This document shows positions 1 to 64,000 of a DNA stretch of 64,000 nucleotides, in pieces. Within the stretch, counting starts at the first letter, position 1. Every line of letters begins with the position of its first letter. The notes below the pieces were generated by a model. That model worked only from the letters and a program-made list of their open reading frames with translations, did not search any database and was not told where the DNA came from. Origin of the DNA: Pseudooceanicola antarcticus (GTDB taxonomy: Bacteria > Pseudomonadota > Alphaproteobacteria > Rhodobacterales > Rhodobacteraceae); NCBI RefSeq assembly GCF_900215355.1, contig NZ_OBEA01000010.1, positions 1 through 64,000 of the forward strand, given 5' to 3'. The translations under genes and the position numbers were made by a program.

Positions 1-1
1 C

Positions 2-475
2 GTCGGCGGAAACCCAGGTCTTCGCGCCAAGGACCCTGAAGCGCTGCGCAAGGTGCGGCTGGCGCGACAGGACGGCTACATGGAGCGCTTGAACGGAACT
101 GCGCAGGATTGGGTGCCCCATGTGCGCCGTTTGCGCCCCGATATGGCTTGGGAAGACGTCCTGCGGATCATCAATGGCCCCCTGCCCCATGATCGCCGCT
201 GGACGCAAAGCCGCCTGCTCCGCGCGGTGAAGGCATACGTGGCGGACGGATTCCTGCCCGCTGAAGTGCTTGGACGCGCTGGACGTCGCGAAACCGACGA
301 TCGCTTGCCTGCGATTGTCGCCGCAATCAAAGGTGCTGACCCCGAGATCACCTTGCAGGCAATCTGCGACCGACTGGAATCCATGCGTGAGCGCACCCCT
401 CGCGGTCGCACCAGCTGGCAGCCTTCCTCAGTCAGAATGCTGCTGGAGCGTGCAGAGCGCCTCGGCCTTTTGTAG
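2..475 (+). CDS. Serine recombinase-like protein, C-terminal part (5' end outside window)
   Basis: The reading frame is open from base 2, so the gene enters from the left and only about 157 C-terminal residues are seen. The segment starts with a GGNPGLRAKDPEAL-type linker that I recognise from recombinase/resolvase-family proteins of Rhodobacteraceae and Methylobacterium, followed by a helical, Arg-rich region with two probable DNA-binding helical blocks (residues about 70-150). No catalytic serine region is in the window. It is likely the end of a site-specific recombinase gene of a transposon or plasmid resolution system. It stands alone, 366 bp before repA. The internal ATG at 53 is not a likely start, because the similarity continues upstream of it. 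Confidence 0.6.
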   Translation, partial: VGGNPGLRAKDPEALRKVRLARQDGYMERLNGTAQDWVPHVRRLRPDMAWEDVLRIINGPLPHDRRWTQSRLLRAVKAYVADGFLPAEVLGRAGRRETDDRLPAIVAAIKGADPEITLQAICDRLESMRERTPRGRTSWQPSSVRMLLERAERLGLL

Positions 476-841
476 GCGCTAATGGTCGGCAAACCACCCT
501 GTTCGCTCGGCCCAAATCTTCCAGAATCATCGCCTCAATTGGACGAAAGCCACGTAAATATCCAACAAAGCCTTGGGGTTAGTTCGCGCGAGCAGAAAAT
601 ACCTCAAAGGGTATCGGCTTCGCTGGACACGGTCTTTATCGTTGGTAATCAATGCGTTATCTAGCGCAAGCCCCGCGCGACCAAATTGGTGCTGTGGATA
701 ACTTTTCCACTACATCTAGATTCTTCTTGCCGGACTCAGATGTTCGTGGCATCTCCATTCTGACGGCAAAACGCGTCAGACGCGGCTTCGACCGTCAGAA
801 CGACAAAGAGCCTTAGCAAAGGCCATGAGAGGCGGCAGAAC
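476..841. other. Gene-free stretch upstream of repA
   Basis: No convincing gene is seen here. A 60-codon frame at 482-664 has no ribosome site or recognisable protein. The right half is relatively AT-rich (for example 685-730) and ends in a nested stem-loop just before repA, so this stretch probably carries the repABC promoter. Confidence 0.5.
758..800. repeat. Nested stem-loop upstream of repA
   Basis: TTCTGACGG (758-766) is the exact reverse complement of CCGTCAGAA (792-800), and inside lies CGCGT-CAG-ACGCG. It sits 41 bp before the repA start. repABC operons are autorepressed by RepA with RepB at the repA promoter, so this could be the operator or a structured leader. The role is inferred. 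Confidence 0.45.
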
Positions 842-2041
842 ATGGATGATCGAAATACGGGCTACGCGCAAGGCATAGGCTCTTCCGACATCGGAGCATT
901 CGCAGACAGTCTTGCTGAGTCGCTTGACCGGCAGATGAAAGTTGCGTTCGAGCCAGAAGAACGCAAATCCTTGCGCCGCTTCAGCTCGACCGAGGTCGCC
1001 GAGTTGCTGCGCGTTAGTACGTCGAACCTGCGCAACCGCCACAAAGATGGCAGCTTCCCAGAAGTTCACACAGACGGTCGCGGTCATAGGTTCTACACGG
1101 CCGAAGAAGTTGACGACCTCCGCAACATTTTGGCGCGGACAGGCAAAAATGCTGACGCGTACAGACCTGGCCGCCGAGACGGCGACCGTCTTCAGGTCAT
1201 TTCGGTCGTGAATTTCAAAGGCGGCAGCTCGAAGACAACAGCGACGATCCATTTGGCACACAGGTATGCCCTGCGTGGCTACCGCGTGCTTGTGCTGGAC
1301 CTCGACCCGCAAGCCAGTTTGACGACATTTTTCGGCTTCCGGCCTGAGCTCGAATTTGCCGAAGGCGGCACAATCTACGACGCATTGAGATACGATGATC
1401 AGGTTCCGCTCTCGGAGGTCATCCAGAAAACATACTTCCACAAGCTCGACATGGTCCCGGCTGGCTTGATGTTGTCCGAGTACGAAACCGAGACAGCGAA
1501 TGCCCTTGCGCGCAGGGTTCAGCCGATTTTTGCAGAGCGTCTTGCTCTGGCGCTTGAGGAAGTCGACTCAGACTATGACATCGTGCTGATCGATTGCCCT
1601 CCGCAGTTGGGCTTCCTGACATTGACAGCATTGGCAGCGTCCACGGGCTTACTTGTGACGGTCGTCCCCGGCATGCTCGACATCGCTTCGATGAGCCAGT
1701 TCCTCAAACTCGCTTCGGAAACGGTCAAAGCTGTCGAAGAGGCGATTGGACGACATGTCACTTGGGACTTCGTAAAGTTTCTGATCACACGCTACGAGCC
1801 GTCGGACGGACCACAAACGCAAATGGCCGGGTACCTGCGTTCAATCCTTGCGGGCCAAGTCATGACTGAACCGATGCTGAAGTCGACAGCCATTTCTGAC
1901 GCCGGCATGACTCAGCAAACCATCTATGAGGTAGACCCGAGCCAGCTCATTCGGAAGACCATTGATCGGGCTTTGACCAGCGTGAACAGCGTTGCCGATG
2001 AGCTGGAGCAGACAATCCAAATGGCATGGGGGCGTCGCTGA
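842..2041 (+). CDS. repA: Plasmid partitioning ATPase RepA (ParA family)
   Basis: Encodes 399 residues, the normal length for RepA of repABC plasmids. An N-terminal winged-helix/MerR-like region (about 45-100, with STSNLRNRHKDG) precedes a ParA ATPase domain: deviant Walker A KGGSSKTT near residues 126-133, DLDPQAS near 153, and LIDCPPQLGFLT near 250. RepA works with RepB to segregate plasmid copies and represses the operon. The start ATG at 842 gives full-length similarity. The stop overlaps the repB start (TGATG), so the two are translationally coupled. ParA-type identification is strong, and the RepA assignment rests on the repABC order. Confidence 0.95.
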   Translation: MDDRNTGYAQGIGSSDIGAFADSLAESLDRQMKVAFEPEERKSLRRFSSTEVAELLRVSTSNLRNRHKDGSFPEVHTDGRGHRFYTAEEVDDLRNILARTGKNADAYRPGRRDGDRLQVISVVNFKGGSSKTTATIHLAHRYALRGYRVLVLDLDPQASLTTFFGFRPELEFAEGGTIYDALRYDDQVPLSEVIQKTYFHKLDMVPAGLMLSEYETETANALARRVQPIFAERLALALEEVDSDYDIVLIDCPPQLGFLTLTALAASTGLLVTVVPGMLDIASMSQFLKLASETVKAVEEAIGRHVTWDFVKFLITRYEPSDGPQTQMAGYLRSILAGQVMTEPMLKSTAISDAGMTQQTIYEVDPSQLIRKTIDRALTSVNSVADELEQTIQMAWGRR

Positions 2042-3009
2042 TGGCTCGAAATATCTTCAACCAGCCACCGAAAGACGAAAAAGAGTCGGCAGCACCCTCC
2101 CCTGCCCCGGTCAAATCCTCGAAGCTACCTGGCTCGGTTGGCGGATTGCGGGATTCTCTCCGGGAAATCACTGCCAACTCAATCCGAGATATCGAACCCG
2201 ACCGGATCGATATGGATGGTCTCCGAGATCGCCTGATCCTGGAAGATAGTAGCATTGAAGATCTCGCCGAAAGCATTCGCAAGCATGGTCAGCAAGTGCC
2301 GATCATGGTTCGCCCCTCTGACCAACCGGATCGATACCGCATCATCTACGGGCGTCGCAGGCTTGCAGCCATTCGAAGAGTTGGTGGAACCGTCAAAGCG
2401 ATCGTTCGAACGCTCGATGATGATGCTTCTCTGATCGCGCAAGGTCAGGAAAACAACCTGCGGCTGGATCCGTCCTTCATTGAAAAATCTCTTTTTATCA
2501 AAGAGATGCAGGAAGCCGGTTACAAACCTGGCGTCATTCAGGACGCCCTAGGCCTCACCCGGCAAGGTGTGTCGAACCATCGTGTAGTCATCGAGCAGCT
2601 GCCTGACGAACTTGTCCGGCTCATCGGCCCGGCTCATGGAGTAGGTCGACGCCAATGGGGTGATCTTGCTGCACTTTCAGAGAAGGTTCCGCTTGTCGAA
2701 ATTGCGCGTGAGACACTTGCCTCTCTGCCTGACACCACTCCAAGCACGGACAAGTTTCAAGCCGTCTATGTTGCTTGCTCCAGCAAGGCGCGTGGCGCAG
2801 CCAACCAAAGCGCCCGTGGCCAAACGACCGTGGTAAAGGACAATAGTGGTAGCCCTGTCGGCACACTTTCAGTCGATGGCAAGTCGATCGCTATCAAGAT
2901 CACCCGCAAGGACAACCCGGAATTCGGCCAATGGCTCGAAGAGCGCGCGGAATCCACGCTGCGACAGCTTTTTGAACAATGGCAGAATGAGAGAGGCTCG
3001 GGGAGCTGA
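2041..3009 (+). CDS. repB: Plasmid partitioning protein RepB (ParB family)
   Basis: 322 residues. A ParB N-terminal domain spans about 55-150, with the arginine patch GRRRLAAIRR near residue 104, followed by a helix-turn-helix near 164-183 (DALGLTRQGVSNH). RepB binds centromere-like parS sites and, with RepA, partitions the plasmid. The ATG at 2041 shares its A with the repA stop. An ATG 15 bp earlier exists in frame but lies inside repA. Candidate targets are the two 16-bp palindromes at 3858 and 4305 that match the RepB parS layout. Confidence 0.95.
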   Translation: MARNIFNQPPKDEKESAAPSPAPVKSSKLPGSVGGLRDSLREITANSIRDIEPDRIDMDGLRDRLILEDSSIEDLAESIRKHGQQVPIMVRPSDQPDRYRIIYGRRRLAAIRRVGGTVKAIVRTLDDDASLIAQGQENNLRLDPSFIEKSLFIKEMQEAGYKPGVIQDALGLTRQGVSNHRVVIEQLPDELVRLIGPAHGVGRRQWGDLAALSEKVPLVEIARETLASLPDTTPSTDKFQAVYVACSSKARGAANQSARGQTTVVKDNSGSPVGTLSVDGKSIAIKITRKDNPEFGQWLEERAESTLRQLFEQWQNERGSGS

Positions 3010-3249
3010 TCCCCGGTCATAACCAAAAACACGAGCAGAGGAGAAAGGCGAAGACCAAAAAGAAAAGAGCCCCCCAAGGTTTCCCCCGGAGAGCCCTCAT
3101 CATCTGATTTGCACCTGTGATGTAGCAATCTCCGACATGCCGGTCAAGAGTCACCGATTCGGTGGACGTCTTTTTGTTGCCTTTTCTCGCCAAAAACAGC
3201 GAGAAGAGCCGGGGAAGTTGTGGGCCGCAACGGTCGTCGTTCAACAAAC
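3010..3249. promoter_or_regulatory. repB-repC intergenic region, probable countertranscript RNA locus
   Basis: Known repABC plasmids encode a small antisense RNA here that controls repC translation. In this 240-bp gap I see a hairpin: CTTTTCTCGC (3181-3190) with GCGAGAAGAG (3199-3208), ten pairs with one wobble. There is also an A/G-rich stretch at 3024-3075. The RNA itself is inferred from family knowledge, and its ends cannot be placed by eye. Confidence 0.5.
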
Positions 3250-4305
3250 ATGGCATTCACAAAGCTTTCCGTTCAGACCTTTGGCGTCGGCAAGGGCACC
3301 CCCCCCACGACCACACCTGAAACCGACATCTGGGCAGTCTTCCGCGCGCTCAGAGATAGTCGCAGCCTGTTCGGTCTCCGTCCAGGACATGTTCAAACGC
3401 TCCAAGCGATGCTGAGCTTTCTCAAGCCTGGGCATGGCGACACAGTCTTCGCTTCCAACGACGAGATCTGCCGTCGAGTTGGCGGGATCGATGAACGAAC
3501 CCTCCGTAGGCACATCGATCGCTTTGTTGAACTCGGTTTTATGAAGCGCCACGACAGCCCAAATCGCAAAAGATACCGAGTGAAGTCGTCCGAAGGTCAG
3601 TCCATTAGCTATGGCTTGTCGCTGGCTCCGTTGCTCGCGCGTGCCGGCGAACTACTTGCAACAGCCCAAGCGATGGAAAACGCTCGTCGGGATCGCGTGT
3701 TTTTGCGAAAGCAAATCCTAACCAAACTTGCGCAGATCGACGAAGCTGACCCCGAGAACGAACTCACTCATCAGGTACGCCGAGTTCTTCGGAGGAAGCT
3801 CTCGATCGCGGAGTATCGTGCTTTGCTCGGCGAACTGGAAGCTCAATGCAAACAGATGTCCACCGCGGTGGACGCACCAGAAACAATGAAACTGCCCGCC
3901 AATGACGGGCAAACTGTCCGCCACCATTCTAAGTCTAAAAAAGAACAAAAAGATTTAGAAAGCGGGACCGACAGCGAAACACTTCCCCTGCAAACACTCA
4001 CAACCGTTTGTGATCAAGCTACATCGTTCGCGACGAACTCACTTAGAAACTGGCACGATGTCGAAAGCCACGCCAGAACGCTCGCTCCAATGATGGGAAT
4101 CCACGAAAGCACCTTCGAAAAGGCTGCTAGAAAGATAGGCTCTCAAAAAGCATCGTGCGCCATCTTCATAATTCTCCAGATGAGCAACCGCATCCGAGAC
4201 TTCGGAGCGTATTTCCACAGCATCACACTCGGTCGCAGAGAAACTGACTTCAACCCATCAGTGTTGTTGGAGAGGCTTTCTCGTTCTGGGGCAGCTACTG
4301 CGTGA
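3250..4305 (+). CDS. repC: Replication initiator RepC
   Basis: 351 residues from ATG 3250 (MAFTKLSVQTFG), giving the usual RepC N terminus. A GTG 30 bp earlier is possible but adds residues not typical of the family. The N-terminal half has a winged-helix DNA-binding region (about 55-120, GIDERTLRRHIDRFVELGF). RepC is the initiator and, in studied repABC plasmids, binds an AT-rich origin inside its own gene. Here that corresponds to the A-rich block at 3926-3961. One parS-like palindrome is inside the gene and another overlaps the stop codon. Expression is probably limited by the antisense RNA upstream. Confidence 0.93.
   Translation: MAFTKLSVQTFGVGKGTPPTTTPETDIWAVFRALRDSRSLFGLRPGHVQTLQAMLSFLKPGHGDTVFASNDEICRRVGGIDERTLRRHIDRFVELGFMKRHDSPNRKRYRVKSSEGQSISYGLSLAPLLARAGELLATAQAMENARRDRVFLRKQILTKLAQIDEADPENELTHQVRRVLRRKLSIAEYRALLGELEAQCKQMSTAVDAPETMKLPANDGQTVRHHSKSKKEQKDLESGTDSETLPLQTLTTVCDQATSFATNSLRNWHDVESHARTLAPMMGIHESTFEKAARKIGSQKASCAIFIILQMSNRIRDFGAYFHSITLGRRETDFNPSVLLERLSRSGAATA
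3858..3873. repeat. parS-like 16-bp palindrome, copy 1 (in repC)
   Basis: GTCCACCGCGGTGGAC is a perfect palindrome. It fits the repABC parS layout GTTNNNNGCNNNNAAC except that the third base pair is C-G rather than T-A. The same 16-mer recurs at 4307-4322. It is likely bound by RepB. Confidence 0.5.
3926..3961. other. A-rich block in repC, candidate origin of replication
   Basis: A run dominated by A and T (TCTAAGTCTAAAAAAGAAC and following) stands out in an otherwise GC-rich gene. In characterised repABC plasmids oriV lies in such a segment within repC. Inferred from position and composition only. Confidence 0.45.
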
Positions 4306-4324
4306 TGTCCACCGCGGTGGACAT
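4305..4324. repeat. parS-like palindrome, copy 2 (over repC stop)
   Basis: ATGTCCACCGCGGTGGACAT is a perfect 20-bp palindrome whose core 16 bp equal the copy at 3858. Its first base is the last base of the repC stop codon. A parS just after repC is a common position in repABC plasmids. Confidence 0.55.
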
Positions 4325-4356
4325 GTTGAGAGGTAGAGATGGGCTGTGAAAGGGTT

Positions 4357-4397
4357 GACGGGAAGTGAGATCGGGAGAGTGGCTTCCGGCGCCCGTC
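4357..4397 (+). ncRNA. Nested-hairpin leader of the ParB-like gene (radC-motif-like)
   Basis: Outer stem GACGGG (4357-4362) with CCCGTC (4392-4397); inner stem GGGAG (4373-4377) with CTTCC (4383-4387, one G-U pair) and loop AGTGG. It lies 14 bp before the ATG. The block GGGAGAGTGGCTTCCGGCGC recurs exactly before the DUF932 gene and, with changes that keep pairing, before 14667. It resembles the radC RNA motif described upstream of radC, ssb and similar genes; the name is from memory. Confidence 0.6.
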
Positions 4398-4411
4398 GTG
4401 GAGAATATCTG

Positions 4412-6580
4412 ATGGCGAAATCTACCCAGAAAGTCACCCTGTCCCCGTCCCGGGATATCCCCTTCGACAAACTCGTGCTGAGCCAGTCCAACGTCCGGCG
4501 CATCAAGGCTGGCATCTCGGTTGAGGAACTGGCCGAAGACATCGCCCGCCGCGGGTTGCTGCAGAGCCTGAGCGTTCGGCCCGTTCTGGCGGATGATGGA
4601 TCCGAGACCGGCAAGTTCGAAATCCCCGCTGGTGGTCGGCGCTTCCAGGCCCTGTCTATCCTCGTGAAGCAGAAGCGTCTGGCCAAGACGACGCCCATTC
4701 CCTGCATCGTACGGGATGCCACTTCCGCGATCCTCGCCGAAGACGACTCGCTCGCTGAGAACATGCAGCGCGCAGCCCTGCATCCGCTCGATCAGTTCCG
4801 CGCCTTCGTTGCTTTGCGGGAGAAGGGTCAAGACGATGAAGAGATCGCGGCCGCTTTCTTCGTCACGCCGCAGGTGGTCAAACAGCGCCTGAAACTCGCC
4901 GCCGTGGCCCCTGCCCTCCTTGATCTCTATGCCGAGGATCAAATGACGCTAGAGCAGCTGATGGCCTTCACGGTCAATCCGGATCATGAGCGCCAGGTTC
5001 AGGTCTGGGATGCGATCAAGTCGTCCTGGAACAAGGAGCCTTATCAGATCAGACGCATGCTGACCGAAACCTCGGTGCGGGCCTCCGATCGTCGTGCCGT
5101 CTTTGTCGGCGTCGATGCCTATGAGGCGGCGGGCGGCACCATGTTGCATGACCTCTTCCAGGGCGATGACGGCGGCTGGCTGGAAGACCCTGCCCTGCTC
5201 GATCGTATGGTCAGCGAGAAGCTTCAGGCTGAAGCCGAAGCCATTGCGACCGAAGGTTGGAAATGGATCGAGGTCTCGCTCGACCTGCCCTATGGCTATA
5301 GCCACGGTTTGCGGCGGCTAAGCGGAGACCCGGCGCCGATGACGGATGACGAAGGCGCGGCCCATGCCAAGCTGCTTGCCGAGTACCGGGCGCTCGAAGA
5401 GCAATACGAGGGCCAGGATGAATTCCCCGAAGAGATCGACGCGCGACTTGGCGAGTTGGAAGTCGCGATGGAGAAGCTCGAGGCCCGGCCGCTGATCTTC
5501 GACGATGAGGAGATCGCACGGGCAGGGGCTTTCGTGACGCTTGACCGCTATGGCGAGCTTGCCGTTTATCGGGGCTTCGTGCGGCCCGAGGATGAGCCTC
5601 GGGAAGATGCCGACGTCCACAGCGGTGAACAGGCGGCAGACGGGCAGGGCGTTGAGCTTTCAGCGGGGAGCAATGTGGATGGTATCGGCCACGGCACGGT
5701 GATCACCTCTGCCGGTCAGGCGCTTGGTGCCAACGTGCCCGACGACGATGACGATGGTGCGTTGAAGCCCTTGCCCGAGCGGTTGGTCATGGAACTGACG
5801 GCGCACCGCACCCTGGCATTGCGGGAAGCTGTCGGGCGTTCGCCTGACGTCGCCCTGACCTTGCTGCTCCTGAAGCTCGTCAGCGACACCTTCCGGACGT
5901 TCAGTTCGGCCGGCAGCTGCCTCGAGGCTTCGGTGCGTCACGTCTACATGTCGGCGCAGGCGAGCGATCTGAAGGACAGCGTGGTGGCCAAGCTGGTGGA
6001 CGATCGCCACGCGGAATGGGAGGCCGACTTGCCGCTCGGCGACGATGCCGCGCTCTGGGACTACCTGACCTCCCTTGATCAAGGGAGCCGGCTGTCGCTA
6101 CTCGCGCATTGCCTCAGCTTCGGGATCAACGCGCTCCATGAGAAGGTGAACCCCTATGGTGCCGGTATCTCCGCCGACGGTTTGACCAAGCGGATGACCC
6201 AGTCCGACTTGGTCGCACAGGCGGTCGAACTTGACATGGTCGAGGCGGGCTGGGAGCCGACGGTCGATACTTATCTGAACCGTGTGCCCAAGGCACGGAT
6301 CCTCGAGGCCGTGCGCGAGGCGAAGGGCGAGGGGACGGCGCAACTCCTCGATCACCTGAAGAAGGGCGAGATGGCGACCGAAGCCGAGCGTCTGCTGAAA
6401 GGCAGCGGCTGGTTGCCGGAGGTTCTTCGCCGTCACGATCTGGCAGCACTCGACGAGGCGGAAGGGCGGGGGGCGTCTGCGCCCGTTTCCGACGCCGGCC
6501 AGACCGAGGATGTCGACCTTCCCGCCTTCCTCACCGCTGACCTGCCGGGTGACGATGCATCGATGATGGCTGCGGAGTGA
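4412..6580 (+). CDS. Large ParB/Spo0J-like plasmid protein
   Basis: 722 residues. A ParB N-terminal domain occupies about residues 15-115, with GGRRFQALSIL near 74 and ENMQRAALHPLDQFRAF near 110, followed by an HTH-like segment (IAAAFFVTPQVVKQRL near 150). The remaining 550 residues are acidic and unlike classical ParB. Such long ParB-domain proteins are common on Rhodobacteraceae plasmids, separate from RepB, and are often annotated as ParB/RepB/Spo0J family or chromosome-partitioning protein. The true job is unknown: it may be a CTP-dependent clamp, an anti-restriction protein or a DNA-modification-associated protein. The start at ATG 4412 follows the leader hairpin. A strong hairpin terminator follows the gene. 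Confidence 0.85.
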   Translation: MAKSTQKVTLSPSRDIPFDKLVLSQSNVRRIKAGISVEELAEDIARRGLLQSLSVRPVLADDGSETGKFEIPAGGRRFQALSILVKQKRLAKTTPIPCIVRDATSAILAEDDSLAENMQRAALHPLDQFRAFVALREKGQDDEEIAAAFFVTPQVVKQRLKLAAVAPALLDLYAEDQMTLEQLMAFTVNPDHERQVQVWDAIKSSWNKEPYQIRRMLTETSVRASDRRAVFVGVDAYEAAGGTMLHDLFQGDDGGWLEDPALLDRMVSEKLQAEAEAIATEGWKWIEVSLDLPYGYSHGLRRLSGDPAPMTDDEGAAHAKLLAEYRALEEQYEGQDEFPEEIDARLGELEVAMEKLEARPLIFDDEEIARAGAFVTLDRYGELAVYRGFVRPEDEPREDADVHSGEQAADGQGVELSAGSNVDGIGHGTVITSAGQALGANVPDDDDDGALKPLPERLVMELTAHRTLALREAVGRSPDVALTLLLLKLVSDTFRTFSSAGSCLEASVRHVYMSAQASDLKDSVVAKLVDDRHAEWEADLPLGDDAALWDYLTSLDQGSRLSLLAHCLSFGINALHEKVNPYGAGISADGLTKRMTQSDLVAQAVELDMVEAGWEPTVDTYLNRVPKARILEAVREAKGEGTAQLLDHLKKGEMATEAERLLKGSGWLPEVLRRHDLAALDEAEGRGASAPVSDAGQTEDVDLPAFLTADLPGDDASMMAAE

Positions 6581-6592
6581 TCCGCGCCATCC

Positions 6593-6614
6593 GAGGGCGG
6601 GTTTCCCCGCCCTC
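6593..6614 (+). terminator. Hairpin terminator after the ParB-like gene
   Basis: GAGGGCGGG (6593-6601) pairs exactly with CCCGCCCTC (6606-6614) around a 4-base loop, 12 bp after the stop. No T-run follows, as is usual for GC-rich alphaproteobacteria. Confidence 0.65.
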
Positions 6615-6645
6615 AGTCATATAAAAGTCAACAATATCAATATGA

Positions 6646-6667
6646 TGAATGCAAAATGACGCATTCA
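6646..6667. repeat. Small inverted repeat upstream of 6680 gene
   Basis: TGAATGC (6646-6652) and GCATTCA (6661-6667) are exact complements 12 bp before the ATG, in an AT-rich patch (6615-6660). TATGAT at 6641-6646 could be a -10 box. Possible operator; function not known. Confidence 0.35.
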
Positions 6668-6679
6668 GGATGAGGAATC

Positions 6680-7153
6680 ATGTCTGCAACCACCATTCTC
6701 GATACCGCGCCCCTGGGCGCGCTCATTCGCTACACCGACAACAGTCCGAAACCGCCTGCGCGGTTCACGAAGAAACTCGCGGCCTGGGAGCGCTCGAACG
6801 GCGTTGGCCGTCTCGTCAAGAAGGAGCCGCCACGACCCTATCCGACCTGGACGGCGCCGGCGTCGTTCACGCTGCACGAGGGGAACTTCTCCTCGGACGG
6901 GGTCATACTCGTGACGATCATGCGGACCCATTCGGCTGACAGTGCCTTGACCTTCGAGGTCGCTGAGGAACCACAGCCTGGGCAGGTCCGTGTCCTGCTG
7001 GATTTTGGCGGTTGCACGGAGCTGCTCCACTTGGCCGAGTCTGTCACGGCTGCCGAACTCTGGATCGCCAAAGAAGGCTATCGCAACGCGCGGCTGGAGA
7101 TCGTCGGCAGCGAGGACGGCGATAGGGCAGGGGATGCGGAGCTTGCCGCCTGA
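6680..7153 (+). CDS. Hypothetical plasmid protein, 157 aa
   Basis: I do not recognise a family. The 157-residue product has no signal peptide or membrane segment. The N-terminal 50 residues are basic and Pro-rich (NSPKPPARFTKKLAAWER, KKEPPRPYP) and the rest is predicted mixed beta and acidic, ending in DGDRAGDAELAA. It stands as a single gene between two hairpins (6593 and 7173) and has its own AT-rich promoter-like region and inverted repeat upstream. Start ATG 6680 has a GGATGAGGA ribosome-site-like stretch just before it. Its position among DNA-entry genes suggests a plasmid maintenance role, but that is a guess. Confidence 0.7.
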   Translation: MSATTILDTAPLGALIRYTDNSPKPPARFTKKLAAWERSNGVGRLVKKEPPRPYPTWTAPASFTLHEGNFSSDGVILVTIMRTHSADSALTFEVAEEPQPGQVRVLLDFGGCTELLHLAESVTAAELWIAKEGYRNARLEIVGSEDGDRAGDAELAA

Positions 7154-7172
7154 GCCCATGTAGAACCCAAGG

Positions 7173-7192
7173 GGCCCGCCAAAGCGCGGGCC
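7173..7192 (+). terminator. Hairpin terminator after 6680 gene
   Basis: GGCCCGC (7173-7179) and GCGGGCC (7186-7192) form a 7-bp stem 20 bp past the stop codon. Confidence 0.6.
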
Positions 7193-7492
7193 TCTCACCC
7201 ATCACGACCCTGTCCCGCGAGATCGCGGGGCACCATAGGATCAATTCCGACACGGAACGAGGTCTTCTACCAAGAGCCTGCCCGGGAGGCTGGCATCGAT
7301 AGCATCAGCGGGACACTAGGCTCCAGTCAGCGGTCGCACCATCCCCCGCTCGCCATTCCCTTCCTTGCCCCGAATCCCGTCTTCGAGATCAACCCGCGAG
7401 GGGTCGGACTACGGGCGAACCCGTGCCGCCGGGTGGATTCGGACGAGCCGAACGCACCCGGTGATGTCAGCCAGTCTTCGGGCCTGCGGGGT

Positions 7493-7531
7493 CCTGTCGC
7501 GCGGGGGATGGTCCTCCGCCTCCAAGACAGG
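7493..7531 (+). ncRNA. Nested-hairpin leader of the 54-residue protein gene
   Basis: Outer stem CCTGTC (7493-7498) with GACAGG (7526-7531); inner stem GCGGGGGA (7501-7508) with TCCTCCGC (7512-7519), eight pairs with one wobble. It ends 10 bp before the ATG at 7542. The GACAGG arm also occurs before ssb (9743) and as part of the arm before 25129, so these three leaders look related. Confidence 0.5.
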
Positions 7532-7541
7532 AACCAAACAG

Positions 7542-7706
7542 ATGTCCCGCAAAGATGCACACGCCTTCGCCGCCTCCCTCGCCGCCACGCTCATGGTCTC
7601 GATCGTCGTCTTCCAGGCCGGTGATGGAACCTATGGCGCCGTCCCCGCCGATGAAATCGACGGAGACGAAGTTCAGGTGGTGGGTGAAATCGACCCGTGG
7701 GCGTGA
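7542..7706 (+). CDS. Small membrane or exported protein, 54 aa
   Basis: Begins MSRKDAHAFAASLAATLMVS, a short basic N terminus followed by one hydrophobic helix (about residues 8-26), then an acidic tail rich in Asp/Glu and Val (DEIDGDEVQVVGEIDPWA). It could be a single-pass inner membrane protein or a secreted peptide. The ATG follows the structured leader at 7493. No family recognised. The low complexity and good leader make it a likely real gene, but it is short. Confidence 0.5.
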   Translation: MSRKDAHAFAASLAATLMVSIVVFQAGDGTYGAVPADEIDGDEVQVVGEIDPWA

Positions 7707-7960
7707 AGCCCATGGGGGCGAAGACGGCTCGGGTTCGGAGCAAGGCTCCGATCCGGGCCTTTCGTCTGTCCACCGTTCCGGCCGACCGGCAAAACGAGCC
7801 GACGATGGTCGGCATGCCTTTGCATTAAGAAAACAAGCTCGAGCGTCAGCCAATCTGGCTTTGCCCAGACATCAGCGGTCAATTGCAGCGCAATGAATGC
7901 AGCTTGAACATCGTCAGGGTTCGTCGGAAACTGCGTTGTATTTGGTTCAGGTTACGTCGC

Positions 7961-9013
7961 ATGCTCTACAAATCATTGATTTCCTTATACGGTTCATCGC
8001 TTGCGGGTAGATCGGCTCCTGCTGACGACCTAGTTTGGCACTTTACGCCGTCCGAGGATCTGAGGCTTTTTCGCGAGTATGCGCTCGATGCCCTGCAGCA
8101 GGCGAAAGTGTACCTGCTCGACCCTATGGCTGCAGCCTATGCCGATACGCTTCATGACGCAGTCGCCAAACAGGCTTCGGAAACCGGTCTTCCCGCAATG
8201 GCCATTCTGGGTGAGGTAAAGCTCCCCGCCGACGTTGTTTGGGTCGAATTTGACGATCGAGAGCTGGGTGTCGCGCGCTTTGAACGGGCTTCACCAGTAA
8301 CGAGACATGACGACAAACCCATAGGCACTGGTCTACGCGGCTATCTCATCGATGATCGAAACAATGGCCACTTGCGCATCACGATGTTCCATCGCCGCGA
8401 CAATTCGCGGGTCGTCGATCCAATCTGCGCTTTGCTCGTGAAGCGAACTCCGACAGGCGAGTTGAACTACGACAACGTCGAAGTCGAGTTGAGCCGTTCC
8501 ATGGTCGAATTCCGTGTGCGGAGCGGTGATACGATGGAAATGATCAACGGTCGGCGCACGGTGCACCAAGTTGAAACAGGCTACGATCTTTTCATCCCCT
8601 ACGCGCTCTTTGCAATGCTGGTTTCCCCGGACTTGGGTGGCATCATTCCCACGGAAAACGAGACGTTCACAGCCAAGGATGCAAAGACCGCTCGAAAGTT
8701 CGGGAAGTCCTGGATTCTAGGCGCGCAGAAATCCCATCTTACAATCCGCATTGGTCCGCAGGCCGCGGCTCACATGCAGGAGCGGCAGGCTCGCCTTGAG
8801 TTTGAGCGTCAGGTCCAAGACGGGCGAAGCGGCCCTGTTCGCCATTGGGTGAGCGAACATGAGCGGCGCTATCGCAGCGGTAAAGTTGTGTTGGTGAAGG
8901 GGCACCACAGAGGGCAATTGCCTGCGCCTAATCTGCCAACGCGTGTGATGGGACCAAAACCCGAGGCAACGATTTTCGAGTTGGACGCAGTTGATCCGTC
9001 CAACCCAGACTGA
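7961..9013 (+). CDS. Hypothetical protein, 350 aa
   Basis: The frame is open from 7883, but the ATG at 7961 (MLYKSLISLYGSS) starts a better N terminus than the Arg-rich stretch before it. The protein looks soluble and mixed alpha/beta. The centre has DRELGVARFERASPVTRHDD and DYNVEVELS-like beta-rich segments, and the C-terminal third is charged helix (MQERQARLEFERQVQDGR) followed by a basic tail HERRYRSGKVVLVKGHHRG that may bind nucleic acid. I do not recognise the family. Codon choice is less GC-rich at third positions than in the neighbouring ssb gene, which suggests it arrived separately as cargo. No operon partner is evident. Confidence 0.65.
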   Translation: MLYKSLISLYGSSLAGRSAPADDLVWHFTPSEDLRLFREYALDALQQAKVYLLDPMAAAYADTLHDAVAKQASETGLPAMAILGEVKLPADVVWVEFDDRELGVARFERASPVTRHDDKPIGTGLRGYLIDDRNNGHLRITMFHRRDNSRVVDPICALLVKRTPTGELNYDNVEVELSRSMVEFRVRSGDTMEMINGRRTVHQVETGYDLFIPYALFAMLVSPDLGGIIPTENETFTAKDAKTARKFGKSWILGAQKSHLTIRIGPQAAAHMQERQARLEFERQVQDGRSGPVRHWVSEHERRYRSGKVVLVKGHHRGQLPAPNLPTRVMGPKPEATIFELDAVDPSNPD

Positions 9014-9719
9014 ACCCGGAGTTTTCCATGCAGCCATGTCGTCTGCCGTCAATCTATCGTCGCCACATTGACGAACAGCCGTAGTTTTCGGCCGTGACCT
9101 GACCAGGTCGGCGCCAAGAGCTCAGGGAGCCGGAAATCCAACAATGCTGGCGCGAAGCGGTATCCGCTCTCCCCGATCAGTTCGGCCAGGAAGTGGCCCA
9201 TACCGTGGCGATGGCTTCCGCCTTGGTGCAACCTTTCACCATGCACCAATCCAAGACCGTGGAGAATGCCCCGGCGACTTCCTTTTGCATTTTCTGTACG
9301 CGTGGAGCGACAGCGCCCCGAGATCGCAATCAGCTTTTGGTTGCGGTCCGCGTCCGGAATATTCCGGTATCGATAGCCCGTCGCAGCAAGGCCCTGCATT
9401 TCCCAACAGGTAAGGGCAGGGGGGCGAGAGCCGGTGATCGAAAGTTGCGCCGCTGGTGGGGTGCAGGGCTTTGGGTCAAACAGTCCGATTGGCAAGGGGA
9501 CATGGTCTGGCATGGGCTCCCCGCATCTCTCCGTCTCCTGGGCCATCCCTTCGACTGACAATCCCCTAATCCCGTTCGGTCTCCTGCGCGCAACCCCGCG
9601 TCAGTCCGGGCCGTGTTGGCCGCCTTTGGCGTCCTGCCCGCTCCACCCCGGTCCTCTGGGGGTGTCCGGTGTCCATGCTGTCCACCGTGCACGCGTCACC
9701 CGACGGGCTTTTTCAGGGT
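9014..9719. other. Stretch without a supportable gene
   Basis: Overlapping frames exist on both strands (plus 9193-9558, minus 9049-9561), but none has a ribosome site, recognisable motif or clear codon pattern. It may be decayed sequence between the 7961 gene and ssb. The last 90 bases have further small inverted repeats (for example CACCCC with GGGGTG near 9650-9665) that belong to the ssb leader. Confidence 0.4.
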
Positions 9720-9748
9720 CTTGTCGAAGGGACGGTCCCGAAGACAGG
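9720..9748 (+). ncRNA. Hairpin leader of ssb
   Basis: CTTGTC (9720-9725) pairs with GACAGG (9743-9748, one wobble) around a small inner hairpin GGGA-CGG-TCCC (9729-9739). It ends 17 bp before the ssb ATG. ssb is one of the gene types for which radC RNA leaders have been described. Confidence 0.45.
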
Positions 9749-9765
9749 AAAAACAGGAGCTTATC

Positions 9766-10170
9766 ATGCAGAACATCGTCATCCTCGCCGGCAACATCGG
9801 TCAGACCCCCGAAGTCCGCACCACCCAGAGCGGCACCAAGATCACCAACTTCAGCCTCGCCACCTCGCGCCCCCGCCTCTCGGAAGGTCGTGTGATGCGC
9901 GACGAGAACGGCTACCGTGTCATGGACACCGAATGGCACCGCATCACCTGCTTCAACGGTCTCGGCAAGACGGTCGCGGAGCATTGCGAAAAGGGGATGA
10001 AGGTCCTCGTCCACGGCCGCATTCACTACACCAAGTGGATCGACAGCATGGGGAACGACCGCTACGGCTGCGAGATCATCGCTGAGAAGGTCGACTTCCT
10101 GAGCCGCCCGAAGTCGGCCGAGAACGAAAACCCCGAGCTGGTCGACCGCGACGACGAGATCCCGTTCTGA
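9766..10170 (+). CDS. ssb: Single-stranded DNA-binding protein
   Basis: 134 residues. Starts MQNIVILAGNIGQTPEVRTT, the canonical SSB OB-fold opening, followed by TKITNFSLATSRP, the WHRITCFNGLGKTVAEHCEKGMKV-type block and VHGRIHYTKW. The C terminus ends VDRDDEIPF, the acidic tip that binds SSB partners. It binds ssDNA during replication and conjugative entry. The start at 9766 is preceded by CAGGAG and matches the family; upstream in-frame codons belong to the leader. Plasmid ssb genes are typical of regions that enter the recipient first as ssDNA. Two hairpins follow, one of them enclosing the stop codon. Confidence 0.96.
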   Translation: MQNIVILAGNIGQTPEVRTTQSGTKITNFSLATSRPRLSEGRVMRDENGYRVMDTEWHRITCFNGLGKTVAEHCEKGMKVLVHGRIHYTKWIDSMGNDRYGCEIIAEKVDFLSRPKSAENENPELVDRDDEIPF

Positions 10171-10214
10171 GGAACGGGGTCTCCCCCTCGGGCCCGGTGG
10201 GAAAACCCGCCGGG
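10161..10214 (+). terminator. Paired hairpins at the end of ssb
   Basis: CCCGTTC-TGAG-GAACGGG (10161-10178) holds the ssb stop codon in its loop. CCCGGTGGG-AAAA-CCCGCCGGG (10193-10214) follows and is terminator-like, without a T-run. Confidence 0.55.
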
Positions 10215-10408
10215 TTCGAAAAAAACTTGATCGGGCAGTCGTATTGCCAGCTATCGTCACAGCACATCTTCTACAAGCCGACCACCCGAATTAGAGTGCG
10301 ATTGTGCAAGTTTCGCTTGGATGCCCGGCGCATGACCGATGCCCGTCATCTTCGCAATTTAGCGCACATATTTGGAAGCCCGGTGAGGTTCATTTGTGAA
10401 AGTGGAAA

Positions 10409-12700
10409 ATGATTGAACGTATTCAACTCCTTAGAAATATTGGTCAGTTCGATAGTGTCAGCCCGCCGCCGCAGACATCCCTGACCCCGTTCTCCCTAAT
10501 TTATGGTGAAAACGGTCGCGGGAAGACGACGATCGCCGCTGTTCTGCGCTCTCTTGCAACGAACAATCCCAGCTTGGTCACGGACCGGCACAGGCTTGGA
10601 GCGCAGCACCCGCCCCACGTTGTTATCGGTCATGCAGGTGGGCAAAGCGTCTTTCTCAACGGTGCCTGGACACAGCCGCTGCCGCAGGTTGCCATATTCG
10701 ATGACGCCTTTGTCTCTGCGAACGTCTGTTCCGGCATCGAGCTACAGACGGCACATCGCCAGAACCTGCATGAGCTTATTTTGGGGGCCCAGGGCGTTGC
10801 GCTGAACAGCACACTTCATGGCCATGTCACACGCATCGAAGAACACAATACCAGACTTCGCGAGTTGTCTGACGCGATACCTGCGAACGCGCGGGGCCCG
10901 TACAAGGTCGATACCTATTGTAGTCTGGAGCAAGACCCGGCCATCGACGCGAAGATTCAGGACGCAGAGCGCCGTCTGGCTGCTGCACGCTCCGCTGATG
11001 CGATACGTCAGCGACCAGGATTTCAGGAAATCGGTCTGCCGGATTTCGATTTCGATGCAATTGACGCCGTGCTGGATCGCAGCTTGCCCGACCTTGATGC
11101 TGCTGCCGCCGATCGAGTTCGCGCGCACATCGTAAAGCTCGGACGCGGCGGCGAGGGCTGGGTCTCAGACGGCATGGCACGTATCGAACCGGTGTCCGAG
11201 GGTCTTGACGAGGAGATTTGCCCCTTCTGTGCTCAGGACCTCGGCCGCTCCGATGTGATTGCTCACTACCGAGCCTATTTTAGTCAAGCCTACGAAGACC
11301 TGAAGTCTGCCATCAGGCAGACAGGCGTTTCGATACGCGATACGCATGCCGGAGACATTCCGTCTGCCTTCGAGCGTGACATTCGCACCGCTGCTCAGGC
11401 TCACGAATTCTGGAAGGACTTCGCTGACCTACCGGAAATCGATGTCGATACCGCCGCAATCGCCCGTCAGTGGAACGCTGCCCGCGAGGGGGTGCTGGAG
11501 CAGCTTCGCGCTAAGGCCGCTGCGCCTCTGGATCGCATGGCACTTTCGCCCGAGGTTCGTCAGGCCGTAATGGACTTTCGCGCGCGCATTGCAGAAGTAG
11601 CTGCTCTGTCCCAGCGTCTCGGTGCCGTCAACGCGCGGCTTGATATTGTGAAGGAACAGGCGCAAGCCGATGATCTCGCGGCTCTGACCAATGACCTGGC
11701 GAAGTTGAAGGCGCAGCAGGCCCGCTTCGATCCCGCCGTCATGCCGCACTGCGATGCCTACACGGCAGAAAAGACCGCCAAGGCGGCAACGGAAACTCTC
11801 CGCACCCAAGCTCGCGCGGCGCTCGACCAGTATCGGGAACAGATTTTTCCTGCCTACGAGACCGCGATCAACGAATACCTGCGGCGCTTTGCGGCATCCT
11901 TTCGTTTGGGGGACGTCCAGTCCGTCAACAATCGCTCCGGCTCATCCGCGTCTTACTGCGTCGTCATCAACCAGCAAAACGTCAACGTTACGGCAGACCA
12001 GGGGCCGTCTTTCCGAAATACGTTGAGCGCGGGAGACAGGAACACGCTTGCTCTGGCTTTCTTCTTTGCATCGCTGGATCAGGACCCCGACCTCGCGAAC
12101 AAGATCGTAGTCATCGATGATCCAATGACCAGTCTAGACGAACACCGCACCCTGCGGACACGCGAAGAAATCATGGCGCTGACTGCAAGAGTGCAGCAAG
12201 TGATCATGCTGTCCCATTCGAAGTCTTTTTTGTGCAACCTGTGGGAACAGTCTGACCGGAACGTTTCGACGGCACTGCGCATCAACCGGGCTGCTGTCGG
12301 TTCGGAGATTACTGTTTGGGATGTTCGTAACGATAGTATCTCGGAACATGACAAGCGCCATGAACTCGTCAGAGGTTATTTACAGGCAGCTGATCCCGAC
12401 AAAGAACGTCAGATTGCTGCGGCGCTTCGACCAATTCTGGAAGCCTTTATGCGTGTTGCGTATCCCGAGTATTTTCCGCCGGGAACGCTTCTTGGTCCCT
12501 TCCTCGGATTGTGCGAACAGCGCGTAGGCGGGAACAACGAGATATTGTCGGCTGGCGACATTGTGGAACTAAGAGCGTTGCTCGGGTATGCGAACCTTTT
12601 CCACCACGATACGAACCCCGCCTGGCAAACGGCCGCGATCAATGATGCCGAATTGACTGATTTCGCGGAGCGAACACTACTATTTGCTTCGCGGCGGTGA
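10409..12700 (+). CDS. COG4694-type AAA ATPase, putative RloC/PrrC-like anticodon nuclease
   Basis: 763 residues. ABC/SMC-like ATPase head with Walker A GENGRGKTT near 33-41 and Walker B VVIDDPMTSLDEHR near 567-580. A CPFC motif at 271-274 sits in the helical middle, like the zinc-hook of RloC. The last 100 residues carry R674-x3-E678 and FHHD at 731-734. PrrC and RloC tRNases use an Arg-x3-Glu...His active site, so a wobble-nucleotide-cutting tRNase is plausible. The Glu-His distance here (54 residues) is longer than I recall for PrrC, so the nuclease call is tentative. It starts at ATG 10409 and is a single gene without an adjacent restriction enzyme, inserted between ssb and DUF932. Its third-position GC is lower than its neighbours, which points to cargo. 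Confidence 0.75.
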   Translation: MIERIQLLRNIGQFDSVSPPPQTSLTPFSLIYGENGRGKTTIAAVLRSLATNNPSLVTDRHRLGAQHPPHVVIGHAGGQSVFLNGAWTQPLPQVAIFDDAFVSANVCSGIELQTAHRQNLHELILGAQGVALNSTLHGHVTRIEEHNTRLRELSDAIPANARGPYKVDTYCSLEQDPAIDAKIQDAERRLAAARSADAIRQRPGFQEIGLPDFDFDAIDAVLDRSLPDLDAAAADRVRAHIVKLGRGGEGWVSDGMARIEPVSEGLDEEICPFCAQDLGRSDVIAHYRAYFSQAYEDLKSAIRQTGVSIRDTHAGDIPSAFERDIRTAAQAHEFWKDFADLPEIDVDTAAIARQWNAAREGVLEQLRAKAAAPLDRMALSPEVRQAVMDFRARIAEVAALSQRLGAVNARLDIVKEQAQADDLAALTNDLAKLKAQQARFDPAVMPHCDAYTAEKTAKAATETLRTQARAALDQYREQIFPAYETAINEYLRRFAASFRLGDVQSVNNRSGSSASYCVVINQQNVNVTADQGPSFRNTLSAGDRNTLALAFFFASLDQDPDLANKIVVIDDPMTSLDEHRTLRTREEIMALTARVQQVIMLSHSKSFLCNLWEQSDRNVSTALRINRAAVGSEITVWDVRNDSISEHDKRHELVRGYLQAADPDKERQIAAALRPILEAFMRVAYPEYFPPGTLLGPFLGLCEQRVGGNNEILSAGDIVELRALLGYANLFHHDTNPAWQTAAINDAELTDFAERTLLFASRR

Positions 12701-12735
12701 CCTTTTGAGAGTGAAAGGAGTGCCGGTTTCCCGGT

Positions 12736-12775
12736 GACGGGTTGAGGGCTGGGAGAGTGGCTTCCGGCGCCCGTC
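12736..12775 (+). ncRNA. Nested-hairpin leader of DUF932 gene (radC-motif-like)
   Basis: Outer stem GACGGG (12736-12741) with CCCGTC (12770-12775), extendable by two pairs. Inner stem GGGAG (12751-12755) with CTTCC (12761-12765) around AGTGG. The block from GGGAG to CCCGTCG equals the leader before the ParB-like gene at 4412. Confidence 0.6.
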
Positions 12776-12789
12776 GCGGGAGATAGCCG

Positions 12790-13989
12790 ATGGGCGTTGT
12801 GGAAGTTCTGGAACCGGTCGCACCGACGCGGGCAGGTGGCTGGAAAGTGGATGTGAGCCGGGGTGACCGGAACGGGCGGGTGTCGTCCGAATGGTTCAAT
12901 CGGCCGGATGACGAGCGGTATCTGTCGCTCGACGATCTCTGGGCCAATGTGAAAGGTCGCTCCGAGCGCAGCCGCAGCAGGGTGGTTCAGACAGCCGACA
13001 TCCGTGTCGAGGCAACGCGCGACAGCGCTGAGCGATTGCACCTGGTCTTGCCGAAAGCGCAGGAACCCGTAGCGCCCACACACTGGGCCTTCGGCCAGCT
13101 CGCCAGCATTGTCGGCGCTCCGGCCTCCTACCTGCGGCAGCTGCCTGCTCCTCTGGCGGGGATCAACCTGCAATACGGTTTGACCAACCACCGCGCCGAG
13201 CAGGTGAAGACCTTCGAGACCGAGGATGGCCGCACGGAACTGCGCGCCGTGACCGGTCCCGACTACGGCCGCATCCATGACTTCGAGCTTGTCGAGGCAG
13301 TTCAGCGCATCGCGGGCAATGGTACGGGCGATACGCGTTGGAAGGTGCCGGGTGTGCTGGATTGGTCGACCGGGGTCTACAACCCCGATGTCGAAATCAG
13401 CCGCGACACGACCACGCTCTACGCCTCGGACCGCGACGTCTTCCTGTTCCTGGTCGACGACCGCAATCCGATCGAAGCAGGCAAGTTGCCCGACGGCTCC
13501 CCCGATCTCTATTTCCGGGGCTTCTACTGCTGGAACTCCGAGGTGGGGGCAAAGACCCTCGGCATGGCGAGCTTCTACTTGCGGGCGGTGTGCCAGAACC
13601 GGAACCTGTGGGGCGTCGAGGATTTCCAGGAGATCAAGATCCGCCACTCGAAATACGCCGCGTCGCGCTTCGCACATGAGGCGGCGCCGGCGCTGACGCG
13701 GTTTGCCAATTCCTCGCCGCAGGGGTTCGTGAACGGGATCCGGGCAGCTCGACAGCAGGTCGTGGCGCGCAGCGACGAGGACCGTGCCGATTTCCTGCGG
13801 AAGCGCGGTTTCTCGAAAGCCGAATCCGGCAAGATCATCGAGAAGGTTCTGATGGAGGAAGGCCGCCCGCCCGAGAGCATCTTCGATTTTGTGCAGGGCA
13901 TCACGCGGCTTGCGCGCGACAAGACCCAGCAGGATGCGCGCCTCGACATGGAAGGGCGCGCCAAGAAGCTCCTCGACCGGGTCGGCTGA
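12790..13989 (+). CDS. DUF932 domain protein
   Basis: 399 residues, full length for the DUF932 family found on conjugative plasmids and some phages. Recognisable stretches are FGQLASIVGAPASYLRQLP (about 98-117), TGPDYGRIHDFELVEAV and FRGFYCWNSEVGAKTLGMAS near 243. The family has been linked to DNA entry and anti-restriction, but no biochemical role is settled. Start ATG 12790 follows the leader hairpin, with GGGAGAT as a weak ribosome site. It is the first of a run of genes (DUF932, radC, 14667, DUF6878) each with its own structured leader. A hairpin at 14006 ends it. Confidence 0.88.
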   Translation: MGVVEVLEPVAPTRAGGWKVDVSRGDRNGRVSSEWFNRPDDERYLSLDDLWANVKGRSERSRSRVVQTADIRVEATRDSAERLHLVLPKAQEPVAPTHWAFGQLASIVGAPASYLRQLPAPLAGINLQYGLTNHRAEQVKTFETEDGRTELRAVTGPDYGRIHDFELVEAVQRIAGNGTGDTRWKVPGVLDWSTGVYNPDVEISRDTTTLYASDRDVFLFLVDDRNPIEAGKLPDGSPDLYFRGFYCWNSEVGAKTLGMASFYLRAVCQNRNLWGVEDFQEIKIRHSKYAASRFAHEAAPALTRFANSSPQGFVNGIRAARQQVVARSDEDRADFLRKRGFSKAESGKIIEKVLMEEGRPPESIFDFVQGITRLARDKTQQDARLDMEGRAKKLLDRVG

Positions 13990-14005
13990 CGCCGGGCCCG
14001 ACAAC

Positions 14006-14034
14006 GCGACCGCCTCGCGCGCGGCGGCGGTCGC
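14006..14034 (+). terminator. Hairpin after DUF932 gene
   Basis: GCGACCGCC (14006-14014) and GGCGGTCGC (14026-14034) are exact complements 17 bp after the stop, followed by ACTTTCCCC. Confidence 0.6.
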
Positions 14035-14062
14035 ACTTTCCCCTTCCACAGGCACGCCACTG

Positions 14063-14087
14063 GCCCCGCCCCGAGAGGGCAAGGGGC
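14063..14087 (+). ncRNA. Nested-hairpin leader of radC
   Basis: Outer GCCCC (14063-14067) with GGGGC (14083-14087); inner GCCC (14068-14071) with GGGC (14077-14080) around CGAGA. It has the same nested shape and a purine loop as at the other leader sites, here directly before the radC gene for which the motif is named. Confidence 0.5.
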
Positions 14088-14116
14088 TTCGGCCTGCGCA
14101 ATCAGCGAGAACCCCC

Positions 14117-14557
14117 ATGACCCCCCAGGAAGAAACTGTCATCCTCGAGGCCCGTGACATCCTCGGCCGATACCTAAGCCAGAACCCGGTCATCGGCAGC
14201 TGGCAGGCGCTGCTGGACTATTGCGCGCTCACCGTCCGCGGACCGGTCGAGCGCTTCCACGTGCTCTACCTCGACCGCAAGAACCGCATCATCTCCGATG
14301 AGCTTCTCTCGACCGGCACGGTCGACCATGTCCCGGTCTATCCGCGCGAGGTGATCAAGCGGGCGCTGATGCTGAACGCAAGCGCCCTGATCCTGATCCA
14401 CAACCACCCCTCGGGCGATCCGTCACCGTCGGAGGCCGATCTCAGCATGACCGGGGAGATCCAGAAGGGGTGCAAGTATCTCGGCCTGACGCTGCACGAC
14501 CACATCATCGTCGGCGCCGGGACCGAGCTGAGCTTGCGGGCCCTCGGCAAGCTCTGA
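14117..14557 (+). CDS. radC: RadC-like JAB/MPN domain protein
   Basis: 146 residues, comprising only the RadC JAB domain without the N-terminal helix-hairpin-helix of chromosomal RadC (about 220 residues). The metal-binding JAMM motif is intact: HNHPSGDPSPSEAD from residue 95. Despite the old name it is not proven to act in repair. Plasmid and phage copies are common in anti-restriction clusters. ATG 14117 was chosen because the family similarity begins at once (EETVILEARDILGRYL) and the upstream frame lies in the leader. A terminator hairpin follows the stop. Confidence 0.9.
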   Translation: MTPQEETVILEARDILGRYLSQNPVIGSWQALLDYCALTVRGPVERFHVLYLDRKNRIISDELLSTGTVDHVPVYPREVIKRALMLNASALILIHNHPSGDPSPSEADLSMTGEIQKGCKYLGLTLHDHIIVGAGTELSLRALGKL

Positions 14558-14577
14558 CGCTGCGGCCAGATATATCA

Positions 14578-14607
14578 CCGTCGCCCCTTCGAGGAAGAGG
14601 GCGGCGG
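14578..14607 (+). terminator. Hairpin terminator after radC
   Basis: CCGTCGCCC (14578-14586) pairs with GGGCGGCGG (14599-14607), nine pairs with one G-U, followed by TTTGG. Confidence 0.55.
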
Positions 14608-14617
14608 TTTGGTCTTT

Positions 14618-14654
14618 GACGGATGAAGCGGGGAGAGCGGCTTCCCGCGCCGTC
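14618..14654 (+). ncRNA. Nested-hairpin leader of 14667 gene (radC-motif-like)
   Basis: Outer GACGG (14618-14622) with CCGTC (14650-14654). Inner GGGGAG (14630-14635) with CTTCCC (14641-14646) around AGCGG. Relative to the leaders at 4357 and 12736 the loop changes T to C and the inner stem gains one G-C pair, so pairing is kept. Confidence 0.6.
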
Positions 14655-14666
14655 GGAGATCTTCCC

Positions 14667-15185
14667 ATGTTTGACCTGCCCTTGCCAATCCAGCCGACCG
14701 CCCAAGCACGGGGCGTTCCGCCGCATTTTCCTTCAGGCGAGACAGACCCCAACAGCCCCTTTGCCCTGACCCTGTCGCGCCGCGCGCCGGCCGATCTCAT
14801 GTCGGGCCGGGCCGCGCCGCTGATCCTTTCCCGCTTTGCGACTCTGGCCGAGGCCATGCAGGGCGCGATTGACCATGCCGAGAGCATCGCCCCCGATGCC
14901 GCGCCCCAGCTTCTGGCGATCCTCGACCGCGACGAGCGCCTCGTGCTGGCCGGGGCTGCCGGCGACCATGCCGTCGCGTGGTGTCACCCGGTGATGAGCG
15001 CGGCCGAAGCGCGGGGCGTCGTGACCGAGGCAAGCCAGCTGCGCGCGCAGGCCGGCCGCGCGTCCGCCTGGGGCGAGCCCGATCTGGCGGCTCAGTTGCG
15101 CCACCGCGCCGATCTTCTGGATGCCCGGCTCGTCGACCCGCTTTGGCGCGCTTTTGTCGCCAGGGCGCTGCAGGTCGCGGCGTGA
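14667..15185 (+). CDS. Hypothetical plasmid protein, 172 aa
   Basis: Starts MFDLPLPIQPTAQARGVPPH after a conserved leader hairpin. The first 45 residues are Pro-rich and probably disordered; the rest is alpha-helical and Ala/Arg-rich (DPLWRAFVARALQVAA at the end). No signal peptide, membrane helix or catalytic motif. I do not recognise a named family, although such a gene is regularly seen between radC and DUF6878 genes on related plasmids. It is probably co-regulated with those by the shared leader type. Confidence 0.75.
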   Translation: MFDLPLPIQPTAQARGVPPHFPSGETDPNSPFALTLSRRAPADLMSGRAAPLILSRFATLAEAMQGAIDHAESIAPDAAPQLLAILDRDERLVLAGAAGDHAVAWCHPVMSAAEARGVVTEASQLRAQAGRASAWGEPDLAAQLRHRADLLDARLVDPLWRAFVARALQVAA

Positions 15186-15218
15186 CGCCCGAGAGACAGA
15201 GAAGGGCAGGGGGGATTT

Positions 15219-15258
15219 GGAGCTTGTCCGGGGGAGAGAGATCGCCCGGCGCGGCTCC
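15219..15258 (+). ncRNA. Nested-hairpin leader of the DUF6878 gene
   Basis: Outer GGAGC (15219-15223) with GCTCC (15254-15258). Inner CCGGG (15228-15232) with CCCGG (15245-15249) enclosing GGAGAGAGATCG. It carries the same GGGGAGAG core as the other leaders and ends 28 bp before the ATG. Confidence 0.5.
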
Positions 15259-15286
15259 GATCCTTCCCCCTTACCGGAGACACCCG

Positions 15287-15778
15287 ATGAACCTGACTGA
15301 ACCCACCCTTGCACCGCCGATGGCACCCCCGACCGCCGACATGGCGAAGATCTTCGCGGCGCATGCCGAACGCACCGCCCGCATCGACGCACTGCGCCCT
15401 GGCAACAAGGACCGCCTCTTCGATGGTCTTACGGCCGCCGGCATCACGCATGTCACCGTCACCTTCGACGGTGCCGGTGACAGCGGCCAGATCGAAAGCA
15501 TCGGCGCGTGGTCCGGTGAAACCGCCGTCGACTTCCCCGCGACCGAGATCGCCTATGCGGCGCTTACCTGGGACCACCCCGAAGTCGAGATGCGGCAGCT
15601 CTCGCTCGAAGATGTCGTCGAGCAACTGGCCTACGACTTCCTTTCCGACACCCATGGCGGCTGGGAGAACAACGACGGCGCTTACGGCGAGTTCTGCTTC
15701 GACGCCGCGGCTCGCTGCATCCATCTCGAGTTCAACGAGCGCTTCACCTCGTCCGAACTCTACACCCATGATTTCTGA
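15287..15778 (+). CDS. DUF6878 family protein
   Basis: 163 residues; the body (residues 20-163) matches the family I know as DUF6878 on Rhodobacteraceae and Sphingomonad plasmids, with GITHVTVTFDGAGDSGQIE, EDVVEQLAYDFLSDTHGGWENNDGA-type and a C-terminal FNERFTSSELYTHDF. Function unknown; the fold is probably a small alpha/beta domain. ATG 15287 lies behind the leader and a CCGGAGA ribosome site. The broken DUF6915 gene follows 10 bp later and the two are usually partners. Confidence 0.8.
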   Translation: MNLTEPTLAPPMAPPTADMAKIFAAHAERTARIDALRPGNKDRLFDGLTAAGITHVTVTFDGAGDSGQIESIGAWSGETAVDFPATEIAYAALTWDHPEVEMRQLSLEDVVEQLAYDFLSDTHGGWENNDGAYGEFCFDAAARCIHLEFNERFTSSELYTHDF

Positions 15779-15787
15779 GGGGCGGCG

Positions 15788-16165
15788 ATGGCACATCCCT
15801 ATCACCACGCCCTCTCCTCGGTGAAGAAATGGGGCGGCACGGTCGACGATTTCATGGCGGTGCATGCCTAGTTCGACCAGAGCAAGGAGATCACCGCCGA
15901 CTTCCGGCACCGGGCGCTGCGTCACCATGCGGAGGGCATCTTCATGGCTGAGACGATTTTCGGCCCGACCCTCACGCTCTCGACCGGACGCATCATCCCG
16001 ACCCGCTGGGTCGGCGAGCAGCATGTGAAGGAGGACCTCGGCTTCATCCCGAGTTTTGCCGACTGGGTGAAGGCCATCCGGCCAGAGCCGTGGATGGGCC
16101 GGACCGCGCGGATCGAGGCCCTGGTCGATCCGCATCTCGCCTCGCCCGTGGTCGAGGTCAGCTGA
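15788..16165 (+). pseudogene. DUF6915 family gene interrupted by an amber codon
   Basis: From ATG 15788 the frame reads MAHPYHHALSSVKKWGGTVD, then TAG at 15869-15871 (codon 28), then continues in the same frame FDQSKEITADFRHRALRHHA to the TGA at 16163. The whole 126-codon frame matches DUF6915 proteins; at the TAG position relatives have tryptophan (TGG), so one base change explains it. No frameshift is present. The downstream part could still be made from ATG 15944 (MAETIFGPTLTLSTGR). It is either a recent inactivation, a sequencing error or an amber codon that is read through. Confidence 0.8.
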
Positions 16166-16166
16166 G

Positions 16167-16364
16167 ATGACCGATCCGGCCTATCAGCGCCTCGGCCTGC
16201 CGGCGACGGCGTCGCCCTATACGGTCCTGCGGGCAGCGGTCCGGGCGCTGCATCCCGACACGCGCGCGGTTCGCGGCTTCCGGGCCGCGCGCAAGCGCTT
16301 CTACCGGCAGATGCTCTGCGAGCATACCGCGCGACAGGCGGCGGGCGACACACCAACCGGCTGA
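16167..16364 (+). CDS. Small conserved plasmid protein, 65 aa
   Basis: Starts one base after the DUF6915 stop, so it is probably coupled. The basic protein MTDPAYQRLGLPATASPYTV continues with VRALHPDTRAVRGFRAARKRF and is predicted all-helical. The YxxLGLPxTAS opening and an HPD tripeptide recall J-domains, but the helix II/III layout is too short and the resemblance may be chance. Function unknown. Confidence 0.6.
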   Translation: MTDPAYQRLGLPATASPYTVLRAAVRALHPDTRAVRGFRAARKRFYRQMLCEHTARQAAGDTPTG

Positions 16365-16397
16365 TCGCCCCAACCACCCCTTCATCCCGACACAACG

Positions 16398-16415
16398 CCC
16401 GGCCGCTCTGCCGGG
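16398..16415 (+). terminator. Hairpin between 16167 and 16439 genes
   Basis: CCCGGC (16398-16403) and GCCGGG (16410-16415) with loop CGCTCT, then TCTTCCCC. It could be a terminator or part of the leader for 16439. Confidence 0.45.
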
Positions 16416-16438
16416 TCTTCCCCATTCAGGAGGTTCCC

Positions 16439-16858
16439 ATGGCGGATTACTTCACCCATTTCTCATGCCTGCTCGACGTCGGCACCCCCGACAACGCCGC
16501 CCGCGCACTCGCCCTGTTTCAGGAACTCCGCGCTGCGGATCAGGACGCCGACGACCCGGAGGTCGCGGGCTTCGACCTCGTGCGCCAGGACGCGCCCGAG
16601 GGCAGCGCCCTCTGGATCCATGACGACGACCACGGCGATGTCGAAGCCGTCATCCGCTTCGTGCTGCGCCTGGCGGACGAGCTCGACCTCATCGGCCTCT
16701 GGGGCTTCCAATACGCCCTGACCTGCTCCCGGCCCCGCCTCGATGCCTTCGGCGGCGGCGCGCATGTCATCGATCTCGGTGCCCGCAAATCCATCGGCTG
16801 GATCAGCACGCAAGAGTGGCTGGCCGCCGCCCTGAACGGGGAGGACGTCGATGCCTGA
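16439..16858 (+). CDS. Hypothetical acidic protein, 139 aa
   Basis: Starts MADYFTHFSCLLDVGTPDNA with a good AGGAGGT ribosome site 8 bp upstream. It is strongly acidic (DQDADDPEV, HDDDHGDVEA), without membrane segments. The C-terminal part SRPRLDAFGGGAHVIDLGAR then ISTQEWLAAAL looks like a compact alpha/beta domain. Similar proteins sit next to the 16851-type gene on related plasmids, with no assigned function. Acidic size and shape could suit a DNA-mimic anti-restriction protein, but this is speculation. It overlaps the next gene by 8 bp. Confidence 0.75.
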   Translation: MADYFTHFSCLLDVGTPDNAARALALFQELRAADQDADDPEVAGFDLVRQDAPEGSALWIHDDDHGDVEAVIRFVLRLADELDLIGLWGFQYALTCSRPRLDAFGGGAHVIDLGARKSIGWISTQEWLAAALNGEDVDA

Positions 16859-17495
16859 GATCATCTGCACTACCGTCTACCAGTTCCCCGAGCTCTCGGA
16901 TGCCGCCAAGGAGAAGGCCCGCAACTGGTATCGCGACCTTGGACCCCACGACGAGTGGTGGGACGCGGTCTATGAGGATTTCGAGCGGGTATGTGCGCTC
17001 CTCGGCATCCGCCTGAAGACGATTCCCGTCCGTCTGATGGGCGGCGGGACGCGGGCCAAGCCCTGCATCTGGTTTTCCGGCTTCTGGAGCCAGGGCGACG
17101 GGGCCTGCTTCGAGGGCTACTGGTCCCACGCCAAGGGTGCGGCCGCGCGCACCCGGAACTACGCCCCGACCGACGCGACGCTGCATGGCATCGCCGACCG
17201 TCTGCAGGCCATCCAGCGCCGGAACTTCTACCAGCTCGCCGCCGAGGTCAGCCATCGTGGCCGCTACTATCACGAATACACCATGTCGATCGACGTCACG
17301 CGGGACAGCCCGAGGTGGCAGCCGCCGACCGAGGACGCCGAGGAGCTCGTGACCGAGGCGCTGCGCGATCTGGCCCGCTGGCTCTACCGCCAGCTTGAAG
17401 CCGAATACGACCACCTCACCTCGGACGAGGCCATCGAGGAGGGGATCATCGTCAACGAGTATACGTTCACGGAAGGAGGGCGGCGGTTCGGGTAA
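16851..17495 (+). CDS. Conserved plasmid/phage-type hypothetical protein, 214 aa
   Basis: Begins MPEIICTTVYQFPELSDAAK, then EKARNWYRD; this ELSDAAKEKARNWY opening is shared by many phage and plasmid proteins that databases sometimes label antitoxin of a toxin-antitoxin stability system, without good evidence. The body has aromatic-rich beta segments (CIWFSGFWSQGDGACFEGYW around residues 72-91) and a C-terminal helical region ending near FTEGGRRFG. No catalytic motif seen. Starts inside the end of the 16439 gene, so the two are coupled. Confidence 0.75.
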   Translation: MPEIICTTVYQFPELSDAAKEKARNWYRDLGPHDEWWDAVYEDFERVCALLGIRLKTIPVRLMGGGTRAKPCIWFSGFWSQGDGACFEGYWSHAKGAAARTRNYAPTDATLHGIADRLQAIQRRNFYQLAAEVSHRGRYYHEYTMSIDVTRDSPRWQPPTEDAEELVTEALRDLARWLYRQLEAEYDHLTSDEAIEEGIIVNEYTFTEGGRRFG

Positions 17496-17525
17496 CAGTG
17501 ATCAACGCGCAAGGTTCATTTGATC

Positions 17526-17553
17526 TTTACAGTAAGTCCATATGGACTATATT
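17526..17553 (+). promoter_or_regulatory. Promoter and operator of the Xre-RES pair
   Basis: TTTACA (17526-17531), 16 bp, TATATT (17548-17553) makes a good sigma-70-type promoter. Between the boxes lies the perfect palindrome AGTCCATATGGACT (17535-17548), a likely operator for the antitoxin. The area is clearly AT-rich against its surroundings. Confidence 0.65.
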
Positions 17554-17572
17554 AAAGCTAATGGAGGACGCC

Positions 17573-17962
17573 ATGTACGTTGCAGAGAAAATCCGGGAAC
17601 CCGCACAGATCAACGCCGTCGCGTTGAAAGCTTATGCACGCGTGGCCGATGCTTGGGGTCTCAGTCTCAAGGAAGCGGCTGGCCTTGCCGACATGTCAGA
17701 GAGCACGTGGAAGCGCGCCAAGAAGCCGGATTTCGCCGGAGAGCTCACCAAGGACCAACTGCTGCGGCTCAGCGCTGTAATTGGCATCTTCAAGTCGCTC
17801 GAACTCTACTTCTCGGAGCCTCTGGCAAAAAGCTGGTTCACCCGACCGAACAAGGGGCCGCTCTTTGGTGGAAGCCGACCAGTGGACACCGCCATCGACG
17901 GGGGGTTACCGCAGATCCTCGCGGTTCGGACCTATCTTGATGCGTTGCGTGGTGGAGCATGA
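17573..17962 (+). CDS. Antitoxin, Xre/MbcA/ParS family
   Basis: 129 residues from ATG 17573, which has GGAGG six bases ahead; an in-frame ATG at 17561 lies inside that ribosome site and is less likely. The N-terminal half holds a degenerate Xre helix-turn-helix (YARVADAWGLSLKEAAGLADMSESTWKRA in two parts, residues 22-50); the C-terminal half (about 75-129) fits the toxin-binding domain, including DGGLPQILAVRTYLDAL. It neutralises the RES toxin encoded next and probably represses the operon through the 14-bp palindrome upstream. The stop overlaps the toxin start. Confidence 0.88.
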   Translation: MYVAEKIREPAQINAVALKAYARVADAWGLSLKEAAGLADMSESTWKRAKKPDFAGELTKDQLLRLSAVIGIFKSLELYFSEPLAKSWFTRPNKGPLFGGSRPVDTAIDGGLPQILAVRTYLDALRGGA

Positions 17963-18660
17963 AGCAGACCGAGATTTCCGATCGCGGTCTCGTTCGTCTC
18001 CTGCCCGCCACCTACCACAAGCCACCATCGCTGCGCGGTCTCGTCGATACCGATGACGAGATGGAGATCTTGGCAGAGATCGAGGGCCTGACCAGTGGAC
18101 GTCTACAGGCCGAACGCGGGCGCAACCCGCATCTGGACCCGCGCGAACTCGCTTGGCAACGCCGCAGCCGCGATCTGCGCATCTATGGGGACAGTCACGT
18201 CAACGCAGCCTTCACTTACACCCGCGCCGGCGGAAACCGCTTCAACGCCGAGGAGCGCGGCGCGTGGTACTGCGCATGGGATGTGATGGTTTCTGTCAGC
18301 GAAGTGGCTTGGCACCGCACACGCGAACTCGGCTTTACCGGCAGCTTCCACGATAGCGCCCGCTATGTGGAATTGCTGGCCGACTTCATCGGCGTCTTCG
18401 ACGACATGACCGATGAGGCAGGTCATCCGGCGCTGCATCCGGATCCGGCTGTCGGGTATCCCGAGGGCCAAAGCCTGGCACAGCATCTGCGTCGGGGCGG
18501 ATCCAAGGGCCTGATTTACCCTTCGGTCCGGGCTCCTGCACCGGGCGGGAATTGCTTGGTCTGTTTCGAGCCCCACGCAATTCAGAACGTTCGTCCGGGC
18601 GCGTCTTGGGATCTTGTGTGGGATGGGACACCGCACTACTCGATTGCGGCCGTCGGCTGA
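17959..18660 (+). CDS. RES-domain toxin (NAD+-degrading)
   Basis: 233 residues, overlapping the antitoxin gene by 4 bp (ATGA). Typical RES segments are GGNRFNAEERGAWYCAWD (about 90-107) and VSEVAWHRTREL (about 113-124), which hold the conserved Arg and Glu of the family; the C-terminal part includes NVRPGASWDLVWDGTPHYS. RES toxins deplete NAD+ when free of antitoxin. The pair should stabilise the plasmid by post-segregational killing or act in phage defence. All expected segments are present, so it is probably active. Confidence 0.9.
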   Translation: MKQTEISDRGLVRLLPATYHKPPSLRGLVDTDDEMEILAEIEGLTSGRLQAERGRNPHLDPRELAWQRRSRDLRIYGDSHVNAAFTYTRAGGNRFNAEERGAWYCAWDVMVSVSEVAWHRTRELGFTGSFHDSARYVELLADFIGVFDDMTDEAGHPALHPDPAVGYPEGQSLAQHLRRGGSKGLIYPSVRAPAPGGNCLVCFEPHAIQNVRPGASWDLVWDGTPHYSIAAVG

Positions 18661-18697
18661 CAAGTTACAGCGCATGCGCCTTTGGGGGTCCGAAGAA

Positions 18698-18874
18698 ATG
18701 AAACAGGCAAACGACAACAGCGCGGACGTCACGAACTTGAAGCCATGTGACCATCAGCCGTTCTTTGAGGCGTTCGATTCTCCACCTTTACCGACAGAAG
18801 CGCTACGGGCAGCATTTCGTAGGCGGAGGGAAACTCTGGTGGATTCTTGCGCCGACAAGCCATCCACCAGCTGA
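18698..18874 (+). CDS. Possible small protein, 58 aa
   Basis: ATG 18698 begins MKQANDNSADVTNLKPCDHQ and runs to ALRAAFRRRRETLVDSCADK. Many Rhodobacteraceae small proteins start with a similar KxANDN phrase, which supports it a little. Ribosome site is weak (CCGAAGAA). It follows the RES toxin by 37 bp. No function can be given. Confidence 0.35.
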   Translation: MKQANDNSADVTNLKPCDHQPFFEAFDSPPLPTEALRAAFRRRRETLVDSCADKPSTS

Positions 18875-18880
18875 CACCCG

Positions 18881-19177
18881 TCACCTGTTCCCGTCGATCC
18901 ACTTCGACATCAGCCCCCTGTCGCGGAAGCATTCGTCCGGAACGGCGCGCCTTTTGATCCGGGCGAGTTTCTCAGCGAAGGCCACCTGCTTGGAGGTGGG
19001 CAGCCGGTCCATGTCCGATACCGGCTTCAGCCGGGCCTGAGCCTCGATCCACGTGCTCAAAGATCGCCGGTCTTGCTGAACGTCCCAGGGCAGGAGCGTC
19101 CGGTTACGCAGGGCGAGCGACCGCGCATAGGCGATCTGCTTGGGCGTCGCGGGCAGGGCGTGCGTGGTGCTTTCCAT
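18881..19177 (-). CDS. Protein with two tandem TPKQ-type repeats, 98 aa
   Basis: Start at 19177 (MESTTHALPATPKQIAYARS) has AAAGGGAG just upstream. It contains two copies of a 35-40 residue unit: TPKQIAYARSLALRNRTLLP...SLSTWIEAQ (about 11-50) and TSKQVAFAEKLARIKRRAVP...LMSKWIDGN (about 60-97). The same unit occurs at the C terminus of some plasmid topoisomerase or Toprim proteins, suggesting a small DNA- or protein-binding domain. Transcribed opposite to its neighbours, divergent from the strawberry-notch gene, with the leader hairpin in the gap between them. Confidence 0.7.
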   Translation of the reverse strand: MESTTHALPATPKQIAYARSLALRNRTLLPWDVQQDRRSLSTWIEAQARLKPVSDMDRLPTSKQVAFAEKLARIKRRAVPDECFRDRGLMSKWIDGNR

Positions 19178-19284
19178 TGGGAAACTCCCTTTCTGGCTGG
19201 TTCTGAAAATAGAACATAACAAGAACATAATCAAGCCAAGCGTCGGGAACAACTTGGTGCGAGAGGGAGAGAGGGGCCGGGAAA

Positions 19285-19328
19285 GATCAGGTCCGAGGCT
19301 GCCCGAGAGAGGGTGTACGGGCCTGATC
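19285..19328 (+). ncRNA. Nested-hairpin leader of the strawberry-notch gene
   Basis: Outer stem GATCAGGTCCG (19285-19295) with CGGGCCTGATC (19318-19328), 11 pairs with one wobble. Inner GCCC-GAGAGA-GGGT (19301-19314). The strongest stem of the leader family. The ATG is 25 bp downstream. Confidence 0.6.
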
Positions 19329-19353
19329 CTGTCCTTCATTCCGGAGTTTCCCG

Positions 19354-22300
19354 ATGACCCATCTTGCCCCTGTTGCGCAGGCGTCCTTGCCTGCGCCCAT
19401 TGTCCCGTTGGCAGCAAATCCTGCCCCTGCGATCGTTGCTGTTGCCGAAGCGCTGCAGCCCGATCTGGCGCAAGGGCTTCAGATCGACGCGCTGCGCCTG
19501 CGCCGCGAGATGGAACATGCCTTTGGCGGTTCCGATGCGACCGGTGCTTGGGACTGGAAGCTCGCCTATGAGGCGGGCGAGGTGGCGCTGATCCTCTTTC
19601 TGCGAAAGTTCGGTCGGGCGCTGCTTGCGCGTGCCGGCTCGCCTGCGGCGCTCTTGCCGATCCTCGCCAAGATGGCAGGCCTCTTGCCCACGCACACCCG
19701 GCGGTCGGAAGAGATGGAGCGCTTTCAGCAATTCTCGACGCCGCTGCCCATGGGGCTCGCGGCTGTGGCGGCAGCACAGATCACGCCCCGTGATCTTGTC
19801 CTAGAGCCGTCTGCCGGGACCGGGCTTCTGGCGATCCTCGCCGAGATCGCCGGCGGCACTCTGGCTCTGAACGAGTTGGCCGACACCCGCGCCGATCTTC
19901 TTGGCCTGCTGTTCCCGGGCCGCCCGGCCACCCGGTTCGATGCCGCGCAGATCGATGATCATCTCGACGCCTCCTCGAGCCCGAGCGTCGTCCTGATGAA
20001 CCCGCCCTTCTCGGCCCAAGCCAATGTCGATGGTCGGTCGACCGAGGCGACGGCCCGGCATCTGCGCTCGGCCCTCGCGCGCTTGGTCCCCGGCGGGCGG
20101 CTCGTTGCCATCACAGGGGCCGCATTTGCGCCGGATGCGCCTGCCTGGGCCGAGACCTTCGGCCGTCTGACCGAGACGGCCCATCTCGTCTTCACCGGCG
20201 CGGTGTCGGGCGTAGCTTTCGCCAAGCACGGCACCAGCTTCGAGACGCGGATTTCTGTCTTCGATAAATGCCGCGGCGGCGAGCCGGGCGGCATCACCGC
20301 AGACCTGCGCCAACCCACATCCCCGGACGTGGCACATCTGATGTCCCGGGTCACTGCCGAGGTTCCGCCGCGCCTCGAACTGGATCCAGCTCCTGCTGCG
20401 GGGCAGGGCCATTCTTCCCCCTTTCCGGGAAATTCTCACCTCACCACCCGCAAACCCGCCAGCCGATCGCACGCGACCTCTGCAGCCAACCCGGCGACAC
20501 CTGAAACGCCGATCGAGGCCGAGGAGCTGGACTACGCTCTCCGCAACGCCGCCGGGGACGAAGATGCCGCACGGCTGTCCGATGCGATCTACGAGACCTT
20601 CCGTCTGCAGGCAATCGACATCCCCGGCGCGGCCCAACACCCGACCAAGCTTGTGCAATCGGCGGCCATGGCCTCGGTCGCACCGCCGAAACCCAGCTGC
20701 CGCCCCAAGCTGCCGGTCGCGGTCCTGCGGGACGGGCTTCTGTCGGACGCGCAGCTCGAGACCGTCATCTATGCGGGCGAGGCGCATGGCGCGCATCTCG
20801 CCGGATCGTGGACCGTCGATGAGACTGGCGACATCGTAACCGCCGCGCCGGTCGATGCCGTTGACGCTCTCCGCTTCCGCCGCGGCTTCTTCCTCGGTGA
20901 TGGCACCGGCGCGGGCAAGGGCCGCCAGTCGGCTGGGATCCTGCTCGACAACTGGTGCCAAGGCCGCCGCAAGGCGCTCTGGATATCGAAAAGCGACAAG
21001 CTCCTCGAGGATGCGCAGCGCGACTGGTCGGCGCTTGGCCAGGAGCGCCTGCTGGTGACGCCGCTGTCGCGTTTCGCACAAGGGCGCGACATCCCGCTGA
21101 CCGAGGGCATTCTCTTCACCACCTATGCCACGCTGCGCTCCGAGGAACGCGGCGCGAAGAAATCCCGCGTCGACCAGATCGTCGACTGGCTCGGGGCGGA
21201 TTTTGACGGGGTGATCCTCTTCGACGAAAGCCATGCCATGGCGAATGCTGCCGGGGGCAAAGGCGAGCGGGGCGAAACACAAGCCTCGCAGCAGGGCAGG
21301 GCGGGTCTGCGCCTGCAGCACAAACTTCCGAATGCCCGCGTGGTCTATGTCTCGGCCACGGGCGCGACGACGGTCCACAACCTTGCCTATGCGCAAAGGC
21401 TCGGCCTTTGGGGTGGCGAAGACTTTCCGTTCGCAACGCGAGGGGAGTTTGTCGAGGCCATCGAGGCGGGCGGTGTCGCGGCGATGGAAGTTCTGGCCCG
21501 TGACCTCCGGGCGCTCGGCCTCTACACGGCGCGCTCGCTGTCCTATGACGGTGTCGAATACGAGATGCTGGAACACGCGCTCAGCCCCGAGCAGCGCGGA
21601 ATTTATGATGCCTATGCCGGGGCCTTCGCGATCATCCACAACAACCTGACCGCGGCGTTGGAAGCGGCGAACATTTCTGGCGAAAGCGGCACGCTGAACC
21701 GGCAGGCGAAATCCGCTGCGCGGTCAGCCTTCGAGAGCGCGAAACAGCGCTTCTTCGGCCATTTGCTCACCTCGATGAAGACCCCCACGCTGATCGCATC
21801 CATCGATGCCAATCTGGCTGCGGGTCACGCGGCGGTCATCCAGATCGTCTCGACCGGCGAGGCACTGATGGAACGCCGCCTGTCGGAAATCCCAACCGAC
21901 GAATGGAACGATATCCGCTGTGACATCACCCCTCGCGAATACGTCCTGGACTACCTCGCCCATTCTTTCCCGGTGCAGCTCTACGAGCCCTTCACCGACA
22001 GCGAGGGTAATCTCTCGTCGCGTCCGGTCACGCGCGACGGCCAACCGGTGGAGTGCCGCGAGGCGGTTCGCCGTCGTGACGCGCTGATCGAAAAGCTGGC
22101 TTCGCTGCCGCCGGTGCCGGGTGCGCTCGACCAGCTCGTCCAGCGCTTCGGCACCGATCTCGTGGCCGAAGTCACAGGGCGCTCGCGGCGCATCGTGCGC
22201 AAGGGCGAAGGGCATTCGGCACGGCTCGTGGTGGAGAACCGGGCTGGAGCCGCGAACCTCGCGGAAACCCAAGCCTTCATGGATGACGAAAAGCGTATCC

Positions 22301-23730
22301 TGATCTTCTCGGATGCCGGCGGCACCGGGCGCAGCTATCACGCCGATCTCGGGGCGAAGAACCAGCGCCTGCGGGTCCACTACCTCTTGGAACCCGGCTG
22401 GAAGGCAGACGCGGCGATTCAGGGCCTCGGACGCACCAACCGGACCAACCAGGCGCAGCCGCCGCTGTTCCGGCCTGTCGCCACCGATGTGAAGGCGGAG
22501 AAGCGGTTTCTGTCGACCATTGCGCGCCGTCTCGACACGCTTGGTGCTATCACGCGCGGTCAGCGGCAGACCGGCGGGCAAGGGCTGTTCCGCCCCGAGG
22601 ATAACCTCGAGTCGCCCTACGCCCGCGACGCCCTGCGCCAGCTTTACCGCCGCATCTATCGCGGCGATCTGGCGGGCTGCTCGCTCGGGGCCTTCGAGGA
22701 TGCCACTGGCCTCAGCCTGACCGATGACAACGGGCTGAAGGATGACCTGCCGCCGATCACGACCTTCCTCAATCGCCTGCTGGCGCTGACGATCGACATG
22801 CAGGCCGTGCTCTTCGCGGGTTTCGAGGAGCTGCTCGATCAGCGAATTGAGGGCGCCATCGCCGCCGGGGTCTATGATCTCGGGCTCGAGACACTCCGTG
22901 CCGAGAGCTTCCGGGTGACCGACGCACAGGTCATCTACACCCATCCGGGCTCCGGCGCGGAAACCCAGCTGCTGACCATCGCGGAAAAGCGCCGCAACAC
23001 GCCGACCTCGCTGGCCGATGCGCTCGAATGGCTGGATGACCCGCAAGCGCGGCTTCTGGTCAACAGCCGCTCGGGCCGGGCTGCCGTGCAGGTTCCCGCC
23101 ACCAGTCACATGCTGGACGATGGGACCATCGAGCCGCGCCTGCGCCTGATCCGCCCGCTTGATGCCAGCACGGTCCCGGCCAAGGTCATGGAGGACACCC
23201 ACTGGCTCGAGGCCGACCGCGCGGCCTTCACTGCGGCGTGGACTGCGGAACTGGCCGAGGTGCCGGAGTTTTCGGACTCCACGCTGCACATCGTGGCAGG
23301 TCTGCTGCTGCCGATCTGGAAGCAGCTTCCCCAGGATGAAACCCGCGTCTACCGCCTGCAGACCGATGACGGGCAGCGCATCATCGGCCGCCGCGTCTCG
23401 CCCGCCTGGGTCGCGACCACGCTGGCCGCCGATGCGCCCAAGCTCTCGGCCGCGCAGGTCCATGCCCTCGTTCTGGAGGGCAAGACCGTGGTGTGCCTGT
23501 CCGAAGGGATGGAATTGCACCGCTCGCGCGTCATGGGCGCGAACCGGATCGAACTGTCGGGCTTCTCGGAGGCAGCCAAGGATCGGCTCAAGGCCGATGG
23601 CTTCTTCTCGGAGATCATCAGTTGGAAGCTTCGGCTGTTTTGCCCGACCGACGCCGATGGCGTCGCGATACTGGATCGTCTGCTTGCACGTTGTCCTGTC
23701 GCAAGGCTACATGATCGCGGAGGTTGTTGA
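19354..23730 (+). CDS. Strawberry-notch family helicase fused to adenine methylase
   Basis: 1458 residues. An N-terminal methylase domain shows SAM motif LEPSAGTGLLAIL near 150 and catalytic NPPF near 216. After a linker (about 330-450) comes a helicase ATPase: Walker A-like GDGTGAGKGRQ near 516, DESH box (LFDESHAMA) near 623, and motif VI QGLGRTNRTNQAQ near 1023; the C-terminal 400 residues are the family-specific extension. Such proteins are frequent on alphaproteobacterial plasmids and in phages and are thought to protect or remodel incoming DNA. Start ATG 19354 has CCGGAG in front and follows a large leader hairpin. The Toprim gene follows by 3 bp, an operon. Confidence 0.92.
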   Translation: MTHLAPVAQASLPAPIVPLAANPAPAIVAVAEALQPDLAQGLQIDALRLRREMEHAFGGSDATGAWDWKLAYEAGEVALILFLRKFGRALLARAGSPAALLPILAKMAGLLPTHTRRSEEMERFQQFSTPLPMGLAAVAAAQITPRDLVLEPSAGTGLLAILAEIAGGTLALNELADTRADLLGLLFPGRPATRFDAAQIDDHLDASSSPSVVLMNPPFSAQANVDGRSTEATARHLRSALARLVPGGRLVAITGAAFAPDAPAWAETFGRLTETAHLVFTGAVSGVAFAKHGTSFETRISVFDKCRGGEPGGITADLRQPTSPDVAHLMSRVTAEVPPRLELDPAPAAGQGHSSPFPGNSHLTTRKPASRSHATSAANPATPETPIEAEELDYALRNAAGDEDAARLSDAIYETFRLQAIDIPGAAQHPTKLVQSAAMASVAPPKPSCRPKLPVAVLRDGLLSDAQLETVIYAGEAHGAHLAGSWTVDETGDIVTAAPVDAVDALRFRRGFFLGDGTGAGKGRQSAGILLDNWCQGRRKALWISKSDKLLEDAQRDWSALGQERLLVTPLSRFAQGRDIPLTEGILFTTYATLRSEERGAKKSRVDQIVDWLGADFDGVILFDESHAMANAAGGKGERGETQASQQGRAGLRLQHKLPNARVVYVSATGATTVHNLAYAQRLGLWGGEDFPFATRGEFVEAIEAGGVAAMEVLARDLRALGLYTARSLSYDGVEYEMLEHALSPEQRGIYDAYAGAFAIIHNNLTAALEAANISGESGTLNRQAKSAARSAFESAKQRFFGHLLTSMKTPTLIASIDANLAAGHAAVIQIVSTGEALMERRLSEIPTDEWNDIRCDITPREYVLDYLAHSFPVQLYEPFTDSEGNLSSRPVTRDGQPVECREAVRRRDALIEKLASLPPVPGALDQLVQRFGTDLVAEVTGRSRRIVRKGEGHSARLVVENRAGAANLAETQAFMDDEKRILIFSDAGGTGRSYHADLGAKNQRLRVHYLLEPGWKADAAIQGLGRTNRTNQAQPPLFRPVATDVKAEKRFLSTIARRLDTLGAITRGQRQTGGQGLFRPEDNLESPYARDALRQLYRRIYRGDLAGCSLGAFEDATGLSLTDDNGLKDDLPPITTFLNRLLALTIDMQAVLFAGFEELLDQRIEGAIAAGVYDLGLETLRAESFRVTDAQVIYTHPGSGAETQLLTIAEKRRNTPTSLADALEWLDDPQARLLVNSRSGRAAVQVPATSHMLDDGTIEPRLRLIRPLDASTVPAKVMEDTHWLEADRAAFTAAWTAELAEVPEFSDSTLHIVAGLLLPIWKQLPQDETRVYRLQTDDGQRIIGRRVSPAWVATTLAADAPKLSAAQVHALVLEGKTVVCLSEGMELHRSRVMGANRIELSGFSEAAKDRLKADGFFSEIISWKLRLFCPTDADGVAILDRLLARCPVARLHDRGGC

Positions 23731-23733
23731 CCC

Positions 23734-24765
23734 ATGTATTCCGAGACCGAAGACCTCGTGCGCGATCTGGCAGAAAATGCCGAAGGCGTCTGTCGTGCCT
23801 ACCTTCCCGCCGGACGGCGGGAAGGATCCTACTGGATCGTCGGCGATCTGCAGAACAACCCCGGCCGGTCGCTCTTCGTGCGGTTGACGGGCCCTGCGTC
23901 GGGACCAGGGGCAGCGGGCAAGTTTACGGATGGGGCCACAGGCGAGCATGGCGATCTCCTGGACATCATCCGCGCCCGGACGGGGATCACGCGCTTCCCC
24001 GACCTTCTCGCCGAGGCCCGAGCGCATCTTGGCCGTCCGCAGCCGGTCGTCCCGGATAGGCAAGAGCCGAGGAAGGCCAAGGCGCCCGGTGGCACTCCTG
24101 CGGCGGCGGCACGCTTGTTTGCTGCCTCGAACCCGATCACAGGCACGCTTGCTGAGACTTACCTCCGTTCCCGGGGCATCACCCAATTCGGGGCGAACGG
24201 CGCCTTACGCTTCCACCCGAAGTGCTGGCATCGGGAAGAGGGGCAGACCCGGGGCATCCCCAGACCTGCGATAATCGCGGCGGTCACCGATGGGGCAGGG
24301 GCCGTGCAGGGAGCGCATCGCACCTGGCTGGCGCCTGACGGACAGGGGAAGGCGGCAGTGAATCCACAGCGTCGGGCTATGGGTCACCTCCTCGGCAATG
24401 CAGTCAAGCTGACCTCGCAGGATGACATCCTCGTCGTCGGAGAAGGCATCGAGACCATGCTGTCCCTGTCCGAGGCAATCCCAGGTCTGCCCGTCTGGGC
24501 GGCACTCTCTTCGGGTCACCTCGGGGCGGTCCTGTTGCCGGAGGGGGTGCAGCGCCTCTACATCGCCATCGACCGCGATCCCGCTGGCCAACGCGCGGCA
24601 GAGAGATTGAGCGCCAGAGCCTCCGAGGTCGGGGTGCGTGTGCGGGTGCTGGAACCGCGGCTCGGGGATTTCAACGATGATCTTCGGGCGAACGGCAAGG
24701 ACGCACTGCGCCAGCATCTGGCAGGTCAGATCGGGCCAGAGGATCGGCATCGCCTGCCCAGCTGA
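23734..24765 (+). CDS. Toprim domain protein (plasmid primase-like)
   Basis: 343 residues. Region 1-110 resembles the DUF7146-type N-terminal part of small plasmid primases, with a PGRSLFVRL and GKFTDGATGEHGDLLDIIR phrase. A Toprim domain covers about 230-320: VGEGIETMLSLSEA near 234 (catalytic Glu) and YIAIDRDPAGQRAAERL near 275 (Asp-x-Asp). It may prime DNA synthesis on transferred single strands or act with the helicase encoded 3 bp upstream. A zinc-finger CHC2 domain is not seen, so it might need a partner or be a non-primase Toprim enzyme. Confidence 0.85.
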   Translation: MYSETEDLVRDLAENAEGVCRAYLPAGRREGSYWIVGDLQNNPGRSLFVRLTGPASGPGAAGKFTDGATGEHGDLLDIIRARTGITRFPDLLAEARAHLGRPQPVVPDRQEPRKAKAPGGTPAAAARLFAASNPITGTLAETYLRSRGITQFGANGALRFHPKCWHREEGQTRGIPRPAIIAAVTDGAGAVQGAHRTWLAPDGQGKAAVNPQRRAMGHLLGNAVKLTSQDDILVVGEGIETMLSLSEAIPGLPVWAALSSGHLGAVLLPEGVQRLYIAIDRDPAGQRAAERLSARASEVGVRVRVLEPRLGDFNDDLRANGKDALRQHLAGQIGPEDRHRLPS

Positions 24766-24926
24766 GCTGCATCGCGCAGGGGGTCTGGGAGTGCGGGGCA
24801 GCGGGCAGCATCCCAGTCGTGGCTCTGGATCGTCTTCCTCACCCCATCCCGGGCCTTGCGCATCCACCCGTCAGCCCTGCGCGGCCTTCAAGAGATGGGC
24901 AGGCCGTCAAAGCGGTTGCCCCTGCA

Positions 24927-25003
24927 AGGTCGGCAGGGAACCTATTTCCGCCGGCGGCAGAGCCGCCTTTGCATCGCGAGACAAATAGCTTCCCTGCCGA
25001 CCT
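24927..25003. repeat. Long inverted repeat with nested hairpins
   Basis: Arms of 21 bp (24927-24947 and 24983-25003) match with one mismatch; 14 bp (AGGTCGGCAGGGAA with TTCCCTGCCGACCT) are perfect. The centre holds GGCGGC-AGA-GCCGCC and TTTG...CAAA. It could be a terminator, a miniature transposable element or a cruciform binding site. Confidence 0.6.
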
Positions 25004-25062
25004 CCTCCACGCTGTTCCGGCCCCGGTGAAGCCGGGGTGAAGGGGCAACCGCCCCGACGGCT

Positions 25063-25114
25063 CGGGTCTGCCCATGAAGGCCGCGCGGGATGACGCGCGG
25101 ACGAGACAGGCCCG
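25063..25114 (+). ncRNA. Nested-hairpin leader of DUF2493 gene
   Basis: Outer CGGGTCTG (25063-25070) with CAGGCCCG (25107-25114), one wobble. Inner CCGCGCG-GGATGA-CGCGCGG (25081-25100). It contains GAGACAGG like the leaders before 7542 and ssb; ATG follows after 14 bp. Confidence 0.5.
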
Positions 25115-25128
25115 GAGGCAAGAAACCG

Positions 25129-26061
25129 ATGACAATCCATACCCACGACGACGCGTATGAACCCGCCCATAGCGCATCCCAGACCGCCCATGCGCTCGAC
25201 GAGCTCCAGCTCTACGGCTATCGCCCCTTCGACGAGCCCGATCCGCGCCCGATGCCCGATGGGCAGCGCCTCGCCGTCGCCGTCGCCGACATCTTCGACG
25301 CCCTCGTCGCGACCCTGGAAGACACCCGTATGGAACCCGACCTCGAAGAGGTGCTCTGGGGCCAGGTCAACCTCTTCCACCGCGCCACGGCCCGGATCGA
25401 GCGGACGCTCGATGAGAACGAGCAGGCGCAGCGCCGCCTCCAGCGCGAGCAGGACGGCTCCGAAGTGAAGTCCGTCGAACTCGAGCGCCTGACGGCCGAA
25501 GGCCTGACTCTCGTTGAACGGCGCAACTGCATGGACATGATGCGCGATCACGCCGCCACCGAGTTCGTCCATCACACGGGATCGACCTGGCGCCCCCGCA
25601 CCGGCTCGATGGTGAACCGCCAGCACATGACCGCCGCCCTGATCGACAGCCGCGACTTCCTGGCCGCCAAGCGCCGCGCCGAGACCGAGGTAATGCTTCC
25701 CGCAGGCCCCAAGGTCGCCCTCACCGGCGGGACCGATTTCAACGATCACCGCCTGATCTGGGGCAAGCTCGACCAGGTCCGGACCAAGTATCCCGACATG
25801 GTCCTCCTGCACGGTGGCAGCCCGAAGGGCGCAGAGCTCATCGCCGCCAAATGGGCCGAAGCCCGGGGCGTGACGCAGGTGGCCTTCAAGCCCGACTGGA
25901 CCAAGCACGCCAAGGCCGCGCCCTTCAAGCGCAACGACGCGATGCTGGATGTGCTCCCGGTCGGGGTCCTTGTCTTCCCTGGAACCGGTATCCAGGAAAA
26001 CCTCGCCGACAAGGCCAAGAAGCTTGGCATCCCGGTCATGAAGTTCGAGAAGGGGGCGTGA
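25129..26061 (+). CDS. DUF2493 (SLOG-like) domain protein
   Basis: 310 residues, full length for the plasmid-borne DUF2493 family. The N-terminal 180 residues are helical and acidic. The C-terminal Rossmann-like SLOG domain shows KVALTGGTDFNDHRLIWGKL near 194 and LLHGGSPKGAELIAAKWAE near 226, with a late VGVLVFPGTGIQENL. SLOG domains bind nucleotides or nucleotide-derived signals, so a sensor or nucleotide-processing role is possible. Start ATG 25129 is chosen for the family N terminus (MTIHTHDDAY) behind the leader; GGAGG lies 15 bp ahead, a rather long distance. Confidence 0.85.
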   Translation: MTIHTHDDAYEPAHSASQTAHALDELQLYGYRPFDEPDPRPMPDGQRLAVAVADIFDALVATLEDTRMEPDLEEVLWGQVNLFHRATARIERTLDENEQAQRRLQREQDGSEVKSVELERLTAEGLTLVERRNCMDMMRDHAATEFVHHTGSTWRPRTGSMVNRQHMTAALIDSRDFLAAKRRAETEVMLPAGPKVALTGGTDFNDHRLIWGKLDQVRTKYPDMVLLHGGSPKGAELIAAKWAEARGVTQVAFKPDWTKHAKAAPFKRNDAMLDVLPVGVLVFPGTGIQENLADKAKKLGIPVMKFEKGA

Positions 26062-26145
26062 GCCCCCGACTTCAATCCGGGACAGAACATTGTGGAAACG
26101 TCGAAGAGCGCTTGATATTGTGGTTTGGAGAGAGGCATCAACAAC

Positions 26146-26427
26146 ATGTTCGACACATCGCAGCAAATGGAAGTGTTCCCGACGACGGTCGATCTCAAGC
26201 GGATCGACCCGTCTCTCAACATGCGGCGCTTCTATCGAATGAGCGTTCAGCCAGACCTGTTTGGCGGCGCATGCCTTGTGCGGGAATGGGGCCGTATCGG
26301 GTTTCGAGGGCAGATGCTAATCGAACGGCACCCGGACGAGGGGCATGCTGTGACCGCCTTGTTGAAGCTCGCAGCGAGCAAGACGCGGCGAGGGTATCGA
26401 GCTGTCGCAGAGCAGAAAATGGATTGA
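26146..26427 (+). CDS. WGR domain protein, 93 aa
   Basis: A single WGR domain: RFYRMSVQPDLFGGACLVRE followed by WGRIGFRGQM, with a basic C-terminal tail ASKTRRGYRAVAEQKMD. WGR domains bind nucleic acid ends in PARPs and in bacterial proteins. Stand-alone WGR proteins are common in alphaproteobacterial accessory DNA. Start is uncertain: ATG 26146 (MFDTSQQMEV) with GAGAGG ahead is used, and ATG 26167 is also possible. It lies 107 bp before the methylase operon and may or may not belong to it. Confidence 0.8.
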   Translation: MFDTSQQMEVFPTTVDLKRIDPSLNMRRFYRMSVQPDLFGGACLVREWGRIGFRGQMLIERHPDEGHAVTALLKLAASKTRRGYRAVAEQKMD

Positions 26428-26533
26428 AAAGCGGCAAATGAGATTTCGCCAAGCGTGTATTTCGCGTTTATTTTCGGTAGTTTCCGGCCGCTTCTTTGAC
26501 TACGAATAGTGTAACGAATTCCGAGGCCTGTTG

Positions 26534-29224
26534 ATGAACCCGACTGAAATTTACGATGCCCTTGCCGAGATTGCGGCAAAGCCATTTGATCCGAATGAAT
26601 TCCCTTTTGCTTTTGCTGAGGCGACGGACGCGGCCAAGGCTGCGATTTCGAAACTGCGAAACGGCTCGACCAACAAGTCGGATCTTCCTGGCGGCGTTCT
26701 GTTCAACAAGAAGTTCCACTACGCGCCTGCGCTAAAGGGTCTGACCGATGTCACGCTCGATCAGCTGCGCGCTTCAAAGAAGACCAAGGCGTCCAAGCCC
26801 GCGATCCTGATCGCGTCCGATGGCGAAACCATTGCGGCTGAACATCCAGCTTCAGGCGATACACTGCATTGCACCTTCAGCGAGTTAGGTGATCATTTCG
26901 GCTTTTTCCTGCCCGCCGCGGGCAAGGAACGCTATCGCGCGGTCGAAGAGAACCCTGTCGACGTGAAAGCGACCGGCAAGCTCGCACGTCTGTATGATGC
27001 GCTGACCAAGGCCAACCCGGACTGGGGTAGCGACGAGCGGCGGCACGAGATGAACCAGCTGATGATGCGGCTCATCTTCTGCATGTTTGCCGAAGACGTC
27101 GGCATCTTCCCGGACAACCAGTTCTCGCGCCTTTTGTTCACTCATGCGGGCGACAAGGGCGAGGAGGCGCGTGAAACCATCATCGCCGCCTTCAACGCCA
27201 TGAACCTGCCCAAGGACAAGCGCGGCTCCCTGCCAGCATGGACGGCAGAGCTGGAATACGTCAACGGCGGGCTGTTCGCGGGCACCATCGACGCACCGCG
27301 GTTTGACACGATCTCCTTCCGCTACCTGCGCGATGCTTGCGATCTTGATTGGCGCGAAATCAACCCTGACATCTTCGGGTCGATGATCCAGTCGGTGGCT
27401 GATCCCAAGCAGCGCTCGGAACTGGGGATGCACTACACCTCGGTGCCGAACATCATGAAGGTGATCGGGCCGCTGTTCCTTGATGATCTGGATGCCGAGA
27501 TCCACAAGGCCTGGGACCGCGCAAAAGCGTTGCAGCAAGTGCTGGACCGCATGTCGCGCATTCGCGTCTTTGACCCCGCCTGTGGCTCGGGCAACTTTCT
27601 GGTCGTGTCCTACCGCGAACTCAGAGCGCGAGAGACGCGAATCCTGCAGCGGCTGGAGGAACTCAACGGCCCCGGCTCGATGCAGATGTTTTCGGCCATC
27701 CCGATCAGCAATTTCTATGGGATCGAGATTGCTGACTTTGCGGCAGAGACCGCAAAGCTCGCGCTGTTCATTGCCGAATATCAGGCCAATGCCAGCTTTG
27801 CCGAAGTCTTTGGCCGCCGTCCTGCCGCGCTCCCGCTGAAAGACGCGGCGCATATCCGCACGGGGAACTCGCTGCGTGAGAATTGGGATGAGGTCTGTCC
27901 TCCGCCCGCCGAGGGCGAGGAAGTGTTTATTGCTGGTAACCCGCCATTCCTAGGATCCACATACCAGAGCAAGGAACAGAAGGCAGATCTCGCTTTCGTA
28001 TTCGCTGAACATATCAAGAGCTTCGCAGCGTTCGACTTCGTCGCTGCATGGTTCTTCAAGGCATCCCGCTACATTCGCGGTTATTCCGCGCGGGCCGCCT
28101 TGGTGTCGACGAATTCGATCTGCCAAGGATATTCCGTGGCTGCGCTATGGCCCCATGTTCTGGGCAGTAATTTGGAAATCGGTTTTGCCCACAAGGACTT
28201 CAAGTGGCGCAACAATGCATCTGCGAATGCAGCAGTGATTTGCTCAATCATTGGAATTCGGAACCAGTCTAAAGAGCCAAAACGCTTATTCGCTGACAAT
28301 TTGGAAAGTTCGGCAGACAACATAAACGGCTACCTAGTGAATGCGCCAACTGTGGCTGTTGAAGGCACGCGTAACGGTTTGTTTGGTCTGCCTTCCATGG
28401 AGTACGGCAACAAGCCTGTCGAAGGGGGATATCTTCTTTTCACAGCTGAAGAGAAAGACGCCCTGCTAGAACAAGAGCCGCGCACAAGAGATTTCTTCAG
28501 ACCCTTCATGGGGTCCAAGGAGGTCGTCAACGGGTATCGCCGCTATTGCCTCTGGATTACGCCACAGACACTCGACGAGGCTAAGTCTATTCCGGCCATA
28601 GCATCGCGTATCGAAAGAGTTGCCGAATTTAGAGCTGGAAGCACGGACGCGTATGTGCGCGAAAAGTTGCTCCCATTATCCTATCGCTTCAAACAAGTAT
28701 TTGAAGCTAAATCCCATTCCATCCTCGTCCCCAGCGTCACATCGGAACGACGCCCCTATCTGCCCGTTGAACGGGTTGGGGCTGATGTTATTGCTTCAAA
28801 TCTTAACCAAGTGCTCTACGACGCCCCTGAATGGTGCATCGCCCTGATCGCTTCTCGCCTGCATCTGGTCTGGATCGCTACAGTCTGCGGCAAGCTGAAG
28901 TCTGATTTCCGCTATTCTAACACCCTCGGTTGGAACACCTTCCCCGTGCCGAAGTTCAGCGAGGATCAACTGGCAGAGCTATCCGCCTCGGCGCGGCGCA
29001 TCCTCAAGTGCCGCTACTCGCATTTCCCCAAGACCATCGCCGAGCTCTACGACCCCGACAAAATGCCCGACGACCTGCGCGCCGTGCATCGCGAAAACGA
29101 CGATCTCTTGGAGACGATGTATATCGGCCGCCCCTTCCGCAACGACACCGAGCGGCTGGAAAAGCTCTTCAAGCTCTATGCCGCCAAGGTGAAGTCGCAA
29201 GACAAGAAGGGCGCGCGCGCATGA
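26534..29224 (+). CDS. MmeI-like class I adenine DNA methyltransferase
   Basis: 896 residues. A helical N-terminal region (to about 300) contains LFCMFAEDVGIFPDNQFSRL-like and EYVNGGLFAG stretches known from MmeI/type IIG-like enzymes. The methylase core has FDPACGSGNFL near 346 and the catalytic NPPF near 472 (AGNPPFLGSTYQSKEQKADL). A target-recognition region and C-terminal helices follow (GWNTFPVPKFSE near 800). It should methylate adenine at a specific site. The short N terminus lacks a clear PD-(D/E)xK nuclease block that MmeI carries, so cutting is probably done by partners. First gene of a five-gene coupled operon; stop overlaps the next start. An additional TTG directly precedes the chosen ATG. 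Confidence 0.88.
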   Translation: MNPTEIYDALAEIAAKPFDPNEFPFAFAEATDAAKAAISKLRNGSTNKSDLPGGVLFNKKFHYAPALKGLTDVTLDQLRASKKTKASKPAILIASDGETIAAEHPASGDTLHCTFSELGDHFGFFLPAAGKERYRAVEENPVDVKATGKLARLYDALTKANPDWGSDERRHEMNQLMMRLIFCMFAEDVGIFPDNQFSRLLFTHAGDKGEEARETIIAAFNAMNLPKDKRGSLPAWTAELEYVNGGLFAGTIDAPRFDTISFRYLRDACDLDWREINPDIFGSMIQSVADPKQRSELGMHYTSVPNIMKVIGPLFLDDLDAEIHKAWDRAKALQQVLDRMSRIRVFDPACGSGNFLVVSYRELRARETRILQRLEELNGPGSMQMFSAIPISNFYGIEIADFAAETAKLALFIAEYQANASFAEVFGRRPAALPLKDAAHIRTGNSLRENWDEVCPPPAEGEEVFIAGNPPFLGSTYQSKEQKADLAFVFAEHIKSFAAFDFVAAWFFKASRYIRGYSARAALVSTNSICQGYSVAALWPHVLGSNLEIGFAHKDFKWRNNASANAAVICSIIGIRNQSKEPKRLFADNLESSADNINGYLVNAPTVAVEGTRNGLFGLPSMEYGNKPVEGGYLLFTAEEKDALLEQEPRTRDFFRPFMGSKEVVNGYRRYCLWITPQTLDEAKSIPAIASRIERVAEFRAGSTDAYVREKLLPLSYRFKQVFEAKSHSILVPSVTSERRPYLPVERVGADVIASNLNQVLYDAPEWCIALIASRLHLVWIATVCGKLKSDFRYSNTLGWNTFPVPKFSEDQLAELSASARRILKCRYSHFPKTIAELYDPDKMPDDLRAVHRENDDLLETMYIGRPFRNDTERLEKLFKLYAAKVKSQDKKGARA

Positions 29225-30012
29225 CGGGGACCTATGTATTGTTCCAGATGTGGGGACCGTTTCGCCAGTCGCTGATCGACGGACACTTGTTCTTTGTCGA
29301 ACAGGCACGCAAGCGGCTTCTCACGCAGTTTGAGAACATAGAAGCTGAGGCGGACAAGGCCTCGGAAGACTGGCTCGAGAACAACAGCCACCGTTTCGAT
29401 CCCGACCGAGACGATCCGGGGAGCTTCTATGAGGCGGCAGGAGAGGCGGGCATCGAGTTCTACCGCCTGCTCTCGGAAATGCGTGATCAGACCCAGCTGA
29501 GTGTGGTCGCGGGCATGTTCCATGAATGGGACAAGCAGCTTCGCGATTGGCTGGTGCGTGAGATTGGACATTGGCACCGGGGGGATCTGGCCGCCGAAAA
29601 GATCTGGAAGGCGAACTTTTCAGACCTCGCTGACCTGCTCGAAGGCTTCGGGTGGAAGATCCGCAGTACTGGGTATTTCAAGCTGCTGGATGCGTGCCGA
29701 CTTGTAGTGAATGTCTACAAGCATGGAGAGGGCACGGCATTTGAAAATTTGAAGAGGGAGTTTCCCGAGTACGTGGTCGATCCTTTTACGGACGAAAATG
29801 GCGTTAAATTCTACAACGACTTGGGTATTGAGTGGCGTGATCATACACACCTCAAGGTCAGCGATGTACAATTGCAGGCGTTCGCTGATGCCATCGTGTC
29901 TTTCTGGAAGGACGTGCCCGAGAACATCTCTAAGGCTGACGTTACCAGTGTCCCCGCGTGGTTCGAGAAGGCGATACTGAAAGATCGTGGTCAGAAGGCG
30001 GGCGCGAAATGA
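29221..30012 (+). CDS. HEPN-like helical protein of the methylase operon, 263 aa
   Basis: Starts with ATGA overlap on the methylase stop. The protein is all-helical. Residues 160-169 read RLVVNVYKHG; an Arg followed some residues later by Asn and KHG is a pattern often seen in HEPN-type proteins, though spacing differs from the classical Rx4-6H motif. The N-terminal half (ARKRLLTQFENIEAEADKAS) is probably coiled. No membrane segment. Because it is locked between the methylase and Abi genes, it is likely a dedicated partner such as a nuclease, toxin or regulator of the restriction complex. Family not recognised with certainty. Confidence 0.75.
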   Translation: MTGTYVLFQMWGPFRQSLIDGHLFFVEQARKRLLTQFENIEAEADKASEDWLENNSHRFDPDRDDPGSFYEAAGEAGIEFYRLLSEMRDQTQLSVVAGMFHEWDKQLRDWLVREIGHWHRGDLAAEKIWKANFSDLADLLEGFGWKIRSTGYFKLLDACRLVVNVYKHGEGTAFENLKREFPEYVVDPFTDENGVKFYNDLGIEWRDHTHLKVSDVQLQAFADAIVSFWKDVPENISKADVTSVPAWFEKAILKDRGQKAGAK

Positions 30013-30833
30013 CCGATCAGAACGCGCCCCAAAAAACAAGCGAGGCGGCGCCCGAAGGCCCGCCTCATGATCTTGTCCACGGGAGGGGCCAGAAGCCTGC
30101 CGAAGCACCTAAAGGCAACCTCACCGCGTCTCACAAAGCAATAGATAGCGCTGATGTGGCCACGGATCAAGTTCAAACTCTGACCGATCTTAGGGTTCAG
30201 AAGCTGTTAACCGACTGCCTGAGCGACCGAAGACTGCAGCGATACGCCCCTGCGGCGGGTGATGCCGGGGTGGCGCGCGAGGACATCTACCTCTGGAACT
30301 GCGACCTGTCCGAGGCCTTCCACTTTGCTTTGCATATGGCAGAAGTGACCTGCCGGAACAGCATCCACAACGCCCTGACGTACCGCGACCCGCGATGGTT
30401 TGAAAACGCAACCTTCCTGAAAATCCTGGACCCTGTTCGCAGGAAGGACCTCGACAACGCTATCGCTGATGAGACCGATCAACAAGGTGACGTTATGGAC
30501 GCCCACCACATGGTTTCGGCTTTGTCTTTCGGGTTTTGGGAGCATCTGACGACCAAGCGATTCCAGCGTTATCTGTTCCCGAAAGGGTTTCAGCGGGTGT
30601 TCAAGCACGCTCCATGGGATGCCAAGCTGGAAGACTTGCACGACTTGATCGAAAGCGTTCGCCGTTGGCGTAACCGCATCGCGCACCACAATGCGATCTT
30701 CGACAAAGGCCCATCATCGAAGTACCAAGACGCGTTAAAGCTGATCGCGTGGTCCTCTCCGGACTTGGAGGCATGGGTAGCAACCCGATGCCGTGTGAAC
30801 CAGATTATCAACGCGCGCCCGAAGGGAGAATGA
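30009..30833 (+). CDS. Abi_2-like HEPN protein
   Basis: 274 residues, ATGA overlap with the previous gene. The first 60 residues are Pro/Glu/Lys-rich and probably disordered. From residue 65 the sequence follows the Abi family (AbiD/AbiF type): YLWNCDLSEAFHFALHMAEV, SALSFGFWEHL, and RRWRNRIAHHNAIF, where R221/R223-x-x-H226 forms an intact HEPN ribonuclease motif. Abi proteins cause abortive infection by cutting RNA. Its tight coupling here suggests that restriction and abortive infection are joined in one response, with the Abi protein acting when DNA cleavage fails. One base separates its stop from the helicase start. Confidence 0.82.
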   Translation: MTDQNAPQKTSEAAPEGPPHDLVHGRGQKPAEAPKGNLTASHKAIDSADVATDQVQTLTDLRVQKLLTDCLSDRRLQRYAPAAGDAGVAREDIYLWNCDLSEAFHFALHMAEVTCRNSIHNALTYRDPRWFENATFLKILDPVRRKDLDNAIADETDQQGDVMDAHHMVSALSFGFWEHLTTKRFQRYLFPKGFQRVFKHAPWDAKLEDLHDLIESVRRWRNRIAHHNAIFDKGPSSKYQDALKLIAWSSPDLEAWVATRCRVNQIINARPKGE

Positions 30834-30834
30834 C

Positions 30835-32919
30835 ATGGTTGAAATGGTGAACGTGACGTATGGGCGCTCCAACTCGACAACCAACAAGTTGGGCCAACGC
30901 CCGATGCAGGCCCGTGCCTATGCCGCCCGAGCGGCGCAGTTCCTTTTGCTCAAAGCGCCGCCCGCAGCTGGCAAAAGCCGCGCGCTCATGTTCGTCGCTC
31001 TCGACAAGATGCTTCATCAGGGGCTGGAAAAGACGATCGTTTGCGTGCCCGAGACATCGATTGGCGGGTCATTCCGCTCGACGGATCTGACCCGCTACGG
31101 GTTTGAGGCGGACTGGGAGGTCGATGATCGCTGGAACCTCTGTTTGACGGGCGAGGACGCAGACAAGCAAAAGGTCAAGGCGTTTCAGGTGTTTCTGGAA
31201 AGCGATGCCAAGGTGCTGGTCTGCACCCATGCCACATTCCGCTTCGGTTTCGATGAGGTAGCAAGAACTGCGGGCATCGAGGCTTTTGACAATTGCTTCA
31301 TCGCCATTGACGAATTCCACCATGTCTCTGCCTCCGACAACAACCGGCTGGGCGTGATCCTGCGCAGTCTGATTTCCCGAGCGGAATGCCATGTGATGGC
31401 AATGACCGGCAGCTATTTCCGTGGGGATGCGGATCCAGTGTTGCGGCCAGAGGATGAGGATCGGTTCACCAAGATCACCTATAGCTACTACGAGCAGCTG
31501 GAAGGCTACGAATTTCTCAAGGCACTCGGGATCAACTACGAATTCTACAAGGGTAATTACATCAACGGATTGCCAGGGGTGCTGAACCCTGACCAAAAGA
31601 CGATCATCCACATTCCTCATCGGGGGTCGTCCGAGGCATTCGACGACAAATACAACGAAGTCGGAAAGATTCTCGACCTCTTGGGTGTCCATGAAGGTCG
31701 CGATCCTGAGACCGGATTTGATCTGGTCCGCAGGCCAGAAGGGCAGATTCTGAAAATCGCCGATCTGGTTGATGACGGACCAGGCCGGGACATCGTTAAA
31801 TCTGCGCTTTCGCGAGAGATCAAAGGCGCTGATGGTCGTCGAGACGATACGGCGGACCGCGAGAAGGTCGACATCATAATTGCGCTTGGTATGGCGAAAG
31901 AAGGGTTCGACTGGGTCTGGTGTGAACATGCCCTGACGATCGGCTACAGGTCATCGCTTACAGAAATCGTGCAGATTATCGGGAGAGCCACTCGCGATGC
32001 GCCGGGTAAGCCGCGTGCGCTCTTCACCAACCTGGTTGCCGAGCCGGGTGTGGAAACCGGCGTTGTGACGGACGCGGTCAACGACATGCTGAAGGCCATT
32101 TCTGGTTCTCTGCTTATGGAGCAGGTGTTGGCACCCAACTTCAAATTCTATCGGCGCGAGGATGGCGACGTGCGTGCCCCGGTCGGGACTGACGCCGAAG
32201 GCAACGTTACAATCGGTATCAAGGGACTGATTGAGCCACCCACTGATCGAGCTCGGGAAATCTGCGAGAAGGACATGCACGACTTGATGGCTACCGCCTA
32301 CCAGGAAATGGATAGACGGGTCCTTTCTCCCGACACGGCGCCTGAGGTTGCCACGCAAATGGTTCTGACGGACATCATCGAGCGCAGATACGAAACTCTG
32401 GATTCAGAAGAGGCCGAGTCTGTTCGGCAACACCTTGCGGCGCATATGAACGTGCTAACTTTGGCGCGGCGAGAAGCTGAGCGTGGCTTCGCTGAAGGGC
32501 AGTCACCTTTGACCGGCAGCCCCGGCAAGGCGGACGCTTCTGACGACGATGGGGATGAAGCCGGAGACAGCGCCCCCAATACGCTGCTGCAGATGGTCAA
32601 GAAATTCATCAACGTCCGCGACATCGATGTTGAGCTCATCGATAGCGTGAACACGTTTCGTGAACGGTTCGAGGTCGCATCGAAGTCTTTGAACTCGGAG
32701 CTCTTGGCACATGTCCAATCGGCGATGGTTGCATTGCGGGTCAATATGACCGGCGACGAGGCTCGAACACTTTGGCCGAGGATCAAGGCGTTCCGGGCCA
32801 GTGAGGGACGTGAGCCGAACGTTCATTCTGCCGATCCCTTGGAGAAGCGGATGGCAGAGGCACTGGCCTGGCTGAAAGCTGAGAAGGCGAAGCGGCTGCG
32901 CGAGGGCGCGATGCAATGA
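30835..32919 (+). CDS. SF2 DEAD/DEAH-box-type helicase of the defence operon
   Basis: 694 residues. Walker A APPAAGKSRA near 41-50, motif II IDEFHHVSA near 158-166 (DEFH box), SAT-like AMTGSYFRG near 188, and motif VI QIIGRATRDAP near 380. The C-terminal 300 residues are helical and probably interact with partners (the acidic linker SDDDGDEAGD lies near 565). It should translocate on DNA with ATP hydrolysis, as in type I/III restriction or BREX/DISARM helicases. ATG 30835 begins 1 base after the Abi stop; its own stop overlaps the GIY-YIG start by 4 bp. Confidence 0.86.
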   Translation: MVEMVNVTYGRSNSTTNKLGQRPMQARAYAARAAQFLLLKAPPAAGKSRALMFVALDKMLHQGLEKTIVCVPETSIGGSFRSTDLTRYGFEADWEVDDRWNLCLTGEDADKQKVKAFQVFLESDAKVLVCTHATFRFGFDEVARTAGIEAFDNCFIAIDEFHHVSASDNNRLGVILRSLISRAECHVMAMTGSYFRGDADPVLRPEDEDRFTKITYSYYEQLEGYEFLKALGINYEFYKGNYINGLPGVLNPDQKTIIHIPHRGSSEAFDDKYNEVGKILDLLGVHEGRDPETGFDLVRRPEGQILKIADLVDDGPGRDIVKSALSREIKGADGRRDDTADREKVDIIIALGMAKEGFDWVWCEHALTIGYRSSLTEIVQIIGRATRDAPGKPRALFTNLVAEPGVETGVVTDAVNDMLKAISGSLLMEQVLAPNFKFYRREDGDVRAPVGTDAEGNVTIGIKGLIEPPTDRAREICEKDMHDLMATAYQEMDRRVLSPDTAPEVATQMVLTDIIERRYETLDSEEAESVRQHLAAHMNVLTLARREAERGFAEGQSPLTGSPGKADASDDDGDEAGDSAPNTLLQMVKKFINVRDIDVELIDSVNTFRERFEVASKSLNSELLAHVQSAMVALRVNMTGDEARTLWPRIKAFRASEGREPNVHSADPLEKRMAEALAWLKAEKAKRLREGAMQ

Positions 32920-34124
32920 CGCGGCCGAGCTTGGATGACATATTTGCGGAAGACGATGAATTCGGACTGTTGGACGTTAGGCTGCGCGGCAGCCGCGCCG
33001 CTGTAGCTTCCGACCAAGGGGCTGGCGCGTTGAGAGAAGTCTCAGCATTCTTTGAGAAACACGGGCGCGTTCCCGATCCTGATGCGGTGGACCACGACGA
33101 GATGCGGATCGGTTCGATCTGGGCATCGATCAAGTCTGCGCCGACAGACCAGATGCGGCTGGAGGACCGGTTTGGGCTCTTGGACGACGAGACAGCGCAG
33201 GCATTGAAATCATGGCGAGATGAGCCGCTAGTTTCTGACGTGCCTGACAGCCTAGATGAAATTTTCGACGATGAAGAGCTTTCCGTCGATGCGTCTCTGA
33301 TCGATTTGAAACATACGACGCCTGCCGCAGAGCGACACTTGCCCGATCATCGGGCTGAATTTGTTCCCTGTCGCGATTTCGACCAGTTCGCAGAGCGTTT
33401 TGAAGCGGTGCAGCAGGCTTTGGAAGCGGGCGACCGCCAAGCACTGCCTGTAAAGAAATGGTCCGTGATTGAGCCCATAGAAGGCGACTTCTTCATCCGC
33501 AACGGCCTTCTCGCGATGATTGCTGAGAAATCCGAAATGTCCGCGCGAGGGGGTTCTCGTGACCACAGACTTCGGGTCATCTTTTCCAACGGCATGGAGA
33601 GTGATCCTCTCATGTCTTCGTTCCGCAAGTCGCTCAACGACGATAAGACGGCCAGAATGGTTCAGAAGGTCGGGCTTGGTCCCCTCGATCCGGACTGGGA
33701 ATCTGATCAACTAGAATTGTCTGGGACAATTTACGTCGCTCGGTCGCGCTCGGATGATCCGTCGATCAGAACTCAGCGAATGATCCTGCACAAGATCGGT
33801 GTCACCAGTCAGGATGTTGCGCGCCGGGTTGCAGATGCTCGTAACGATCCAACGTTTTTGCTAGCACCAGTGGACATCGTCGCGACCTACGAGCTTCAAA
33901 ACCTGTCCCGCCGCAAAGTTGAGAACCTTCTCCACCGCTTTTTCGCGACGGCCAGGCCGGCAGAGCTCTTTGTGACGGACCGCTTCGGGAAGAAGGTCTT
34001 TCCAAAGGAATGGTTTTACGTTTTGCCGGAACATGTCGGCCGTGCGGCGAAACTGATTGAAGAGGGGCGCCTTCATTTGTTCGAGTACGACGTACCCTCT
34101 CAAGAAATCGTAATGAAGAAATAA
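32916..34124 (+). CDS. GIY-YIG nuclease (T5orf172/MUG113 type)
   Basis: 402 residues. The acidic N-terminal 110 residues may dock on the helicase; a middle domain follows. The C-terminal GIY-YIG domain spans about 268-370: GTIYVARS in place of the GIY strand, HKIGVTSQDVARRVADARND with the conserved Gly and Arg, and NLSRRKVENLLHRFF with the conserved Glu and His. A TKEW-like KEWFYV ends the domain. It probably cuts unmodified DNA for the operon. Last gene of the coupled set; its stop is followed by 185 bp without genes. Confidence 0.86.
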   Translation: MTRPSLDDIFAEDDEFGLLDVRLRGSRAAVASDQGAGALREVSAFFEKHGRVPDPDAVDHDEMRIGSIWASIKSAPTDQMRLEDRFGLLDDETAQALKSWRDEPLVSDVPDSLDEIFDDEELSVDASLIDLKHTTPAAERHLPDHRAEFVPCRDFDQFAERFEAVQQALEAGDRQALPVKKWSVIEPIEGDFFIRNGLLAMIAEKSEMSARGGSRDHRLRVIFSNGMESDPLMSSFRKSLNDDKTARMVQKVGLGPLDPDWESDQLELSGTIYVARSRSDDPSIRTQRMILHKIGVTSQDVARRVADARNDPTFLLAPVDIVATYELQNLSRRKVENLLHRFFATARPAELFVTDRFGKKVFPKEWFYVLPEHVGRAAKLIEEGRLHLFEYDVPSQEIVMKK

Positions 34125-34253
34125 AATGTGGCTAGATTACGTACCGATCGGGAGCTTCCGCATCTAGGCGGGGTGGATGCACGGAGGTCATCACCAAAGG
34201 GCGATTGCGAAATCTATCGGTTGATGGGGTGTTAGAGGCAGAAGCGCTCTTGC

Positions 34254-34304
34254 ACCCAACTTATCTGTTGGGTACTTGGCCACAACAGATAAGTTGGGTA
34301 TATT
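34254..34304 (+). promoter_or_regulatory. 17-bp inverted repeat overlapping the promoter of the XRE-ImmA gene
   Basis: ACCCAACTTATCTGTTG (34254-34270) and CAACAGATAAGTTGGGT (34283-34299) are perfect complements with a 12-bp spacer. A possible -35 TTGGCC (34276-34281) and -10 TATATT (34299-34304) overlap it, so binding would block transcription. The predicted transcript would begin at about 34311, at the ATG itself, implying a leaderless mRNA. Confidence 0.6.
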
Positions 34305-34309
34305 GAGGC

Positions 34310-35638
34310 ATGACCATGAACGGAATCACCCTGAACGAGAAGGAAGCGCGGGACACACGCGCCCGTATTTCTCGTCTGACTGAGGCACTGAACTCGGAGC
34401 ACGCGATGGAACCGGTTGTTGCCGGTCTGCCTCCCGAGGTGGTTTCGCAGGTCTCGCGCATGATGAAGGCCGAGCGCGAGCGCCTGACCCACGCGGTAGA
34501 AGCGTACGAAGAGGCCAAGGAAACTCAGAAGCCGACTGCACTAAAGAACCTAGTCAATCACGAACCGGGCCTGATGCTGATCGTCGCGAGGATAGCCAAC
34601 GGTTACTCGCAGAAAGACCTAGCGTGGCGTCTCGGAGTGAAGGAGCAGCAGGTCCAGCGTTGGGAAGCGGAGCGATACGCCCAAATCAGTCTCAAGAATT
34701 ATAACCGTGTCGCAGCGCTGCTCGGCGTTCGCCTGACGGCGGACATGCCCGACCAACCAGCCTTCCGGGGGCTGGACAAAGTGATTGATGGGGTCTCGAA
34801 ATCCGAAATCAAGAAAATCCTCAAGCATGGGCGCGAGAACGGCTGGTTCGCCGAGGACTTCACCGAGGCTGAGCTGCGCCGCTACATCGCAGAGAACCGG
34901 ATCGACTTTGGAAGCCCTGGGCTTCTTCGAACTGGCCTCAACGTTGTGGATCACACCGACGACGTTATGCTCCATGCTTGGCGCGCTAGGGTAACAGCCA
35001 GGGCGCGCGATGCTTTCGCAGGCGTCGAGGATGTTCACGAGCCGCTTGAACTCAAGTGGATGCCCGAACTGGTCCGCCTGAGCAACGACCCCCACGGGCC
35101 GCTCCGGGCAGTGGAAGTGCTTGCAGCTCGCGGAATCGTTTTGATCGTGGAGCCTCAGGTGCCTGGCCTGAAGATCGACGGCGCTGCCTTCATCGTGGAT
35201 GGTAGACCGGTCATAGGAATGACCCTAAGGACCGACACCGTGGACAACTTCTGGTTCACACTGATGCATGAGCTTGCCCACGTCACGCTTCACTTCTCCA
35301 CCGGGCTAGCCGTAGGCTTCTACGATCAGACAGACCAAGAGACATCGGTCGATGAACAGGAGGAAGAGGCAAACCGCTTCGCTTCCAACCTGCTCATCCC
35401 AGAAGAACGCTGGCGGCGCTCTACCGCCCGCATAGCGAAGTCAGCTTCGGTCATCGAGCGCTTCGCCAACGAATTGGGTATCCATCCGGCAATTGTGTTC
35501 GGGCGGATACGCAAAGAACGGGGAGAGTGGTCCCTGTTCGCAAACAAGATCGGGAGGAACACCGTGAGAAAACTGTTTGTGGGCGAAGCCCAGAAAGGAA
35601 AGAGTGATGCTCCCATACTACCCGGCACTCAGGGCTAA
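34310..35638 (+). CDS. XRE regulator-ImmA/IrrE metallopeptidase fusion
   Basis: 442 residues. Residues 1-80 are helical and may sense or dimerise; an XRE helix-turn-helix follows near 93-140 (ARIANGYSQKDLAWRLGVK, QQVQRWEAERYAQ). The C-terminal half is an ImmA/IrrE zinc peptidase with the HExxH motif HELAH at 320-324 and EEEANRFASNLLIP supplying the third ligand region. Such proteins cleave or hold down a repressor or partner and are common in defence islands and HigBA-like units. The long palindrome in the promoter should be its own operator. ATG 34316 is an alternative start. The gene overlaps the beta-family gene by 32 bp. Confidence 0.87.
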   Translation: MTMNGITLNEKEARDTRARISRLTEALNSEHAMEPVVAGLPPEVVSQVSRMMKAERERLTHAVEAYEEAKETQKPTALKNLVNHEPGLMLIVARIANGYSQKDLAWRLGVKEQQVQRWEAERYAQISLKNYNRVAALLGVRLTADMPDQPAFRGLDKVIDGVSKSEIKKILKHGRENGWFAEDFTEAELRRYIAENRIDFGSPGLLRTGLNVVDHTDDVMLHAWRARVTARARDAFAGVEDVHEPLELKWMPELVRLSNDPHGPLRAVEVLAARGIVLIVEPQVPGLKIDGAAFIVDGRPVIGMTLRTDTVDNFWFTLMHELAHVTLHFSTGLAVGFYDQTDQETSVDEQEEEANRFASNLLIPEERWRRSTARIAKSASVIERFANELGIHPAIVFGRIRKERGEWSLFANKIGRNTVRKLFVGEAQKGKSDAPILPGTQG

Positions 35639-36698
35639 GCCCGGCGAGTTCGCGGCCTGCGGCTGGCTGGCCCCCCGTTATCAGGGGCACGTCTGCCCGC
35701 GCTTCGTGGTGCCGCCTCCCACCGAGTCCGATCCCGAAAAGGGGCGCGTACCCACGCTGGACGAGATTGCCTACATGATGGGCGAGCGCCTTGGAAAGAG
35801 CTGGCCCCACCGGCGTGCGTTTCTTGACCCGCAACTGGCAGCGGCCGCCCTCGGCGACGAGGGGGTGGCGACTCTCTTCCGCATCGCCACGGCCGTGAAT
35901 TCGCGCCTGCTTCCGGTGCTGACGATCGGCGATCTGGCCAACCCGGCCCGTCAGGCGCTCGTTCGGGACGGGGACGTCAGGGCGGGCATCTACATGGACT
36001 TCGAGGAAGTTGATCCCGCCGCTTTGGTCGAGGCGGTGGAGAAGGCGGGAGTCCGGCCTGAACAGTGTGTCCTCTTCGTGGACTTCACTGGCGCCCCCCT
36101 GGGCGCCGACTTCGCGCCTGCCATCGGCGAAATCTTCGACCAACTGGACGCCGCGGCGCGGTGGAGCAAGATTGTCTACCAAGCTTCGGCGTACCCCGAC
36201 AAGCTGCCGGTCGGAGCTAACGAGTGCACGTTGATCGCAAGGGCGGAGTGGACCACCTTCCAGGCGGCCCTGAAAGAGACCGGCGTCCAACCCGATCGAC
36301 TTGCATACGGTGACTTCGGCGCGGATTGCGGGCGGATGGTGTTCCCGAAGGGCAAGGGAGGCGGAAGGCCGAGGCCGCACCTGCGCTACACGGGCAAGAC
36401 CCACACCTTGGTGGTCAGGGGCAGCGACTCGGGAGCTTTCACGCTGACTATGCGCGACGTCTGCAAGCAGATCATCGAGAGCAAGGAGTACAGCGGCAGG
36501 GGCTTTTCCCCTGCGGACGACCGTATCTGGCGAAACGCGAAGGGGCTGACCGAAACCTGCGGCGATGCGACTGGCTGGAGGGAACTAAACACGGCTCATC
36601 ATCTTGTTCAAGTAGTCCGGGATCTGGGGGCAATTTCCGGAATTGTATTTGACGAGGATCCGGTCAGTGAATTCGCGGAACAGGGAAGCCTTTTCTGA
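35607..36698 (+). CDS. Beta family protein
   Basis: 363 residues from ATG 35607 (MLPYYPALRAKPGEFAACGW), preceded by AGAAAGGAAAG. It matches the Beta_protein family named after a phage T4-like beta protein: an N-terminal YYPALRAKxGE opening, a TIM-barrel-like body (LLPVLTIGDLAN, DVRAGIYMDFEEVD) and CVLFVDFTGAPL. The function is unproven, but members repeatedly pair with an XRE-ImmA gene in defence islands, as here with a 32-bp overlap. It probably works as an effector controlled by the upstream regulator. Confidence 0.82.
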   Translation: MLPYYPALRAKPGEFAACGWLAPRYQGHVCPRFVVPPPTESDPEKGRVPTLDEIAYMMGERLGKSWPHRRAFLDPQLAAAALGDEGVATLFRIATAVNSRLLPVLTIGDLANPARQALVRDGDVRAGIYMDFEEVDPAALVEAVEKAGVRPEQCVLFVDFTGAPLGADFAPAIGEIFDQLDAAARWSKIVYQASAYPDKLPVGANECTLIARAEWTTFQAALKETGVQPDRLAYGDFGADCGRMVFPKGKGGGRPRPHLRYTGKTHTLVVRGSDSGAFTLTMRDVCKQIIESKEYSGRGFSPADDRIWRNAKGLTETCGDATGWRELNTAHHLVQVVRDLGAISGIVFDEDPVSEFAEQGSLF

Positions 36699-36716
36699 CT
36701 TGGTGTTTCAGCTTTT

Positions 36717-37820
36717 TTACCCAAGCTTCAACCAGTACCTCGTATGGCGTCGCTCACCAGTTCGGCTGAGCGCACCTTTCTCGACCAGATCCTGCAGATC
36801 GCGGGTCGCGGTTGCGCGTGAGGTTCCGGTGATCTTGAGGTAGTTCTCGGCGCTGAGGCCGCCTTTGAATCCGCCAGGACCTTCCCGAAACATTCGAGCG
36901 ATGGCCTTGGCCTGACGTTCGTTCAAGCGGTCTCTGTGACGATCGTAGAAGTGTGCCTTGCTGATGAAGAAACCGACGCGGTCGAGTGTGACCTGTTGGG
37001 CCTTCAAGACAGTTTCCGCGAACCAGACGAGCCAATCGGTCGCCTCGAGCGTTTTTTGATGCTGCTCAAGCTGATCGTAGTATCCCTTGCGCTCCTTCTC
37101 GATGGTGAAGGCGAGCGAGATGAGGGTCGGCTGGCCAATGTTCTGCGCCAGCGACTTTTCCGCGAGGGCGCGACCCAAGCGGCCGTTGCCGTCTTCGAAT
37201 GGGTGGATACTCTCGAAATAGAGGTGGCTTAGCCCTGCGCGCGTCAGCGCTGGAAGCGGCTCTGCTCCCCCGGGCCCGGTCTTGTTGAACCAATCCGCGT
37301 ATCGCTCCATCTCAGGCATGACCCGCTCCGAGGGCGGCGCTTCGAAATGGATCGTGGGCCGGTCAAGGCGGCCGGAAACGATTTGCATCGCCTCGGCGTG
37401 GTGTCGGTAGGCCCCGATGGTTTCCAACCGGCGGTCATGGGACAGGAGCATCCGATGCCAGCGGTACAGCGTCTCGTGGCTCAGCTTGTCCGCAAAGCTG
37501 GAATAGACGTCGACCATCATTTCCGCGACGCCCTGTTCGCGCGGTTTGGCAGGGGTGCTGTCCGGATCGAGGCCCAGATGGCGGCGCAGCGAAGACTGGA
37601 CACTGAGCCGGTCGAGGATTTCGCCCTCGATGGCGCTCGTTTGCATCGCTTCCTCGCTGAGAAGTTCGATGCGGAGTTGCTCGCGCTCCGGCTGGCTGAC
37701 ATGATGGACCGCGCCGAGGATTTCCCCGGACGACAGCAGAAACGTCTGCTCGAACGGCTCCAGAGCGGAGGCGTCATACCGGAAATCCGGCCAATCGGGC
37801 AGCGTCCAGTTCCAAGCCAT
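36717..37820 (-). CDS. Fic family protein (AMP transferase type)
   Basis: 367 residues. An N-terminal DUF4172-like region carries the inhibitory helix motif TSAIEGE (61-67). The Fic core has HPFEDGNGRLGR (206-217), with all catalytic and nucleotide-binding residues. A C-terminal winged helix (ENYLKITGTSRATATRDLQD, near 325-345) should bind DNA. Class II Fic proteins transfer AMP to target proteins and are self-inhibited. The start codon at 37818-37820 lies inside a 15-bp inverted repeat, so the protein probably represses its own gene through the winged helix. Convergent with the beta gene. Confidence 0.92.
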   Translation of the reverse strand: MAWNWTLPDWPDFRYDASALEPFEQTFLLSSGEILGAVHHVSQPEREQLRIELLSEEAMQTSAIEGEILDRLSVQSSLRRHLGLDPDSTPAKPREQGVAEMMVDVYSSFADKLSHETLYRWHRMLLSHDRRLETIGAYRHHAEAMQIVSGRLDRPTIHFEAPPSERVMPEMERYADWFNKTGPGGAEPLPALTRAGLSHLYFESIHPFEDGNGRLGRALAEKSLAQNIGQPTLISLAFTIEKERKGYYDQLEQHQKTLEATDWLVWFAETVLKAQQVTLDRVGFFISKAHFYDRHRDRLNERQAKAIARMFREGPGGFKGGLSAENYLKITGTSRATATRDLQDLVEKGALSRTGERRHTRYWLKLG

Positions 37821-37852
37821 GAGTTATAGACATCCTTTCTATAACTCATGGC
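37816..37852. repeat. 15-bp inverted repeat over the fic start codon
   Basis: GCCATGAGTTATAGA (37816-37830) and TCTATAACTCATGGC (37838-37852) are perfect complements around a 7-bp spacer. The left arm includes the fic start codon on the minus strand and the right arm covers its ribosome-binding area. A likely autoregulatory operator. Confidence 0.6.
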
Positions 37853-37940
37853 TAGATCACTTTTGAGGCATAGAAGTCAACTCTATCGCTCAAAGGACCT
37901 GCGGGATGGGATGGCTCACAAACCGACGCGAGGCCTTGAG

Positions 37941-38180
37941 CTAGGCCTTTTCAAGGTGCGTCAGATCTTGCTGACGCGGTCTGAGGGTCTTCGGATCGAC
38001 AGGGTTTTGTTCCGGCGCTTGAATGAATGGTTCATAGCGAACGTCCGCCATGGCGCCGTCGAACCAGGCAGGCTGCACGTCACCATTATTCCATTGGTAA
38101 AGGTAGCCAACCAGATTTTCAGATGTCTTGCAGAGGATGCGCATAATGGGTTCGCCGGTCAGGCGGGGCTTCGTGTTCAT
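37941..38180 (-). CDS. Small hypothetical protein, 79 aa
   Basis: Starts MNTKPRLTGEPIMRILCKTS with a strong TAGGAGGA ribosome site 7 bp upstream, which makes it probable. A compact soluble protein with aromatic residues (LVGYLYQWNNGDVQPAWFDG) and a charged helix tail (LRPRQQDLTHLEKA). No family recognised. It shares direction with fic, 120 bp upstream of it, and could be its partner, although spacing and the intervening inverted repeat argue for separate transcription. Confidence 0.6.
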   Translation of the reverse strand: MNTKPRLTGEPIMRILCKTSENLVGYLYQWNNGDVQPAWFDGAMADVRYEPFIQAPEQNPVDPKTLRPRQQDLTHLEKA

Positions 38181-38285
38181 AATGCGTTCCTCCTAAATGG
38201 ACCTCGTAACTCGTCACCGCTGAGGTCTGAAATTCCCTATGACGCTCATTAGCGCCACGCTTTCCGCAACTGCAAGGCGAGCTTC

Positions 38286-38311
38286 CGCCGGTGGGCGAAA
38301 ATCCACCGGCG
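38286..38311 (-). terminator. Hairpin after virC2-like gene
   Basis: CGCCGGTGG (38286-38294) pairs exactly with CCACCGGCG (38303-38311), 31 bp beyond the stop of the minus-strand VirC2-like gene. Confidence 0.55.
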
Positions 38312-38341
38312 AAATGCAAGTTATCTTTTCAGATAGATCTC

Positions 38342-38983
38342 TTACGGTGTGTGCTGCTCATGCGGCGATGCAGCGCGAACGGCAATTTCTTCCAAGATTT
38401 TGTCGATCTCGCCCCATATGCGTGGTTCCACTTGGCCGCGGATCAGAGCCCATTTACTCAAGACGTCGAGGGGGTCGTGGTCCCGAAGGAGCATACCCAG
38501 GCTGGCCGCATCGACTGCCAGTGATGTCCGGGCCTGCCACTGCGTGTTTCGAGTGCGCCGCTCCTCAGCAATTGGCGCGAAGACCGGCGACAGTTGCCAG
38601 CCTTTGACTGCACGGCGCAGGGCGGCACGCACCACATGTGCCGGCTCAACACCACAAGTTTCCAGCGCTGCTTCCTGTCGTTCGAGTGCGTTGACCCTGA
38701 TGTCGATCTTCCGGGTCGGGCTCAAAGCTCGTGCCGAAACGGGAGCTCTCAGGCTGGTATGCGGGTCAGAGCTTTCCGCGGTGACTTGGTGCGGCGCCAC
38801 GGCACTTTTCGGCGCACGCTCTGACTCGTGCCGATCAGCGCCAACGTCAGCGACTGGGGTGCCTGTCTTTGTTGCTGTGACCTGTACCTCTTCCTCCTTC
38901 TCGGGAACCTCGCGGTCACCCTGTTGCAGGGTGGCGGCGTAGGCTGGGTCGGGCCTAGTGATGGTCGGGATCTTCTTGCGCAA
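38342..38983 (-). CDS. VirC2-like relaxosome protein
   Basis: 213 residues if translation starts at TTG 38983, which has GAGGA 7 bases ahead and lies just after the ParA stop; an ATG at 39061 would overlap the ParA gene by 68 bp. The N-terminal half is low-complexity and charged. The C-terminal half (from RKIDIRVNALERQEAALETC) looks like a ribbon-helix-helix DNA-binding domain of VirC2 type, which binds the overdrive next to the nick site and aids the relaxase. Identification rests mainly on pairing with a VirC1-like ATPase beside an oriT-like region. Confidence 0.6.
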   Translation of the reverse strand: MRKKIPTITRPDPAYAATLQQGDREVPEKEEEVQVTATKTGTPVADVGADRHESERAPKSAVAPHQVTAESSDPHTSLRAPVSARALSPTRKIDIRVNALERQEAALETCGVEPAHVVRAALRRAVKGWQLSPVFAPIAEERRTRNTQWQARTSLAVDAASLGMLLRDHDPLDVLSKWALIRGQVEPRIWGEIDKILEEIAVRAASPHEQHTP

Positions 38984-38993
38984 TCGACTGTCC

Positions 38994-39713
38994 TCACGCA
39001 GCAAGAATGTTGTTGAGAATGTCCGTCGCCTCCTCAAGCGCCTCGACGACATGACGTACATGTGGACGCATAAGGGGGTTCGGATCGGATTGCTTTTCCA
39101 GCGCCAAGGCGTGGAGAAGCCCCTTCTGATCCATCTCCTTGTAAGTGTTTCGTCGCATCATGACGGTCTCAATCACCGGAAAACGGGTGAGCGCTTCTTC
39201 AATCAGGGCGGCGTCAGCACGGGTCGTTTTCGGGTCGACCATGTTGAGGACGACGTGGTGGCGCGGAAGGCTGGAGGGGTCGTCAACACGGGATTTCAGT
39301 TTCTCAAACCAATCAGAAGTCTGCGCTCCGACATCGAAATCAGACGTCGACAGCATGACGGGCGTCACGATGTGGTCCGCAAGCACCGCAATGCCGTCTG
39401 ACCATTCGGCACCGACCCCTGCGGTATCGATGAAGATGAAGTCTGCCGTGCCTGCCATGTAGACCTGATTGATCTGATCCTCGACACCCGCCACGCTTTC
39501 GACGGTGACCGAGCAGAGAAGCGGCGAACTCAGCCCACCGGTTTCCGCCCGAGCATGCCAGGCACCGAGTACTCTCGTGCTGTCCGTGTCGATCAACATC
39601 ACTCTGCGTCCGGCGGCGATCGCGGCGCTGATCAAGGCGCGCGAAAGCGTCGTTTTTCCACTGCCCCCTTTCCGGGCCATCGCTGCGATCACCACAAGAT
39701 TTTCGTTCGGCAT
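38994..39713 (-). CDS. ParA-like ATPase, VirC1-type
   Basis: 239 residues from ATG 39713, with GGAGGA 6 bases upstream; a further 60 bases upstream are open but lack a start signal. Deviant Walker A KGGSGKTTLSRAL near residue 14, MLIDTDST near 40, and FIFIDTAGVGAEWSDGI near 90 with a VLNMVDPKTTR phrase near 150. VirC1 assembles relaxosomes at the cell pole. This one differs from RepA by lacking an N-terminal DNA-binding domain. Location between a VirC2-like gene and the candidate oriT supports a transfer role rather than plasmid partition. Confidence 0.8.
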   Translation of the reverse strand: MPNENLVVIAAMARKGGSGKTTLSRALISAAIAAGRRVMLIDTDSTRVLGAWHARAETGGLSSPLLCSVTVESVAGVEDQINQVYMAGTADFIFIDTAGVGAEWSDGIAVLADHIVTPVMLSTSDFDVGAQTSDWFEKLKSRVDDPSSLPRHHVVLNMVDPKTTRADAALIEEALTRFPVIETVMMRRNTYKEMDQKGLLHALALEKQSDPNPLMRPHVRHVVEALEEATDILNNILAA

Positions 39714-40078
39714 TCTGATCCTCCGCAAAAATAGTGAATCGCAACGATAATACCCAAATGTCGCTAAACGCATGAGGCGGAGGGGTCAAGCAGAAGTCGG
39801 GATGCGACCCGCGTTTGGCATGCAGCGGGCGGCGTTGTGCGATGACCGTGCGACGTCTGCCGTGGCGCCATCAGCATTCGCCGCGGGGCATCACACACCC
39901 TCCAAGTGTCGGGATACGCTTGGCGATGCGCTTCGGACAGAATGCAGGTGACGGTTAGCGCGCTCCAGACGACGGGAGGCAGTCTCGCGTATGTCGTTCT
40001 GCGGGTGACGCGAGCCGGTTAGCACGCAGCAAAACCCGTCTTGCGGGGTGCAAGAGACGGGGCGCGAAAGACGCGATG

Positions 40079-40101
40079 CGCGATGCGGAGACCGCATCGC
40101 G
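40079..40101. repeat. 10-bp perfect hairpin in candidate oriT
   Basis: CGCGATGCGG (40079-40088), AGA, CCGCATCGCG (40092-40101). Strong stem, preceded by a second GCGATGCG copy, so it may be a protein-binding repeat. Confidence 0.6.
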
Positions 40102-40143
40102 TGGTGCAATGAGCGCGACGCGCGATCCATTTGACAAAGGACG

Positions 40144-40170
40144 GAAAATCGCCCCTGCAGGGCGATTTTC
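40144..40170. terminator. Bidirectional terminator-like hairpin
   Basis: GAAAATCGCCC (40144-40154), CTGCA, GGGCGATTTTC (40160-40170). The A/T-rich stem base gives a T-run on both strands, as in bidirectional terminators. Could instead be part of oriT. Confidence 0.55.
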
Positions 40171-40178
40171 TACATTGA

Positions 40179-40231
40179 GTACAAGCCCTTATGGTCGACT
40201 CCACTTGCGTTGGGAGTCGGCGGGCTTGTAC
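40179..40231. repeat. Nested inverted repeat upstream of MobC-like gene
   Basis: Outer GTACAAGCCC (40179-40188) with GGGCTTGTAC (40222-40231); inner CGACTCC (40196-40202) with GGAGTCG (40213-40219). All pairs perfect. It ends 35 bp before the MobC-like start; either its operator or the relaxosome-binding site. Confidence 0.6.
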
Positions 40232-40265
40232 GAAGTTGGCAAGAAATAGGAACGTTAACTTCAAA

Positions 40266-40853
40266 ATGCCCCGCCGCCGCAGACTGTCAGTGATCGAACG
40301 ATCGACCATCTCCCAAGAGCGCCGGAACGGCGTCTCCGCGGTGTCGTTGGCAGCCCGCTACGATGTCAGCCTGAAGACGATCTACAACGTGGTGAACCAC
40401 TGGGATGAGCGTCAGACAGCGAACGGCAGCCGATCGCGGGTTGTGGGGATCCGGGTCTCGGACGACGACCTGCGCCGGTTCGACGCGGCGCTGTCGCGGC
40501 GCGGGATTGCGCACCGCTCGGATGCCATGCGCCGCCTGATGCTGGCGGCCGAAGGTGTTTTCCTGCCCGACGACGAGATGTGTGACGAGTTGCGCAACCT
40601 CGGCGCCGCGCTCAACCGGGTCGGCAACAACGTGAACCAGATCGCGCGACGTCTGAACGAGGCCAAGGTGCGGGGCGAGAGACTGTCCTACCCGGCCTCA
40701 AGTCACCGTGACGTCCGCGCCCTTGCGGGTCTGGTCTTCGATCTGGCCGACCAGGTCCAGGAGATGTCGCGTGCGCGGCGCAGCGTGCTGGACCTTGAGA
40801 TCAGCTCTGCCCTGGCGGGCCTCGCCGAGAGGAATGAGAATGGCGCGGAGTGA
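40266..40853 (+). CDS. MobC/VirD1-like mobilization protein
   Basis: 195 residues from ATG 40266 (MPRRRRLSVIERSTISQERR). An N-terminal helix-turn-helix of transposase/Cro type (VSLAARYDVSLKTIYNVV, about 30-48) is joined to a MobC domain: RVSDDDLRRFDAALSRRGI near 65 and the signature NLGAALNRVGNNVNQIARRL near 117-136. MobC/VirD1 proteins open DNA at oriT and help the relaxase. The HTH fusion suggests it also binds the nested repeat upstream and represses the operon. It overlaps the relaxase gene by 14 bp. Confidence 0.85.
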   Translation: MPRRRRLSVIERSTISQERRNGVSAVSLAARYDVSLKTIYNVVNHWDERQTANGSRSRVVGIRVSDDDLRRFDAALSRRGIAHRSDAMRRLMLAAEGVFLPDDEMCDELRNLGAALNRVGNNVNQIARRLNEAKVRGERLSYPASSHRDVRALAGLVFDLADQVQEMSRARRSVLDLEISSALAGLAERNENGAE

Positions 40854-43188
40854 CCGGGTCCGTGGCATCGACCCGGCGCTATTTGACCGCGGCTGGAGCC
40901 GAGTTTCGGGATCCTGGCAGGGGCTTTCCAAGGGCGCGCAGATGGTTCGGGCCGCGCGCGGCTATTCGCCAGCGATCTTCAAGGCTATCTCGAAAGGGGG
41001 CTGCCACACCGGGGTGCAGTTACGGGCGCAGCTCACATATCTCACGACGAAGTCGACCCATATCCTCGACAGCCGCGGCACCCATGACGGGAAGAAGCAG
41101 CTCTCGGAAGCCGAGATCAACCGCGTGGCGCGGCGGTTCGAGAACCAGTGGAACGAGCGCTACAGCCCCAAGCTTGGCCATACGTCGCATCTGCTGATGG
41201 CATTCCCGGTTGGGACCAGGGGTGAAGAGGTGCGCGATATCACCCAGGCGGTCTGCGAGAAGTTCTTTCAAGGTGAGGGGTCGCAATTCGACTATATTGC
41301 TGCAATACACCAAGATCGCGCGCATCCACATGCGCATATCGTTCTGAACCGCCGCAGCAAGGATGGCGAAATGTTCTTTCTCGGGAAGGATCATCACTTC
41401 AACTACGACGCCTTTCGCGAGGCGATGGTCGAGGCGGCCCGGGTTCATGGGATCCGCCTTGAGGCGACGCGTCGTCTGGATCGCGGCGTCACGACCTACC
41501 GCGCCGAGATCGATGAAATCTACAAGGCTCGTGACGAAGGCCGTCCCCCAGTCGAGCGCCAGAGAACCGGTGCTGACCTGGCGGCCGCTCTGGAAACCGT
41601 CCGGCACAACGCTTTGATCTATCGCGGGCTCGCGGCGGATGCGTCCCGTTCGAATTTCGAAGACGTGTCCGAGGCGCTCGAGAGGGCCAGCACCATCCTT
41701 GCCAGTGGCGGTCAGATTCAATCTGACGGAGCCATCTACATGTCCCAAGACGAAGCAGCGTTCGACACGCTGATCACCGAGTTTTCTCAGAACATTCGCC
41801 AGATCGAGGCGGCGATCGACAGGGCGCCGGCGGCCGAGAGGCCGGTGATCGAGCGCAAGCTGACCGACGTTCTGGCCTCGGTCGCGCATTTGAACCCGCT
41901 CGGGGATCGCTCCGCCGCCCTGGTCGATGCCCCATCCCGGGACGGCATCTATGCAAGGCCGAACTTAAGTGAAGAACACCTCGCGCGTCTTGACGATGGA
42001 GAGGTGGCGCCAAAGCTGGCCGAGGCGTTGCAAGGCACGGGCATCGATGCCGAGGCTGTGGCCGCGCGCCTGCGGGAGGGGGCAGGCAATGCCGCATTGG
42101 AGCGCCAGTGGCTGGCACAGGATCTGCAGGGGATTGCCAAAGCAAGCGACCTCGATCTGGAGAAATCTGCGGACCGGGAAGAAGCGCTCAACCGGCTGGA
42201 AGCCTTGCATGTTCGGTTGGGCGATGTTTTGACCGATGTACGCGTCCTGCGCGCGCCAACCGAGGTCGACGAGGCGGATGACGCTGAGGCAGCGCTTGGT
42301 GAGCGGTTGACGACACCTGGGAGTGATCTCGCGCAAGATGGGTCCGACATCTTTGCCCCATCGGAACGGCAGGCGTTCAGGGCGCTGGTGGCGCAGTTCC
42401 ATCGGACGGATTTCGATCATCCGTTCTCCGACGACCCGTCCGTCCGGCGGGCAGGTGCCGTGGAGGTTGAAGAGGCCCGCGCCGCGTTCGACGCCTACGC
42501 GCAGAAATCGCCGCAGCATGCTGAACTGGCCTCGATGGCTTGGGACCAGGCGACTGACAGTCGAATGCCGCAGCAATATGCGGTATCTGAGCAGGACCGC
42601 ACGCTGCATGCTGGCGACATGGACCTCGCCTTGCGGGATCCCTCGGATCATCTCGGTCCGATCACCGAAGAAGTCCGCACCCTCGCCCGCTATCGCACGG
42701 AGATGCCGGATGATGAATTCGGGCAGGCGGTCCAGGACGAAATCAATCACCTTCGTTCGCTCGGCGCGTCGCGGGCCTATATCAGCGAGCGCAGTTTCGA
42801 GATCGAGGACCAGGCGCGACAAGACTACGCCGAGCGCCGGTATCTGGAAGAGACAGCGCCAACCGTCATGGCCTTTGTGCGAAACGCCGACGTCGAGGGC
42901 CCGCTCTCCGAGGCAGAGCGACATGACATCGTCCGGCAGGTCAACGAACGGCTAAGCCCCGACGCAATCGACGCGCTGCGGGTCGGAAACGCAGAAGTCC
43001 TCGATAAGTTCACTGAGGATCCGCTCCGCCAGCTGGAACTCGCTAGAACCTATCTCCAGAGCAGCGAGGTCACTGCGCACGGCCCGGCGATGGAGCGCGT
43101 TCTCGATGCATTGGCGGAAGAACAGATAGAGGCGCAGCGCGCACGCCACGCTTCGGCAGATGGCGAGAAGGGGATCACCCATGGATAA
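40840..43188 (+). CDS. virD2: VirD2-type relaxase
   Basis: 782 residues. An N-terminal relaxase domain (about 40-260) has the metal-binding motif HQDRAHPHAHIVLNRR at 157-172, and QLTYLTTKST near 65-74 with a tyrosine that may do the strand nicking. The C-terminal 500 residues are acidic, helical and family-specific, with ITHG at the end. It nicks oriT, stays bound to the 5' end and is moved by the VirD4/VirB system. ATG 40840 with AGAGGA ahead is used; ATG 40834 is in frame two codons earlier. The stop overlaps the virD4 start. Confidence 0.93.
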   Translation: MARSDRVRGIDPALFDRGWSRVSGSWQGLSKGAQMVRAARGYSPAIFKAISKGGCHTGVQLRAQLTYLTTKSTHILDSRGTHDGKKQLSEAEINRVARRFENQWNERYSPKLGHTSHLLMAFPVGTRGEEVRDITQAVCEKFFQGEGSQFDYIAAIHQDRAHPHAHIVLNRRSKDGEMFFLGKDHHFNYDAFREAMVEAARVHGIRLEATRRLDRGVTTYRAEIDEIYKARDEGRPPVERQRTGADLAAALETVRHNALIYRGLAADASRSNFEDVSEALERASTILASGGQIQSDGAIYMSQDEAAFDTLITEFSQNIRQIEAAIDRAPAAERPVIERKLTDVLASVAHLNPLGDRSAALVDAPSRDGIYARPNLSEEHLARLDDGEVAPKLAEALQGTGIDAEAVAARLREGAGNAALERQWLAQDLQGIAKASDLDLEKSADREEALNRLEALHVRLGDVLTDVRVLRAPTEVDEADDAEAALGERLTTPGSDLAQDGSDIFAPSERQAFRALVAQFHRTDFDHPFSDDPSVRRAGAVEVEEARAAFDAYAQKSPQHAELASMAWDQATDSRMPQQYAVSEQDRTLHAGDMDLALRDPSDHLGPITEEVRTLARYRTEMPDDEFGQAVQDEINHLRSLGASRAYISERSFEIEDQARQDYAERRYLEETAPTVMAFVRNADVEGPLSEAERHDIVRQVNERLSPDAIDALRVGNAEVLDKFTEDPLRQLELARTYLQSSEVTAHGPAMERVLDALAEEQIEAQRARHASADGEKGITHG

Positions 43189-45136
43189 AGGCAAGATTGC
43201 CCTAGGAGTTTTGAGCCTCGTGCTGGTCGGTCTCGCCATGGGCTATGTCGTGGCGACCGGCTTTGTCATGTTCCGCTATGGGCTTTCTCCCTCGCGTTTC
43301 GACGTCACCCTGCTTGCCCGCGAATATCGGGGTCTGTCTCAGTCTGCACCGAAAGACTTCCTCTGGGTGAACCTCATCCTGGGCGGCTTCGCCCTCACAT
43401 CGTTGATGCTGAGCGTCACGCTTCTGGGGGATGCATTGACCCGCTTCGGGACGACGCATTGGCAGACTCGCAGCGAGATGAAGAGGAACGGTTTCTTTGC
43501 CAAGCCCGGCGGCGGCTTCCTTCTGGGCAAGCTCGGCTCCCCGAAATCCAAGCGCCCGTTCCTAGTCTCAAAAACCTTCCCCCACGCGCTGATCGTGGCG
43601 CCTACAGGCCGGGGCAAGGGCGTGGGGTTCGTGATCCCGAACCTGCTGACCTACAAGGGCTCCGCCGTGGTGCTCGACGTGAAAGGCGAGAACTTCCGCG
43701 AGACCTCGCGCTTCCGCGCCAGCATGGGGGACAAGGTTTTCCGCTTCGCGCCGACCGACTGGGACCGACCGACACATCGCTATAATCCGCTGGCGCGCAT
43801 TGCTGCCATGACCAACCCCGACCGGCAGCAGATGGAGCTGAAACTCACCGCGAAGCTCTTTCTGCAGACCGACAATGAAAAGCTGAGCGGGCTTTTAGCC
43901 GGGGGTATCGACCTCTTCGTAGCGGCCGGTCTTCTGGCCTTCGAGCGCGGCGTTCCGACCATCGGCGAGATTTACCGCATCACAGCCTCGGGGGGCGACA
44001 AGCAGAAGGAATACCTGAAGCGTTCGCAGGAGGTGAAGAACAAGTCGGCCAAACTGATCTTCGAGCGTATGGCATCGACCAACAACGACACCCTCACTTC
44101 CTACCTCTCCCTCCTGATGACCTCGGGCCTCGACACCTGGGACAACCGCGCGATCGACGCGGCCACCGCGACCTCTGACTTCTCCTTCCGGGATATCCGT
44201 CGCCGCCCACATGCGATCTATCTTGTGGTCGAATCCGAGATGATCCGCCCGCTTGCCCCGCTGATCCGCCTCTTCTTCTCGGACCTGATTGCCTCGCTGC
44301 AGGCGCGGGAACCCGGCGATGACGAGCCCTGGCCGGTGATGATCATGCTCGACGAGTTCGACCGGCTCGGCAAAATGCCGATCGTCGCTGAGAGCATCAA
44401 AACTCTGCGCTCCTTCGGCGGCAACCTCGCCATCGTCACCCAGACCATCCCTGCGCTGGACGAAATCTATGGCGAGAATACCCGCAGGTCGCTTCAAGGC
44501 GGCGCGGGTGTGAAGCTCTACCTCACCCCGTCAGAGCAGAAGACGATCGAGGAGTTGAGCCAGGCCGTCGGCAAGACCACCAAGCGTGTGGTGACCCGCT
44601 CCCGCGCTGTTGGCCGCAATCCGTTCGAAGGGCGCAGCGTCTCAGAGCGAACCGAGGATACCCCGCTCCTGACAGAGGATGAGGCCCGACGCATGGATCT
44701 CGATGAGGTCATCCTTGTGATCGACGCGCAGATGCCTATCCGCGCGAGAAGGGTGAAGTATTTCGAGGACCCGGCGTTGAAGGTTCTGCACGCCTGTCAA
44801 TCGGGAAGCTTCCCATATCCGGACGAGGACGGCCTGCGGCGGGATCGGCAGATGTCTGAGACCCGGGAAACGGTGGAGAGGTTGAAGCAAGAACTGCAGG
44901 AAGTGCGGGCGGCTGCGGGACCGCGGGAAGTCGGCCACAATGTGCCTAACGCATCGAAAACTGACCCTGTCAGCGCAGCGAAGGCCCGCGGCCGCGCGGC
45001 TCGTGCTGCTGCAAGCGGAGGTGGCCAAGGTCAACTGTCGCTTGATGTTGAGGGCCTAGGTATCACGAACACAGACCGGACAACGCTTGCTTCGGCAGTT
45101 CAGACAACGAGAGCTATCATCGCGGAGCACGGATGA
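43181..45136 (+). CDS. virD4: Type IV coupling protein VirD4/TraG
   Basis: 651 residues. Two N-terminal membrane helices (about 6-28 and 64-86), then the ATPase: Walker A VAPTGRGKGVGF near 140 and Walker B MIMLDEFDRLGK near 388. TraG/VirD4 blocks such as KLFLQTDNEKLSGLLAGGID, SDLIASLQAREPGDDEPWPV and TQTIPALDEIYG are present. It links the relaxosome to the secretion channel in the inner membrane. The C-terminal 90 residues are variable and Ala/Arg-rich. It overlaps virD2 by 8 bp; after its stop 225 bp without genes lead to the mer cassette. Confidence 0.95.
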   Translation: MDKGKIALGVLSLVLVGLAMGYVVATGFVMFRYGLSPSRFDVTLLAREYRGLSQSAPKDFLWVNLILGGFALTSLMLSVTLLGDALTRFGTTHWQTRSEMKRNGFFAKPGGGFLLGKLGSPKSKRPFLVSKTFPHALIVAPTGRGKGVGFVIPNLLTYKGSAVVLDVKGENFRETSRFRASMGDKVFRFAPTDWDRPTHRYNPLARIAAMTNPDRQQMELKLTAKLFLQTDNEKLSGLLAGGIDLFVAAGLLAFERGVPTIGEIYRITASGGDKQKEYLKRSQEVKNKSAKLIFERMASTNNDTLTSYLSLLMTSGLDTWDNRAIDAATATSDFSFRDIRRRPHAIYLVVESEMIRPLAPLIRLFFSDLIASLQAREPGDDEPWPVMIMLDEFDRLGKMPIVAESIKTLRSFGGNLAIVTQTIPALDEIYGENTRRSLQGGAGVKLYLTPSEQKTIEELSQAVGKTTKRVVTRSRAVGRNPFEGRSVSERTEDTPLLTEDEARRMDLDEVILVIDAQMPIRARRVKYFEDPALKVLHACQSGSFPYPDEDGLRRDRQMSETRETVERLKQELQEVRAAAGPREVGHNVPNASKTDPVSAAKARGRAARAAASGGGQGQLSLDVEGLGITNTDRTTLASAVQTTRAIIAEHG

Positions 45137-45361
45137 GTTTCGCAGGAGTTGACGTTCATTCTCCTCGCGGCGAATGTAACTGAAGAGCCCACTTTGACCG
45201 ATGCTGCGTAAAGGATGTATCGCTGCTTTCGAGGGCGGTAGAAAACCTGCTTGATCGCAGCCGCGATGCGGAGGGAAAGCAGCGCCGAGTTGTCGGAACG
45301 CGTGAACCAAAAGGCGATCTAATCGAACGATTCAGCGCTTCACCCCGTCTGCGGCTGCCTC

Positions 45362-45700
45362 TCAAATACTGCGCGGTGCCCAGAGAATAATACCCGCACC
45401 GACAAGGCAAATGACCGCTCCAACTACATCCCATTGATCCGGGCGATGCCCTTCTACGCCCCATAGCCACAGCAGGGACGATACGATGTAAACGCCACCG
45501 TAGACTGCATAGGCGCGGCCCGCCTGATCGGCGGGGCTGAGCGCCAGTAGCCAGGCGAAAGCGGCAAGGGACAGCATGCCCGGTGCCAACCAAAACACGC
45601 TCTTGTCCAGCCGAAACCAGGCCCAGAAAGCAAAGCATCCGGCAATTTCGGCCAGCGCAGCGGCGAAGTAGATAAGAACCGTCTTCATCGGGCCAGACAT
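45362..45700 (-). CDS. YnfA family inner membrane protein
   Basis: 112 residues with four membrane helices ([67 protein letters not shown]). The [17 protein letters not shown] stretch and [10 protein letters not shown] are diagnostic of YnfA (UPF0060), a small transporter family related to SMR proteins. Start at 45700 (MSGPMKT) or 45688. Last gene on the minus-strand mer cassette, 45 bp after the flavoprotein gene; YnfA is often carried with metal resistance genes, role unproven. Confidence 0.85.
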
Positions 45701-45744
45701 ACGTTCCGAGGAGGATCGGGTCTATTGCGAAAAATCTTTCAAAT

Positions 45745-47097
45745 TCAGAGAAGCGAGCCCAAATCCGATCCAACACTTGGATAGGCCGCCGTCATCGACT
45801 TAAGTTGCTTGGCCGCCAGGCCCAGCTTGATTGCCAGCCCGAAGAAATTGATCAGTTCGCCGTATTCCGGGCCGAACAGGTGCGCGCCGAGGATCTTGCC
45901 GTTCGACTTGTCCACGAGGACCTTCGCGGCAGCAGAGGTCTCGCCGATCCGGTAGTTCGAATACCAATCGCCAGTGTCGGTGAACCGAACATCGACATCA
46001 TACCCGGCGTCCCTTGCCTCACTTTCCAACATACCGACACGCGCCACTTCCGGGACTGTGAAGACGGCTGTAGGAATACCGGCATAATCCGGTGCGGTCT
46101 GAGTGTCTTTGAGCATGTTGGAGGCCGCGACCTTCCCTTCGATCACTGCGACTGGCGTCAGCGGCATGCCATCGGTGTCGGCGCAATCTCCGGCGGCAAA
46201 GACCGCGCTGTTCGTCGTGCTTTGCAGATGCGGGGCTACAACGATGCCCTTGTCGCTGTAATCAACACCAGCCGCCTCAAGATTCAGATCGGCCAGGGCT
46301 GCCACACGGCCCGCGCCATGCACGACCAGATCGGTTTCGATTGTTCGGGTTTCATCGCCCGACTTCACCTCGACAGTGAATGCTCTACTGGCTTCCGAGA
46401 CCGACACGATTTCGGTTTCGCGCATCAGGTCCACGCCGATACCGCCGCTGCGGTCGATCAGCATTTCGACCAGATCGGGATCGAAGCCGCGTAAGGGCCG
46501 GGCGCCACGATCCACGATGATCGGGTTGGCTCCGGCCCGTGCGGCGATATGCGCAAACTCGAAGGACACGAAGCCGCCACCGATAAAAAGAACCCGATTG
46601 GGAAGGGCCTCCAGGTTGAGGAAATCCGTGCTGTCGATCACGAGATCGGCCCCTGTGAAGCTCAGCGGCCTGGGCATGGCACCGGCGGCCACGAGGAACC
46701 GTTCCGACTGATATGCCGTTCCATCGACCTCCAGCGTGTTGCTTCCCGTGAACCGCGCGGCTCCATGCAGGGTTTCGACGCCGTTGCCCGACAGGCCCTT
46801 TTCCATCTTGTCCGGCACGGGATCGGTGAAGCCACGCTTGTGTGCCATCAGATCGGCCCAGTTGATCGACAGATCACCGGGATCGATCCCCTTGCCCTGC
46901 ATGAGCCGTGCCGCGTCCATGATTTCCGCACCGCGCCGCAGGATTTTCTTTGGATCGCAGCCGCGCAATGCGCAGGTGCCGCCGTAGGGCAGCGCATCGA
47001 CAATGGCGACACGCCATCCTGCCGCGCCACATTTGTTGGCCGCGGCCACGCCCGCCATGCCCGCCCCGATGACGATCAGGTCGTAGTCTTCATTCAT
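45745..47097 (-). CDS. Mer-associated flavoprotein disulfide reductase-like protein
   Basis: 450 residues. FAD-binding DLIVIGAGMAGVAAANKCG at the N terminus, active-site region GGTCALRGCDPKKIL (residues 39-53, with a CALRGC spacing like that of glutathione-reductase-type enzymes), a NAD(P) site LFIGGGFVSFEFAH, and the C-terminal dimerisation domain (TAVFTVPEVARVGMLE, TAAYPSVGSDLGSLL). No C-terminal Cys pair, so it is not a second MerA. Its position after merA in the operon suggests a redox support role, for example thiol recycling during mercury stress. Start ATG 47097. Confidence 0.85.
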   Translation of the reverse strand: MNEDYDLIVIGAGMAGVAAANKCGAAGWRVAIVDALPYGGTCALRGCDPKKILRRGAEIMDAARLMQGKGIDPGDLSINWADLMAHKRGFTDPVPDKMEKGLSGNGVETLHGAARFTGSNTLEVDGTAYQSERFLVAAGAMPRPLSFTGADLVIDSTDFLNLEALPNRVLFIGGGFVSFEFAHIAARAGANPIIVDRGARPLRGFDPDLVEMLIDRSGGIGVDLMRETEIVSVSEASRAFTVEVKSGDETRTIETDLVVHGAGRVAALADLNLEAAGVDYSDKGIVVAPHLQSTTNSAVFAAGDCADTDGMPLTPVAVIEGKVAASNMLKDTQTAPDYAGIPTAVFTVPEVARVGMLESEARDAGYDVDVRFTDTGDWYSNYRIGETSAAAKVLVDKSNGKILGAHLFGPEYGELINFFGLAIKLGLAAKQLKSMTAAYPSVGSDLGSLL

Positions 47098-47119
47098 TCT
47101 CCGGTCCTTGTCCTGATCT

Positions 47120-48550
47120 TCATCCGGCGCAGCAGCTCAACTTTGCCACGTCCATATCGAAGGTTTGCGCCGCCAGCTTCAGCCCTTCCACGGTCGTCAG
47201 ATAGGGGAAGATCGTCTCCCCGAGCGCCTTTGTGGTCATGCCAAACTTCAGCGCCATAACGAGGGTCTGGATCGTATCGGACCCCTCGGGCGCGATGATC
47301 TGGCCGCCAAGCAGCCGGTCGGACTTTCTGTCCGCCACCAGCTTGATCAATCCGCGCGTGTCGCGTGCGGCCAGTGCGCGCGGCACCTGATCGAGCGGTA
47401 CGATGGACGTCTTGACGTCGAGGCCCGCGTCCCGCGCCTGGGCTTCACCGAGACCGACGCCCGCGACCTGCGGGTCGGAAAACACCACCCAGGGCATCGC
47501 GGCGTTGTCGTAGCGATGGTCTTCGCCGAGAACCGCATTTTTGGCCGCGAGCTTTGCACCATAGGCCGCCATATAGACGAACTGGTCGCGGTCGGTCACA
47601 TCGCCTGCGGCATAGATGCCGCGCACCGATGTCTGCATGTCCTCGCCGACGACGATGGACCCACGCGCGTCGGTTTCCACGCCGATTGCGTCCAGGCCCA
47701 TATCTTTGGTATTGGCCCGCCTGCCAGCGGTCGAAACGAGGTGATCCGCCGTCACTTCGACAGGCTTTCCGTTCTGGATCACGCGCAGTGTCACGCCCGC
47801 GTCGTCGCGGCGCACAGTGTCGTAGCTTAACCCGGTCAGAAGAGTGATGCCTTCGGCCTCGAACGCCGCCGCCAATGCCTCCGAGACCTCTGGTTCCGCG
47901 CCGGGCAACAGATGCGAACGGGCGACAAGCGTGACCTTCACGCCCATGCGGCTCATCATCTGGGCCAGCTCCGCGCCGATGTAGCCCGCGCCGATGAAGA
48001 TCAGGCTTTTCGGCAGTACTTCGAGTTCCAGAAGACTGGTGCTGTTGAGCGCGCCGATTTCCTCGATGCCGTCGATGGTCGGCAGAACGGGACGCCCGCC
48101 CGTGGCGATGATGGTCCTCGGTGCTTTCAGGGTTCGCTCACCGACTGTCACGCCACCTTCGATCAGCCGCGCGGGACCGGCGTCGATGTAATCGACATCC
48201 TCATATTCCGGCAGAAGGTCCGCGTATTTCTTCTGGCGCAGGGTCGTGACCAGATCGTCCTTGGACTGAACGAGCGTCTGCCAATCATCCACTTGTGCCC
48301 GTCCCGACAGGCCGGGGAACCGCTTGGCAGCCCCCGCACAGTGCACGGCCTCTGCCGCACGGATCATCGCCTTGGAGGGCACGCATCCCACGTTGACGCA
48401 AGTTCCGCCGATGGTGCCATGTCCTACGAGGGCGACACGCTTTCCGGCATCCGCGCCGGTAATTGCGGCGGAGAACCCCGCCGATCCGGCCCCAAGAACG
48501 ATCAGGTCATAGCCGCCCTGTTCATCGTCGGTTTTGTTCAGGTCTTTCAT
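47120..48550 (-). CDS. merA: Mercuric reductase MerA
   Basis: 476 residues, the short type without the N-terminal metal-binding (NmerA) domain. FAD site DLIVLGAGSAGFSAAI, redox-active GGTCVNVGCVPSK, NAD(P) site LIFIGAGYIGAELAQMMS, and the C-terminal vicinal cysteines KLSCCAG, all required for Hg(II) reduction to Hg(0). Start MKDLNKTDDEQ at 48550 is 1 base after the stop of the upstream 45-codon gene; an upstream ATG (48568) overlaps that gene. Cytoplasmic; receives Hg(II) from MerT/MerF. Confidence 0.95.
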   Translation of the reverse strand: MKDLNKTDDEQGGYDLIVLGAGSAGFSAAITGADAGKRVALVGHGTIGGTCVNVGCVPSKAMIRAAEAVHCAGAAKRFPGLSGRAQVDDWQTLVQSKDDLVTTLRQKKYADLLPEYEDVDYIDAGPARLIEGGVTVGERTLKAPRTIIATGGRPVLPTIDGIEEIGALNSTSLLELEVLPKSLIFIGAGYIGAELAQMMSRMGVKVTLVARSHLLPGAEPEVSEALAAAFEAEGITLLTGLSYDTVRRDDAGVTLRVIQNGKPVEVTADHLVSTAGRRANTKDMGLDAIGVETDARGSIVVGEDMQTSVRGIYAAGDVTDRDQFVYMAAYGAKLAAKNAVLGEDHRYDNAAMPWVVFSDPQVAGVGLGEAQARDAGLDVKTSIVPLDQVPRALAARDTRGLIKLVADRKSDRLLGGQIIAPEGSDTIQTLVMALKFGMTTKALGETIFPYLTTVEGLKLAAQTFDMDVAKLSCCAG

Positions 48551-48551
48551 C

Positions 48552-48689
48552 TCAGCGCGCCTCGCCATGTTCGGGGTCTTTTGGTCTGGCGGCGAGCAGA
48601 TATATGACCGCGCCGATGGCGATCAGCGGTGTCAACATGCCGAGGAGGCCGAAGACCATGCCGGTGGCGGTGCAACATCCCATCATCAT
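48552..48689 (-). CDS. Small mer-operon membrane protein, 45 aa
   Basis: MMMGCCTATGMVFGLLGMLT and a single hydrophobic helix, ending RPKDPEHGEAR. A Cys-Cys pair lies at residues 5-6 next to the membrane helix, as in mercury-ion carriers. Linked by ATGA overlap to the MerF-like gene and 1 bp from merA. No named family recalled. Probably a mercury-handling accessory subunit passing Hg(II) towards MerA. Confidence 0.6.
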   Translation of the reverse strand: MMMGCCTATGMVFGLLGMLTPLIAIGAVIYLLAARPKDPEHGEAR

Positions 48690-49072
48690 AAGAGCGATCC
48701 TTTCTTTTGCGCACGGTTCAGGAGAACCGCGTAGAGTGCTGTGGCGGCGAAAACGCCGATTGTGATCCGTATTGCGAACCTGAATTCGAGAAGAATGATC
48801 AGGATCGACAGGGCCACCGCGAGGCCGGTGGCCCAAAGTTTCGGGGCCGGTCCCGGTTTGCCAGCGCGCAGCCAAAGGGCCTGTGCCACCACGGCGAGGC
48901 TGAAAAACAGCAGCGGGAACAGGGCGTAATCGAGCCAGCCCGTGAGGGCCGACAATCCGACGCCAGCGACGATGACGACCAGAAGCGGTGTAAAGCAGCA
49001 GAGCGCGGCGAAGAGCGCACCGCCAAGCCCCCATTTCAGCAGACGGTCGGAATTTTCAGGTGTGTCAGTCAA
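48686..49072 (-). CDS. MerF-like mercury transporter with extra membrane helices
   Basis: 128 residues from TTG 49072, whose TTGA overlaps the upstream stop. The first 75 residues match MerF: LLKWGLGGALFAALCCFTPL with the CCFTP mercury-binding site and VGLSALTGWLDYALFPLL. Classical MerF is about 80 residues with two helices; here two more helices follow (LWATGLAVALSILIILLEF and ITIGVFAATALYAVLL). It should move Hg(II) across the inner membrane. The start is inferred from coupling, because no good ATG exists. Confidence 0.8.
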   Translation of the reverse strand: MTDTPENSDRLLKWGLGGALFAALCCFTPLLVVIVAGVGLSALTGWLDYALFPLLFFSLAVVAQALWLRAGKPGPAPKLWATGLAVALSILIILLEFRFAIRITIGVFAATALYAVLLNRAQKKGSLL

Positions 49073-49320
49073 GGAGCCGTCTTTCTCTGTGATGGGTCGG
49101 GGCCGGAGGCGCGTTTCATTTGCGAACGACGCAGTGCGCGGACGATCAGGTAGGTCAGACCCGCCAAAACCAGCACGGCAATGCCACTCATTCCAGAGAG
49201 CCAAGCCCCAACGCCGCCGAACAACGCTGCAAGCACGGCAGTTCCGCCGCCGCAGCAGACGACCACGACCGGAGCTGCTATTCCGAAGGCCAGCAGGCCA
49301 CCCATCAGATTGTCACGCAT
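49069..49320 (-). CDS. Small mer-operon membrane protein with CC motif, 83 aa
   Basis: MRDNLMGGLLAFGIAAPVVV followed by VCCGGGTAVLAALFGGVGAW and one more helix (GIAVLVLAGLTYLIVRAL), then a basic Ser/Lys-rich tail. The CCGGG pair inside the first helix resembles the Cys pair of mercury carriers, suggesting another Hg(II) transfer protein. Its start codon is inside a 20-bp tandem duplication that creates an upstream ATG in another frame. Confidence 0.7.
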   Translation of the reverse strand: MRDNLMGGLLAFGIAAPVVVVCCGGGTAVLAALFGGVGAWLSGMSGIAVLVLAGLTYLIVRALRRSQMKRASGPDPSQRKTAP

Positions 49321-49346
49321 TGCAGGAGATTGTCACGCATTGCAGG
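49307..49346. repeat. Perfect 20-bp tandem duplication over a start codon
   Basis: AGATTGTCACGCATTGCAGG occurs at 49307-49326 and again at 49327-49346. On the minus strand it duplicates the sequence around the start ATG of the 83-residue protein. The extra ATG (49340) opens an 11-codon frame ending in TGA. Confidence 0.9.
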
Positions 49347-49350
49347 CGGC

Positions 49351-49653
49351 TCAGGAGGCTGTGTCGGGCAGCACCTGCGCCGGATAGCCATTGGCCGTCA
49401 CCGCGCCGATGATGCTTTCGATGGAAGTTTCGGCGTCATCGTAGGTCACGCTGTAAACACCCTGCCCGTATTCGGGGCCGTCCTCGAATGCGGCGATCTC
49501 GACCGACGGAACACCGCGCATCGAGCTGGCAACAATGAACGAACAGGACGGGCATGTCAGTTCGCTGACGGCGATCTCGACCTGGCGCTCTTCAGCGAGG
49601 GCCGGGGTCGAGAGTGCGACGATGGCCAGGGCGGATAACAGGAGATGCTTCAT
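49351..49653 (-). CDS. merP: Periplasmic mercury-binding protein MerP
   Basis: 100 residues from ATG 49653; a second ATG six bases earlier is too close to the GAGGA ribosome site. Signal peptide MKHLLLSALAIVALSTPALA. The mature HMA-like domain has SELTCPSCSF, a CPSC version of the usual TCxxC mercury site, and VYSVTYDDAETSIESIIGAV. It binds Hg(II) in the periplasm and passes it to MerT. It follows merT by 16 bp. Confidence 0.92.
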   Translation of the reverse strand: MKHLLLSALAIVALSTPALAEERQVEIAVSELTCPSCSFIVASSMRGVPSVEIAAFEDGPEYGQGVYSVTYDDAETSIESIIGAVTANGYPAQVLPDTAS

Positions 49654-49668
49654 GGTCATGGTCCTCGT

Positions 49669-50076
49669 TCAGAATTTCAGGATGAAGGGGGTGATGTAGG
49701 GAAAGATCATGGCGACAGCGACAATCGCGGAAGCGGCCCAGAGGGTTGCGCGCATGATGCGGCGGTCGATGGGGCGGGCGCAGGTGCCATCGGCACAGGC
49801 CTCGGCATCTACAGGCTTGTAAGCCTTGTAGAAGCCGTATCCCAAAAACGCGGCGCTCAGCGCGAAGGTGTACCATTTGTAGGCATAGAGCGCCCCGAGC
49901 TGCGCGATGAACACGCCTGTCACGCCAAAGCTGACCAGCACCAATGGAAGGATGCAGCAAGAAGTCATCGCCAGCGCACCGAGGACGCCGAGGCCGGTCA
50001 CGCCCCATCCCTTGGTGGTTTCGTCGCCAATTTTCTGCGACTGAGATTGCGGAAGTTCCGCCAAATGTTGTTCCAT
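49669..50076 (-). CDS. merT: Mercuric transport protein MerT
   Basis: 135 residues from ATG 50076. Three membrane helices; the first contains the mercury-binding Cys pair in LGALAMTSCCILPLVLVSFG, and the loop after helix two holds ADGTCARP, the second metal-site cysteine region (KPVDAEACADGTCAR). It carries Hg(II) from MerP into the cytoplasm. First gene of the operon, directly under the MerR-type promoter at 50106-50136. Confidence 0.94.
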   Translation of the reverse strand: MEQHLAELPQSQSQKIGDETTKGWGVTGLGVLGALAMTSCCILPLVLVSFGVTGVFIAQLGALYAYKWYTFALSAAFLGYGFYKAYKPVDAEACADGTCARPIDRRIMRATLWAASAIVAVAMIFPYITPFILKF

Positions 50077-50105
50077 CGAATCTTCCTTGAACAGATGTTT
50101 CCACC

Positions 50106-50136
50106 GTTCTAGGGTCTGTAGTTGATACAGGCTCAA
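50106..50136 (-). promoter_or_regulatory. mer promoter-operator
   Basis: On the minus strand TTGAGC (50136-50131) and TAGAAC (50111-50106) are separated by 19 bp, the long spacing typical of MerR-activated promoters. The dyad CTGTA-GTTGA-TACAG (50116-50130) lies within the spacer. Confidence 0.75.
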
Positions 50137-50152
50137 GGGATTTTTCGGCACA

Positions 50153-50566
50153 ATGAGTAACACAAGCGTGAGATCAATTCGGCGGGGCGATTTGGCCCGC
50201 GCAACGGGCTGCAACCTGGAAACCATTCGCTATTACGAGAAAATCGGGATCATGCCGGACCCGCCGCGCAGTACGAAGGGCTACCGAAGCTACGACGATG
50301 CCCACGTCAAGCGGCTGAAATTCGTCATGCGGTCCCGCGATCTAGGCTTTTCTCTCGAAGAGGTTCGCGGGCTGCTTGGGCTGGTCGATGACCGATCCCG
50401 GACATGCGCCGAGGTGCAGATCATCGCCGAAGATCATCTGACTGACGTTCAGGCCAAGATTGCCGATCTGCAGCGCATCGAGCGCGTCCTGTCGGACACT
50501 GTTGCGCGATGCACCGGCGATGCTGCCCCAGAATGCGCGGTGATCGATGCGTTACTCGATGCTTAG
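50153..50566 (+). CDS. merR: Mercury-responsive regulator MerR
   Basis: 137 residues. A winged-helix N terminus GDLARATGCNLETIRYYEKIGIMP is the MerR signature. The dimer helix follows, and three cysteines for Hg(II) lie in SRTCAEVQ, ARCTGD and PECAVID. The spacing of the last two is one residue shorter than in Tn501 MerR. Divergent from merT with the operator between. It represses without Hg and activates by untwisting the 19-bp-spaced promoter. Confidence 0.92.
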   Translation: MSNTSVRSIRRGDLARATGCNLETIRYYEKIGIMPDPPRSTKGYRSYDDAHVKRLKFVMRSRDLGFSLEEVRGLLGLVDDRSRTCAEVQIIAEDHLTDVQAKIADLQRIERVLSDTVARCTGDAAPECAVIDALLDA

Positions 50567-50629
50567 TCCACCCTGAAGAAGAGGGGGCAACGGACCTTCG
50601 TGAACGGCGCAGCGAAAGCCCGAAAAGTC

Positions 50630-50659
50630 CCGCATTGTGTGAGTTCATGCACAGTGCGG
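50630..50659. terminator. Hairpin between merR and virB6
   Basis: CCGCATTGTG (50630-50639) with CACAGTGCGG (50650-50659), one wobble. GCAGC (50610-50614) and GCTGC (50666-50670) form an outer pair. Located between converging genes; a bidirectional terminator or a small mobile-element end. Confidence 0.5.
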
Positions 50660-50680
50660 CGAAAGGCTGCTTTCTCCTTT

Positions 50681-51706
50681 CTACTCTCGCAAACGTTTTG
50701 CTCGTTCCGCCATTCTGACCACCTGCGCGCTTGTCGTTGCCGCGGCGCTCCGCACAGCGGCAGGCGTCTGCACCGCGCCTCGTCCGATTACTTCGCTTGT
50801 CGTGAGCGCACCGATCCGCGCCCGGCCCTTCACGCCGTCGGTATTGAAGATCCCCCGCATGATCCCGGTCGATCCAGCGACCACAGCGGGCGCTGCGGCT
50901 ACCATCAGGTTCCCAGAGATCCCCCGCACAATCAGGGGCGTTGCAGCGACGAAGCCCTTGGCTAGGAACACCATGACGAAGAACGGCACGAGCGATCCGA
51001 TGTTGGTTGCCGAGTTTGGATCACCGAGCTGCGCGAGAAGCGAATTCGCCATGCCGACGACGGTCGAAAACATTGCTGCGATGACGATGGGGTAGAAGGC
51101 ATAGCTGACCGTCGTCGAGACCCACCTATGGAAGAAATCCTTGGTCGCGTCGAAGAGCGACAGAGCGATCATGATCGGAGCAAGGCCGAGCATGAGGGTC
51201 AGCATCATCTTGGCGAATATGAGGACGATGCCGGTCATGAAGCCAAGGAGGCTCAAAAGAATAAGCCCGATGCCGCCTAGGATCGCGCCCGTCATCCAGT
51301 TCAAATTGCTGCCGATGGCATTCAGGTACTGGCTGAATTTTTCGATCAGGATGTCGAATTCGCCGGCAAAGTGTGTGGCTCCGGCTCCTCCGCCGCCAAC
51401 CGAAGACACCAGCGCGCCAGCGACGTAGTCCAAGCCTCCAATGACGGCGTTCGCTACTGCATTGAAGTTTGCCCAGTTGAAGGCGAAGAGCCCTATCAGC
51501 ATCAGCTTGATCAGGTACCAGAAGAAGCTGGCCCCATCCATGCTGCGGAACTGGAATGCCATGTTGATGCAGACGCCGATTAGCGAAAGCTTGACCATCA
51601 GCAGGACGATCGTGCCGGTATTGCTTGCCACGGCCCCGAACTGGGACTCAGCCGCATCGACAAGGAACGCGTCTGCCGTTCCGACCATCCAGCTGACGAC
51701 GCCCAT
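50681..51706 (-). CDS. virB6: Type IV secretion protein VirB6
   Basis: 341 residues with five or more membrane helices (LLMVKLSLIGVCINMAFQF, LIKLMLIGLFAFNWANF, MTGAILGGIGLILLSLLGFM, MMLTLMLGLAPIMIALSLFD and others). The RWVSTTVSYAFYPIVIAAMF loop and SLFDATKDFFHRW are VirB6/TrbL-like. It forms part of the inner-membrane channel and contacts the substrate. C-terminal tail Ala/Arg-rich and cytoplasmic. Its start overlaps the stop of the preceding gene (TAATG). Here it is last in the operon, not between virB5 and virB8. Confidence 0.88.
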   Translation of the reverse strand: MGVVSWMVGTADAFLVDAAESQFGAVASNTGTIVLLMVKLSLIGVCINMAFQFRSMDGASFFWYLIKLMLIGLFAFNWANFNAVANAVIGGLDYVAGALVSSVGGGGAGATHFAGEFDILIEKFSQYLNAIGSNLNWMTGAILGGIGLILLSLLGFMTGIVLIFAKMMLTLMLGLAPIMIALSLFDATKDFFHRWVSTTVSYAFYPIVIAAMFSTVVGMANSLLAQLGDPNSATNIGSLVPFFVMVFLAKGFVAATPLIVRGISGNLMVAAAPAVVAGSTGIMRGIFNTDGVKGRARIGALTTSEVIGRGAVQTPAAVRSAAATTSAQVVRMAERAKRLRE

Positions 51707-52125
51707 TACCAGTTGCCTTGAGCTTCGCAGATTGTACGCACGCTCGGCTCGAGTTGCTTCCTTACTTCAATCCAGTCGCGGCGAAACGCTGAATGCTCGG
51801 CTTGGCTAAGGCCTGCATACCTTTCATGATACTCGCCATCGGAGCTACCCCAAGCGGGAAAGCGGGTTTCACAGCCGCAGTCGCCAGATTCAGCGATCTC
51901 CTCCCAGGCCCGAATTTCGTACAATTCCATCAAAGCTGCTGCCTTGTAGGCTTCCCGCGGATTGATTTCGTCCATCCAGGTCGGGCGCGCCGGACGATCG
52001 TTGCAAATCCGGTACTTTTGAGGCGACATATCGACCGTGAGATCGTTTGAGATCGGAGGCGAAGTCTGCGCCACAAGGGGGCCCGCCAAGGCGGCAAGCA
52101 TGAGTGCGAGAATTGGTTTTCGCAT
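51706..52125 (-). CDS. Exported hypothetical protein of the virB operon, 139 aa
   Basis: Start at 52125 gives signal peptide MRKPILALMLAALAGPLVAQ. The mature part has several cysteines (RICNDRP, SGDCGCETRFP, TICEAQ) that may form disulfides, consistent with a periplasmic protein. Located between virB11 and virB6 and coupled to virB6, so it is likely a transfer-system accessory, perhaps an exclusion or pilus-assembly protein. I do not recognise the family. Confidence 0.7.
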   Translation of the reverse strand: MRKPILALMLAALAGPLVAQTSPPISNDLTVDMSPQKYRICNDRPARPTWMDEINPREAYKAAALMELYEIRAWEEIAESGDCGCETRFPAWGSSDGEYHERYAGLSQAEHSAFRRDWIEVRKQLEPSVRTICEAQGNW

Positions 52126-52141
52126 CTGGGGGGTTCCTTTT

Positions 52142-53176
52142 TTACTCAGCGGCAACGGAGGGGCTCTTGTTGCCTCTGCCGTCGACCGTGTCGAGGTTCA
52201 AATCTGTGGTTTGACCCGGGAGGAAGAACTCGGTGATCCCGCGCGCGCCTTCATGGCGGCCTGCCTGAATGATCACGTCGATCGAGCCCTCAATGTAATC
52301 GATCATGTCGGCATAGGTCATCGGCACATCGGTTTTCAGGGCGGCGATGGCGAGGCGGCGAACAGCAAGTTGTGGGGTCTCGGCATGCAGCGTAGTCAGC
52401 GATCCACCGTGGCCGGTGTTGATTGCCTCGAGAAACGTCATCGCCTCGCGACCGCGGACTTCGCCTAGGACAATCCGGTCGGGTCGCATGCGAAGCGTTG
52501 AGGCCAAGAGCACATCGGCACTGCGGGCATCCGTGTCCCGGTCCGCGATCAACGTCACGGCATTGGGCTGCTCGGGGCGCAGCTCGGCCGCCTCCTCGAT
52601 GGTGATGATCCGCTCTTCGGGCGGAATCAGCGAAAGGATCTTGCGCGCCGCAACCGTCTTGCCGGTCGACGTGCCACCCGAGACGATCATGTTGAGCTTG
52701 TTCTCGACGCAAAACCGCAGCGCGGCGCCGATGTCGCCGGATGTCACCACATCGCGCAGTGCGGCGTTACGTTCGCGGCGCAAGCCTTCGAGGCTGCGCT
52801 CCTTGCCATAGAGAAATCCGAGCCGGATCGCCTCTAGCGGCAGGGAGGAGAAAAACCGCAGTGATATCGAAAACCCGCCCTCGACTGCCGGCGGCTGGAT
52901 CACCTGCGCGCGGATCGGGCGATCTCGATATAGGATCGAGACCGAGACGATAGGCTTCTTGGTGCTGAGTGTGGTCGAGGCGGCGGAGGCAATCTGGTTG
53001 CCGAGGTCCTTGATCTCGGTTGGGCTCAGCGGGCTGCCGAGACCTCGCATGAAGTGGTCGCCCTGGAATTCGCCCCAGACTTGTCCGTCGGGATTGATGC
53101 AGATCTCGATCGTGTCGTCGCGCAGGACCTCGGGGCCGAAACGGTCGAGCGACGCTTCCAGATAACTTGCAGCCAT
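52142..53176 (-). CDS. virB11: Type IV secretion ATPase VirB11
   Basis: 344 residues from ATG 53176. Walker A IVSGGTSTGKTVAARK near 165, Asp box ERIITIEEAAEL, Walker B RIVLGEVRGREAMTFL and His box TGHGGSLTTLHAETP, all in the usual order. It forms a hexamer on the cytoplasmic face that powers pilus assembly and DNA transfer. One base separates it from the stop of virB10. Confidence 0.95.
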   Translation of the reverse strand: MAASYLEASLDRFGPEVLRDDTIEICINPDGQVWGEFQGDHFMRGLGSPLSPTEIKDLGNQIASAASTTLSTKKPIVSVSILYRDRPIRAQVIQPPAVEGGFSISLRFFSSLPLEAIRLGFLYGKERSLEGLRRERNAALRDVVTSGDIGAALRFCVENKLNMIVSGGTSTGKTVAARKILSLIPPEERIITIEEAAELRPEQPNAVTLIADRDTDARSADVLLASTLRMRPDRIVLGEVRGREAMTFLEAINTGHGGSLTTLHAETPQLAVRRLAIAALKTDVPMTYADMIDYIEGSIDVIIQAGRHEGARGITEFFLPGQTTDLNLDTVDGRGNKSPSVAAE

Positions 53177-53177
53177 G

Positions 53178-54503
53178 TCAGAAAATCTCGAGGTCACGAT
53201 CAACCATGACCGTGATCCGTGTACCCTGATCGACATGTATCACTGGCCGGATCGCCAGATAGTCCTGCATCACGCTTTGCGTGCTATCGCGCAGGTCGCT
53301 GCCGACATCACTCGCAACATCGGCCGCCGCCTCGCTGTCGATTTGACCCGCTGCAGCCGCAGGCAAGGCGCCGATCAAGGAGATCAGCGCGGCGGAGCCG
53401 AAGCGTTGCGCGAAACGGGTGTCGACAAACCCGGTGGTGCCAGTACGGCCGAGTTCGTCTCCACCGAAGGCGCTGATCTGCACGGTCTGATTATCGGGCA
53501 AGATGATCCGATCCCATGCCACCATGACGCGCGATTGGGCAAGTGCGACATCGGAGCGGTAGCGCCCGATCAGCCGCGCGCCGCGCGGGATCAGGATACG
53601 CGTTCCATCGAAAGAATGGACGTCTTCCGAGACGATGGCGCGGATCGCGCCGGGCAGTGTGCTGTCGAGGGCCGTCTCTGTCACAGCCTGAATCATGGTG
53701 CCTTGAACAACCGTGTTCGATGGGTTCGCGATCACTTCGGCACGTGTCACCTGTGCTGGTTGCGCGCCCGAACGAACAAAGGCTTCATCTGCATTCAGAC
53801 GCGCGGCTTCCAGCGTATTCTCCCTATCCGCACCCGCGCCCATCCCGGAGAACGCGATCATAGGAGACGCGATGCGCTCTGCGCGGGCCTCAGCTTCGGC
53901 TGCGCGCCGCCTTTCGAGTTCGGCCAGCCGCAATTCTTCTTCACTTGGTCCCAATGAGCTCGGCTCTGGTGGTACAAGCCGTGCAAGCTCCAAGTCCATG
54001 CGGAGCTGATTCAATTCGCGATCCCGCTCGGTCAGTTGCCGCTCGAGGGCACGCTGCGCCTCGGCGGATGCTTCCTGTAAGGTGGCAATTTGCGCCGTCA
54101 GGTCGGCAATAGCCTGCTCCGCCCCGCTATCCGCGGCCTCGGCCGGTCTTGCGCGCAGTTCCTCGAGTTCCGCTCTCAATGTCGCAAGACTTTCCATCAG
54201 CGCGAGTTCCGACTCGCTCGGACCTGTGTCCGCAGGCGGGGCTTGGCTGGGCTCCGGGGCAGAAATCAGCGCCAGATCTCCGAATCCGGGGCCGCTGCTC
54301 TGGAACTCTTCCGGCGCGGCGGTCGCCATTGGCGCTTCTGCCGACGGCTGCAGGGCAGCCCATGCCAGACCGCCTGCTGCCGCGATGCCGACGACCCCAA
54401 GGATCGCGGCAAGCGGCGCAGGCCGCTTGCTTGCCTTCGCTTTGCCTGTCGAGCCTTCGAGAGCCGCGAGGCGCGCGGCGAGGTCTTCCGTACCTTCGGT
54501 CAT
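53178..54503 (-). CDS. virB10: Type IV secretion protein VirB10
   Basis: 441 residues from 54503 (MTEGTEDLAARLAAL). A membrane helix near 27-48 (PLAAILGVVGIAAAGGLAWA) is followed by a proline/glutamate linker and a long coiled coil (TLRAELEELRARP to ELARLV, residues about 105-180). The C-terminal TrbI-like beta domain has VVQGTMIQAVTETALDS, SFDGTRILIPRGARLIG and GGDELGRTGTTGFVD. It spans the envelope and senses ATPase energy. Overlaps virB9 by 4 bp. Confidence 0.95.
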   Translation of the reverse strand: MTEGTEDLAARLAALEGSTGKAKASKRPAPLAAILGVVGIAAAGGLAWAALQPSAEAPMATAAPEEFQSSGPGFGDLALISAPEPSQAPPADTGPSESELALMESLATLRAELEELRARPAEAADSGAEQAIADLTAQIATLQEASAEAQRALERQLTERDRELNQLRMDLELARLVPPEPSSLGPSEEELRLAELERRRAAEAEARAERIASPMIAFSGMGAGADRENTLEAARLNADEAFVRSGAQPAQVTRAEVIANPSNTVVQGTMIQAVTETALDSTLPGAIRAIVSEDVHSFDGTRILIPRGARLIGRYRSDVALAQSRVMVAWDRIILPDNQTVQISAFGGDELGRTGTTGFVDTRFAQRFGSAALISLIGALPAAAAGQIDSEAAADVASDVGSDLRDSTQSVMQDYLAIRPVIHVDQGTRITVMVDRDLEIF

Positions 54504-55201
54504 GATGTGGCCTGTCCTGCGTCCTGGACGCAAACCACCTCTTCGCCAAGTCGAAGGACCCATTGTCGGTTGACGCCGGACACGCGGATGACGCCGTCAC
54601 TCAAGGCTTGGCTGTTCACCGCGCGTTCCCTGCCGTTCGAATAACGGAAGATGGCGGGCACCGGCGCATTCCGTGCGAACCGGAAATACGTGAAGGTACC
54701 ATCATCCCAGATGGCCGTCGGCGTGAACTCTTCTCGGGCGCTGACCGCATAGTTCGCATTCGGCGCATCGGCCGCAACCGCCCTGGTGGGTTGCACGCGG
54801 TTTTCAGGATAGCGGAACTGCACGACATAATGCGGCGTCTCCCGGGCTTCGACGACATGGAAGTAGTAGGAGCGGCGGTTGGTGTAGACGGTGATGTTGG
54901 TGGCGACGCCAGATGCTGTCGGCTTAATGGCGAAGGCACGGCCACCCGGGACACCGTCGAATTGAAACCCGACCGTATCGCCGGCGATGATCGAGCGGAT
55001 GGTTTCACCCTCACCGAATTCGACCGTGGTGACGCGGGTCAGAGTCGTGACGACACGGTAAACCTGGCCTTCAGTCCAGGTCGCTACGCGCACGCGGTTG
55101 TCATGAGAACCTGGGCGGGGCGTGGTCTCGGCCAAGGCAGTCGATCCCGCGAACGTGAGAAAACTGGCGGCCAACAAGGTAAAGATTGGAGTGCTAGTCA
55201 T
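54500..55201 (-). CDS. virB9: Type IV secretion protein VirB9
   Basis: 233 residues. Signal peptide MTSTPIFTLLAASFLTFAGS with cleavage after LAE. A VirB9/CagX body: RVRVATWTEGQVYRVVTT and a C-terminal beta-sandwich with TFTYFRFARNAPVPAIF and RLGEEVVCVQ. Outer-membrane core component with VirB10 and VirB7. ATGA overlap with virB8 at its start. Confidence 0.94.
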   Translation of the reverse strand: MTSTPIFTLLAASFLTFAGSTALAETTPRPGSHDNRVRVATWTEGQVYRVVTTLTRVTTVEFGEGETIRSIIAGDTVGFQFDGVPGGRAFAIKPTASGVATNITVYTNRRSYYFHVVEARETPHYVVQFRYPENRVQPTRAVAADAPNANYAVSAREEFTPTAIWDDGTFTYFRFARNAPVPAIFRYSNGRERAVNSQALSDGVIRVSGVNRQWVLRLGEEVVCVQDAGQATS

Positions 55202-55863
55202 TCGGAACGGTCCGATCGGATGGCATATTGGGTGACGGTGAAACCGAAAGGGTTTTGCCAGACATCGTCGATCGCGCGGGTCCGCTCGGGCCGGAATTCG
55301 AACATCAACGTGGCAGTGAACGATCCATCCTGTACCCCCTGCGGGCTTGTCAGGCGCTTTCTGAGCCGGACCTGGGCGCGGTTATCGCCAATAAGGGTGA
55401 TCGATGCGATCTCAACGGCCATCTCGGCCGCAGCCCCGTATCGCGTCGGCGGATAGTTCTCCTGACCCGATGTCCACATCTCGCGCATGCTGGCCTCGGC
55501 CGACCCGGAAGACTGCGCCAGGACACGGCGGACACGAAGATCGTTGTCGAGCTGGTTGTAGGTTTCGCGGTCGAGAATGTAGCGGTAGATTTGCGCTTCG
55601 ATCACGGCAGGGCGTTCGGCGAGCGACACGGTTTCAACCGTGGCATTGGGGAGCGCCATCCCGGTCGCGGGATCGTAGGGGACAACCACGGGAGGCGGCG
55701 TCTCGACCATCAGCGCGACAGCCGCAGCTGTCAAACAGCCGAATACACCAAAGCCTGCTCCAGAAAGGCCGATCATCCGCCAAAGCTGTTCCCGGCGCAG
55801 GGCACCGTAGACAAGTTCCTCTTCCACGAGTTCGCGCGCAGTCATCACCCCTGCCCTACTCAT
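55198..55863 (-). CDS. virB8: Type IV secretion protein VirB8
   Basis: 221 residues. A membrane helix about 28-52 (MIGLSGAGFGVFGCLTAAAV) anchors a periplasmic NTF2-like VirB8 domain with YILDRETYNQLDNDLRVRRV and SITLIGDNRAQVRLRKRL. It nucleates assembly of the channel. Both ends overlap neighbours by 4 bp. Confidence 0.93.
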   Translation of the reverse strand: MSRAGVMTARELVEEELVYGALRREQLWRMIGLSGAGFGVFGCLTAAAVALMVETPPPVVVPYDPATGMALPNATVETVSLAERPAVIEAQIYRYILDRETYNQLDNDLRVRRVLAQSSGSAEASMREMWTSGQENYPPTRYGAAAEMAVEIASITLIGDNRAQVRLRKRLTSPQGVQDGSFTATLMFEFRPERTRAIDDVWQNPFGFTVTQYAIRSDRSE

Positions 55864-56657
55864 GGCTCAAGGTCCGGCAAGGTGAAGTCCATGTAGCGGC
55901 GTTCTTCGGCAACGGTGGCGGCGTCAACCACGCCTGCATTGCCTGCGCCTAGGGTTTGAATCGCTTCCAGCTCCCACATCCGGGTCATAGCGATGGCGAG
56001 TTCCGCCGTGACGCGGGTGTTGTGATCCATCGAGGCTTTGAGATCCTCCATGTCCGGGATCATCTCGACCAGACGTTCCACCCGTTCGAGAGACTGTTCC
56101 GCCTCTGCGTGGCTGTTCTGCGCCGCTGCCGACATCACAGCACCTGTGGTTGCCCGCGTGGCCACGCCTTCAGCGCCCGGATTGCCGCTGGTGGCGATTT
56201 CGCGGAGAGAATCCTCGTCGAACCCGGCACTTGCCAGCGCCTGTTCCATCTGCGTGCGCATGGGCCCGGCATTGGGCCCGATGAGAGCGCTCCAATCGCC
56301 CGCCTGGATGCCTCGGATCAGGCCGGGGATGTCTTCGAAGTTGGCCTCAAGCAAGGTGTCGAGGTCCCCGCCCATGGCAAGTCCGAGGATGCTGCGCGGC
56401 CCGGTGAGCGAGGCATACATCTCGTTCAGCTGATCGAGTTGGCTTTGCAGCATGTCCAGTTGCTCCAACGCATTGTCCAGAAGATCCGTCTGGATCCCGA
56501 AATCCTGCAGCATCTGTTGAAGCTGGCGGATTTCCTGAGCAATGTTCTGAGTGTCCACCGTGGGCACACCCTGTGCCGCGACAGGTCCGGTGACATTGAG
56601 GGTGAGCGCGAGAGCAATGCTACCGGCGAAAAGGGAACGGGGCAGGCGCAGGTTCAA
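55860..56657 (-). CDS. virB5: Type IV secretion pilus-tip protein VirB5
   Basis: 265 residues. Signal peptide up to VAAQ, then GVPTVDTQNIAQEIRQLQQM, a long helical pair typical of VirB5/TraC, and a C-terminal helical block MEDLKASMDHNTRVTAELAI. It ends ERRYMDFTLPDLEP. VirB5 proteins sit at the pilus tip and mediate contact. The start of the mature protein and the C-terminal block are shared with the adjacent transglycosylase. Coupled to virB8. Confidence 0.9.
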   Translation of the reverse strand: MNLRLPRSLFAGSIALALTLNVTGPVAAQGVPTVDTQNIAQEIRQLQQMLQDFGIQTDLLDNALEQLDMLQSQLDQLNEMYASLTGPRSILGLAMGGDLDTLLEANFEDIPGLIRGIQAGDWSALIGPNAGPMRTQMEQALASAGFDEDSLREIATSGNPGAEGVATRATTGAVMSAAAQNSHAEAEQSLERVERLVEMIPDMEDLKASMDHNTRVTAELAIAMTRMWELEAIQTLGAGNAGVVDAATVAEERRYMDFTLPDLEP

Positions 56658-57820
56658 CGCAAATCCTCCTGACTGAAATCCATGAATTGCCGCTCGGCAG
56701 CCTGGGCCGCCGCCAAGGCGATCTGCTCGGCACTGAGTGGCTCGGTTCGGGCGGCCTTGATCCGGGTCCGGATTGCGACCAGCCGGGCCTGTTCGGCCCG
56801 GGCATAGGTGTTGAGCGCGATGGCCTCGTGGAGATCCTCGGTCTCGCCAATGCGGGTGATGATGTCCTGCACGCGCAGGGCGGCCGCGCGGACTGAGACC
56901 AGCGAGTAGTCGCCATAGACCCCTGCGCCGTGGGCCGAGAGGCTGAAACTCGCATTCGCCAGAAGGACCGGGTCGATGGTGCCGAGCGCATCGATGCCGC
57001 CCATGGCCGCGAGGTAGCTGTTGTACTGCTGCGGGATCACCACGACATAGTGCTGGGTTTCCGCGAAAGGCGGCACACCGCCATAATCCTGCACATTGCC
57101 AGGACCGGCGTTATAGGCGGCGAGCGCATGGATAATGTTGCCATCGAACATGTTCAGCATTTGTGCGAGGTATCGCGCACCGCCGGTGACCTGCAGATAG
57201 GGATCGTCGTAATAGGCCGGGTAGATCCCGAGATCGCCCGCGGTACCGGGCATGATCTGGGTAAGTCCGAAGGCCCCCACGGGTGAGCGTGCCCCGATCT
57301 GGAAACGACTTTCCTGCCAGATCAGCGCCTGCAAGAGACAGCGCCATTGCACGAGCGAAAGACCTGCGCGGCCGACCCCGGACAGACTATGGGTGTCGCG
57401 TGCTGCGCGGATGATCAGCTCCTCGATCCCCTCCCTGGCATCGCCGAACATCCGCGCTGCCGCTGGATTGGTGTCCTCGGGCGCATAAAGACTGGCGGCC
57501 GCGCTTTCGACGTCGTCGACCGCCCCCTGCCCCGCCTCGAGCCCCGCCACGGTTCCGGCCACGTCTCCAGCGCCAAGCGACATGGCATCCATCAGCCCTT
57601 CGAGGGAGGCGAGTTGCTGGCGCTCGATTTCGGCCAGTTCCTCCTCTCGGCTTAGCCGGACCTGCTGCAGTGCCAGGTCCCGATCGGTCTGCTCAAGGAT
57701 GGCCTGCCGCTCTGCGAAGAGGCGCAGATCGAAGGTCGGCACGCCTTGGGCGACCGCTGGCCCCGCCGTGGGACCTGCCAGTGCAAAGCCGATCATCGAG
57801 AGAGGAAGCCAGGTCCGCAT
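56654..57820 (-). CDS. Lytic transglycosylase-VirB5 chimera
   Basis: 388 residues from 57820. Signal peptide MRTWLPLSMIGFALAGPTAG, then AQGVPTFD as in VirB5 (AQGVPTVD), coiled coil about 35-75, an SLT domain about 145-275 (catalytic Glu170 in WQESRFQIGA, SPVGAFGLTQIMPGTA, ALAAYNAGPGNV), and a C-terminal block (RVQDIITRIGETEDLHEAIA to the end ERQFMDFSQEDLR) that aligns with the VirB5 C terminus. It looks like a VirB5 with an inserted peptidoglycan-cutting domain. A separate VirB1 is present, so this is an extra enzyme, perhaps positioned at the pilus base or tip. Overlaps virB5 by 4 bp. Confidence 0.85.
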   Translation of the reverse strand: MRTWLPLSMIGFALAGPTAGPAVAQGVPTFDLRLFAERQAILEQTDRDLALQQVRLSREEELAEIERQQLASLEGLMDAMSLGAGDVAGTVAGLEAGQGAVDDVESAAASLYAPEDTNPAAARMFGDAREGIEELIIRAARDTHSLSGVGRAGLSLVQWRCLLQALIWQESRFQIGARSPVGAFGLTQIMPGTAGDLGIYPAYYDDPYLQVTGGARYLAQMLNMFDGNIIHALAAYNAGPGNVQDYGGVPPFAETQHYVVVIPQQYNSYLAAMGGIDALGTIDPVLLANASFSLSAHGAGVYGDYSLVSVRAAALRVQDIITRIGETEDLHEAIALNTYARAEQARLVAIRTRIKAARTEPLSAEQIALAAAQAAERQFMDFSQEDLR

Positions 57821-57824
57821 TGGC

Positions 57825-58040
57825 TCAGCCGCCCGCCCCCAAGAGGACGAAATCGCAGGCCGTGTCGCGGCGCGTGACCTCCGCCCCCATGGTCGAGATC
57901 GTGGCGGTGGCGGTTCCTGCCTGCGCAGGAGCCTCGCGAAAATTGAAGCAGTTGGCTTGCGGGGGGTTATGCTGCGCACAGGCTGTCAGGGTCAGGCCGA
58001 GCCCGAGCAGCACTACGCTGCGAATGATGGTACGGGTCAT
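57825..58040 (-). CDS. VirB7-like lipoprotein
   Basis: 71 residues. Signal peptide with lipobox LTAC (lipidated Cys21), then two further cysteines (NCFNF and TACDF) that could cross-link VirB9, as in VirB7. Start 58040 overlaps the virB4 stop by 4 bp; it ends 4 bp before the transglycosylase start. Identification by size, lipobox and position. Confidence 0.75.
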   Translation of the reverse strand: MTRTIIRSVVLLGLGLTLTACAQHNPPQANCFNFREAPAQAGTATATISTMGAEVTRRDTACDFVLLGAGG

Positions 58041-60421
58041 GTCACTCTCCAGAAATCAGGACGTTCGCGATAATCGGCGCCGACAAGCGCTTCGCCCTTC
58101 TCCATTCCGCCAAGGATGGTCACGAGCGGGCCGAGCGCGCTGAGATCGGCATCGATCACGACGGAACCACGGTCGTCGCGTACAAGCGCGAGCCGCGAGG
58201 CCGAGCCGACGCCCAGAAGCACGTCGAGCTCTTTCTCGGTCAGGCCGAGCATCGCGTAGTCAGCGGCGGAAGCACGAATGTTGGGCAAGAGCACCTGCGT
58301 CGGCACCGCTTCCACGATGGTCTTGCCGGTGCGCGTGCGCTCGAGCTGGCTGGCATATTGCGTCATCATCACGACGACGGCGTTCTGCTTGCGGGCGGTC
58401 ACCAGCCAGTTGCTGAGGCGCTCCGCAAAGTAGGCGTTGTCGAGGGCTTTCCATGCCTCGTCGATGACGATGATGGTGGGCTTGCGGTCCTCGATCACCC
58501 GCTCGACCCGGCGGAAGAGGTAGGACAGGACCGCCATGCGTTCCCGCTCGCTCTCGGAATCGAGGATGCCGGTGAGGTCAAAGCCCGCGACGTCTCCATC
58601 GATGCTGAAACTGTCCTCGGCATTGGCCCCGAAGATCCAGCCGTAGCGACCCTCGGCCGTCCATTCCTGCATACGCTCGAAGAGATCGCCCTCGTCATCG
58701 GTCGAGACCAGCAGCGAGGCGAAATCCGACCAGTTCCGTAGACCCGCATGTCCTGCGCTGGCGTTCTGGCGCACGACTTCCTGCAGTCGGTTGGTCTGAA
58801 CCGGGGTTAGCGGTCGATCGCGCCGCTCCAAGAGGCTCGCGAGCCAATCAGCAAGCCATGCCTGGCCCCGCACGTCGATCTCGGTCTGGAGCGGATTGAG
58901 GCCCGTGGGGCGCCCCGCCCGCACGGTCGAATAGCTGCCGCCGAGCGCGCGGACGGCCATCTCCATGCCCGCGCGATAGTCGAATACGAAGACCCGCGCA
59001 CCTGCCCGCCGTGCCATGGTCATCAGGAAAGCCGCCAGGACGGATTTGCCGGAGCCGGGACGGCCGAGGATCAGCGTGTGGCCTCCCGTGGGCTCGCGAT
59101 CCGGCGCGCCCTGTTCGTGGAAGTTGAAGCGAAAACCACTGCGCTCGGGTGTCGGAAAGAGCGTGATCGGCACGCCCCAGGGGACTTCCCGCCCTGTCTT
59201 TCCGAGCGGGGTGCGGTGGAAGGTAGCGAGATCGGCGAAGTTGTGGTTCGTGATTGCGGCCTTGCGGCTGCGCGCCCCTGTGTTCCCGGGATGCTGCGCC
59301 ATGAAATGCGCCCGCGCCCCGAAGGCTTCCGAGATCAGGTTGATCCCGGAGGTGGCGGAGATGTTGCGGATTTCGGCCGCGATGTCGTCGAGGGCGGCCT
59401 GGGATCGCGCATAGACAGCTACGGTCATGTGGTGCTCGCCGAAGATCAGGCGTTTGGATTCCAGATCGTCCTGCGCGAGTTCCAGTTCCTGGGCGAGACT
59501 GACGGCTCCGTCATTGGCGGCCTGCATTAGCCGCAGCTGCCGCTTGATCCGGCCCGCCATAATGTTGGCGTTGATCGGCACAAAAGAGTGCGTGACCACC
59601 ATGTCGACGGGCAGATTCAACTCGTCGAGCATCAGGCTATCGGTCTTGGCCGGGTAGTTCTTCACCGCAAAGATCGCCCCGAGCTTGTCGCCGACGGCAC
59701 CGTCCGAGAGTGCGATGGTCGTGCCGCGGAAGGTGACGCGCGTATTGGCTACGTCCTCGGCGATCACACCGAGGCGCGACCGGGGGAAGAGCGGGTGCTC
59801 CTCGCCCGTGTTGAGTGAACCGAGGAAGCCCAGAAGCTCGCCGGTGCTTGCGGCCAGAAGGCGGGGCTTCAGCTCATCGAAGGAGGACAGCAGAAAGCCC
59901 ACAACCTCGTCGAGCTTGCGCAAGCGGCGGGTGGTGTCGGCCGCATGTCGCGAGCGAGACGCCCCAAGTCCGAACGGCAAGCGGCTGCTCACCTCGGGGC
60001 GCTTCAGCACGGTCAGGGTCAGCGTCTTGTCGCGCAAGCCCGCGCGGCCGAGATGCGCGTGCCATCGTTTGTCGATGGCAGCAGCGAACCCCTCGCCCGG
60101 AATGGGCGGCAGGGTCACATCGACCGCTTTCGAGACCTTGTGCAGGTAGAATGAGAACTCGGTCCCGACCTGCGCCACGATGCCAGCCAGCAACCCTCCG
60201 ATCCGGTCGAGATGCCCGTCCTCGCTCGTGATGCTGTTCACCCCCTCGAGCCGGATGCATTGCATCAGCTCGTTGCCGCGTGTCCGGATCGTTCGGTCGT
60301 TCACGAGGCTCACATAGGGCAGCATCATTGAGAGCCGCTTCTCGCCCTTGACCCATGCGGGTAGCGCGGTCAGCGGATCGATGGCGTTCTCAACCGCATC
60401 GGCAATTCCATCACGGGGCAT
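58037..60421 (-). CDS. virB4: Type IV secretion ATPase VirB4
   Basis: 794 residues. A CagE/TrbE N-terminal domain (about 1-380) with GVNSITSEDGHLDRIGGLL, then the ATPase with Walker A LGRPGSGKSVLAAFLM near 449 and Walker B PTIIVIDEAWKALDN near 648, and VVMMTQYASQLER near 685. It drives pilus assembly and extracts pilin from the membrane. Overlaps virB3 by 11 bp. Confidence 0.95.
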   Translation of the reverse strand: MPRDGIADAVENAIDPLTALPAWVKGEKRLSMMLPYVSLVNDRTIRTRGNELMQCIRLEGVNSITSEDGHLDRIGGLLAGIVAQVGTEFSFYLHKVSKAVDVTLPPIPGEGFAAAIDKRWHAHLGRAGLRDKTLTLTVLKRPEVSSRLPFGLGASRSRHAADTTRRLRKLDEVVGFLLSSFDELKPRLLAASTGELLGFLGSLNTGEEHPLFPRSRLGVIAEDVANTRVTFRGTTIALSDGAVGDKLGAIFAVKNYPAKTDSLMLDELNLPVDMVVTHSFVPINANIMAGRIKRQLRLMQAANDGAVSLAQELELAQDDLESKRLIFGEHHMTVAVYARSQAALDDIAAEIRNISATSGINLISEAFGARAHFMAQHPGNTGARSRKAAITNHNFADLATFHRTPLGKTGREVPWGVPITLFPTPERSGFRFNFHEQGAPDREPTGGHTLILGRPGSGKSVLAAFLMTMARRAGARVFVFDYRAGMEMAVRALGGSYSTVRAGRPTGLNPLQTEIDVRGQAWLADWLASLLERRDRPLTPVQTNRLQEVVRQNASAGHAGLRNWSDFASLLVSTDDEGDLFERMQEWTAEGRYGWIFGANAEDSFSIDGDVAGFDLTGILDSESERERMAVLSYLFRRVERVIEDRKPTIIVIDEAWKALDNAYFAERLSNWLVTARKQNAVVVMMTQYASQLERTRTGKTIVEAVPTQVLLPNIRASAADYAMLGLTEKELDVLLGVGSASRLALVRDDRGSVVIDADLSALGPLVTILGGMEKGEALVGADYRERPDFWRVT

Positions 60422-60689
60422 AGCTGTCGCCTCCGTGCAGCTTGCGGTTCGTGGTCGGCGGGGTTTCCTGCAGGGTGATCACCAGGACATCGAGGAAATT
60501 CGGATCCCAGTCTGCGGCTTTCCAAAGCGCCGGCCAGGCCAGCCCCGCGAACACAGCCACCACCCAGCTCTGCACCCAGAGGAATAGAAGCGTCGAGCCG
60601 AAGAGCCAGACCATGGCGTACATGATCGGCAAGCCCATCAGCTTGGGTGGCCTGAGAAGACCGATGAACACGCGGGACTGGTCAGCCAT
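60411..60689 (-). CDS. virB3: Type IV secretion protein VirB3
   Basis: 92 residues with two adjacent membrane helices (LPIMYAMVWLFGSTLLFLWV, SWVVAVFAGLAWPALW) after the VFIGLLRPPKLMGLP opening typical of VirB3, and a cytoplasmic tail. It partners VirB4 in the inner membrane. Lies 9 bp after virB2. Confidence 0.9.
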   Translation of the reverse strand: MADQSRVFIGLLRPPKLMGLPIMYAMVWLFGSTLLFLWVQSWVVAVFAGLAWPALWKAADWDPNFLDVLVITLQETPPTTNRKLHGGDSYAP

Positions 60690-60698
60690 GGATAGAGC

Positions 60699-60989
60699 TC
60701 AGGTGGTCCAGATGGCGGCGACGATGGTGGGTGCTGCGGCGATGCCCGCGATTGCAACCACGACCCAGAGCGCCTGACGAAAGTCGAGGATGCCAAAGAG
60801 CCAGGAAAGGAACACCCCGATCAGTGCGAGCGTGCCAATCACGATCCCCAAGGGACCGGTGATCGCATCGACAATTCCTTGAAGCAGGGTCTGTACCGGC
60901 GAGAGGTCGATGCTCTGTGCAAGCGCTGGACCCGCCAGCACGATAAGGGCCATCGCGCCGAGCGCGACGATCGAAGGTCTCGATGTCAT
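60699..60989 (-). CDS. virB2: Pilin VirB2
   Basis: 96 residues. Signal peptide MTSRPSIVALGAMALIVLAG with cleavage after ALA, then QSIDLSPVQTLLQGIVDAIT and two helices (PLGIVIGTLALIGVFLSWLF, FRQALWVVVAIAGIAAAPTI). Major pilin of the conjugative pilus. ATGA overlap with virB1. Confidence 0.92.
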   Translation of the reverse strand: MTSRPSIVALGAMALIVLAGPALAQSIDLSPVQTLLQGIVDAITGPLGIVIGTLALIGVFLSWLFGILDFRQALWVVVAIAGIAAAPTIVAAIWTT

Positions 60990-61669
60990 GAAAGATCTCC
61001 TCTGAGCCGCTCAAACACGGCAGTCACACGGGCCACATGCCCTTGGGTTTCGCGAAAAGGGGGAATGCCGCCGTGGCGTGTGACCGCCTCCGGACCAGCG
61101 TTGTATGCCGCAAGGGCCAGAGAGCCCTCGCCGAACTGGTCGAGCATCATCAGCAGGTAGCGGGCTGATCCGTCGAGATTCTGCGCAATGTCATGTGGGT
61201 CCACGCCGAGGTCGCGGGCGGTATCCGGCATAAGCTGCCCGAGGCCTATAGCCCCGACAGGGCTACGTGCAGCCGGATTGTATGCGCTCTCGACTTCAAT
61301 GTTGGCGCGGTAAAGGAGCGCCCAATCAGTGACGGAAAGCCCCGCGCGACGCAGCGCACCATGCCCGGCATACCGTAGAGCCGTGGTCTCGATCGCATGG
61401 AGGATTTCTGGGGTGGCGCCGGCGGCAGATCGGGCCGGGATCGCTGTCTCGACAGTGGCGCCAGGAACGCGAGGTTCTGCGAAGAGAAAAAGGCGCCCGT
61501 TTGCCTCTTGAGAAGTGGAAATCAATTGGCCGTCTGGGCCAACCGAAAAGATGAAACCGTCGGCCAGGGCCGGGGGCGCGGAACAAACGCCTGTACCCAA
61601 AGCAACGACGAGCGCAGTCGCGCGGTCAGCTGCCTTTGACCGGAGGCGCGGCGTGGCGTTCGCGGCCAC
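60986..61669 (-). CDS. virB1: Lytic transglycosylase VirB1
   Basis: About 227 residues if GTG 61669 is used; no ATG fits, since the open frame upstream is out-of-frame sequence of the previous gene. Signal peptide ADRATALVVALGTGVCSAPP ending ALA. The SLT domain has catalytic Glu in ANIEVESAYNPAA, SPVGAIGLGQLMPDTARDLG and ALAAYNAGPEAV. It opens peptidoglycan for the channel. First of the classical virB genes; overlaps the preceding small gene by 44 bp. Confidence 0.88.
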   Translation of the reverse strand: MAANATPRLRSKAADRATALVVALGTGVCSAPPALADGFIFSVGPDGQLISTSQEANGRLFLFAEPRVPGATVETAIPARSAAGATPEILHAIETTALRYAGHGALRRAGLSVTDWALLYRANIEVESAYNPAARSPVGAIGLGQLMPDTARDLGVDPHDIAQNLDGSARYLLMMLDQFGEGSLALAAYNAGPEAVTRHGGIPPFRETQGHVARVTAVFERLRGDLS

Positions 61670-61952
61670 CTTCTTCAAGTGGGATGCTAGCGGTCGTACA
61701 GCCCATGTCGGCCAGGAAACTGACAAGGCCAACGATGGTTTTGAAGTCGCGGAGCTTGAGGACGCTTCGGCTGGTGACGAGCATCTTATCGTCACGCCCA
61801 TCAGTGGCGACGGCGCGGATGACCCACGAGCCGTACCAGCTGTTATGGCGCTTCTCTGCTCTCTCCTTGCAGACCACCTCAATGAGGTAGCCCTCGGCGA
61901 GCAAGCCGCGCAGTCCGTCTTCTGTAACCACATTCGGGGCTTCTTCTATCAT
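61626..61952 (-). CDS. Hypothetical first gene of the virB operon, 108 aa
   Basis: Start at 61952 (MIEEAPNVVTEDGLRGLLAE) after AAGGGAAGGCC; a longer frame to 62027 has no family support. A soluble basic/acidic mixed protein, with KERAEKRHNSWYGSWVIRAV and a LRDFKTIVGLVSFLADMGC helix, ending in a basic tail. Probably cytoplasmic. Located at the head of the operon, it might be a regulator. Function unknown. Confidence 0.65.
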   Translation of the reverse strand: MIEEAPNVVTEDGLRGLLAEGYLIEVVCKERAEKRHNSWYGSWVIRAVATDGRDDKMLVTSRSVLKLRDFKTIVGLVSFLADMGCTTASIPLEEGGRERHAAPPVKGS

Positions 61953-61984
61953 GGCCTTCCCTTGGGTCCTTGTTCTGCCTGGGT

Positions 61985-62135
61985 GCAGTATCAGGCCCAC
62001 GGGGTCGCAACACCGTGAGCGATACAAAACAACATTAATGATAGCAAGACAATAATAACGTGTTGACGAAGTTCGCCTTGCTCCGATAACGGTGATAGCC
62101 GACAGAATGATAATCTTAAAGGCGGCAAAGGAGTT
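61985..62135. promoter_or_regulatory. AT-rich divergent promoter region of the virB operon
   Basis: The stretch near 62023-62070 (AAAACAACATTAATGATAGC, AATAATAACG) is the most AT-rich part of this end. It separates the minus-strand virB operon from plus-strand small genes, so it probably holds both promoters. No clear operator palindrome seen. Confidence 0.5.
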
Positions 62136-62170
62136 TTGCCCTGCGGCTGTTTATTGCGCGCAACGCACCG

Positions 62171-62425
62171 TTGCTGTTCGCGTTCCTGCTTGGAAGCATG
62201 CCGATAGCCGCAGCAGCAGATTGCGTACCTCCCGAACGACCGTTCTTGCCTCAGTCGCAAGACGACATGCGTGCCTACGCCGATCTGATCAGAAGCGATT
62301 TCGAGGCCTACATTGCCGATGTGCAGGACTACTTCCGTTGTCTCGACGCCGAGCGCGCTCGCGCCTTTGTTGAGGCGAGGGAGGTCAGTGATGACTACGC
62401 TAGGTTCCTGAATGCTCTCGAGTAA
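62171..62425 (+). CDS. Small exported protein beside the virB operon, 84 aa or longer
   Basis: Frame begins at TTG 62171 (LLFAFLLGSMPIAAAADCVP); the signal peptide would be better if translation began further upstream near 62141 (LRLFIARNAPLLFAF), where AAAGGAG lies 7 bp before a CTG. The mature part has CVPPERPFLPQSQDDMRAYA and two cysteines (C16, C56), likely a periplasmic helical protein. Similar exported proteins accompany virB loci in this group. Start unresolved. Confidence 0.5.
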   Translation: MLFAFLLGSMPIAAAADCVPPERPFLPQSQDDMRAYADLIRSDFEAYIADVQDYFRCLDAERARAFVEAREVSDDYARFLNALE

Positions 62426-62605
62426 GCGACTACGGGTTTGTGCCGCCAGTAGAAATCAACCGTTAGACCAACGCTCCGTCAGTCTCCAACGCAATGATGT
62501 TTTTCAAGCGGGCGATCATGTCGTCACCGCTTGCGACATCTACGCTCGCACATTCATTGATCGATTAGGATTTCAGCAGTTTTTTCAAACTTCTACGAAG
62601 AATGT

Positions 62606-63016
62606 ATGAAAAATTTGCCCACACGTTTTGGTGACTTGCCGACATTTTGTTTCAGCAATACAGCTTCAAAAATGATGTACAGGATTCGGGCCGTTTTTGG
62701 GATACTCCAGATTGCCTCCATATTGGTGGCAGTGACCCTGATGCCGTCCAATGCATCAGCCATGGTTTCGTGCTCTGTTGAACAAGTCGCTCAGGAGTCT
62801 TCAAACGAGCGCCACCATCATGAAACGGACATTCCGGCTGCAGATATCGACCATGGAGCAGACCACTGTGCGTCACATATCTGCGTGGTCGGTGACTTCG
62901 TAGGTGCCGAAAGTTGCACAAAGCAGTCCGCTAATGTTTCCCTCCGGTCCTGGGATATTGCGTCCCTAGTCCGTTCGGCCACACCCGAAGGTTTGCGGCG
63001 CCCTCCTCGCGCCTGA
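62606..63016 (+). CDS. Hypothetical His/Cys-rich exported protein, 136 aa
   Basis: Frame from ATG 62606; ATG 62672 gives a more typical signal peptide (MMYRIRAVFGILQIASILVA). The mature part has NERHHHETDIPAADIDHGAD then HCASHICV, a metal-binding-looking cluster. It precedes a lipoprotein and a TolC-family efflux gene, as do similar small His-rich proteins at Cus/Czc-type loci. A periplasmic metal-binding role is inferred. Confidence 0.6.
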   Translation: MKNLPTRFGDLPTFCFSNTASKMMYRIRAVFGILQIASILVAVTLMPSNASAMVSCSVEQVAQESSNERHHHETDIPAADIDHGADHCASHICVVGDFVGAESCTKQSANVSLRSWDIASLVRSATPEGLRRPPRA

Positions 63017-63076
63017 TGCACCTGTAGCCGCAGTTTGACTGCGACCATCTGCATCTGACATTTCGAGGAAATCTAA

Positions 63077-63292
63077 GTGAAAATTCTGCTTGCGGCATCC
63101 TTGCCGCTGTTCGGGGCCGCCTGCTCGGCGCTTCCTGAACTTGAAACCGTGCCAGCGCTTACGGCGGCGGTTACATCGCCTGTGGTCGCGTCTGCGCAAC
63201 CCGGGCCTGTTGTTGCTTACGCGGGCTACTCGGTCGGAGAACCGGCCGAATGGCGGATGCTGAATGATGAACAACGGGAGGGTGGCGAATGA
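63077..63292 (+). CDS. Small lipoprotein of the efflux locus, 71 aa
   Basis: GTG start at 63077 with GAGGAA 7 bp upstream. Signal sequence MKILLAASLPLFGAAC with lipobox GAAC, then a Pro/Ala/Val-rich segment and YAGYSVGEPAEWRMLNDEQR. Its stop overlaps the TolC-like gene (ATGA), so it belongs to that operon. PAEWRxLNDxQ phrases occur in small lipoproteins next to copper-efflux outer-membrane proteins. Confidence 0.65.
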   Translation: MKILLAASLPLFGAACSALPELETVPALTAAVTSPVVASAQPGPVVAYAGYSVGEPAEWRMLNDEQREGGE

Positions 63293-64000
63293 AACTGCCT
63301 CTTCTCATGGGGTCCATGTTGCTGGTGTCCGCCTGCGCCAGTCCTGCCGTTCTTGAGCGTGCAAAACCAGATCGCGCGGGCTTTGGCAGTGTCGAGACGG
63401 GTGCACGCCAGGCTCTAGGGGCCACACCGATCTGGAACCTGTCTGCCGCGGACCTTGAGGAAACGCGCAAGAGGGTTCACGCCATGGTGCATGGTAAGAC
63501 CGTCAGCGCCGACACCGCAGTGCAGGTTGCCCTGATAAGCAGTCCCGCACTTCAAGCCAGCTTCGCTGAGCTAGGTCTGTCCTCAACTGACTTATGGGAA
63601 GTGGCTATGGGGCCGGTGCCCTCGATCGGTGTGTCAATCTCCGGGTTGGCTGGCGATGTCACTCGCACACTTGAGGCAACATTAATCAACTCCCTGCTCG
63701 ACGTGGCAACATCCGCACCGCGGACCCAACTTGCGGAGATTCGCTTCAGACAATCCGAACTTGCTGCGCTCGCCGACACGATAGACTTGGCCGTTGAAAC
63801 CCGCCGGGCCTGGATTGAGGCGGTTGGCGCTTTCGAAGCCGCTGCACTGATCGCTCAAACTCAGGGCACTGCCGAGGCAGCGTCCGAACTTGCTGTGCAA
63901 CTGGGCCGTACCGGCGCGATGAGCAAGGCCGATCAAGCAAGGGAGCATGCCTTTACTGCTGAGCTTGCCGCCGAACGTGCAGCCGCCCAATTGGAGGCGC
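63289..64000 (+). CDS. TolC/CusC-type outer membrane efflux protein (3' end outside window)
   Basis: Open to the window end; 237 residues seen. Signal peptide with lipobox MKLPLLMGSMLLVSAC. The sequence PIWNLSAADLEETRKRVHAM then ALISSPALQASFAELGLSST is the start of the OEP fold, followed by long helices (DLAVETRRAWIEAVGAFEAA, ELAVQLGRTGAMSKADQARE). An outer-membrane channel for an RND metal pump expected downstream, likely copper or silver. Confidence 0.85.
   Translation, partial: MKLPLLMGSMLLVSACASPAVLERAKPDRAGFGSVETGARQALGATPIWNLSAADLEETRKRVHAMVHGKTVSADTAVQVALISSPALQASFAELGLSSTDLWEVAMGPVPSIGVSISGLAGDVTRTLEATLINSLLDVATSAPRTQLAEIRFRQSELAALADTIDLAVETRRAWIEAVGAFEAAALIAQTQGTAEAASELAVQLGRTGAMSKADQAREHAFTAELAAERAAAQLEA

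Follow-up and report, generated by a model that had tools for sequence, protein, structure and literature searches.

A DnmA-YeeB-YeeC-type restriction-modification operon of Pseudooceanicola antarcticus carries an AbiF-type gene with a conserved, predicted antisense RNA element

Bacillus subtilis carries DnmA(YeeA)-YeeB-YeeC, a cluster of a nuclease-less MmeI-like methylase, an SF2 helicase and a T5orf172/GIY-YIG protein whose function was left open as a possible relic (PMC7261158, PMC9973331). A second line of work concerns AbiF toxins. In C. difficile the RNA RCd22 binds and silences AbiF, an Abi_2 HEPN protein with an R-x4-H motif (PMC12373285), and PbAbiF (PDB 8vz6; PMC12737573) shares this fold, motif and association with a structured RNA. 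Abi2/AbiF/AbiD genes have been reported embedded in restriction-modification (RM) operons, and the HEPN RNase PrrC, encoded within the type Ic operon EcoprrI, is a proposed second-line defence (PMC3710099). The locus described here joins these three lines: DnmA-YeeB-YeeC function, HEPN suicide RNases in RM operons and RNA-guarded AbiF toxins.

The analyzed window, a stretch of 64,000 nucleotides, contains five tightly coupled genes.
26534-29224, plus strand: ORF M, a DnmA/YeeA-type (MmeI-family) adenine methyltransferase
29221-30012, plus strand: ORF H, an optional cargo gene with a mostly helical predicted model
30009-30833, plus strand: ORF A, an optional cargo gene for an Abi_2/AbiF-type HEPN protein
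30835-32919, plus strand: ORF B, a YeeB-type SF2 helicase
32916-34124, plus strand: ORF C, a YeeC-type GIY-YIG (T5orf172/MUG113) nuclease
A preliminary description had placed these ORFs and their junctions correctly, with ATGA overlaps at 29221, 30009 and 32916 and a single nucleotide between A and B. It had also named an MmeI-like methylase, an Abi protein with RNRIAHH, an SF2 helicase with a DEFH box and a GIY-YIG nuclease, all of which are borne out by the profile matches and motifs given below.

M matches all five MmeI domains of Pfam (MmeI_N, hel, Mtase, TRD and C; MmeI_Mtase with 337 bits) as well as the PADLOC type IIG model (899 bits). Its methylase motifs are intact, the DPACGS and GNPP columns being identical in 75/75 M proteins. 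M shares the methylase, target-recognition and C-terminal domains with the type IIL enzyme MmeI (PMC4833311) but, unlike it, has no conserved E-x-K nuclease motif: within residues 1-160, the columns that are at least 95% conserved among 75 M proteins contain none. M does not carry the catalytic nuclease (D70, E80 and K82 in MmeI) that marks MmeI and the type IIL-IIG enzymes. The solved MmeI structure 5hr4 aligns with M only from residue 128; Pfam MmeI_N nonetheless matches residues 1-159 with 89.7 bits. B matches Pfam DEAD at cut-off level (26.4 bits, cut-off 26), with GKS at 46-48 and DEFH at 159-162, and at least 97% of the 78 aligned relatives retain its helicase motif columns. C contains a MUG113/T5orf172 domain at residues 270-380 (Pfam). 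Searching for relatives of B yielded 263 plasmid records and 125 genome stretches, of which 80 of the latter were kept; C adjoins B in 78 of these, M is present in 77, and all three genes are found in 76. Methylase, helicase and T5orf172/GIY-YIG gene follow each other in this order on one strand, as in B. subtilis (PMC7261158, PMC9973331), and the methylase is devoid of an N-terminal PD-ExK nuclease motif. M-B-C is a DnmA-YeeB-YeeC (MmeI-family, 'type I-like') RM operon. Unlike the B. subtilis cluster, the operon here has two additional genes inserted between methylase and helicase, along with a predicted antisense RNA. BREX and DISARM do not describe it: PglX reaches 23.9 bits against a cut-off of 500, DrmMI gives partial matches of at most 107.5 bits, and the matches listed for the ten proteins (for M, 25 out of 38 rows) include no BREX or DISARM model other than those of methylases.

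A is predicted to be an AbiF-type HEPN ribonuclease. It matches the Abi_2 profile with 28.8 bits (cut-off 25.6), has the AbiF fold and contains RNRIAHH, an R-x4-H active site with R221/H226; in profile, fold and motif it resembles AbiF of C. difficile and PbAbiF. PADLOC PD-T4-5 matches residues 71-246 with 52.1 bits, and residues 1-55 are predicted to be disordered. The position of an HEPN RNase gene within an RM operon recalls PrrC in EcoprrI. Unlike in that system, the host operon is DnmA-YeeB-YeeC instead of type Ic, A gave no match to an ABC-ATPase and an RNA element is present. Relatives of A mostly stand alone, with M, B and C absent from the flanks of 56/58 loci checked (51 distinct places); among viral contigs, a search with the single protein found none and a search with an alignment found one.

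The 5' part of A is conserved in a manner atypical of coding sequence. Synonymous codon identity is 0.89-0.90 in codons 1-60 vs 0.39-0.68 afterwards, and the third codon position holds a share of 0.34-0.38 of the differences vs 0.60. The six lowest of 478 windows across the five genes fall within A codons 1-70. This region contains a putative RNA element.
30134 to 30031, minus strand: predicted small RNA of ~104 nt, in antisense orientation to codons ~8-42 of A
30031..30066, minus strand: intrinsic-terminator-like RNA end with a GAGGCGG/CCGCCTC stem (30042-30048 with 30060-30066)
30142..30170, minus strand: promoter-like boxes for the RNA, TTGATC-N17-TATCTA, weak alone (7/12 consensus letters)
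A covariance model (R1) applied to 89 loci left out of model building gave four matches (E 5.5e-12 to 5.6e-5), all upstream of solitary A genes, with the next at E 0.75. In the window and the 80 helicase loci it matched only the ten A-bearing operons, eight of which are its training copies; the next row had E 0.2. In all three readable solitary relatives (L089, L144 and L115) the reading frame stops inside the RNA or directly behind it, and the same DNA lies outside the ORF. The frame of another locus, L140, was not scored because its A match spans two frames. The element is conserved and covarying: 94.1% of cells pair, and two-sided changes occur in 8 pairs (1/500 shuffles as high) and 21 cells (0/500). 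These values stem from alignment A7, as MAFFT had shifted the hairpin in part of the rows of A4 and A5. Restricting the alignment to the embedded rows (A6) leaves slight covariation, and the stronger result requires the four solitary relatives. Folding energy is not exceptional and hence was not used as evidence.

The element does not match the Rfam model of AbiF RNA antitoxins (RF03085). Rfam gave no match up to E 5 across 26400-34400, no abiF match over cut-off in 20 loci, only unrelated weak rows in L122, and no abiF match over cut-off in 12 genomes with 150 candidates scored each, a scan in which control genomes gave none either. Compared with the RNAs of C. difficile AbiF and PbAbiF (PMC12373285, PMC12737573), it is of another sequence class, nested in the toxin ORF and situated inside an RM operon. 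It is also opposite in strand to the toxin gene, unlike the AbiF RNA of C. difficile. Searching plasmid DNA with the RNA region returned the known Methylorubrum locus and one 22-base Streptomyces match; an exact-pattern scan of viral contigs with the RNA core returned two matches that lack an A relative and were taken as chance. The preliminary description had overlooked the element.

Which strand is used separates our reading from an unlikely one, namely that the conserved region is a plus-strand structured leader through which A, by binding it, would hold down its own translation, with no antisense RNA. The region has no coding signature, the hairpin can form on either strand, and a structured 5' region controls L. 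lactis abiD1 (PMC12373285), all of which would fit such a leader. However, 23 G-U vs 3 A-C cells point to the minus strand. On this strand the putative RNA end has an inner GCC-UUCG-GGC within the outer stem, followed by U6, and both the U-run and the UUCG/UACG loops are located there. A terminator scan of the region lists 15 candidate sites, this end being one of them, compared with 9.3 (sd 2.9) in shuffles. Across 46 solitary A loci, terminator-like sites are found in 28 on the minus strand vs 3 on the plus strand, with 5% in shuffles, and promoter scores are enriched on the minus strand for the 46 as a set; the weights of this score were self-chosen, and values of single loci overlap those of shuffles.

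We consider it likely that an RM operon took up H and the AbiF toxin A together with its RNA, and that the nested antisense RNA silences A. By analogy with their families, M would methylate one strand of an asymmetric site, and B and C would attack DNA that is devoid of the methyl mark. A may have arrived with a divergently transcribed small RNA. On capture the start of its frame would have moved upstream past the RNA gene until it overlapped the stop codon of the gene before it, which would place the RNA antisense within the first ~60 codons of A. The RNA probably remains an inhibitor that binds A, like the AbiF RNA of C. difficile, and its antisense position would also let it pair with the message of A. 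If host transcription or the operon were lost, A would be released, resulting in RNA cleavage and growth arrest, and A would act as a second line behind restriction comparable to PrrC behind EcoprrI. The data show the gene content, the cargo slot, the fold of A and the conserved RNA element with its strand bias; we infer that the RNA is expressed and neutralizes A, how A is triggered, and whether it touches the RM proteins at all.

Quite improbable is the B. subtilis proposal of a modification relic, in which M methylates and everything else including the cargo is passenger DNA. Deletion of yeeB and yeeC in B. subtilis left susceptibility to three phages unchanged and deletion of dnmA did not alter plasmid uptake (PMC7261158, PMC9973331), whereas, as PMC9973331 reports, Vibrio crassostreae became more sensitive to some phages when the homologs were deleted. 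The five intact frames and the retained helicase motifs also speak against a relic. That the first 55 residues of A form a conserved peptide that docks onto the RM complex is barely credible despite an amino-acid identity of 0.78-0.85 over codons 16-45 in embedded copies, as all three codon positions take a nearly equal share of the differences, the same DNA lies outside the ORF in the three solitary relatives and the residues are predicted to be disordered.

The junction of M and B is a cargo slot. Among the 77 loci with both genes they abut in 59, while 18 carry cargo in between: H+A in 6, A alone in 3 and other genes in 9, including RhuM, KilA-N, BrnT and DUF1016. Of 17 non-own B loci from 385 alphaproteobacterial genomes sampled evenly over the class, 8 have the two genes abutting and 7 carry cargo, while 2 could not be assigned. 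On a helicase tree calculated with a quick method, supported branches force at least 3 of the 5 changes that the H+A label requires, and at least 4 of the 7 required by the other-cargo label. Gene content refutes an obligate five-gene defense system, which has next to no chance of being correct: although all five genes are coupled and 6 further loci keep their order, 71/77 loci miss the H+A pair, H occupies the slot without A in Sinorhizobium, and both H and A occur elsewhere without the remaining genes. The five coupled genes are real, yet not one five-gene system. From the preliminary interpretation, the split RM-like operon with an internal Abi-type gene, distinct from BREX and DISARM, stands; the 'undescribed five-gene system' falls, since M-B-C is the published DnmA-YeeB-YeeC cluster (PMC7261158, PMC9973331) and the five genes are joined in so few relatives, an outcome that the preliminary description had itself named as refuting.

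A more far-reaching version of our reading falls slightly short of an even chance. In this version, the element would be an AbiF antitoxin RNA gene with its own promoter and terminator, antisense inside the toxin coding sequence, and the methylase/helicase junction of DnmA-YeeB-YeeC operons would be a general socket for second-line effectors. A single RNA would act both on the toxin protein, by neutralizing it (type III-like), and on the toxin message, by pairing (type I-like). The toxin/antitoxin balance would be set by transcription of the operon, which runs head-on through the RNA gene. If true, the antisense overlap of toxin and antitoxin RNA in one ORF would make a compact, self-balancing unit, mobile as operon cargo. 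RNA-guarded AbiF toxins are related to Cas13. Searches of open-licence literature gave no earlier description of a nested antisense AbiF RNA or of this cargo slot. An RNA element with no Rfam match thereby has coordinates and a covariance model, and further cargo genes from the same socket are listed.

The second cargo gene, H, had been called HEPN-like, which its sequence does not confirm: at E 0.1, neither Pfam nor PADLOC nor NCBIfam matches it. Its predicted model is mostly helical (pLDDT 86.8) and gave an HEPN assignment no support, with no PDB match by Foldseek (best E 2.1), no clear fold match and VIA-align rows at noise level. Tentatively, a second stand-alone defense effector is its most likely role. 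M, B and C are absent from the flanks examined around H in 7/8 plasmid loci, one prophage-like contig and one further genome, and the one viral contig with an H relative is prophage-like. We found 801 homologs of H; N164, K167, H168, G169 and G171 are invariant in an alignment of 42 rows (A1).

The five open reading frames put forward in the preliminary description, together with their junctions, were borne out: consecutive genes overlap by ATGA at three junctions and lie 1 nt apart at the fourth.

26534-29224, plus strand: M, DnmA/YeeA-type methylase
29221-30012, plus strand: H, cargo gene
30009-30833, plus strand: A, Abi_2/AbiF-type HEPN protein
30134-30031, minus strand: predicted small RNA, antisense within the 5' part of A
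30835-32919, plus strand: B, YeeB-type helicase
32916-34124, plus strand: C, YeeC-type GIY-YIG protein

Pfam assigns all five MmeI domains to M, Abi_2 to A and a T5orf172/MUG113 domain to C; B belongs to the DEAD-type helicases. H gave no match in Pfam, PADLOC or NCBIfam and is probably a second effector.

The locus had been proposed as an undescribed five-gene defence system; its M-B-C core is already known. As described in two papers, the dnmA-yeeB-yeeC cluster combines a helicase and a T5orf172 protein with an MmeI-like m6A methylase that lacks a nuclease motif, in a gene order conserved between species; the B. subtilis cluster gave no protection against the three phages tested, and effects on phage sensitivity are reported for V. 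crassostreae homologues (PMC7261158, PMC9973331). Among the plasmid relatives of B, one bears the annotation restriction/modification component YeeB. All 75 M relatives share the methylase motifs DPACGS and GNPP without change, and no E-x-K motif is conserved across the 75 in residues 1-160. Alignment with the solved MmeI begins only at residue 128. Since Pfam MmeI_N still matches (89.7 bits), the domain is retained though the motif is not. Where A is embedded in the operon, codons ~680-735 of M form a hypervariable target-recognition region (synonymous identity 0.3-0.4), despite which B is up to 99% identical to the window copy in the closest loci. Variable target recognition against a near-identical B suggests that M swaps specificity.

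A B-based scan with one genome per species found 125 relatives. The 80 best of them were kept, a set biased to close relatives. M lies upstream of B in 77 of these 80 loci. The two genes abut in 59 of the 77 (gap -10 to 43 nt); the slot between them holds H and A in six loci, A only in three and something else in nine. By Pfam and PADLOC, this other cargo comprises RhuM (relative loci L067 and L076), KilA-N (L068), BrnT (L073), DUF1016_N (L077), a CoiA-like protein with a PDC-S42 match (L079) and proteins without assignment (L065, L072, L074). Among 385 genomes drawn evenly across the Alphaproteobacteria, B is present in 17, own genome counted. Seventeen class loci other than our own comprised eight that abut, seven with cargo and two undecidable inside the 1.5-kb flank; the cargo here was PDDEXK_4, BrnT, YhcG/DUF1016, RhuM, zeta-toxin-like and two without assignment. 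A 75-row helicase tree (quick method, SH-aLRT support only) requires the H+A label to change five times, and supported branches force at least three of these changes. Cargo at the M/B junction is thus repeatedly gained and lost.

Judged by eye, the unassigned 137-aa cargo proteins of L065 (3535-3948) and L072 (8573-8986), matched by neither Pfam nor PADLOC, look alike and show a PD-(D/E)XK-like motif. Longer ORFs of similar appearance occur in L107.

H and A also occur outside the operon. H has 801 homologues and is found in 2 of the 385 class genomes, own counted. One of eight plasmid loci read (Sinorhizobium) is M-H-B-C, and in the other seven the flanks, up to 6 kb, gave no match to M, B or C; the same held for H in L093 and in the prophage-like contig L113. 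Besides H, L113 (436-1995, minus strand, and 4803-5585) bears a separate ORF that by eye resembles a reverse transcriptase. With the own genome counted, 23 of 385 genomes of the class and 30 of 390 of the order have a relative of A. A stands without M, H, B and C in 56 of 58 further loci (51 distinct places), and the remaining two gave no match whatever in the same check, A included. All four other order genomes with close A copies have M-H-A-B, on contigs that by their length are those of L020, L012, L044 and L008.

Synonymous codon identity across the ten embedded versions of A drops from 0.89-0.90 over codons 1-60 to 0.39-0.68 beyond. The share of differences at codon position 3 is near even in the 5' part (0.34 and 0.38) and 0.60 in the rest; of 478 windows of 30 codons taken over the five genes, the six with the lowest shares fall in A codons 1-70, and further low ones come from the variable target-recognition region of M, where synonymous identity is 0.30-0.39. 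A covariance model trained on eight embedded copies gave four matches at E < 1e-4 in 89 loci outside training (L089, L144, L115, L140; elements first noticed by eye before the search), each directly preceding a solitary A relative with 35-50% identity. In all but L140, whose A match is split over two frames and was left unscored, the reading frame of A is closed inside the RNA or 14 nt past it, placing the RNA outside the A ORF in 3/3 readable solitary relatives and inside in 10/10 operons. The operon element does not match Rfam abiF, and abiF was found in none of 20 solitary A loci at the Rfam cut-off. Several AbiF-linked RNA classes probably exist upstream of distant A relatives; hairpins of other shapes are seen there by eye (e.g. 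L116-L138, L154-L174).

Read as minus-strand RNA, each of the 14 elements shown finishes with a GC-rich stem and a stretch rich in U, with a UUCG loop in the window and UACG in L053 and L115. In a ten-row alignment (A7), 94.1% of cells pair, with two-sided changes at eight pairs (1/500 shuffles as high) and in 21 cells (0/500); further pair types are not elevated (17 vs 18.1). RNAalifold predicts a similar structure. The folding energy is not remarkable, which, like the missing Rfam abiF match, counts against the predicted RNA. Wobble cells number 23 for the minus strand versus 3 A-C cells (plus-strand wobbles), a count biased toward the minus strand from whose fold the structure was derived. 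A non-redundant set of 46 solitary A loci has a mean best promoter score (weights set by us) of 7.38 on the minus strand and 6.43 on the plus strand, against 6.46 (sd 0.63) in shuffles; 28 of the loci have terminator-like sites on minus and 3 on plus (shuffles 5%). As a set, these loci are thus enriched in minus-strand terminators and promoters. The promoter-like boxes in the window, TTGATC-N17-TATCTA, are weak alone, 7/12 letters being reached by 12% of that strand's positions.

From family knowledge, M would most likely mark host DNA, and B with C would restrict DNA without this mark. AbiF precedents and the conservation make it most likely that the nested RNA would silence A for as long as nothing disturbs transcription or the operon. 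That A might contact the RM proteins we can only infer. HEPN genes within RM operons are already known. New by the open-licence literature searched are AbiF carried as cargo by a DnmA-YeeB-YeeC operon, the view of the M/B slot of such operons as a socket, a predicted alphaproteobacterial AbiF-linked RNA element that has no Rfam match, and the antisense position of this element within the toxin ORF.

Upstream of the operon, a 1458-aa ORF (19354-23730) shows methylase- and helicase-like motifs by eye; on a Rhodobacter plasmid, a protein of about this size with a methyltransferase/helicase annotation adjoins an A relative. Downstream, the next genes (34310-36698) match PADLOC PD-Lambda-2_B at 236.8 bits and PD-Lambda-2_C at 80.2 bits, the set's first gene not appearing among the proteins scanned, followed at 36717-37820 (minus strand) by a Fic-family protein with DUF4172.
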